34,506 bases of DNA. Source: a virus. Shown in pieces: positions 1 through 34,506 of this stretch. Location: the IMG/VR virus record IMGVR_UViG_3300008267_000173, positions 1-34,506 of that record. The stretch is one strand, 5' to 3'. The notes under the pieces are model-generated. The model was not told where the DNA came from. It saw only the letters and a list, made by a program, of their open reading frames with translations, and made no database searches. The position numbers were made by a program, and so were the translations under genes. Position 1 is the first letter of the stretch. Each line of letters opens with the position of its first letter.

Positions 1-1
1 T

Positions 2-442
2 AAATTAACTAATACTCCTGAAAACAAAAGATTCTACATGATAACTTCAAGTGTGTTTAAGGATGAAAATAAGGTGACTGAGTTTAATAAATACGTACTT
101 AATACTAACTTTACAGCTGACAATAAATTACGTAACAAATTTGAAAAAATTGTTAAAGATTTAGCAAAAGAATATACTAATGAGTATGAACTTGAAAATA
201 AAATCTTTACTGATTTTAAATCAAGTAAAGAATATAAGGATTATACTGAAGGTATTGTTGAAAAATTATATCAAAGTGGTGTTAAAAGAACTTTAACATA
301 TACTACGGTACCTAACACTGACCAAACAATACAAACTAATTCCGAAAATAGATTAAAGGCGACCTTTTCAGATAAAAACTCAATTACTGATAACAAATTC
401 TTTATCCAAGACGAAGTTAAAAATGTTGTTAAATTAAACTAA
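2..442 (+). CDS. Unidentified protein, 5'-truncated by the window edge
   Basis: The reading frame is open from base 2, and 12 sense codons precede the first ATG at 38. That ATG is therefore probably internal and the gene begins before the window. The visible part is about 146 residues, rich in Lys, Asn and Thr. A helical, charged middle part (residues near FEKIVKDLAKEY) is followed by a Thr-rich section, with no signal peptide or membrane segment. It ends one base before the next gene, a gp53-like baseplate protein, so it probably belongs to the same late structural operon. I do not recognise the family; a virion or tail-assembly role is inferred only from position. Confidence 0.75.
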   Translation, partial: KLTNTPENKRFYMITSSVFKDENKVTEFNKYVLNTNFTADNKLRNKFEKIVKDLAKEYTNEYELENKIFTDFKSSKEYKDYTEGIVEKLYQSGVKRTLTYTTVPNTDQTIQTNSENRLKATFSDKNSITDNKFFIQDEVKNVVKLN

Positions 443-443
443 T

Positions 444-770
444 ATGAGAGCCAAACAGTACTATAATAGATATAATGATTTTGTGATTAATGGTGAACAA
501 ACCGTTGTACCTTACGTGCAATTACCACCTAAGAGCACTGATAAACGATATATCTATAAAATCGGACAATCTAGATTAGATAAAGTGTCCCAACAATATT
601 ACGGAACACCATATTTCGGTTGGTTAATCTTAATAGCAAATCCTACTTTTGGTGGACTTGAATGGAACATTCTTGATGGTTCTATATTGACAATTCCATT
701 TCCTTTAGTAGCTTCATTACAGGACTATAAAAATACATTAGACAACCACTTCTTCTATTATGGTAGGTAA
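444..770 (+). CDS. 53: Baseplate wedge protein, gp53/LysM-like
   Basis: This is a 108-residue protein whose core (residues ~38-90) reads as a LysM-type fold: a short basic strand, then RLDKVSQQYYGTPYFGWLI, an Asn-Pro turn and a closing strand with DGSILTIPFP. In T4-like phages gp53 is a small baseplate wedge protein of this kind that helps join wedges around the hub. The motif order (RLD, YYGTP, W, IANP, G..L.IP) is what I used. T4 gp53 is longer, so this would be a compact version. The ATG follows the previous stop by one base without a Shine-Dalgarno sequence. The 3' end overlaps the giant hub gene by 11 nt, suggesting coupled translation. A generic LysM tail protein is the main alternative. 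Confidence 0.65.
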   Translation: MRAKQYYNRYNDFVINGEQTVVPYVQLPPKSTDKRYIYKIGQSRLDKVSQQYYGTPYFGWLILIANPTFGGLEWNILDGSILTIPFPLVASLQDYKNTLDNHFFYYGR

Positions 771-3700
771 TAACGAAAATATACTTGTTGAATTTGATTA
801 CAATAACATAACAATCGTCGACCCAAACAAAGTTGTTGATGACCTTGGTAATGTTAAAGAACGTAATGTAAATCAAGAAGATTTGGTATTCTATGCTAAC
901 TTAGAATGTAAGGTAATACCAAGAACTAAATTAGCGGTTGGGGTTGCGAGTAACGACGCCATCCAAACAGTATCTGTTGCAACAATCAATTTCTTAAAAC
1001 CTGGTGGTAAAGAATATTTGGATAATAATTACACAGATGAAATAACGGGTAAAGAGAGTTTATTGGGTAAAGGTCAAAATCAGCCAAAACAAACACTTGT
1101 AACAAATCCAAACGATAGTAGTGATACATTCCTTAGACAAACATTAAATAGTGGTGGTAAACCTGGTGCAACCGATAACGGATTGTTAGGTATAACGGCG
1201 ATTAATGTTAGACAAGGACTAGATTTCTTACCTGTAATATCAGTCCAACTCGAAGATGTTAAAGGTAGGGCGTTATTTGAAGGTGGTGATAATTCACCAT
1301 ACTCAGCGTTTTTTAATTTACCATACCCGTTATTCACATTAACACTTAAAGGTTATTATGGTAAAGCCGTTAAACTTAGTTTAATGTTACAATCGTTTAA
1401 CGCTAGATTTGATACGTTTAGTGGGAATTATAAAATTGATTTAAAGTTCTATACCTACAAATATACCGTATTAAATGAGGTGACAATGGCTTACGCTCTA
1501 TCAGTACCTCACATGTATAAATCAAGAATCAAAATTACTCCTGTACAAAATACACAAACCGCCAACAAAACGGTGATTGATAGTACAACAAGTATTGGGT
1601 TCATGAAAATTAAGGAGATGTATAGTGAATATAAATCAAAAGGATTAATATCTGATGATTTTCCCGAAATCACTATAGTCCAAATGACTGAAAGGATTGA
1701 GAATTTTGTTAAAAATGAACTTGATAAGTTTACAAAACAAAATATGCAACCTCTTACTAATATACAAAACTTTGAAAATGAAATTAGTAAATTTGAAGGT
1801 GAGGTTCTTCTTTATAGTTCAGGTGAAAAATCTTGGTATAATACCTATATGGATAAGACCAAAGGTATTGTTTTAAGTAGAGGTGTTACTGTTTACCCAT
1901 TCAAACCTGAGTACTCTGAAACACAAAAAAAGAAAGACGCCATCTCAAAATTAAACGCGATTATTGACAAATATAAAAAAATATTAGAAAGTAATGAAAC
2001 CTTAGGTGCTAACGGTTCTTACACCATCAATGGTAAAAAACCCGTACAATCTAATGTACCTTTTGATATTAAGATTTCAATATTTTCACCATCACAACCA
2101 TTTACTGAGCAAGACATTGATTTTGTAAAAACATTTAACCTTATAAAAAACACTAAAGGACAACCTACTGATGTTGAGTTAAACACATTTAAATCTGAAG
2201 TATTAGCCTCACTAACTTTTAATAGTGCGGTAACACTTGAAGGTGAGATAATCCAACCTGATTATTTCTTCTTTGACTCGCCAGATGGATTGTCAGTCCA
2301 AGGGGTGGTTAATGGGTTACCAATAATTGGTATTAAATCATTTACCGATAAAATATCGGAAATGAGAAAAAAAACAAAGTCATTTAAAGAACAGATTGAG
2401 GCGGCTCTAACGGAAGCTTTAGGTGAGTTGTTACAAAGTAGTTCTAGTGGTATTGGGTTTATACCTAATATGAGAAATGTTTTGGCGGTTATATTTGCAA
2501 GTTCTGAGGCTTTTTTACGATTAATGGATGATACCCATACTAAAGCTTGGAATGTTAGAGATTCTAAAATTAGAAAACAAGCCGTATTACAAACACAAAC
2601 CCAAGGAGCTTCTCAGGAAGCCATGACACCTGGAATTAATGACCAACCAATATACCCATGGCCTCAAGTAATTAAAGAGACTACGGGTAATGATGGACAT
2701 GAGATATTTGAAATTGCCTACCCTGGTGATTTAACAATTATTGACCAAACTAAAGCTTATTTGCCGGATGTGTGGCCTGAGGTTGAGTTTGTTGAGGAAT
2801 TTATTAATGGTTATACTGATAGAAGTGCGTCAGTTCCACCTGACCCTATTTCACAGAATGAACAAACTGAAACACAAAGAGTTTCGTTAAACGCGATTGA
2901 ATTCCCGATTGGTAACGAGGTTTACGGTAATAAAGAAGAAATTAAATATTTCTATGAAATTTACGAAAGAGCGTTATTTGTCACTTATTATTCTCGATTA
3001 AATAGAGGGGGTGAGTTAACAACTAATAATGATTTAATATATAATATAATAGCCGAGGCTGAAAAAAATAACATATTAAAAAGTTTGTCAAATGACAATC
3101 CATTCTTAATTGCTAAATTAAAAGAATATAATTACAACGGGACTAATTTTGAAATATTCTTAAGACACATTTCAAATTCAGGTACAGGTGAATCTTGGCA
3201 AAATTTTATTAGAGGTATTTTTAATACAAAATATATTAGTAACGATATTAACAATGCAAGTTTTCAATTCATTACTCAAGATATTATAACTAATTCGTTA
3301 TCACAACCTGAAGTTTCCTTACCAACTGAATCAGAATTTTCAAATTACATTAATAATAGTACAACTACTAATGTTAATGACTTTGTGGATACTTACCCAT
3401 TTACCAATGACAATTGGGTTAAAAATTACTTGGCTAACGGAAAGGCTAATATAATATCTGATAATGCTTTAGATACTAAAACAATACTATCTTATAATCC
3501 GGTAAATAAAATAATTACCAACTTAACATCATTTGATGGTGGTAAGAAATTGTTTACTAATTTTTTACCTGAGACCGAAGACAAAAGACCTAAAGCGGAA
3601 AATATATCCACTAATTTGGGTATGAAAGGTTTTTACGATGTTAGAAGTTTGGATTATAGTAATCAATCATATACTGAAGGTAATTTAAAATATTTGGATT

Positions 3701-6700
3701 ACAGCGGTGGAGTCTCACCAAATCAAACAGTATCGATGTTGAATACACCGTATTACGTTAACGCCATCCAACAAGGTATTAAAAACTTTAGAAATTATGA
3801 TGAACATCCTTATAAGGAGGCGGCTTATTTATTCTTAAATTCATTACCTTTATCAACATTAAGAGAAAAATATAAAACAAAAACAGAGTCTGAGGATTTA
3901 AGTTATATTTTTGCAACATTAAAGAAATTTGGTGGTGTTCATAAATTACCATACGCGTGGGTGTTAAAATACGGTTCAATATGGAACCGATACAAAACAT
4001 TTGTTGACACGGGTGTTGATTATATTGATACCGCTTGGTCAGGATTTAATTATACTAATAATTTTAACCCTGATTTAAATACAACTGGTGCCTCTTATAC
4101 TTTTAGCGCGGGAACCGATGTCGGTATTGTTGAGATTGTTTTGGAAAAAAACATTGTAATTGGGGCTGAAACCTCATCAACAATTAATACAGGTTTTTAC
4201 CCTAAAACTATAAACGATTTTAACGTATTTTATCAAGGATTTGAGATATTTTCGGGGTATAATAGCACCGCAATACAAACTGCGATTGAATCTTCAGGTT
4301 TTACTTTGGATTATTCTCCTGATGCAATCATTAGTTTATCTGAGGGTTTTGACCCTAACAACATTAATAGAGACCTTAGAATTTTTTCTTGGACATCTTA
4401 TGTTGATTCTTATGATGATGGAATATCTAGTTTTATTATGCCATCACAAGGTTCATTATTAAACCAAACTAAATTTGAATGTTTTAAAAGTAGTAGTAGT
4501 GGATTAAAATTGACTAATGAGGTCCTAAATAATCAGGCGGTGTTTGATGGTTCGGTTAGAACATTTTGGACGGCGCCTAATTACGGTTATTTTGATAGTA
4601 CTAAGGTTATTAAACCAACCCCATTAGAATACCTAAAAGAAATTTTCTCAGGTCAAACAAAACAAGAAAATTTCTCGATAAATGGGGTATCTAAACAATA
4701 CACACCAATCAGTGAGATGTTCTCTGTTTTTGAGAAAGAAGTTTTAGATTTATTTGAAACCGAGTTTTTAAATTTCTCAAAATCAAAATATAACTATACT
4801 GCGAGTACCATTCTATCTAGTGACCAAGCTTCAGTTAAAGACATGATGAACTTCCAATTGTTGATGACCAACTTAATGAAAGTTCCAAAAATAACGGGTG
4901 ACACAGGTGACGATAGAATTGTCTTCGCTCAAAAATCACAATACGAAAAATTATCTAAAACTCTTAATAAGTTTATCAATGAGATTAATGTTATTGCGAA
5001 AATAGGTAACCCATCACAATTTGATAAAAGATTATTTTATAGTTTTTCAAGTCTCGATATTGCCGACCCATATACTTGGGAAAAATACACCTTATTAACA
5101 CCAAACGCATTACCTGGTTCAGGAGGACAAACACTTGCAGGTTCTATATCACTTTATCCTAATGAATGGAAGGCTTTGAGAACCTATGTTGGATTTTCAG
5201 AAATACCTGAGTTGGTATATGATAATAATGGTTCATACATCACCGATTTCTTTATTGATTTAAATGTTGCTTTTACAGAACAAAATATCGTCAATTTTGC
5301 ACCAATAATTAAGTTATATGCCACACAGAAGTTAAGTAATAGCGGGACAACCCAAACTACCTTCACATCTTCAATGGACGATTATTTAAACTCATTAATA
5401 ACTTTTAAAAATAATGTTATTAATGATTTAATTCCTAAAATTCAGAAAGAATTACCCCAAACAACAATACAAGGGAATAACAAAATTAATACTAAACTTG
5501 AGGGTAACCAAACCAAAGTGGAGTTATGGGAGTCGTTCAAGGCTTTAAATGATAAATGGATATCGGGGTCTGATTTTAAAACAAAAACATTATTCGAAGA
5601 TGTATTATTATTAGATAGAGCAAGTAGGAACATTGGGGATAAAATATTAGTTGATATTTTTAAATTAAAAAATAGGTTAAACAATATTAACGACAAAACG
5701 AGTGTTAAAACATTTATTGAATCTATTTTAGTTGAAAACAATTTTGTTGTAATGAACTTACCATCGTATGTTAATTTTTATAATGTACAAGATGTTGTTA
5801 AAAATCCAACACCAAGACCTGAAGGTACTTTAGATTTTGCGAATACTTTATTTGGTACATTTATGAATGTTGATTACAGACAATCAAGTGCTAAAATGGT
5901 TTGTTTTTATGGTGGAAAACCAAGTGAACAATTAGATTTAAAAAATAATGTGGATTATCGTTATAGAAATGACGCTTTTGAAATAACAAGAGGGTCTAAT
6001 AACCCACTAGTTGAAGATTTAACCAATAAAAAAGATTGGGATAAGTCAAATAAGGTTGTTGGTTTTAATGTTGATATCGGACCTCAAAACCAATCAATAT
6101 TCCACGGATTTAGTGTGAGTCAAGATGCTGGTAAGGCGACTGCAGAATCTCTCGAGGTTTTAAATCAAATGGCTAACCAAAGTAATAATAGGTCAGGTGC
6201 TAGTCAAAGTACTTCATTATACAATCTTTATAAAAATAGAAGTTATACTTGTTCTGTTAGTATGATGGGAGATGCTCTTATACAACCTACAATGTACTTT
6301 AATTTAAGACACGTACCTATGTTCAGTGGTCCATATATGATTACTAGTGTGAACCATAGTATTTCACCTGGTAAGTTTGAAACTACGTTTGAGGGTATTA
6401 GACAACCAACAGCTTCATTACCTAAAATTGACAACTACTTACAAATTTTAAAAACTAACTTGTTAGCATCGATTAAAAATCAGTTAAATAGTAATACACA
6501 ACCAAATCAGAAAAAACCTAAAGTTGTTAATCAAAGTTCTAATGTTGTTGACCAAGCAACAGGTGTTGTCGGACAATTAACCAACCAAGACTCAACAAAG
6601 CCGAATAGCGGTAGTAGTACTTTATGTGAGGTACTTAGTAAGTATAGTGATTATTCAGTATTGGATAATCCGAGTACGTCGGAGTTGAACTATCAACAAA

Positions 6701-7170
6701 TGATATCTAATATTGTTACTACGGTACCAAGTGATGATTTATTAAGAACAATTATCTTCTGTGCAGTTTACATGAATTCTAAGAAACCAAATAGTACTAA
6801 TTTATTAGTTGGTGTTGAAAACAACTATTTAGGAATATCAATATCACCGGCAGAACAAAGTGATTCTTGGGGTGCCACTGGTGACAAATATTTTAAAGAT
6901 AAAAAATATTATTGCTCAACATCAAATATTTCATACCCTATTTTCAGTAACGTTAATTCAAATGTCGAGTTTATTTATGACCGATGGAAATCAAGAACCA
7001 ACGGGTATTCAAAAACAAAAGAAAGTATTACGAAATTCTTGGTCATAAATAACAATAGTAGTGTACAAAGAAAAGATGAGGTGTATAATAAATTAAGTCA
7101 GGTTGAAAAAGAAACAATTGAAAAAATTGTACAAGAAGCCATCAACATTTATGACCAAACACCAAAGTAA
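760..7170 (+). CDS. Giant putative baseplate hub protein (2136 aa)
   Basis: This is a very large structural protein without signal peptide or membrane segment. Residues ~155-252 form a beta-rich module (VQLEDVKGRALF, NLPYPLFTLTLKGYYG, LKFYTYKY) that looks like a tail-hub barrel. Residues ~1766-1885 (HGFSVSQDAGKATAES, YTCSVSMMGDALIQPTMYF, PYMITSVNHSISPGKFETTF) resemble the closing half of a gp27/late-control-D type hub domain. Between them lie about 1500 residues I cannot assign, including a lysine-rich helix near 390-410. The last ~185 residues follow a Gln/Asn-rich linker and form a separate domain with NNYLGISIS and YPIF followed by a W-containing helix, vaguely like glucosaminidase-type lysozymes. 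T4 gp27 is only ~390 residues. Hub identity is inference from motif style and the neighbouring gp53-like gene. The ATG overlaps the upstream gene. Confidence 0.6.
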   Translation: MVGNNENILVEFDYNNITIVDPNKVVDDLGNVKERNVNQEDLVFYANLECKVIPRTKLAVGVASNDAIQTVSVATINFLKPGGKEYLDNNYTDEITGKESLLGKGQNQPKQTLVTNPNDSSDTFLRQTLNSGGKPGATDNGLLGITAINVRQGLDFLPVISVQLEDVKGRALFEGGDNSPYSAFFNLPYPLFTLTLKGYYGKAVKLSLMLQSFNARFDTFSGNYKIDLKFYTYKYTVLNEVTMAYALSVPHMYKSRIKITPVQNTQTANKTVIDSTTSIGFMKIKEMYSEYKSKGLISDDFPEITIVQMTERIENFVKNELDKFTKQNMQPLTNIQNFENEISKFEGEVLLYSSGEKSWYNTYMDKTKGIVLSRGVTVYPFKPEYSETQKKKDAISKLNAIIDKYKKILESNETLGANGSYTINGKKPVQSNVPFDIKISIFSPSQPFTEQDIDFVKTFNLIKNTKGQPTDVELNTFKSEVLASLTFNSAVTLEGEIIQPDYFFFDSPDGLSVQGVVNGLPIIGIKSFTDKISEMRKKTKSFKEQIEAALTEALGELLQSSSSGIGFIPNMRNVLAVIFASSEAFLRLMDDTHTKAWNVRDSKIRKQAVLQTQTQGASQEAMTPGINDQPIYPWPQVIKETTGNDGHEIFEIAYPGDLTIIDQTKAYLPDVWPEVEFVEEFINGYTDRSASVPPDPISQNEQTETQRVSLNAIEFPIGNEVYGNKEEIKYFYEIYERALFVTYYSRLNRGGELTTNNDLIYNIIAEAEKNNILKSLSNDNPFLIAKLKEYNYNGTNFEIFLRHISNSGTGESWQNFIRGIFNTKYISNDINNASFQFITQDIITNSLSQPEVSLPTESEFSNYINNSTTTNVNDFVDTYPFTNDNWVKNYLANGKANIISDNALDTKTILSYNPVNKIITNLTSFDGGKKLFTNFLPETEDKRPKAENISTNLGMKGFYDVRSLDYSNQSYTEGNLKYLDYSGGVSPNQTVSMLNTPYYVNAIQQGIKNFRNYDEHPYKEAAYLFLNSLPLSTLREKYKTKTESEDLSYIFATLKKFGGVHKLPYAWVLKYGSIWNRYKTFVDTGVDYIDTAWSGFNYTNNFNPDLNTTGASYTFSAGTDVGIVEIVLEKNIVIGAETSSTINTGFYPKTINDFNVFYQGFEIFSGYNSTAIQTAIESSGFTLDYSPDAIISLSEGFDPNNINRDLRIFSWTSYVDSYDDGISSFIMPSQGSLLNQTKFECFKSSSSGLKLTNEVLNNQAVFDGSVRTFWTAPNYGYFDSTKVIKPTPLEYLKEIFSGQTKQENFSINGVSKQYTPISEMFSVFEKEVLDLFETEFLNFSKSKYNYTASTILSSDQASVKDMMNFQLLMTNLMKVPKITGDTGDDRIVFAQKSQYEKLSKTLNKFINEINVIAKIGNPSQFDKRLFYSFSSLDIADPYTWEKYTLLTPNALPGSGGQTLAGSISLYPNEWKALRTYVGFSEIPELVYDNNGSYITDFFIDLNVAFTEQNIVNFAPIIKLYATQKLSNSGTTQTTFTSSMDDYLNSLITFKNNVINDLIPKIQKELPQTTIQGNNKINTKLEGNQTKVELWESFKALNDKWISGSDFKTKTLFEDVLLLDRASRNIGDKILVDIFKLKNRLNNINDKTSVKTFIESILVENNFVVMNLPSYVNFYNVQDVVKNPTPRPEGTLDFANTLFGTFMNVDYRQSSAKMVCFYGGKPSEQLDLKNNVDYRYRNDAFEITRGSNNPLVEDLTNKKDWDKSNKVVGFNVDIGPQNQSIFHGFSVSQDAGKATAESLEVLNQMANQSNNRSGASQSTSLYNLYKNRSYTCSVSMMGDALIQPTMYFNLRHVPMFSGPYMITSVNHSISPGKFETTFEGIRQPTASLPKIDNYLQILKTNLLASIKNQLNSNTQPNQKKPKVVNQSSNVVDQATGVVGQLTNQDSTKPNSGSSTLCEVLSKYSDYSVLDNPSTSELNYQQMISNIVTTVPSDDLLRTIIFCAVYMNSKKPNSTNLLVGVENNYLGISISPAEQSDSWGATGDKYFKDKKYYCSTSNISYPIFSNVNSNVEFIYDRWKSRTNGYSKTKESITKFLVINNNSSVQRKDEVYNKLSQVEKETIEKIVQEAINIYDQTPK

Positions 7171-7189
7171 TATTTTCAAATAAACTAAG

Positions 7190-7198
7190 ATATTTATT
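7190..7198 (+). promoter_or_regulatory. ATATTTATT motif, candidate promoter element
   Basis: ATATTTATT ends 14 nt before the ATG at 7213, in the 42-nt gap after the giant hub gene. The core TATTTAT recurs upstream of the genes at 11678, 16561 and 18937. It is the reverse complement of most of the T4 late promoter word TATAAATA, so it is not that element in the usual orientation. In such AT-rich DNA chance is a real explanation. Confidence 0.25.
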
Positions 7199-7212
7199 AA
7201 GAAACACAAATT

Positions 7213-7437
7213 ATGGACGTAAAATTAATATTAGACAACTATTTAGGAAAAAATACCAGACACACTGAAAAAGATTTAGGTGATGGTACTAAACAAGTTT
7301 GCGATTTAGACACAGGTGATTGTTATACAGTTAGAATGAGAGATGGTCTTATTGAACGTGTTGACAATACGATGACAAGAAATAAAAGAATTCAAGTTGA
7401 AACATCTCACGGTGTTAAGCAACTTTTAAATGGATAA
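7213..7437 (+). CDS. Small uncharacterised protein (74 aa)
   Basis: I do not recognise this 74-residue protein. It has a short helical start (DVKLILDNYL), a central beta-hairpin-like stretch with two cysteines spaced CDLDTGDC, and a basic C-terminus (RNKRIQVETSHGVKQLL). The Cys pair could bind a metal or form a disulphide, but two residues are too few for a normal zinc site. It starts 42 nt after the giant hub gene and ends 5 nt before the proline-rich gene, so the two small genes are probably co-transcribed. There is no Shine-Dalgarno sequence; the leader is A-rich, as elsewhere in the window. Confidence 0.75.
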   Translation: MDVKLILDNYLGKNTRHTEKDLGDGTKQVCDLDTGDCYTVRMRDGLIERVDNTMTRNKRIQVETSHGVKQLLNG

Positions 7438-7442
7438 GTAAA

Positions 7443-8138
7443 ATGAAAAAAGTTAACGAAAAAGTACTTTCTGAAATCTATAGACATAGAGAAATTAATA
7501 AATACATTACTGAACAAGACGCCACTTTACCACCACCACCTGCGGAAGGAGAATTACCTCCACCACCCGCAGATGCTACGGCAGAGATTCCACCCGCAGA
7601 TTTAGGTATGACACCACCACCTGCAGATGCTGGTATGGTACCACCTCCTGCAGCACCAACAGGTGAAACTCAAACGGTTGATGTTGCGGCTGACCCTGAT
7701 GTTGAAAAACTTGGTGATGAAAAAGATAAGACAGAAGAAATTGATATCACTGATTTAGTTAAATCTCAGAAAAACGTTGAAAAGAAACAAGAGGAGTATT
7801 TCGATAACTTATTTAAACATTTGACTGATTTAGAATCAAGACTTGGTGAGATGGATAACATCATGACTAAACTTAACGACCTTGAAATGAAGGTTGAAAA
7901 GTATAGAGTTAAAACTCCTGAAGAAAAACTTGAGTTAAGAACTTTAGATTCTGGACCATACAACCAAAAATTATCAGATTTCTTCCAAGATAAAGAGGAA
8001 GAAATGGAAAAGTCGGGAAAAAATGAATATGTTTTAACACAGAATGATGTTGAAGACTATTCTAACTCAGATATCAAAAAATCTTTTAGAGATTTTGGTG
8101 ATGAAATGACCGATGACAGGATTATAGATGTTAGATAA
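7443..8138 (+). CDS. Proline/alanine-rich acidic protein with coiled coil
   Basis: This is a 231-residue protein of unknown function. Residues ~1-25 are charged and helical (EKVLSEIYRHREINKYI). Residues ~29-72 are almost entirely Pro, Ala, Gly and acidic residues in repeated units such as LPPPPAEGE and TPPPADAGM. Residues ~100-160 are a likely coiled coil (KNVEKKQEEYFDNLFKHL, LESRLGEMDNIMTKLNDLEMKVEKY). The acidic C-terminus ends in DDRIIDVR. The architecture (helix, flexible spacer, coiled coil) suits an oligomeric scaffold, linker or virion-internal protein, but nothing identifies one. It is followed directly by a strong terminator and so ends the upstream transcription unit. Confidence 0.8.
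   Translation: MKKVNEKVLSEIYRHREINKYITEQDATLPPPPAEGELPPPPADATAEIPPADLGMTPPPADAGMVPPPAAPTGETQTVDVAADPDVEKLGDEKDKTEEIDITDLVKSQKNVEKKQEEYFDNLFKHLTDLESRLGEMDNIMTKLNDLEMKVEKYRVKTPEEKLELRTLDSGPYNQKLSDFFQDKEEEMEKSGKNEYVLTQNDVEDYSNSDIKKSFRDFGDEMTDDRIIDVR
7530..7659 (+). repeat. In-gene Pro/Ala-rich low-complexity repeat
   Basis: Imperfect CCACCACCACCTGCA-like units encode PPPPA, PPPPAD, IPPAD, TPPPAD and VPPPA blocks within the proline-rich gene. The base composition is clearly richer in C than its surroundings. Such tracts expand and contract by slippage and usually encode extended flexible spacers. Confidence 0.8.
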
Positions 8139-8140
8139 TT

Positions 8141-8164
8141 AAAACGGTCTTCGGACCGTTTTTT
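8141..8164 (+). terminator. Rho-independent terminator with UUCG tetraloop
   Basis: A 9-bp stem (AAAACGGTC at 8141-8149 with GACCGTTTT at 8154-8162) closes on TTCG, the exceptionally stable cUUCGg tetraloop, and a T run overlaps the end. It lies 3 nt after the stop of the proline-rich gene and just before a sigma70-like promoter, so it marks a real transcription-unit boundary. Confidence 0.9.
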
Positions 8165-8167
8165 CAT

Positions 8168-8196
8168 TTGACAAACCCACGGCAGACACTTATACT
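8168..8196 (+). promoter_or_regulatory. Sigma70-like promoter upstream of the gp32-like gene
   Basis: TTGACA (8168-8173) is separated by exactly 17 nt from TATACT (8191-8196), a near-consensus -35/-10 pair. It lies between a terminator and the gp32-like start at 8225. It can also be read in Bacteroidota style: TTTG at 8167-8170, then 20 nt, then TATACTTC, a partial match to TAnnTTTG. Transcription would start near 8203, giving a leader of about 20 nt. It is the best promoter match I found in the window and would suit early or middle expression of the replication genes. Confidence 0.6.
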
Positions 8197-8224
8197 TCAG
8201 TAAACAATTTAAACTTTATATATT

Positions 8225-9073
8225 ATGGCGACAAATTCATTAGACGCAGTACTTGCACAGTACGAACAATCAAAACAAGGTAGTTCTAGTTCATCCTCAA
8301 AGATGTCCCAAGACGAGAGAATGAAGAAATACTTTGCGGCAATCCTTAAGGATACCGAAAAACAGGGACAAAGAAGGTTGAGAATTCTTCCAACCCCAGA
8401 TGGTTCTTCACCATTCAAAGAAGTTTGGTACCACGAGATTCAAGTGGACGGTAAATGGCAAAAATTTTATGACCCAGGAAAGAATGACAACGAGCGTTCA
8501 CCTTTAAACGAGGTTTACGAAGAGTTACGTTCAACGGGTAAAGATTCTGACAAAGAACTTGCTAAACAATACCTTTCTCGTAAATTTTACATCGTTAAAG
8601 TAATTGACCGTGATGCGGAAGATGAAGGTGTTAAATTCTGGCGTTTCAAACATAATTACAAAAATGAGGGTATCCTCGACAAAATCATTCCTATTTGGAG
8701 AGCTAAAGGTGATATTACTGACCCTGAAAATGGTCGTGACATTATTCTTGAGTTAACAAAAGCAAAAACACCAAAAGGTGCTACTTACACGGTTATCCAA
8801 ACTGTTATGTACGATGACCCAGCTCCTGTTCACACAGATAAGGAACTCGCAAATTCTTGGATTAACGATGAGTTGACTTGGGAAGACGTTTATTCTAAAA
8901 AACCTGTTGAATATCTTGAAGCTATTGCTCGTGGAGAAACACCACGTTGGGATTCTGAAAAAGGTGGTTATGTTTACGGTGACTCTACTTCAGGTGAAAT
9001 TATGTTAGGTGGTGATGAAACTTATACTGACCCACAAGCTAACGCAGAAGTGGACGAAGACCTACCATTCTAA
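8225..9073 (+). CDS. 32: Single-stranded DNA-binding protein, gp32-like
   Basis: This 282-residue protein coats ssDNA at the phage replication fork and in recombination, working with the recombinase and helicase encoded next to it. Family signs are a Ser-rich flexible N-terminus (~17-26) followed by a basic patch, and the core with RRLRILPTPDGSSPFKEVWYHEI, RKFYIVKVIDRDAEDEGVKFWRF and a KAKTPKGATYTVIQ strand. The C-terminal tail is acidic. Two departures from T4 gp32: the protein has no cysteine at all, so the gp32 zinc site is absent, and it ends in DEDLPF, close to the bacterial SSB tip DDDIPF. It has its own promoter and terminator, as expected for a highly expressed protein. Confidence 0.85.
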   Translation: MATNSLDAVLAQYEQSKQGSSSSSSKMSQDERMKKYFAAILKDTEKQGQRRLRILPTPDGSSPFKEVWYHEIQVDGKWQKFYDPGKNDNERSPLNEVYEELRSTGKDSDKELAKQYLSRKFYIVKVIDRDAEDEGVKFWRFKHNYKNEGILDKIIPIWRAKGDITDPENGRDIILELTKAKTPKGATYTVIQTVMYDDPAPVHTDKELANSWINDELTWEDVYSKKPVEYLEAIARGETPRWDSEKGGYVYGDSTSGEIMLGGDETYTDPQANAEVDEDLPF

Positions 9074-9083
9074 ATTTACTTAT

Positions 9084-9127
9084 AAAGCTAGGACACTAAC
9101 ATAGACATTGTGTCCTAGCTTTCTTAT
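9084..9127 (+). terminator. Rho-independent terminator after the gp32-like gene
   Basis: A perfect 13-bp stem pairs AAAGCTAGGACAC (9084-9096) with GTGTCCTAGCTTT (9110-9122) around a 13-nt loop, followed by CTTATTTTT. It separates the gp32-like gene from the recombinase gene, so the ssDNA-binding protein can be made in excess on its own transcript. Confidence 0.88.
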
Positions 9128-9158
9128 TTTTAGGTAATAACAATATTATACATAGACA

Positions 9159-10157
9159 ATGGCAATTAAGAAAAATGATTTCAGTACGCTGAAGAAGAAA
9201 TTCTCCACTTCGGCGAAGTACAAACCCCAACGTTTCTTTGACTTGGGTGAGGAGTTTTTGGATGCCGTTGGTTTACCCGGACCTGCTATCGGACATTTAA
9301 ATATGTTCTTAGGACACTCAGATACTGGTAAGACAACAGCGTTGGTTAAAACAGCCGTGGATGCACAGAAAAAAGGTATTTTACCTGTCTTTATCATCAC
9401 GGAACAAAAATGGTCTTTTGAACACGCGAAACTTATGGGTTTTGAATGTGAAGAAGTGGTTGATGAGTCGACAGGTGAGTTGGATTGGGATGGGTTTTAC
9501 ATCTTTAATAACAACTTTGACTATATCGAACAAATTACTGACTACATCAATAGTTTGTTAGATGCACAAGAAAAAGGTGAGTTGGATTATAGTTTATTGT
9601 TCTTATGGGATTCAGTTGGTTCTGTTCCTTGTAAGATGACTTACGAAGGTAAGGGTGGTAAACAACACAACGCATCAACATTAGCGGACAAAATCGGTAT
9701 GGGTATCAACCAACGTATTTCAGGTTCACGTAAAGCGGATTCTAAATACGAAAACACTTTGGTTATTGTAAACCAACCGTGGGTTGAATTACCTGATAAC
9801 CCATTTGGTCAACCAAAAATCAAAGCTAAGGGTGGTGAAGCAATTTGGTTAAACTCATCATTGGTGTTCTTATTCGGAAACCAAAAAGGTGCTGGTACAA
9901 CTAAGATTACTGCAACCAAAGACAAAAGAACCGTTAAGTTCGCATCAAGAACAAAAGTTTCTGTGTTAAAAAACCACATCAATGGACTTGGGTATGAGGA
10001 CGGTAAAATTATCGTAACACCACACGGATTTATTGCTGGTAAAGATACCACAGAAGAGAAAGCGTCAATCGAATCTTACAAGAAAGAATACGCTGAGTAT
10101 TGGAGTCAAATCATCGGAACTGATGGTGATTTCGACTTGAAAGAAGAAAAAGAGTAA
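9159..10157 (+). CDS. uvsX: RecA-family recombinase, UvsX-like
   Basis: This is a 332-residue RecA-fold ATPase that forms filaments on ssDNA and catalyses strand exchange, starting recombination-dependent replication and repair. Walker A is GHSDTGKT at residues 52-59. Walker B is LLFLWDS at ~146-152. A glycine-rich loop region KGGKQHNAS follows, then the conserved VNQPW segment and an acidic C-terminus (DFDLKEEKE). The length is close to T4 UvsX (~390) but shorter. The order gp32-UvsX-nuclease-helicase makes a compact replication cassette. The ATG has no Shine-Dalgarno sequence, only an A/T-rich leader after the gp32 terminator. A host-type RecA is less likely because the sequence is short and lacks its characteristic C-terminal domain. 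Confidence 0.88.
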   Translation: MAIKKNDFSTLKKKFSTSAKYKPQRFFDLGEEFLDAVGLPGPAIGHLNMFLGHSDTGKTTALVKTAVDAQKKGILPVFIITEQKWSFEHAKLMGFECEEVVDESTGELDWDGFYIFNNNFDYIEQITDYINSLLDAQEKGELDYSLLFLWDSVGSVPCKMTYEGKGGKQHNASTLADKIGMGINQRISGSRKADSKYENTLVIVNQPWVELPDNPFGQPKIKAKGGEAIWLNSSLVFLFGNQKGAGTTKITATKDKRTVKFASRTKVSVLKNHINGLGYEDGKIIVTPHGFIAGKDTTEEKASIESYKKEYAEYWSQIIGTDGDFDLKEEKE

Positions 10158-10180
10158 GTGTAACCATTAAACAAACTATA

Positions 10181-11188
10181 GTGATTAAAACGTTAATAAT
10201 TGACGGAAATAATCTTTTTAAAATTGGTTTCCACGGGGTTAGAGATTTCTACCACGAAGGGAAACATGTTGGAGGTGTTTGGCATTTTATAAATACCATC
10301 CGAAGGTTTATTGAAGAACACAACTTTGATAAGGTCGTTGTTTTTTGGGATGGTGACAGTAACTCTTCCTCAAGGAAGCTGATATACCCCCAATACAAAG
10401 AACATCGTAGAAACGACATGAATGAGTTCAAAATGGACTCGTTTCAAGAACAGAAAGAACGGGTAAAAGAATACCTCGAAGAGATGTTCGTAAGACAGGT
10501 ACTAATTGACAATAATGAAGCTGATGATTTAATCGCTTATTATTGTCAAATATCTGAAAACGAACACAAAACAATTTTTTCAGGTGATAAAGATTTGACA
10601 CAACTTATTTCGGATAAAGTGTCAATTTATTCACCAAACGCGAAAAAATTCTTTAAGAACGGTGATATCATAAAGTTACATGACATTGAGGTACCTCATA
10701 GAAATATTAAAACTTGTAAGGTTTTGATGGGGGATAAGTCGGATAACATAGATGGTATCTATTTCTTAGGAGAAAAAACATTTGTAAAATTATTCCCTGA
10801 GGTACTTGACGAAACGGTTACTGTAACCGATATTTTAAGAAAGGCGGAAGACCTTTTGAAAGAAGACAAAGAGAACAAAGTATTACAAAACCTATTAAGT
10901 GGTAAAACTAAAAGTGGTATATTCGGAGAAGAATTTTTCACAATCAATGAAAAGATTGTTGATTTGTCAAACCCCCTTATTACAGATGATGCTAAGGAAT
11001 TAGTCGAACTTTACTACCGTGAAAGCCTCGACCCTGATGGACGTGGATACAAGAATCTAATTAAGATGATGATGAAAGATGGATTCTTCAAATACCTACC
11101 AAAAGGAGACGATGCTTGGGTATACTTTTTAAAACCATTTTTAAAATTAACAAGAAAAGAAAAACGTAAATTTAAACAAATCAAATAA
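10181..11188 (+). CDS. rnh: T4 RNase H-like 5' nuclease (FEN family)
   Basis: This is a 335-residue flap/5'-3' exonuclease that would remove RNA primers and flaps from lagging-strand fragments. Metal-binding acidic residues are all visible: D8 in LIIDGNN, D57/D59 in VFWDGDS, E113/D115/D116 in NEADDLIAY, D136/D138 in FSGDKDL, and D185/D188 in LMGDKSDN, the last in the helix-hairpin-helix entry. The arch region YPQYKEHRR (69-77) is basic, as in the family. T4 RNase H is 305 residues, so the length fits. The start is GTG at 10181, 23 nt after uvsX; it gives the expected short lead into the first strand. The C-terminus is very basic. The next gene begins 3 nt downstream. Confidence 0.88.
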   Translation: MIKTLIIDGNNLFKIGFHGVRDFYHEGKHVGGVWHFINTIRRFIEEHNFDKVVVFWDGDSNSSSRKLIYPQYKEHRRNDMNEFKMDSFQEQKERVKEYLEEMFVRQVLIDNNEADDLIAYYCQISENEHKTIFSGDKDLTQLISDKVSIYSPNAKKFFKNGDIIKLHDIEVPHRNIKTCKVLMGDKSDNIDGIYFLGEKTFVKLFPEVLDETVTVTDILRKAEDLLKEDKENKVLQNLLSGKTKSGIFGEEFFTINEKIVDLSNPLITDDAKELVELYYRESLDPDGRGYKNLIKMMMKDGFFKYLPKGDDAWVYFLKPFLKLTRKEKRKFKQIK

Positions 11189-11191
11189 ATT

Positions 11192-11647
11192 ATGAAAGAG
11201 CAACAAGACGCAACGAAACTAGAGTTTTTGATGATGGTTAATGATAACATCATTGTTCAGAGATTTTTTAATGTTAGGGATTTTAATCCTAAGGCTAAAA
11301 CTTCGATGGACTTGTATTATCTAATCAGAGAATTCTCAAATGAAATTGAGTACCAACTTAAAATGAAAACGGTTGTCTATATGATGGACAACATGGATGA
11401 AATCACTACGAATCCGGCTATGTTGGAGACATCGTATACTGATGGACCTGAGCATATTAACATCTTTGTTAAGCAAGGAGACATGACAATTTGTCACAGA
11501 CAGTTCAATGCAAAAGTATACCCTCCAAAGGTAAGATACACCGTAGATGTACGCCCACACCTAAAAAATCTACTTATGTCTTTGACTGACATTTTTTCAT
11601 CTAAAAATTTAACATTGGAATACATGGGAGTTCCTCTATCTGTCTAA
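11192..11647 (+). CDS. Uncharacterised protein between nuclease and helicase genes (151 aa)
   Basis: I do not recognise this protein. It is 151 residues, mixed alpha/beta, without membrane segments. The start is charged, a helical part follows (~35-60, SMDLYYLIREFSNEIEYQ), then beta-rich stretches (EHINIFVKQGDMTI, KVRYTVDVRPHL) and a C-terminal helix plus strand. It sits in the replication cassette, 3 nt after the RNase H-like gene and 30 nt before the helicase, where a helicase-loading, primase-related or DNA-binding accessory function would make sense. That is inference from position only; it is shorter than T4 gp59 (217 residues) and I see no motif linking them. Confidence 0.8.
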   Translation: MKEQQDATKLEFLMMVNDNIIVQRFFNVRDFNPKAKTSMDLYYLIREFSNEIEYQLKMKTVVYMMDNMDEITTNPAMLETSYTDGPEHINIFVKQGDMTICHRQFNAKVYPPKVRYTVDVRPHLKNLLMSLTDIFSSKNLTLEYMGVPLSV

Positions 11648-11655
11648 TATTTATT
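11647..11655 (+). promoter_or_regulatory. ATATTTATT motif upstream of the helicase gene
   Basis: The same 9-mer as at 7190 overlaps the end of the preceding gene's stop region and lies 22 nt before the helicase ATG. It is one of five occurrences of the TATTTAT core in short intergenic gaps. The promoter role is speculative. Confidence 0.22.
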
Positions 11656-11677
11656 TTTACATTAAAAGAGAAACACT

Positions 11678-13072
11678 ATGGCGTCAAACAAAAATTTTGA
11701 ATATTTGGGTAGCGGATTTCAGCTACAATTACTAAACCAACTTATCATCGATAAGGAATTTGCAAGAACAATTATTGATGTTCTTGACACTAATTACTTT
11801 GAGAACAAATACTTCAAAATCATTATTCAAATGGTAAAGGAGTACTATGGTAAGTACGAGCATACCCCAACGTTTGACACCTTAGAACAGATTACAAAGT
11901 CAGAATTACAACAAGAATTAGCATCAAAAATTGTTATTGATACTATCAAGAAAATTAAAGATGTTAATGTTGAAGGTGGATTGTTTGTTCAAGAAAAAGC
12001 ACTTAAGTTCTGTAAACAACAAGAACTTCAGAAAGTGATGAACAAAGCTCAAAAAATCATTGATGGTGGTGAATTTGAGAATTACGATAAGGTTGAACAA
12101 CTCGTTAGAAACGCTTTACAAGTGGGTCAGAGAGAAGATGGTCAATCTGATGTATTTGCTAATTTGGATGAGGTGTTAAATGAAGACTACAGACACCCAA
12201 TTCCTATGGGAATACCTGGTATTGACAGGTTATTAAAAGGTGGTCTTGCTAAAGGGGAAATTGGTGTTGTGTTAGCACCAACGGGAGTAGGTAAATCAAC
12301 TCTACTAACGAAAATATCTAATCACGCATTTAACATGGGGTATAACGTACTTCAAATCTTTTTTGAGGACAACCCAAAAATTATTCAAAGAAAACATTTT
12401 ACATTATGGACGAAAATTCATCCAGATGAGTTATCTTTGAAGAAAGATGAAGTTATGGCTAAGGTTCACGAGATTAAAACCACAATGCCGAATAAACTAG
12501 TCTTGAAAAAACTACCGTCAGATACAATGTCTATGTTACAAATTAAAAACCAAATCAGAAAAATGATTGCTGATGGTATTAGAATTGACATGGTATTGTT
12601 AGACTACATTGATTGTGTAGTACCTGATAGAAACTTAGGTGACGAATGGAAATCTGAAGGTTCGGTAATGAGAGCTTTCGAGGCGATGTGTCACGAACTT
12701 GATATTGTTGGATGGACCGCAACACAAGGTAACCGTCAATCAATATCTTCAGATGTTGTAACAACAGACCAAATGGGGGGTTCTATTAAGAAAGCTCAAG
12801 TAGGTCACGTTATCATTTCAGTTGCTAAATCATTACAACAAAAAGAAATGAAATTAGCTACTATTGCAATCACTAAATCACGTATTGGTGATGATGGTGT
12901 TGTATTTGAGAATTGTAAGTTCGATAACGGAATGTTAGAGATTGATACTGAAAGTTCGGTAACATTCTTAGGACTTGAAGAACAACAAGAAGAAAGAAAT
13001 AGACAACGAATCAAAGATTTGTTGGATAGAAGAAAACAAAAAGAACAAACTAAAAAAGAAGAAAATAATTAA
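11678..13072 (+). CDS. 41: Replicative DNA helicase, gp41/DnaB-like
   Basis: This 464-residue hexameric helicase would unwind DNA at the fork. An N-terminal helical domain of DnaB-N type (~10-110, [16 protein letters not shown] and on) precedes a RecA-fold motor. Visible there are [16 protein letters not shown] (the usual entry), Walker [10 protein letters not shown] at 200-208, FFEDNP, and Walker B MVLLDYID at 305-312. These are followed by the conserved region with TATQGNR and [10 protein letters not shown], and an arginine/lysine-rich tail. T4 gp41 is 475 residues. Its stop is one base from the nrdB start, joining replication to dNTP supply. No primase is encoded in this window; the partner primase (T4 gp61) should lie elsewhere. 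Confidence 0.9.
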
Positions 13073-13073
13073 T

Positions 13074-14021
13074 ATGGAACCAATTTTAAAAGAAAACCCG
13101 AACAGATTTGTTATCTTCCCTATCGAATATAATGACATTTGGGAGTACTACAAACAACACCAAGCAGCTTTTTGGACTGCTGAGGAGATTGATTTAACAA
13201 GTGATATTCGTGATTGGGAAAACCTTTCTGATAACGAAAAATACTTTGTTAAGAATGTATTGTCGTTCTTTGCGGCGTCTGATGGTATTGTAAACGAAAA
13301 CTTGGCGGAGAATTTCCTAAAAGAAGTTCAATACCCTGAAGCTAAGTTCTTTTACGGATTCCAATTAATGATGGAAAATATTCACTCATTAATGTATTCA
13401 TTATTAATCGATACTTATGTGTCAAACCCAGAAGAAAAGGATGAGTGTTTTAATGCGATTGATAGATTACCTGCAGTTCAGAAGAAAGCTAAATGGGCTT
13501 TAGATTGGATTGAAAACGCATCTTTCCAAGAAAGACTTGTTGCGTTCGCAGCGGTTGAAGGAATCTTTTTCTCAGGTTCATTCTGTTCAATATTTTGGTT
13601 AAAATCTCGAGGTATCATGCAAGGTTTATGTAACGCTAATTCACTTATTTTTAAGGACGAAAACTTACATTGTGACTTCGCTATTCACTTATTAAATAAT
13701 CACGTGAAAGAAAGACCAAGTGAAAAACGAATCAAAGAGATTCTACTTTCAGCACTTGAAATTGAAAAAGAATTTATTACAGAATCATTACCAGTATCTT
13801 TGATTGGAATGAATTCAAATCTAATGAAACAATATCTTGAATTTGTTGTTGATGGATTATTAGTAAAACTTGGGTGTAAAAAAGAGTTTAATGTTGAACA
13901 ACCATTTAAATTCATGGAACAAATTGCGGTTGAGACTAAAGGTAATTTCTTTGAGTCAAGAACTGTGGAATATCAAAAAGCAAAATTGAATGAAACACTT
14001 TCATTCACTGATGATTTTTAA
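13074..14021 (+). CDS. nrdB: Class I ribonucleotide reductase small subunit
   Basis: This 315-residue subunit holds the di-metal/tyrosyl radical needed to make dNTPs. Ligands are at D40 (EEIDLTSD), E101 and H104 (MENIHS), E162 (AVEGIFFSG) and E196/H199 (KDENLHC). The radical tyrosine is Y108. The sequence reads very like eukaryotic R2 ([30 protein letters not shown]), the type also found in Bacteroidota, and ends in a short tail with TDDF that would bind the large subunit. I chose the ATG at 13074 rather than an in-frame ATG at 12975, which lies inside the helicase gene and would add a lysine-rich extension unlike R2. It starts one base after the helicase stop. Confidence 0.95.
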
Positions 14022-14034
14022 TTAAAACTTATAT

Positions 14035-16464
14035 ATGATGTCATTGAAAATTAAAAAAAGAGGTGGGGAGGAAATGTCTTTTAACCCACAAAAAATTTAT
14101 AACCGAGTTAAGAGAGCGGCAAAAGGTTTGAGTGTTAACTCAGATGAAATTTTTATTAAAGTAATCACTTCAGTACCAACTGAAGGTACTATTACAACCA
14201 AAGAACTTGACAAACTAGTTTATGAGATTGCGGCTTCTTACACAGGAAGTCACCATGATTACTCAAGACTAGCTTCTTCGGTTGCGATATCTTCATACCA
14301 CAAAGAGACTAATGAAAGTTTCTCAGAAACAATGAAGTTATTACACGGTCACGGAATTATTAATGATATCTTGATTGATACTATTAATAGATATGGTGAA
14401 GAAAACATTGATAGTGTTATTAATCATGAAAATGATTATAATTTTGACTACTTCGCTTGGCGTTCACTGCAAGAGATGTATTTGTTGAAAACACCGAAAG
14501 GTGTGGTTGTTGAGAGACCACAACACATGTACATGAGAGTTGCTCTTTGGGTTACTAAAACATTTGAAGACGCTGTTGAGTACTACCATTCATTGTCACA
14601 ACAATTAATTTCACCGGCAACACCAATCATGATTAACGCTGGTACTAAAGTACCTCAGTTAGCGTCTTGTGTGTTACACTACAATAACTCAGATTCAAGA
14701 GACGGTCTTTTGAACACTATGAGAGATATCTCAACATACTCTTCAGACGCGGCGGGTATTGGACTTTCTATGTCTAATATTCGTAGTAAAGAAAGTCGTA
14801 TAAATTCTTCAGGTGGTTACGCAGGTGGGTTATTGAAGTACTTAAAAATTGTTAACGAATCATTACGATTCTTTAATCAACAAGGACGTAGACCTGGTAG
14901 TGCGGCTATTTACTTGGAACCATGGCACAAAGACATTTTTGATTTATTGGACATCAAAAAGAACACAGGTGCTGAGGAACTTAGAGCTCGTGACTTGTTC
15001 ACGGCACTATGGTTACCTGACAATTTCATGAAAGCGGTTGAAACGAATGGTGATTGGTATTTGTTCTGTCCTAACGACATTATCAAAGCTGGTATCAAAC
15101 CATTACAGGAAACTTATGGGGATGAATACGAAAGAAACTATAATAAAGCGGTGTCTTTAGGTCTTGGTAAAAAAACTAAGGCACAAGAGATTTGGAATAA
15201 AATTATTGAATCACAAGTTGAAACAGGTGTTCCTTATTTATTGGCTAAAGACAATGTAAACTCTAAGAGTAATCACCAAAACATCGGTGTTGTTAAACAA
15301 TCCAACCTTTGTGCTGAGATTATTCAGTATACTGACGAGGAAACTACCGCAATTTGTACCCTATCATCTATGGTTCTTAAAAACTTTATCAAAGATGGTA
15401 AGTTTGATTTCAAACTACTTCATGATGAAACAAGAAAAGTTGTTAGAGCGTTGAATAAAGTGGTTGACATTAACAACTACTCAACTGAGAAAGGTCGTAA
15501 AGGAGGTATGGAACAAAGAGCAATTGCTATTGGTACACAGGGACTTGCTGACGTTTTCTATTTGATGGATTATATTTTCACATCGGAAGAGGCTCGTCAA
15601 TTGAACAAAGATATTTTTGAAACTATCTATTACGCGGCTATTAGTGAAAGTAACGAGTTGTGTAGAACTGAAGAATACCAACCATATAAATTCTTTGAAG
15701 GTTCACCAATGTCAAAAGGAGATTTCCAATTTGATTTATGGGGTCTTAAAGAAGAAGAACTATCTGGTTTTTGGGATTGGAATGGTTTAAAAGATGATGT
15801 TGCTAAATGGGGTGTATGTAATTCATTATTTACGGCTCAGATGCCTGTAGCATCTTCAGCAAAAATTACAGGTTCATTTGAAATGACAGAACCAGCACAT
15901 TCGGCGTTGTTTAATCGTCGTGTTGTTGGTGGTGAGATTATGATTGTTAACAAATATCTTATTAACGATTTTGAAAAAATTGGTATTTGGTGTGAAGAGT
16001 TAAAGAATGAAATCATCATGAACGAAGGTTCAATTCAAAACATTAACTTTAACAATTATCTTGACCCAGAAGAAAAAAGTTACAATAAAAAAGTTAAAAG
16101 AATTGAACACTTAATCCCTAAGTACAAAACTATTTGGGAGATTTCACAAAGAGAATTAATTGATATGGCGGCTGACAGAGCACCATTCATTGACCAAACA
16201 CAATCAATGAATATCTACATGTCAAACCCTACATTATCTAAAATTTCTTCATCACATTTCCACTCATGGAAAAAAGGATTGAAAACTTTGTGTTACTACG
16301 TCAGAACCAAAGCAATTTCAACAGGAGCTAAACACTTGGCGGTTGATATTTCTAAAGTTGGTAAACAATCTACTAAGAGTGTGGAAACACCCGTAGTTAA
16401 TTATAATCAGGAAACACAAAAACCAACAGATTCTCAATTTGAATGTTTTGGTTGTTCATCTTAA
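14035..16464 (+). CDS. nrdA: Class I ribonucleotide reductase large subunit
   Basis: This 809-residue catalytic subunit reduces ribonucleoside diphosphates to deoxy forms. Residues ~4-95 look like an ATP-cone (KIKKRGGEE, FNPQKIYNRV) for allosteric control. Active-site pieces are C212 in LASC, N424-C426-E428 in NLCAE and C441 in AICTLSS. The radical-transfer tyrosines are Y754/Y755 in LCYYVRT. The C-terminal redox pair is C804/C807 in ECFGCSS. Overall it resembles the eukaryotic-type R1, matching the small subunit. It starts 13 nt after nrdB (ATG at 14035; a second ATG at 14038 is equally possible). No intein or intron interrupts it, although phage nrdA genes often carry one. A strong terminator follows. 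Confidence 0.95.
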   Translation: MMSLKIKKRGGEEMSFNPQKIYNRVKRAAKGLSVNSDEIFIKVITSVPTEGTITTKELDKLVYEIAASYTGSHHDYSRLASSVAISSYHKETNESFSETMKLLHGHGIINDILIDTINRYGEENIDSVINHENDYNFDYFAWRSLQEMYLLKTPKGVVVERPQHMYMRVALWVTKTFEDAVEYYHSLSQQLISPATPIMINAGTKVPQLASCVLHYNNSDSRDGLLNTMRDISTYSSDAAGIGLSMSNIRSKESRINSSGGYAGGLLKYLKIVNESLRFFNQQGRRPGSAAIYLEPWHKDIFDLLDIKKNTGAEELRARDLFTALWLPDNFMKAVETNGDWYLFCPNDIIKAGIKPLQETYGDEYERNYNKAVSLGLGKKTKAQEIWNKIIESQVETGVPYLLAKDNVNSKSNHQNIGVVKQSNLCAEIIQYTDEETTAICTLSSMVLKNFIKDGKFDFKLLHDETRKVVRALNKVVDINNYSTEKGRKGGMEQRAIAIGTQGLADVFYLMDYIFTSEEARQLNKDIFETIYYAAISESNELCRTEEYQPYKFFEGSPMSKGDFQFDLWGLKEEELSGFWDWNGLKDDVAKWGVCNSLFTAQMPVASSAKITGSFEMTEPAHSALFNRRVVGGEIMIVNKYLINDFEKIGIWCEELKNEIIMNEGSIQNINFNNYLDPEEKSYNKKVKRIEHLIPKYKTIWEISQRELIDMAADRAPFIDQTQSMNIYMSNPTLSKISSSHFHSWKKGLKTLCYYVRTKAISTGAKHLAVDISKVGKQSTKSVETPVVNYNQETQKPTDSQFECFGCSS

Positions 16465-16496
16465 TCGCAACATTAATCGCGACATTAATCCCGACA
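16461..16496 (+). repeat. Three tandem 12-nt repeats running into the nrdA terminator
   Basis: Three direct copies follow one another without gaps: TTAATCGCAACA (16461-16472), TTAATCGCGACA (16473-16484) and TTAATCCCGACA (16485-16496). The first contains the nrdA stop codon and the third supplies most of the left arm of the terminator hairpin. This looks like local duplication of the hairpin arm. Confidence 0.85.
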
Positions 16497-16513
16497 TTAT
16501 GTCGGGATTTTTT
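16487..16513 (+). terminator. Rho-independent terminator after nrdA
   Basis: A 10-bp stem pairs AATCCCGACA (16487-16496) with TGTCGGGATT (16500-16509) around a TTA loop, followed by TTTT and more T-rich sequence. It closes the replication/nucleotide block before the baseplate operon. Confidence 0.88.
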
Positions 16514-16520
16514 ATTTTAT

Positions 16521-16557
16521 AACTATTTATCGAAAATATCGAGACACTATATTTATT
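16521..16557 (+). promoter_or_regulatory. Two TATTTAT motifs upstream of gp25
   Basis: AACTATTTATC (16521-16531) and ATATTTATT (16549-16557) lie between the nrdA terminator and the gp25 ATG at 16561. The first 11-mer recurs exactly at 18913-18923 before the next large structural gene. The region must contain a promoter because a terminator precedes it. Which motif serves is not decided by the sequence. Confidence 0.35.
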
Positions 16558-16560
16558 AGT

Positions 16561-17019
16561 ATGGCAGATGGATTCACATATGGTATAAATTTCCCCTTTC
16601 AAGATTCTTTTGATGGGAAGTATCTTAGTTTATCGGATTTAACTGAAGAGGAGATTAGAACTGATTTAGTCCATCTAATTTTAACTAGAAAAGGTAGTAG
16701 GTATTTTTTACCTGATTTTGGTACAAGATTATATGAGTATATCTTTGAACCACTTGACGGTCCTACGTTTTCTGATATCTCAGCTGAAATTAGACAATCG
16801 GTTGAGGATTATATGCCAAACTTAAAGATTACTAATATCAGTGTTATTCCGGCTTCGGCGGGTGAAGAGAACAAAGGGACTTATATAAATCAGGACGACC
16901 AAAGAGAGTTCAGAGTGACAAATATAAGTCAATTAGAACATACCGCTAAAATTAAAATAGAATATACTATAACTGAAACAGCATTTGATACTACAGATTT
17001 CATAATTATCAATATTTAA
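16561..17019 (+). CDS. 25: Baseplate wedge protein gp25 (GPW/gp25 family)
   Basis: This 152-residue protein forms the conserved inner wedge core that holds the first sheath ring in contractile tails. The family signature is clear: DLVHLILTRKGSRYFLPDFG followed by TRLYEYIFEPLD (residues ~35-70), then a helix and paired strands up to the C-terminus. T4 gp25 is 132 residues. An insertion near residues 100-125 (EENKGTYINQDDQ) makes this one slightly longer. It opens the baseplate operon after a terminator, and gp6 follows 6 nt downstream, the usual partner since gp25 docks on the gp6 ring. Confidence 0.93.
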   Translation: MADGFTYGINFPFQDSFDGKYLSLSDLTEEEIRTDLVHLILTRKGSRYFLPDFGTRLYEYIFEPLDGPTFSDISAEIRQSVEDYMPNLKITNISVIPASAGEENKGTYINQDDQREFRVTNISQLEHTAKIKIEYTITETAFDTTDFIIINI

Positions 17020-17025
17020 TAATAT

Positions 17026-18864
17026 ATGCCTAATAAGAAAATATCGTATACCACTAGGGACTTCCAATCAATCAGGACTGAGTTGATTAATTTTACTCGT
17101 ACTTACTATCCTGAAGTGGTTGATAATTTTAATGACGCTTCGGTATTTTCAGTATTGATGGATTTGAATGCTGCGGTAACAGATAACCTACACTATAATA
17201 TTGACCGAAGTATACAAGAAACCGTATTACAATACGCTCAACAAAGGTCATCAATTTTTAATATTGCAAGAACTTACGGACTTAAAGTTCCTGGTATGAG
17301 ACCTTCGGTTTCATTGGTTGATTTCTCAATTACAGTACCTGCATTTGGTGATAAAGAAGATATTAGATATTGTGGTATATTGAGACGAGGTTCTCAAGTT
17401 AGTGGAGGTGGACAAACGTTTGAAACGGTTTATGACATTGATTTTGCGTCACCAACAAGTGCTGAGGGGTACCCAAATAGATTAAAAATACCGAATTTCG
17501 ACTCTAATAATAAGTTAATTAACTATACAATCGTAAAAAGAGAAACGGTGGTAAACGGGGTGACCAAAGTCTTCAAAAGAGTAATAACACCTGTAGATGT
17601 TAGACCGTTTTTAGAAATTTTCTTACCCGAAAAAAATGTTTTGGGTGTAACAAGTGTATTATTAAAAGATGGTACACAATATGCCAACGTACCAAGTGCT
17701 CAAGAGTTCTTAGGTCTTAATAACAGATGGTACGAAGTTAGTGCTTTGGCGGAAGACAGAGTATTCATTGAAGACCCAACTAAAGTTTCTGATAAACCGG
17801 GAATTAAAGTAGGACGTTATATTCAAGTCAATGATAAATTTATTACTGAGTATACACCGGAAGGTTATATGAAAATGACATTTGGTGGTGGTAGTCAATC
17901 GGCGGACGAACAATTAAGGGAGTTTGCAAGAAACGGATATGTTTTAAATTTAAACAAATACTCCAATAACTTCGCATTAGGTAGTGTGTTAAAATCAAAC
18001 ACTACATTATTTGTTCAGTATAGAGTTGGTGGTGGTAGTGTAAGTAACTTAGGTGTTAATACTATTACACAGATTGGTACTGTATCATTCTTTGTTAACG
18101 GACCATCCGAAAACGCCAATACAAGTGTCATTAACTCATTAAGATGTACTAACGTAACCGCGGCTATTGGTGGGGCTAATTTCCCAACAACTGAAGAGGT
18201 TAGAAATTTAGTGGCGTTTAACTTCTCAGCTCAAAACAGAGCGGTAACAATTAATGATTATAACTCACTTATTAGAACAATGCCTTCACAATTTGGTGCA
18301 CCTGCTAAGGTTGCCATTACTGAGGAAAATAATAAAATTAAGATACAGATGTTATCTTATGATGAGACTGGTTCATTAACCGAAATTGTATCAAATACGT
18401 TAAAAAATAATGTTGCAAACTACCTCTCAAATTACCGAATGATTAATGACTACGTTTCAATAGAAACAGCTAACGTAATTGATTTAGGTGTTAATATTGA
18501 TGTGGTTTTAGATAATAGTCAAAACCAAGGTGCTGTTATATCACAAATAATCAATATTGCTACAGAATTCTTCAGTCCTTTAAATAGAGAAATGGGTGAA
18601 AACATTTTTGTGTCAGAATTAAGAAGATTAATTCAGAGTGAAAACGGTGTTATTGCGGTTTCAGATATACAATTCTTTAATTTAGTTGGTGGTCAATATT
18701 CTTCATCACAAACATCACAAAAGTATTCAGACCCTGTTACTAGACAGATTGAACTAATTGACGATACCATCTTTGCACAACCAAACCAAATTTACCAAGT
18801 AAGATTCCCAAACAAAGATATTAATGTTAGGGTGAAGAATCTTAAAACGGTTAATTTTTCTTGA
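17026..18864 (+). CDS. 6: Baseplate wedge protein gp6 (baseplate J-like)
   Basis: This 612-residue protein should form the continuous inner ring of the baseplate, pairing as a dimer with a gp7-type subunit. The N-terminus has the typical gp6/J opening (ISYTTRDFQSIRTELI, then FNDASVFSVLMDLNAAVTDNL, QQRSSIFNIARTYG). A beta-rich middle (~95-330) is followed by the conserved part with NFSAQNRAVTINDYNSLI (~410-425) and a C-terminal domain including SELRRLIQSENGV. T4 gp6 is 660 residues. It follows gp25 after 6 nt and precedes the very large protein after a 72-nt gap. Confidence 0.88.
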   Translation: MPNKKISYTTRDFQSIRTELINFTRTYYPEVVDNFNDASVFSVLMDLNAAVTDNLHYNIDRSIQETVLQYAQQRSSIFNIARTYGLKVPGMRPSVSLVDFSITVPAFGDKEDIRYCGILRRGSQVSGGGQTFETVYDIDFASPTSAEGYPNRLKIPNFDSNNKLINYTIVKRETVVNGVTKVFKRVITPVDVRPFLEIFLPEKNVLGVTSVLLKDGTQYANVPSAQEFLGLNNRWYEVSALAEDRVFIEDPTKVSDKPGIKVGRYIQVNDKFITEYTPEGYMKMTFGGGSQSADEQLREFARNGYVLNLNKYSNNFALGSVLKSNTTLFVQYRVGGGSVSNLGVNTITQIGTVSFFVNGPSENANTSVINSLRCTNVTAAIGGANFPTTEEVRNLVAFNFSAQNRAVTINDYNSLIRTMPSQFGAPAKVAITEENNKIKIQMLSYDETGSLTEIVSNTLKNNVANYLSNYRMINDYVSIETANVIDLGVNIDVVLDNSQNQGAVISQIINIATEFFSPLNREMGENIFVSELRRLIQSENGVIAVSDIQFFNLVGGQYSSSQTSQKYSDPVTRQIELIDDTIFAQPNQIYQVRFPNKDINVRVKNLKTVNFS

Positions 18865-18912
18865 TGATTTATTTTAGAAATTAATGGGTTATCTTTTTGA
18901 AAATAGTATATA

Positions 18913-18923
18913 AACTATTTATC
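18913..18923 (+). promoter_or_regulatory. AACTATTTATC motif upstream of the 1697-aa gene
   Basis: This 11-mer is identical to 16521-16531 upstream of gp25 and sits 13 nt before the ATG at 18937 in a 72-nt gap. It forms ATAAA-CTA-TTTAT dyad symmetry with the preceding bases. Two identical copies before two structural genes suggest a shared late-transcription signal, but this is unproven. Confidence 0.35.
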
Positions 18924-18936
18924 TAAAAAGATTAAT

Positions 18937-21900
18937 ATGTCAAATTCATATAGAATAAGAACAAAACCCGGTGTTGATAGTTCAGTTAGAGTACTAATTG
19001 ACCAAGAGTTTGAGTATCTTGAAATTTTATCCTTAAAAATATTACAAAATCAAATTTATAATCGTCAGTGTTCTGACTATGGGGTTATCGTAGGTCGTGT
19101 TAGTGTTAACAACGGATTCGGTATTCCAAACGCCAAAGTTTCTGTCTTTATTCCATTGGAGGATATTGATGAAAACGACCCTGTTATTTCTGATTTATAT
19201 CCGTATAAAACATTAACTGATTTAAATGAAGACGGGTATCGTTATAACCTTCTACCTTACAAACAACAACATGGTGGACACACACCAACAGGTACCTTCT
19301 TTACTCGTGAGGATGTCTTAACCAACCCAAGTCTAATTGAGGTTTACGACAAGTATTATAAGTATAATGCGGTCACCAATGATAGTGGTGATTACATGAT
19401 ATTTGGTGTTCCTGTTGGTGCTCAAACTATTGTGGTGGACATTGACCTGTCAGATATCGGTGAGTTTTCATTATCACCCCAAGACTTAATTAGAATGGGT
19501 ATTGCCACTGAAAATCAAGTTTCAGGAACTAAGTTTAAGTCATCCACTAATCTAAGAGAGTTACCACAAATCCTAACATTTAACAGAACTATTGAAGTTG
19601 AACCTTTATGGGGTCAACCTGATATTTGTAATCTTGGGATTACTAGAACTGACTTTGATGTTAGTGGTGAAGCAAATATTGACATAACCCCAACTTCTGT
19701 GTTTATGGGGTCTTTAGTTTCGTCAAATGATGATACCTACTTAAAGAAAAATTGTAAATCAAAACCAACCGCTGGGGATTTATGTTCATTAGTTACAGGA
19801 CCTGGTGAGATTCTTGCAATAAGACAAACCATACAACAAGATATCTACGGAAGACCAATACTTGAAACCTATGATTTGGAAAATGGGGGTCAAGTTATTG
19901 ATGAGAATGGTACTTGGATGATTGATGTACCGATGAACTTGGATTATGTAACAACCAACGAATTTGGTGATAAGGTAATATCATCCGACCCTAAAGTCGG
20001 TATCCCAACAAAGAGTAAATACAGGTTTAAGGTTAAGTGGAATCAATCACCATCATTAAGTGCCGACCCAATCAAACGAGGTTATTATTTAGTCCCAAAC
20101 ATTAAAGAGTACGGGTGGTTACCTGACGTTGACCCATTAACTGATGGTTCGGCAACCTCAACCAATACCGATGCAGCTCAAAGGTCTTACGCTTTTAGTT
20201 TAGATTGGAATGATTACGGTAATACGGGAACAACCATCGGTCAACAAATGATTCAAGACGCCATTAGTTGTGAGGATAGATTCTATGAAATGCAATACAA
20301 TAAAGTATACACCATTTCACAATTAATATCACAATACCGAAATGGTTATGCCAATTCTAAAATTATATCAGTTAAGGATATTTTAAATACTGATTGTCAA
20401 AGTGAGAACAATAAGTTCCCAACAAACGACGCGGTGTTTAAATCAGATATTATCTATTTGTTGTTTCAAATAATGTTGTTAATAAACCAACCAACATTAT
20501 ACACCTTACTAATTTTAGCGCACGTTTTGGCGTTTTTAATTTTATTACTAACACCAATACTAGTACTTCTGGTTGTAGTTGTTTTCCCATTCACCTTATT
20601 AGTTTGTGGTATTAACAATGTTTTGGCAAATTTATTCCCAAATAAGTTTGACCATAAAGATTGTCCTAACTTCCAAGACTTAAAAGAAGATATTGATAAA
20701 GCGGCTAACTTATATAAATTGTTTACCAACATAAGACTACCTAATTTATCTTACCCTGATTGTGACTTCTGTAGTTGTGAGAACGGAGTTGAGGTTGGTG
20801 GTGCTGAAGAGACCATAGGGGCGACAGGACTTGATAGTTTATATGTCCAAGCGGAGGAAAACGGGGCAAACGCTTTATTAACCGCATCTGAAGTTTCCGA
20901 TTCTTACGTTGAAAACGACCCGTTGTATGTAACGGATGGTAACTCATATGAAAAGTTATTTGGTGGTAAAGGTATGGGTGCGGTTGGTTCCGTAACAAAT
21001 CCTGCGACTGCTCAAACAAGAGCCCCTCAAATTCAATTACTGACTAGTGCGGTTACACAGAATGAGTTAATATTTACCTCAAGTATACCATTATATGAAA
21101 GAATAAATTTATTTAATAATAAGTCTAAATATTTTGATAATAATCCATTAAACCCCGGTGGTGGAGTTAACAGAATTAAAGTATCATTCAACCCTAATGA
21201 CGGTGTATATCATTACGACAATGTCATTGCGTTGATGGTACAACCTGGTAATGATTTATTCTTCCAATCAGGAAATATCGTTACATTCCAAGCACCTGTT
21301 TTAAGTAAAGACCCAAGTATAACGGGTTATACATCATTAAATCAGTACGGGACTACAAGTATCACAGGAACATCAATTAATAATTCAGGGGGTACTGTAT
21401 CTGTTGAATACGCGGATTTCGCAAACTCTAACACATTATTAAATCAGACTTACACTAGTCAACAAGACCCTAATGACGCAACATTTGCAAAATACCCTAT
21501 GGACATTGAGTATTTCCAAGTAATTACCGCGTCAACTTATAATGAGTTTAATTCATTATGTAGTCCAACACCTAATGTTAATTCTTTGAATGAAAGATTT
21601 ATAAAAAACCCAATGAATGTGTATAAGATGGTTAAAACCGAAAATCCTTCCGGACCATCTTTGGGTAATTATTATTACAATTATGTACAGACAAATCAAT
21701 TAGTTAGTCCTATAAGTGCATTAACTGAAAATGTTGACCAAAAAATTGTTTTCTTAGTTAGAGGTGTTGACCCTAACACAACTAGGTCGGAATGTGAATA
21801 CGATTTAAGTATTCTTTATGGTTATAATTCGGCAAGTGGTAATGTCGTTGTTAAATCAGGTGTTAACGGAGCCCCTAAATTCAAATTAAACCACCCCGTA

Positions 21901-24030
21901 AAACCAGGTTTTAAAAATGTTAGACATAATATCACAAACAACACAACTTTAGACTCTTATAGTAACGGATACTTATATCACGACTCATACCACTTCCAAC
22001 CGGCATCTGTGGGTAACGCATCATTCAGTTCGTTCACATCGAATTTAGTTTCAACGTACTCATCATTGGATAATCTTAATATGGGGTTTGTACCATCTGC
22101 GGGTTCCCCAACATTGAATGTTGGATTTTCTGCGTCAACTGAGGGTGTTAAGGTAAGGTCTAATAATGCGTTTAGTGTTGAGTATTCTGATATAACAGGT
22201 AACACTTATAGTGTTAATAGTGGTACGAATAATCGAGGTTATTTTGGTGACGAAATTGTTGAGGGTGGTAGTGGTTTGTACCAAGTTATACCAACATTTA
22301 ATACTTACGGTTCATTATTAGGTCCGGCAATCGCTCCAAATACGTTCTTATCAATTTATTACGCACCGGCTTACCCAACAGGAACTACCATTAATTATGG
22401 TTTAGGTTCGTCTGGTCGACAAATAGTGATGAGGTCTGATAGATTACCATTATCAAGTACTAAACAAAATAATCTAAATAATAGTTTCCCATTACAATCT
22501 AATTTATATTTCTCAGTATTTGTTATGAATGATGACGGTACGTCAATATCGAGTACAGGTACTACATCATCAGGTGGTGTTACATTGACGGGTACTACGT
22601 TGGATAATTTAGATAATACTGGCGAACCATCAATTATTACGGGTGTTACGAATACATTTAATTGTGGTAGTATGGTACCACTTGGTTGTTACCAAGAAGG
22701 TCCAAATAATAGTTTAATAGTAGCACCTGCGGGTGATAGTTGTTATAATAATCCCGCGGTTTGTGGTGGTAAACCTAAAATGGTTAACGGGTGTTATAAC
22801 TTTGTTTCGGTAATATTTTTATCGTTACCTTGTGATATTATTAATTTAACTGAATGGTCATCAAGGTTGGCGATAACTTTTGCCGCTTGTAGAAACGTTT
22901 TCGGTCACATGTTTACCAATAACTGGATTAACGGTACCTTATACGCTTTTGGTTTTAGAAATGATGTGGTGTATAGTTCACCTTTATCCCCAAATCCAAA
23001 TCAGATAATATCCGCTAATTATTGTGAGGATGTGGTTACACTACACCCAACAACAAATTTCTACTATAGAAGTAGTCCTTATTTATATACGAATAATACG
23101 TTTATTGGTAAAAAATCACAAACAGGTTTTTTTGGTTCATTTAATGGAAATGAATATAGTCTACAATTCCCAACAACTATGATGGATTTAGGACCAAGAG
23201 CAAACTACCTACAAGATATCGTTTTATCTGACGGGTTTGATGGTTATGTTGCTAATAAATTAACAAATACATCTTATTCTGATGTTAGTGATATTTTAAA
23301 CCTATTCATTGTGACTCGTTTAGCTAACACTAATTTCTTAACTCAGTTAATTGGAGGTGCTAACGCATTAACATTCTTTAGTAGACCTAATAACATGGTT
23401 GACGCTGATTACGCTCAATCAATTTCCGTTAACTCAGAGTTAGGTGTTGCACCTTTCGAATCTTCTAACTATGCACAACCTAATCAAATATTTGTTAGTT
23501 CTTTGAGTGGTGATGACCCATTATTTGGTATTTTCTTCACATCTGACACTCAAGTAAGAGATTATATCACACCAAAAAGAACTATTTTAAACCCTTCTGT
23601 TAGTGTAAGTAATTCTTGTGCATTTAATAACTTTAGCGTGTTTACACAAAAAGTACCTATGTATCAGTGGGAGATTAATAACTCACCATATATTTTTGGT
23701 GACCAAAAAAATGATTGGTATACACAAGGGATTAGTGGAAATACATTCTTTGCTTATGACTACCAAAGTCTTGATAGATTATTATCCACCTCAAGATATT
23801 TTAGAACTACTAACGCTAACCAAAATGACTACTTTAAAAGTTATATTTATAGTGTTGATAACACCGGAAATATTAGTTCGAACCCCGCTTATTGGGCTTT
23901 AAATACTTACGTTGCTAGAGCAATCACTGTCGGGACACCATTCCACTTTTATTTCGGATTAAAAAAAGGTAAATCGGCTTACGATAGATTCTTGTCTAAG
24001 TGGGTTGATACTAATAAGGTTGTTGCGTAA
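18937..24030 (+). CDS. Giant baseplate/tail protein with internal hydrophobic segment (1697 aa)
   Basis: This is an unidentified structural protein following gp6. The N-terminal ~30 residues are charged. Residues ~48-170 look like one carboxypeptidase-regulatory/CNA-B type beta-sandwich (VIVGRVSVNNGFGIPNAKVSVFIP, closing with TNDSGDYMIFGVPVGAQTIVV) split by an insertion. Residues ~505-562 are strikingly hydrophobic, enough for two membrane-spanning helices (LLILAHVLAFLILLL, TPILVLLVVVVFPFTLLV), followed by a Cys-rich stretch (~575-620, CDFCSC). The remaining ~1070 residues are Asn/Ser/Thr/Gly-rich beta structure as in phage spikes and fibres. Position suggests a wedge or peripheral baseplate part; a membrane-contacting function is inference from the hydrophobic segment. 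The next gene begins one base after its stop. Confidence 0.8.
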   Translation: MSNSYRIRTKPGVDSSVRVLIDQEFEYLEILSLKILQNQIYNRQCSDYGVIVGRVSVNNGFGIPNAKVSVFIPLEDIDENDPVISDLYPYKTLTDLNEDGYRYNLLPYKQQHGGHTPTGTFFTREDVLTNPSLIEVYDKYYKYNAVTNDSGDYMIFGVPVGAQTIVVDIDLSDIGEFSLSPQDLIRMGIATENQVSGTKFKSSTNLRELPQILTFNRTIEVEPLWGQPDICNLGITRTDFDVSGEANIDITPTSVFMGSLVSSNDDTYLKKNCKSKPTAGDLCSLVTGPGEILAIRQTIQQDIYGRPILETYDLENGGQVIDENGTWMIDVPMNLDYVTTNEFGDKVISSDPKVGIPTKSKYRFKVKWNQSPSLSADPIKRGYYLVPNIKEYGWLPDVDPLTDGSATSTNTDAAQRSYAFSLDWNDYGNTGTTIGQQMIQDAISCEDRFYEMQYNKVYTISQLISQYRNGYANSKIISVKDILNTDCQSENNKFPTNDAVFKSDIIYLLFQIMLLINQPTLYTLLILAHVLAFLILLLTPILVLLVVVVFPFTLLVCGINNVLANLFPNKFDHKDCPNFQDLKEDIDKAANLYKLFTNIRLPNLSYPDCDFCSCENGVEVGGAEETIGATGLDSLYVQAEENGANALLTASEVSDSYVENDPLYVTDGNSYEKLFGGKGMGAVGSVTNPATAQTRAPQIQLLTSAVTQNELIFTSSIPLYERINLFNNKSKYFDNNPLNPGGGVNRIKVSFNPNDGVYHYDNVIALMVQPGNDLFFQSGNIVTFQAPVLSKDPSITGYTSLNQYGTTSITGTSINNSGGTVSVEYADFANSNTLLNQTYTSQQDPNDATFAKYPMDIEYFQVITASTYNEFNSLCSPTPNVNSLNERFIKNPMNVYKMVKTENPSGPSLGNYYYNYVQTNQLVSPISALTENVDQKIVFLVRGVDPNTTRSECEYDLSILYGYNSASGNVVVKSGVNGAPKFKLNHPVKPGFKNVRHNITNNTTLDSYSNGYLYHDSYHFQPASVGNASFSSFTSNLVSTYSSLDNLNMGFVPSAGSPTLNVGFSASTEGVKVRSNNAFSVEYSDITGNTYSVNSGTNNRGYFGDEIVEGGSGLYQVIPTFNTYGSLLGPAIAPNTFLSIYYAPAYPTGTTINYGLGSSGRQIVMRSDRLPLSSTKQNNLNNSFPLQSNLYFSVFVMNDDGTSISSTGTTSSGGVTLTGTTLDNLDNTGEPSIITGVTNTFNCGSMVPLGCYQEGPNNSLIVAPAGDSCYNNPAVCGGKPKMVNGCYNFVSVIFLSLPCDIINLTEWSSRLAITFAACRNVFGHMFTNNWINGTLYAFGFRNDVVYSSPLSPNPNQIISANYCEDVVTLHPTTNFYYRSSPYLYTNNTFIGKKSQTGFFGSFNGNEYSLQFPTTMMDLGPRANYLQDIVLSDGFDGYVANKLTNTSYSDVSDILNLFIVTRLANTNFLTQLIGGANALTFFSRPNNMVDADYAQSISVNSELGVAPFESSNYAQPNQIFVSSLSGDDPLFGIFFTSDTQVRDYITPKRTILNPSVSVSNSCAFNNFSVFTQKVPMYQWEINNSPYIFGDQKNDWYTQGISGNTFFAYDYQSLDRLLSTSRYFRTTNANQNDYFKSYIYSVDNTGNISSNPAYWALNTYVARAITVGTPFHFYFGLKKGKSAYDRFLSKWVDTNKVVA

Positions 24031-24031
24031 T

Positions 24032-25804
24032 ATGGGAAATTTAAGTGAAATAAGAGTTATTTTAGGTTCGTTGAGGTACAAATCCGCACCCGACACGACC
24101 ATCATGTTGAATGTGCCTTTTGTACAAACAACTAAAGAAAATGTTGAGTTCGAGAGAAACATTAATATAGACTTAGAACAAGTCTACTTCAATGAAAGAC
24201 AAGCGTCCGAAGTATTTAGACCAACGGCAAAATTTAATTTATTGTTCTACAATGCTTATAGTGGGACAAGTAATTACACACCATTTGAAAATAATATGTA
24301 TTATATTAATGAACTTGCCGCAGCGGTTTCACAATGTGATACAACCGCTCAACAAGTTGCGTGGTCGGGATTCCCACAATATAACGAATTTGATTTTATA
24401 AGAACTGATTATGATATTACAGGGTACACCCAACCACCTAATAACCACTTAACATTTATTCCGAAAAGCGCTTCTAGTTATAATTGGAATTTTTTTGTTA
24501 GTTACGCTTTTGAAAATGATTATACAAAACAATTAAGTGCTGTTGAGACAAAGTCTGGTATATCGGTCAATTGGTTATCGGGTGACGGAATCCCATTTGT
24601 TTTGTTCCCAACCACTTACAAAGGACAGGACATTATAATGTTTAGATGTCCGGTAAAACATGGATTAACAACGGGTGAATATGTCAGATTAAATATAACC
24701 TACAATAATACTAATACCTTTGAGGTTTACACTCTTGGTGATGGTGCTGCGGGTAGTGAAGAATACGTTTTCTCAATTACAAATATTGGATTTACAGGAG
24801 GTACTTTAACAACTAGTGGAACAACTGGTACCTTTAAACGAGTTATAAACCCAACGAACCCAACTGAAAGTACTTCTGAGTATTATGTTAGAAAACATAA
24901 AATACTAACCTCATCTAAAGATGCGGTTATGGTTAACGCGGGATTCGACCAAAACATTTTTGGTCCAAAACGAAAATATCAAAGTAGTGGTTTAACACCT
25001 AACCAAATTAGTCGAATCGCCACAAAAGAAGGTGCACAATCATACTCCCTAACATTCAACGACGACATTAGTATTAATGGTTTAGTTGATAATCAAAAAA
25101 GACCAATAACTGAATTATTCATAACCACTATGTGGAAAGGTTATTTTGGTTTAACATGTTTTAACCCATTAAAACAAGGGTATGAGTTTAACTTACCTTT
25201 AGTTAGTGGTAACGTAAACGGATGGTGGTCAACAAGTAATAATAACTCTAACACACCATTTGTACTTGATGTTTATAATACTACCATGGGTGCTAATGGA
25301 GGGCCTGGTGGGGGTGCGATACCGTTTAAATATGTAAGGTCTTTAGAAAAAGATTATATAATGGATGGTGATTTGTGTGAGTGGAATGACATGGCTCAAG
25401 AAGAAAGGGTTGTATCGAATCTATATCATAAATTCACAATGAATCCGTTTGTATTCAATATCCTAACTCCACCACAATCTGCATTAAATCGATATGGTTA
25501 TTATTATCAACCACACTCACCGATGACTTTGAGGGTTTATTCTGATTATATTGAGACTGGTGATAAAAAACAAGTTGATAATATACCTAACTACTCGTAC
25601 TTCTCACAAAATGAAGGTGTGTTCTTATGGAGGGATTTATACCCATATGGATTCATAGATTCATCAGGATTAGGGGTTAATTATCCATTTTTAAATGGAA
25701 AACATTACCCATATACTGATATAATTTTTAGAATAATTCCTGAAGGTACTAATTATATAGAACAGGTTATTGTTGAAGACCCATTAATTGACGATTGTGA
25801 ATAA
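24032..25804 (+). CDS. Uncharacterised baseplate/tail protein (590 aa)
   Basis: I do not recognise the family. The protein is beta-rich, with many aromatic residues (NWNFFVSYAFEND, TTMWKGYFGLTCFNP, PNYSYFSQNEGVFLWRDL) and a glycine-rich turn near 420-430 (GANGGPGGGAIPF). No signal peptide or membrane segment is present. I start it at ATG 24032, one base after the stop of the preceding gene, giving an N-terminus MGNLSEIRVILGSL. An upstream in-frame ATG at 24005 would lie in the previous gene. It occupies the place of the T4 gp8/gp9-gp10 genes between wedge and fibre proteins, so a peripheral baseplate role is a fair guess from context only. Confidence 0.8.
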   Translation: MGNLSEIRVILGSLRYKSAPDTTIMLNVPFVQTTKENVEFERNINIDLEQVYFNERQASEVFRPTAKFNLLFYNAYSGTSNYTPFENNMYYINELAAAVSQCDTTAQQVAWSGFPQYNEFDFIRTDYDITGYTQPPNNHLTFIPKSASSYNWNFFVSYAFENDYTKQLSAVETKSGISVNWLSGDGIPFVLFPTTYKGQDIIMFRCPVKHGLTTGEYVRLNITYNNTNTFEVYTLGDGAAGSEEYVFSITNIGFTGGTLTTSGTTGTFKRVINPTNPTESTSEYYVRKHKILTSSKDAVMVNAGFDQNIFGPKRKYQSSGLTPNQISRIATKEGAQSYSLTFNDDISINGLVDNQKRPITELFITTMWKGYFGLTCFNPLKQGYEFNLPLVSGNVNGWWSTSNNNSNTPFVLDVYNTTMGANGGPGGGAIPFKYVRSLEKDYIMDGDLCEWNDMAQEERVVSNLYHKFTMNPFVFNILTPPQSALNRYGYYYQPHSPMTLRVYSDYIETGDKKQVDNIPNYSYFSQNEGVFLWRDLYPYGFIDSSGLGVNYPFLNGKHYPYTDIIFRIIPEGTNYIEQVIVEDPLIDDCE

Positions 25805-26594
25805 TAGTTACAAATTTATATTAAGTGATTTACCACAAGTTATTGAGTTACCAGTCGAACTCAAGTGGGATTTCTATGGTCGTGACGAAACGATTGATGA
25901 ATATCAAGAAGAGGTTGTTAATGAAATTATAGGTTCACCTTATGATTTTGAAGTGTTAAGATTTACTCATAAAGAGTACGGCCAAGAACAGACTAAGTTA
26001 CAATACGATTTTTATTTTTATAGTGGTAACCCAAATAACGTAACCACCTCAACAAACGCCAATTGGGTATGTAGTTATTTACCTGAAGGGTTTTTGTCTA
26101 CTGAAGTTTATTACTACCGTCCGGCTTTTACTAAGTCATTTTTTAAGTTAGATTTTTATGATAGTTTAAGTGGTGTTAGTCAAACTAATTATTTCACAGT
26201 TATTTTACCTGTACAACAAGGTGGTAGTGAGACAGTCAGTATATCAACAGCGTTACCATCTGTTCAGATTAAAAAACCATCGATGCCTTTAGACTTTGTT
26301 GGTGATAGTGAAGGGTTTTACTTGTATTGGTTAAGAGACCCAAAATTTTTACCAACGGATACTTTTTATATGACGGCAAAATTCTTCGACGCAAGACTAG
26401 GTGTTTTTGTTAAGATGATGAACACTTCACAAGGTTCATTACCCGACAAGTTCAACTTTGTACCCGAAGAAAAGTTTTACTATAAAGTTGTCATAGACAG
26501 ACAAACAAAAACTTATGAAATTTTCAATGTTGTAACGAATGTTAGAGTTGGAAATGGAACTCCAATAAAATGGTATGAATATATTAACCCATAA
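25797..26594 (+). CDS. Uncharacterised structural protein (265 aa)
   Basis: I do not recognise the family. It is beta-rich and aromatic, with no membrane segment (YKFILSDLPQVIELPVELKW at the start; FYLYWLRDPKFLPTDTFYM near 175; KWYEYINP at the end). No ATG is available near the 5' end. I prefer GTG at 25797, which overlaps the previous gene by 8 nt; TTG at 25788 is the alternative and adds three residues. The next gene starts on the last base of its stop (TAATG). The tight overlap indicates translation coupled to its neighbours and a part in the same tail substructure. Confidence 0.75.
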   Translation: MNNSYKFILSDLPQVIELPVELKWDFYGRDETIDEYQEEVVNEIIGSPYDFEVLRFTHKEYGQEQTKLQYDFYFYSGNPNNVTTSTNANWVCSYLPEGFLSTEVYYYRPAFTKSFFKLDFYDSLSGVSQTNYFTVILPVQQGGSETVSISTALPSVQIKKPSMPLDFVGDSEGFYLYWLRDPKFLPTDTFYMTAKFFDARLGVFVKMMNTSQGSLPDKFNFVPEEKFYYKVVIDRQTKTYEIFNVVTNVRVGNGTPIKWYEYINP

Positions 26595-27775
26595 TGGATA
26601 ACAGACAATATCATATTAGAATATCGCCGGAAGTTATTAAAAATGATATCTTCCCCGTTAACACCTACGCCGAATATTCCGACACGGAGTTGATACCGTA
26701 TTGTTGTGATATAATAACTCGTGAAGTTATTAAGTATGTTACAGGAACAACTTACGTTTATTCATCCATGACTCAAATATTATCAGGTGGTACTGATGGT
26801 ACGTCATTATTAACAGGACTTACCGTTCCCATCTTATTAACTGAAAATACGATTGATTTGGGGTACTATAGTGTTTTTGATGGGATGGTTACTCAGCAAG
26901 AAACAATGACTAACTTCTTGTTTTCAGCAACAACTTCATATCCTTACACTTTTTATTTTTACAATACTTCAGATACTGAATTTAAAAAATATTTAAGTTT
27001 CTCAAACTATTATTTGGATTGGGGTGACGGTAGTCCTATAGAAACTATAACAAGTACATCACCAAGTTATTATAGTCATACTTATACAATGGACGGTGAG
27101 TTTACAATTACCATGTCAGGGATGAGTCCGTGGGGTTCCAACATCATCCAAAAAACTATAACAACCCCTTATATTGATGTACCAATCTTAAACCCGCAAG
27201 GTACTGCATATTTCTTACCCGCTGGCGGTAGTTGGTCAGGTACACCGATTAGTTACAACTATATTTTCAGTGGTGACCAAGATTGTGATGTTTATCTAAA
27301 CTCAAGTTACAACTATACAACGGTACCATTTCCTGTTACGGGATATACCAAATCAACAATTAGTGACCTTGAGGTGTATGGTAAAAAAGATTTACTTTGG
27401 AATGGTAAATACAAGTTAGGTGTCTCAGTAACTGGTACTTCAGGTAATGTCGGTACAGTATGGGGTGAGTTCAATAACGGTCTTTACACCGCTTACACAA
27501 TTAACAATGTTGACTACTACGATTATAGTGATGGAAGAACGGTATTTGTTGTTATGTCATCAGGAATGACACCTGATATGATGATATGTTCAGCAATTAC
27601 AAAAAATGAAGTATTATTAAACGTAATTGATGAAGCAGAAGTTCAAACTAATGTATTTATAGAGAGAGGAAAAATATCAGGATTGGAACGAATTGAAAGA
27701 CTTGGAGAAATCAACAACATCGGTGACCTTGAAAAATATGGTTACGGATTTTTTAATATAATAAAAATAGCTTAA
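26594..27775 (+). CDS. Tail protein with PKD-type domain (393 aa)
   Basis: Residues ~137-190 form a PKD (Ig-like) domain: YLDWGDGSP, then SHTYTMDGEFTITMSG, the classic WGDG and H-Y-G pattern. PKD domains occur in surface adhesins and carbohydrate-binding enzymes and act as spacers or binding modules. The N-terminal ~110 residues and the section after the PKD are beta-rich and unassigned. The last ~45 residues change to a charged helical segment (VFIERGKISGLERIERLGEI, then LEKYGYGFFNI), perhaps a docking tail. The ATG overlaps the previous stop by one base; the next gene starts one base after this stop. Likely a peripheral baseplate or fibre-network part, by context. Confidence 0.78.
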   Translation: MDNRQYHIRISPEVIKNDIFPVNTYAEYSDTELIPYCCDIITREVIKYVTGTTYVYSSMTQILSGGTDGTSLLTGLTVPILLTENTIDLGYYSVFDGMVTQQETMTNFLFSATTSYPYTFYFYNTSDTEFKKYLSFSNYYLDWGDGSPIETITSTSPSYYSHTYTMDGEFTITMSGMSPWGSNIIQKTITTPYIDVPILNPQGTAYFLPAGGSWSGTPISYNYIFSGDQDCDVYLNSSYNYTTVPFPVTGYTKSTISDLEVYGKKDLLWNGKYKLGVSVTGTSGNVGTVWGEFNNGLYTAYTINNVDYYDYSDGRTVFVVMSSGMTPDMMICSAITKNEVLLNVIDEAEVQTNVFIERGKISGLERIERLGEINNIGDLEKYGYGFFNIIKIA

Positions 27776-27776
27776 T

Positions 27777-28682
27777 ATGGCAACAGGAACATATGGAACG
27801 ATAAGACCGGCTGATGTATCACCGGAAGATGTGGAGATAATCTTAAATTATACTCCATCAAGAGACGAAACAGATAATTTCGTCTTAACTAAATTAGATG
27901 CCGCGGCAATTCTAAAGCCTTATTTTAATAACTCAAACACAGGTGGAAATACTGTAGAAATTTTGGGTGGTTTATATAACTTAAAGTTACCTGCAGACCA
28001 ATTTAATAAATTAGGGATTTATACCCTTTATATCAGACCTGCACAAATTAGAACTTCAATCACAGATTGTGGTGTTTTAGCGGCATTACCCAACGTAAGA
28101 GGTTTGGTTATTGATTTAAATAATGTCCCTACTGAGTACAGAAACAAATTTGTTAATCAAGGATTAGTTGGTTTTAGAATTGAATATTTAAATTCAGATG
28201 GGACTAAAATACCTAATTTCTTTAGATTAATCACTTCATCATTCTTTTGTGAACCAGTTGTTCAGAATTTAACAAATACGTCACAAAAAGCTATTAGATA
28301 CCGTTACACTGATAATAATACAAATTTAGTTTTTTGTACATTATCACCATCTTCTGCACCGACTAACAAACCAAATGCGGTACCTTTTATTGGTCAACCA
28401 AATCAAGATATCTTAATATCTAATACATTCTTCAATCCAATAACTTTGGATATTGAAGTTGCGGAACACGACTTCTCAACGTTGGCGATTGCGTTGTATG
28501 GTAACCAAACCAAATCGATTGATGATGGTATCTACACAATGTACGACACTAATAATAACATTTATAGACAATACAACTTGTATGAAATTCGTGACCAATT
28601 TAATGAATTATTATACGAGGTTAGACAAGATAGAGATAATAATATTGATTATAGTAAAAACTTCTCAAACATAACACAATAA
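27777..28682 (+). CDS. Uncharacterised structural protein (301 aa)
   Basis: I do not recognise the family. Residues ~10-60 mix helix and strand (DVEIILNYTPSRDETDNFVL). The middle is beta-rich (LGIYTLYIRPAQIRTSITDC). The C-terminal ~45 residues are strongly charged and probably helical (YEIRDQFNELLYEVRQDRDN), which would suit a coiled-coil or docking end. No signal peptide or membrane segment is seen. It is packed between the PKD protein (1-nt gap) and the 1006-residue protein (1-nt stop/start overlap TAATG), so it is almost certainly made with them as part of the tail tip. Confidence 0.78.
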   Translation: MATGTYGTIRPADVSPEDVEIILNYTPSRDETDNFVLTKLDAAAILKPYFNNSNTGGNTVEILGGLYNLKLPADQFNKLGIYTLYIRPAQIRTSITDCGVLAALPNVRGLVIDLNNVPTEYRNKFVNQGLVGFRIEYLNSDGTKIPNFFRLITSSFFCEPVVQNLTNTSQKAIRYRYTDNNTNLVFCTLSPSSAPTNKPNAVPFIGQPNQDILISNTFFNPITLDIEVAEHDFSTLAIALYGNQTKSIDDGIYTMYDTNNNIYRQYNLYEIRDQFNELLYEVRQDRDNNIDYSKNFSNITQ

Positions 28683-31600
28683 TGGCAATTTCGAAATATA
28701 CTTGTCCCCCACAATCGGCAACTGGCTCAGGAACTTTTTCAGATAACTTAGTTGGTTTTCAGCTTGTAGCTGGTGGTGGATTAACGCAAGGTAATTTCCA
28801 ATTCACAACATCAATAAACGAAAAAGAAAATCGTAATTTTAGTGTTGGTACTTTCTCACAACCGATTAGTTTAGAGGGTATGGGGATTGATAGTGTTTAT
28901 CAATCTAAAACCATCTTTGAGAAAAATTACAAAGTTTATCCTAATTATGACTTAAGTCAAATAACTAATTTTACTCAATACGGGTCATTAGTTAAAAGAT
29001 TATCAACTTCGGTTGAAACTATCATTGCAAAATTCCCTGCGGCTATAGAGTCGTCTTTTATGGGGATTAACTATGTTACTGGTGAAACAGCGTTTAACAT
29101 AATTTATAGTTCGGTTAACGACACAACAACATTTAGTTTAGATGCTTCGAGAATCCGTAACCCATTTGACATTGATTTTAGTGTAAATTCAACGCAAAAT
29201 TTACAATTAAGGGAAATTGCAGTATCTCCGTTAAGAGATATGACTCTAAATTACTCAAAATATTCACTATACTATAGTGGTAATGGGTATTCGGTTGTTA
29301 ATATAGTACCAACAAATACAAATGATTTCGGTGAATTAAAAATCACAGTTCAAGGAAACCCATTCTCAGGTCAAACTATTATTTATGATAATCTTATTGT
29401 GAGACCTAATGATTTTGAGGTAAATAGAATTTTTAATGAGGATTTAGACCAAGTTGAAAACTTCCTTCTTAATAGGAATACAGCACCAATTTATACCGCA
29501 ACATTCCAAGTACCTAATCAAACGGATGACGGACAATATTACACTGAGTATAGGTCTATCCCTTGGCCATTAAATGGTTCTTGGAACTTAGATATTGTTA
29601 CTAAAGCTTTTGAAAATTATTTAACTCAACTTGATGAAGTTGGCGAATTTTTTGATTTATATGTAACTAACTTAGTTTCTCGTTTCTTTATTACTGACGC
29701 CTTTAAAGAGTTTGATACTCAGACTCAAAAGATGGAAAAAATTCTACAAATTTATGGTAGAAGTTTTGATGAAACTAAAAAATTCATAGGGGCACTTGCT
29801 TTCATGAATTCGGTAAATTACAATCCTGGTAATGACATACCATCACAACTACTTAAAAATTTAGCCCAAACTCTAGGTTGGAATATTAACATTTCACCAA
29901 TAACAAATGATGATTTTTTAAGTTCTGTTTTTGGACAAAAAAATGTTGACCAACCACAATTCACGGGAATCTCTACTGAAGCAACACCTGATGAATTAAA
30001 CTATCAATATTATAGAACATTAATCTTAAATTCTGCGTACCTATTCAAATCCAAAGGTACTCGAAAATCTATTGAAGTGTTATTGCGTTTAATAGGTGCA
30101 CCTGATGCTTTGGTTGAATTTAATGAGTATGTTTATTTAGCGGACCAAAAAATTAATATGGTTGAGTTTGGAACTCAATTCGCATCTATTTCAGGAGGTA
30201 CCTACATCCAACAAACACCAACACTCGAGGCGGGAAATACATTCTCAATCTTTGGGGTTCAGTATACAGGTTTCACTACTTCAGAAACGATTTACGATGT
30301 TAACGTTTTTAGAGATGATTACCCCGTTGACGAAGATGGATACCCTTTAGCACCTGTTAATACGGAAGAGTACTTCTTTCAAATAGGTAGTGGGTGGTTT
30401 GAGCAAACACCCGAACATAGAGCACCTGCCCAAGTAGACCCTACTTTAAACGTGTTTACCGGCGCAAACCCTAATTACCAAACAGTATTAAAACCTTATA
30501 GTTATGGTCAAGAATATTTAAACAGATTTAGGTATTTCCCTTATATGAATTTAGGGTATACGTTAACACCTGTTATTGATAATAATAAAAGTTGGACTGA
30601 ATATGAAACTGGTTTAAGGTTTAATTATGACGGTAATTTAAACGCTCGTTACATTGTTGATGATGAAAAATTAGTATTGAACGTTAAGAACGTTGATTTA
30701 TTTATGAATCCTGCACAAGGTTTGGTTTACGATGTTTGGTTCATGTCAAGACAAACTAATTACCCAATTCCAGACCAAGGTTTAAATTATGTTGCACCAA
30801 CTTATTGTGACCCAACACCGAATTCACTTTATCCACAAAGAGGTGGTGTTGATTGGACTGAAATTAACCCACAACCAAAAAGAAAAACATTCTTTGAATT
30901 TGCACAAACTTTTTGGTTAAACATGATTAATGTTAGAAATAGACAATTCGCCACTGATGGTAAAACAGGAGGGTACCCAACATTGGCATCAATTTATTGG
31001 AAGTATTTAGAATCGGAAACATTTGAAGGTATTGAAAACAACAATTTCACATACCAAACAATGATGGATTATATTAATGGTATTGGTGATTATTGGATTC
31101 GTTTAGTCGAACAGATGATTCCCGCAACAACCATTTGGAATACGGGTACTCGTTTAGAGAATTCTATTTTCCACAGACAAAAGTTTGTTTGGAGAAGACA
31201 AGAAGGTTGTCAGTTAATCCCTGTTCCTTGTAAACCTTGTGAGATAACATCAAACTTATTCTCATATGACTGTCCTGTTGAAGAAGTTGAATGTGGAATA
31301 TACCCATGGTCAACTAATAGTCAAATTACTGGTTTTGGTGGGGTGTTAGGTAGTGTTTTAGGTCAATACTTAACCACTAATGGATATACTTTAGGTAGTT
31401 GTGATTTAAACTCACTAACAACCGAATGGTTTGTTGACCTAAGGTTAAACGATGAGGTAATCGTCCAATATAGTTTCTTTAATGGTGTTGGATACTTAGA
31501 CCCTGTGTTAAGTTCACCTAGTCAAACTGAGTGGTTAAATGCTTTAGTTATCGCACTCAACGATTTAAAAAATTACGGATATGACTACTATTTAACTACT

Positions 31601-31702
31601 GAAGATACTGTGGTAATTTATAACGTGGTGTGTTCAACATCTGATGTGGGTACAAACTTTAAACTTAACGTTGGAATAAACTTTAATATATTGTGTAGTT
31701 AA
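28682..31702 (+). CDS. Large tail protein with P2 gpI/gp7-like motif (1006 aa)
   Basis: This is a large baseplate-region protein. Around residues 445-475 it reads [21 protein letters not shown], the lysine-Gly-Thr helix motif typical of P2 gpI-type tail proteins, whose T4 equivalent in the wedge is gp7. Helical parts lie at ~300-400 ([32 protein letters not shown]). Residues ~730-830 contain a Trp-rich conserved region ([20 protein letters not shown]) followed by a Cys-rich turn (CKPCEI). The final ~100 residues (three Cys at 907, 984, 1005) closely resemble a domain in the middle of the next protein. The gp7-like role is inference from the motif and the operon. Start and stop overlap its neighbours by one base. 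Confidence 0.75.
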
Positions 31703-34320
31703 TGTGTTATATATTATATAACTTATCTGTAACTGGTGACTGTAGTAATACTAATGTCGGTGCTTTTAGTGTCGAAATAACGGGTGACGCACCCGATTAC
31801 TCAATTCAATGGGTAAATCCTGCGTCGGGTACAACAGCCTTAGGTGCGGGTGTAACAAATTATTATATTGATAGTTTATCTGCGGGAACTTACACATTTA
31901 ATATTATTGACAGTTGTACACCAACGAACACAATACAAGCCGTAAACGTCGCGATTTCAAGTGGAACTTGCGTTTCAATAAGTGCTCATGAAGATACTAC
32001 GTGTGGATTGGGTAATGGTAGTTTAACTGCAACAACAACGAATTATTATGGTACCACAACATTTTACCTATATGAAAATACTTTAGGGTATATCGCTTCA
32101 GGTACTTCGTTTGGTTCTAGCTATGAATTTAACGGAACACTAACAGGTGGGACGTATTATGTTATTGCCGATGACGGGGGTGGATGTACAGGTAAATCTG
32201 AAACTTGTATCGTAAAAAACTCAACTGAATTTGATTATGGATTATATACGGTTCCTGATGCGGGTTGTGCCGTACAATCAGGTAAGATTTTTGTCACAGG
32301 TCAAACAGGTTATTCACCATACACTTATCTTTGGTCTAATGGTGGGACAGATAGTTATATAACAGGATTGACCGCAGGTACCTACAGTGTTACGGTAACA
32401 GATGCAACTAATTGTTCGGTAACCAAGTCAGCAACAATTATTGATGTACCACCAGTTGGTTTAGGTTCATTAACAGTTGTTTCTCCGGATTGTTTTGTGT
32501 CCAATGGTAGTTTAACTATATTACTAACAGGAGGAACATCACCATATTATTTTTCAGGTTCTAACGGAACAATTGCCATTGAATTTAGTAATCAATATAC
32601 TTTTAGTGGTTTAAGTGCCGGTGTATTTAGTTATTCAGTTACTGATGCTGGTTTATGTAAATTCAGTGGTACAACTTCAGTTCTAACACCTGGTGGATTT
32701 TCATTAGTTAGTGTTGGTGTAAATAATACTGTTTGTGGAAATAGTGGTGGGTCGATAAACCCAATAACTATTTATGGTGGTAGTGGTAACTACGTTTATA
32801 CATTAGAATACCCTAATGGTAGTACTGAACAATATAGTACAACTAGCACTACTTGGCAATTCACAAATCTTTCTGCGGGGACGTATACTTTAACCATTAC
32901 CGATGGTGTGTGTACATATACAAACGACTATACAATACTTGATGAGACGACAATTGATATTGACATTAATGTTACGGGAACAACTTGCAATTTACCAAAT
33001 GGTTCTATCGAAATCTTAGTAAACGGTGGGGTTGGACCTTTTGTATATCAAGTTGACGGACAAAGTTATGGACCGACAAATGATACAGGACATACTTTTA
33101 GTAGTATTGTTGGAGGGACACACTCCGTGTCATTAACAGATGTTACTGGTTGTACAGTTAGTAATTCAGTTATAGTACCATTTTCAAGTAACATTGATTT
33201 TACTTTAGTCGGGGTTAACTCAACTAATGGTTCGAATGGCTCAATAACCGCCTACATAACTTCAGGGGAGCCAGAATTTACTTGGAATTGGAGTAGTAAT
33301 GTTAATGGTCAAACAGAATTAATGGTAAATAACTTATCAGGAGGGACATATACATTAACAGTAACCGACTCATATGGATGTACTAAAACAAAAACTATAA
33401 CAATCCAAGGGGTTAATAGTTTGACCTCTTATCAAACTTTTAACGTGTGTGATGATGAGTTTGTTAACAATGGTTTACAGATTAAAAAAGGTCTTCGTGA
33501 ATTTTTAAATGAAGGTTATTATGATTTAACAACTACTGATGTTAATTGTGTTTTAAATCAGTCAATATTTACACTTTCGGCAACCACTAGTGGTGTAACA
33601 TTAAGTGAGACTTTCTTCACAGGAACTTCATTAAGTGAATATCCGTCCGACAATTTATACTATAATACAATTAAAGATTTATTAACACAATTTGAAGGTA
33701 TTGGTTCAGTTATTATTGATGTTGAAAATAATATTATAAAAATAATTTCTGATTGTAATTCTGAGACATCATTATCTGATGCTCAAATAATGTTAAATTT
33801 AGGAATTAATTATGATATCTCTTGTGTGGCTTGTGCAATAACACCAACACCAACGGCTAGCCCAACCCCAACACCACAATTAACTCAAACTATTACACCG
33901 ACATTAACACCGACATTAACGTCTACGCCGACATTAACACCGACAAATACACCGACATTTAATGTCACACAAACACCTACACCGACTTTAACTAGAACCG
34001 CGACATTAACACCAACCCCTACACCAACAAGAACATCAACCCCTACACCAACCCCTACACCTACAACACCGAACTTTAAAACTTGGTATTTAACCGTTTG
34101 TGAGGATACTTGTGTCGATGGTGTATGTCAATGTGTACCTATCTCTGGCTTGGTAACAGTTTATTCAAATAATAGTGTGACTAGTCCATATTCGGCGGGT
34201 GTTAACTTATACCTTGACCAAGGATTGACAACACTTTATTATGGAGGGTATATTAATGGAGGATTTATCTACACCGCTTCTCCTGTGTCGTTAGAATGTA
34301 CCGTTGGTGGGGGATGCTAA
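31702..34320 (+). CDS. SprB-repeat tail fibre with Pro/Thr linker (872 aa)
   Basis: This is a putative receptor-contacting fibre. Seven units of about 75-90 residues fill residues ~1-570, each ending in a G-T-Y strand and a Cys ([55 protein letters not shown]). Several begin with a [13 protein letters not shown]-like strand. This is the SprB repeat pattern of flavobacterial gliding adhesins. Residues ~610-708 match the C-terminal domain of the preceding protein. Residues ~714-790 are a Pro/Thr linker (TPTPT, TPTLTPT), and the last ~80 residues are a Cys-rich beta domain ([28 protein letters not shown]). No signal peptide is evident, as expected for a virion protein. The ATG overlaps the preceding stop; it ends the operon against a convergent gene. 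Confidence 0.82.
33841..34071 (+). repeat. Low-complexity ACACCNACA repeat encoding a Pro/Thr linker
   Basis: Imperfect 6- and 12-nt units such as ACACCAACA and ACACCGACATTA follow one another for ~230 nt, all in frame, encoding TPTPT, TPTLTPT and related blocks. No unit is separated by unique spacers, so it is coding low complexity, prone to slippage, and likely gives an extended flexible linker before the terminal domain. Confidence 0.88.
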
Positions 34321-34496
34321 TCCTTAGACTCAACTTTATTACCCATAGACTCATACAATCTCATTAACTTAAGAGACTCTGAATAATTCTTCTCAAGTCG
34401 GGTAAGCTCTTTCTCACTCACACCTTTTTCACAGGCTAAGTCATAAGCTTCTTTTGATTCCATCACCAACTTAGTTATGGTTTTTAGTAGTTTCAT
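34317..34496 (-). CDS. Small convergent gene, charged helical protein (59 aa)
   Basis: A complete 59-residue reading frame lies on the minus strand from ATG at 34496-34494 to TAG at 34319-34317. The protein starts [18 protein letters not shown] and continues with [18 protein letters not shown]; it is almost wholly helical and charged, with heptad-like spacing suggesting a coiled coil, and has one cysteine. The function is unknown. It is the only gene on this strand and its stop overlaps that of the fibre gene by 3 nt, so the two transcripts converge with no visible terminator between them. TATAAT lies a few bases before its ATG, but the rest of any promoter is beyond the window. Confidence 0.65.
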
Positions 34497-34506
34497 ATAT
34501 TATAAA

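Follow-up and report, generated by a model that had tools for sequence, protein, structure and literature searches.

The window analyzed here, all 34,506 nucleotides of IMG/VR record IMGVR_UViG_3300008267_000173, encodes a giant protein whose family is unnamed in the libraries that we searched, and whose strongly hydrophobic segment is a real, conserved, and unusual feature. The phages that carry this protein form a large family of uncultured, Bacteroidetes-type, contractile-tailed phages. As a tentative explanation, to which we give somewhat less than an even chance, the segment would be a helical part of membrane type, in a protein specific to this clade, that is sheltered by the tail tip or baseplate until it contacts the host membrane at infection and there anchors the tail or helps to form the DNA passage.

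The giant protein carries an exceptionally hydrophobic segment

A preliminary description of the window had placed an almost uninterrupted hydrophobic segment at positions 20449–20622, which correspond to residues 505–562 of the giant protein (Table 1), and this is where we found it. D, E, K, and R are all absent from these residues, 72% of which are A, I, L, M, F, V, W, or C, and the best 19-residue Kyte-Doolittle mean (KD19) reaches 3.30, while the rest of the protein stays at or below 1.52. The best 40-residue hydrophobicity was 2.6, far above the values obtained from 200 shuffles of the same protein (1.07 ± 0.18, maximum 1.67). Given these Kyte-Doolittle values relative to the shuffles and to the remainder of the protein, we consider the segment real and not a product of chance. 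A dG-type membrane-insertion scan, which is a re-implementation for qualitative use only and on which the Kyte-Doolittle result does not depend, gave −0.2 for residues 505–527 and −4.1 for residues 533–555; none of the other proteins of the window scored below 0 in any segment. We rejected an assembly artefact, a frameshift, and a recent insertion, as the segment is in frame in every relative examined. An antisense ORF of 88 aa (20466–20732, minus strand) overlies the segment and is probably just a consequence of the hydrophobic codons there. The Cys-rich stretch that had been described after the segment is present as well, in the form C609xxC612xC614.

Table 1. Location of the giant-protein gene, its parts, and its conserved neighbors in the window. 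Residue numbers refer to the giant protein.
Feature	Position	Strand	Basis
gp25-like sheath initiator gene	16561..17019	+	PF04965 (E 3.3e-12), phrog_261 (E 9.2e-16)
gp6-like/Baseplate_J wedge gene, directly upstream of the giant-protein gene	17026..18864	+	PF04865 (E 1.2e-6), phrog_219 (E 2.1e-19)
Giant baseplate-cluster protein, 1697 aa	18937..24030	+	ORF and translation
Highly conserved beta-rich N-terminal region, residues 1–370	18937..20046	+	Column conservation about 0.65–0.89
Invariant Cys487, ahead of Pro495 (also invariant) and the acidic D/E498	20395..20397 (Cys487)	+	Alignment of 173 relatives
Constant membrane-type helix, residues 505–542	20449..20562	+	100-degree hydrophobicity periodicity, sector means
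His529, polar, mid-helix	20521..20523	+	H in 168/173, R in 4, Q in 1
Second hydrophobic stretch, variable within the family, residues 543–566 here	20563..20634	+	Length and hydrophobicity vary among 78 non-redundant relatives
LPNLSYPDCDFCSC motif, residues 601–614, closing the region	20737..20778	+	P602, Y606, P607, C609, C612, C614
Well-predicted beta-rich region after the segment, residues 715–1200	21079..22536	+	AlphaFold pLDDT mostly 80–95
Five conserved downstream genes (599, 268, 393, 301, and 1006 aa)	24005..31702	+	Order in 134 loci

For structure prediction, AlphaFold was run on monomers with 41 relatives, in two parts covering residues 1–740 and 715–1697. The first model was poor (mean pLDDT 52), and its best-scored part was a single helix spanning residues 505–566 (pLDDT about 84), so that the helical character proposed for the segment agrees with the prediction. 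The second was moderate (mean pLDDT 64.7), with a good stretch at residues 715–1200. By eye, residues 1–370 resemble carboxypeptidase-regulatory/Ig-like domains. As the models are poor to moderate, and as Foldseek returned no structural relative for them, including the N-terminal region and residues 715–1200, but only matches with E > 0.2, we claim no fold.

A widespread family within a contractile-tail baseplate cluster

The giant protein had no match in Pfam or PHROGs, none in INPHARED when two family members were used as tblastn queries, none in GTDB contigs, which were scanned twice, and none among PDB sequences compared with a family profile. Relatives were instead confirmed in IMG/VR, at least 558 in one scan and at least 597 in another, the two sets overlapping. 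Their contigs reach 322 kb, and four large relatives each have one locus per contig. Alignment of the N-terminal parts yielded 173 distinct relatives, the window included, sharing 41–82% identity with the window protein in the aligned portion.

Judged from sequence matches, the locus is a T4-type contractile-tail baseplate cluster: genes for gp25 and gp6/Baseplate_J lie adjacent, and among 10 large contigs of relatives, 8 had a match to a tail sheath family, while no sheath gene was found within the 34.5-kb window. The order gp25, gp6, giant-protein gene, and downstream genes is identical in 134/134 relative loci, as far as each of them extends, which bears out the earlier placement of the segment in a baseplate-region protein. 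In a 215-kb relative (L075), an ORF of 313 aa (L075:6977-7915) intervenes between gp6 and the giant-protein gene; it combines a membrane-type segment at its N-terminus with a GHSLGGYN lipase/hydrolase-like motif further along, and has no PHROG match.

Elsewhere in the window, a large tail hub gene occupies positions 760–7170, and between it and the gp25 and gp6 genes lies a block of replication and nucleotide genes (7443–16464) encoding gp32-like and RecA/UvsX-like proteins, a 5'-3' exonuclease, a DnaB-like helicase, and the small and large subunits of ribonucleotide reductase. The order helicase, reductase, gp25 is kept in many relatives. The small reductase subunit (12975–14021) is listed with a TTG start that overlaps the helicase gene, and its true start is probably further downstream. 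An 872-aa protein at 31702–34320, which also contains a long Thr/Pro-rich stretch, shows weak matches (under the Pfam cut-off) to SprB repeats, a type characteristic of gliding adhesins from Bacteroidetes and in line with a Bacteroidetes host.

The gene bS21 was found in 3 of 10 relative contigs, namely the three largest (322, 309, and 272 kb). This links the group to the bS21 phages of freshwater Bacteroidetes, which are predicted myophages of up to 331 kb with predicted hosts among those bacteria (PMC9723584); the link runs through the shared gene and the published description. The main text of that paper mentions no membrane segment, and the word "transmembrane" is absent from it.

Judged by gp6, the nearest phages in INPHARED are LR756508 (a metagenomic genome of 484 kb), Microcystis phage Mel-JY01, and Flavobacterium phage immuto. 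In all three, gp6 and a large protein are separated by one or two smaller genes, and no protein in this stretch is as hydrophobic as the segment of the window. At the level of sequence, this clade therefore seems to have added the giant protein. The 1006-aa protein matches the large protein that closely follows gp6 in Mel-JY01 and immuto (hhalign E 5e-6 and 2e-5). Mel-JY01 also encodes, upstream of its baseplate genes, a 377-aa ORF (L138:8707-9840) with a strong membrane-type segment (KD19 2.87).

One constant helix, with optional additional segments

The hydrophobic segment is kept in 173/173 distinct relatives (KD19 minimum 2.12, median 2.77); the comparison with homologues that the preliminary description had called for thus turned up none without it. 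Its surroundings are nearly as constant: C487 and P495 are each found in 173/173, residue 498 is D in 157 and E in 16, C609 and C612 are each present in 172/173, and C614 in 167/173. Between C487 and position 529 the spacing is 43 residues in 170 relatives and 44 in 3. Together, C487 and C609/C612/C614 make an attractive candidate for a zinc or Fe-S site. A small divergent set (L246, L247, L252, L260, and L236) has Arg or Gln rather than His at residue 529, and in L236 the stretch from one Cys motif to the other consists of little more than the one constant helix.

When 78 non-redundant relatives were compared, the constant unit proved to be one uncharged helix, from residue 505 to about 542, with the CxxCxC motif coming after it. 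Beyond this helix there are 0–3 further membrane-type segments, giving totals of 1 in 11 relatives, 2 in 32, 3 in 33, and 4 in 2. With a single constant helix and anything from 1 to 4 segments, the family shares no fixed hairpin: the two transmembrane helices with a Pro turn that had been proposed fit the version in the window, but not the family form. The same variation rules out an integral membrane protein of fixed topology.

Column hydrophobicity along the helix follows the alpha-helical period of 100 degrees (permutation p < 0.001). A polar stripe is centered on residue 529 (sector mean −0.07), flanked on one side by a sector at 1.3, and the remaining faces lie at 2.4–3.7; the sectors opposite residue 529 have means of 3.3–3.7, and most of the helix outside the stripe is I/L/V/F. 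The hydrophobic columns in residues 505–538 are more variable than those elsewhere in the protein (entropy 1.59 versus 0.97, p = 2e-5), a contrast that is exaggerated by the very conserved N-terminal region in the comparison set. Variable hydrophobic columns of this kind fit lipid-type exposure better than a tight core.

Comparison with tape measures and other contractile systems

Tape-measure genes typically lie right after the tube and chaperone genes, and their products are mostly helical and set tail length. In the 215-kb relative, the sheath gene is followed by genes for a 272-aa protein, the tube (phrog_4542), a hub-type protein (phrog_150), proteins of 641, 1655, and 108 aa, and the large hub. 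The 641-aa protein is helix-prone, and its position and composition suggest that it is the tape measure. Across 8/8 relatives, the protein in this position (581–652 aa) has no membrane-type segment (KD19 0.75–1.35), whereas T4 gp29 and P2 gpT do carry one (KD19 2.2 and 2.49). We rejected the giant protein itself as the tape measure, since its gene lies downstream of gp6, it is predicted to be beta-rich, and a separate protein of 581–652 aa occupies that position; possibly it works like members of the tape-measure family without belonging to it. Throughout the tail-gene region of the 215-kb relative, which spans about 79 kb with small gaps, only two other strongly hydrophobic ORFs were found, the 313-aa ORF beside the giant-protein gene and a 92-aa ORF on the reverse strand.

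A precedent is the tape measure pb2 of phage T5 (TMPpb2*), whose 46 hydrophobic residues have been proposed to insert into the outer membrane at infection and to form a channel (PMC10038345). Both are tail or tail-cluster proteins with a long hydrophobic stretch. However, pb2 serves as tape measure in a siphophage, while the giant protein is beta-rich and its gene follows gp6 in a myophage cluster; in this clade a different, helical protein takes the tape-measure position, and the segment of the window is far more hydrophobic (KD19 3.3 versus 1.82).

Among T4 baseplate proteins, gp7 resembles the giant protein in being a large wedge protein that is encoded directly after gp6 and has a predicted membrane-type stretch (residues 886–906; KD19 2.07 and, on the qualitative scan, a dG of about −0.1), which is also annotated in the GenBank record. 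The earlier assertion that T4 wedge proteins have no such segment was therefore too strong, although the gp7 stretch is single and much weaker than that of the window. The full-length gp7 chain is present in solved entries, several of which are named baseplate wedge protein. Comparisons of the giant protein by hhalign with T4 gp5–gp12 and gp53, and with the neighbors in Mel-JY01 and immuto, found nothing; orthology with gp7 was rejected, the best hit having 0.4% probability over 20 residues. As a positional counterpart of the large near-gp6 proteins, the 1006-aa gene downstream is the better candidate.

A further likeness, by description, is found in the thylakoid contractile injection system (CIS), in which the fibre-like Cis13 has a putative membrane helix whose removal frees the particles, and in which Cis12, an extended baseplate component, has a putative amphipathic helix (PMC8894136). 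These are contractile-system parts of a comparable kind, but the machine is anchored in the producer's own thylakoid, and both the proteins and the architecture are different.

Possible roles of the segment

The preliminary description had offered two roles, insertion upon contraction and a trimeric hydrophobic core, and either may hold. Our tentative reading, membrane contact at infection, would proceed as follows. Before infection, the tail tip or baseplate would shield the segment; there is precedent for shielding within a contractile system in the Eag chaperones of T6SS effectors, which shield transmembrane segments (PMC12881460). During infection, the segment would be brought to the host membrane, where the helices, that is, the constant one with its His529 polar stripe plus any optional extras, would anchor the tail or help to form a DNA passage. 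The cluster context suggests that the protein is present in virions, and we infer the shielding, the membrane insertion, its timing, and the role in a channel. Several observations point this way: the segment persists in 173/173 relatives though its sequence drifts, as would that of lipid-type residues; one face of the helix is weakly polar, while most of the rest is I/L/V/F; its KD19 exceeds those of T5 pb2, T4 gp29, and P2 gpT; and a tape-measure-position protein devoid of such a segment is found in all eight relatives. The scarcity of other strongly hydrophobic ORFs in the tail-gene region, the constant gene order over 134 loci with a contractile sheath gene in relatives, and the precedent of T5 pb2 argue in the same direction. 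Against it count the range of 1–4 segments between Cys motifs that are conserved on both sides, which implies that there is no fixed bilayer topology, and T4 gp7, a protein of solved baseplate entries that nonetheless has a predicted membrane stretch. Deletions in TP901-1 also weigh against it, as they made a membrane role for the hydrophobic regions of the tape measure doubtful and favored chaperone binding (PMC5099701). Hydrophobicity alone, as these mutants illustrate, does not settle function.

It is unlikely, though well worth weighing, that the helix is instead permanently buried, with copies packing their hydrophobic faces together or onto neighboring proteins in the baseplate and never meeting a membrane. 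T4 gp7, with its weaker predicted stretch, would be an example of such a chain, and the single long constant helix, its polar stripe, and the near-constant spacing from C487 are what a structural helix might look like; a padded core would also tolerate 1–4 segments better than a fixed membrane topology. However, I/L/V/F cover about 240 degrees of a 38-residue helix, which would need shielding on nearly all sides, the greater variability of its hydrophobic columns runs counter to the expectation for a tight core, and the extra segments that are gained and lost are of membrane length.

We consider it improbable that the segment acts in the producing cell, either by inserting into the inner membrane during synthesis, as an anchor or platform for baseplate assembly, or as part of a non-virion membrane protein. 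The co-translational insertion pathway would be expected to recognize a segment this hydrophobic (dG about −4, again qualitatively), and the freeing of thylakoid CIS particles upon removal of the Cis13 helix offers a precedent (PMC8894136). Yet virions must leave the membrane on release, so a permanent anchor would need a release step, the gene is surrounded by virion genes and, except in L075, immediately follows gp6 at every locus, and a large beta-rich protein with a well-folded predicted part after the segment is virion-protein-like.

Within membrane contact at infection, a more specific version seems to us rather doubtful: that the membrane-penetrating function has moved from the tape measure to the giant baseplate protein, and that copies of the His-striped helix, whose base carries the Cys cluster, emerge from the baseplate when the tail contracts and then line, or anchor, a passage for DNA in the membrane of the host.

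Implications for DNA entry in contractile-tailed phages

Even for T4, the way in which the DNA of a contractile-tailed phage gets across the inner membrane has been called essentially unknown (PMC11054660). A helix conserved throughout the clade, together with a tape-measure-position protein that has none, provides a specific candidate part for membrane crossing, with His529, Cys487, and the CxxCxC motif as the specific residues to consider. A family of very large phage proteins, encoded on hundreds of environmental contigs and nameless in the libraries searched, is now marked, and its conserved greasy helix, in this putative role, may help the tail to reach or cross the bacterial membrane.
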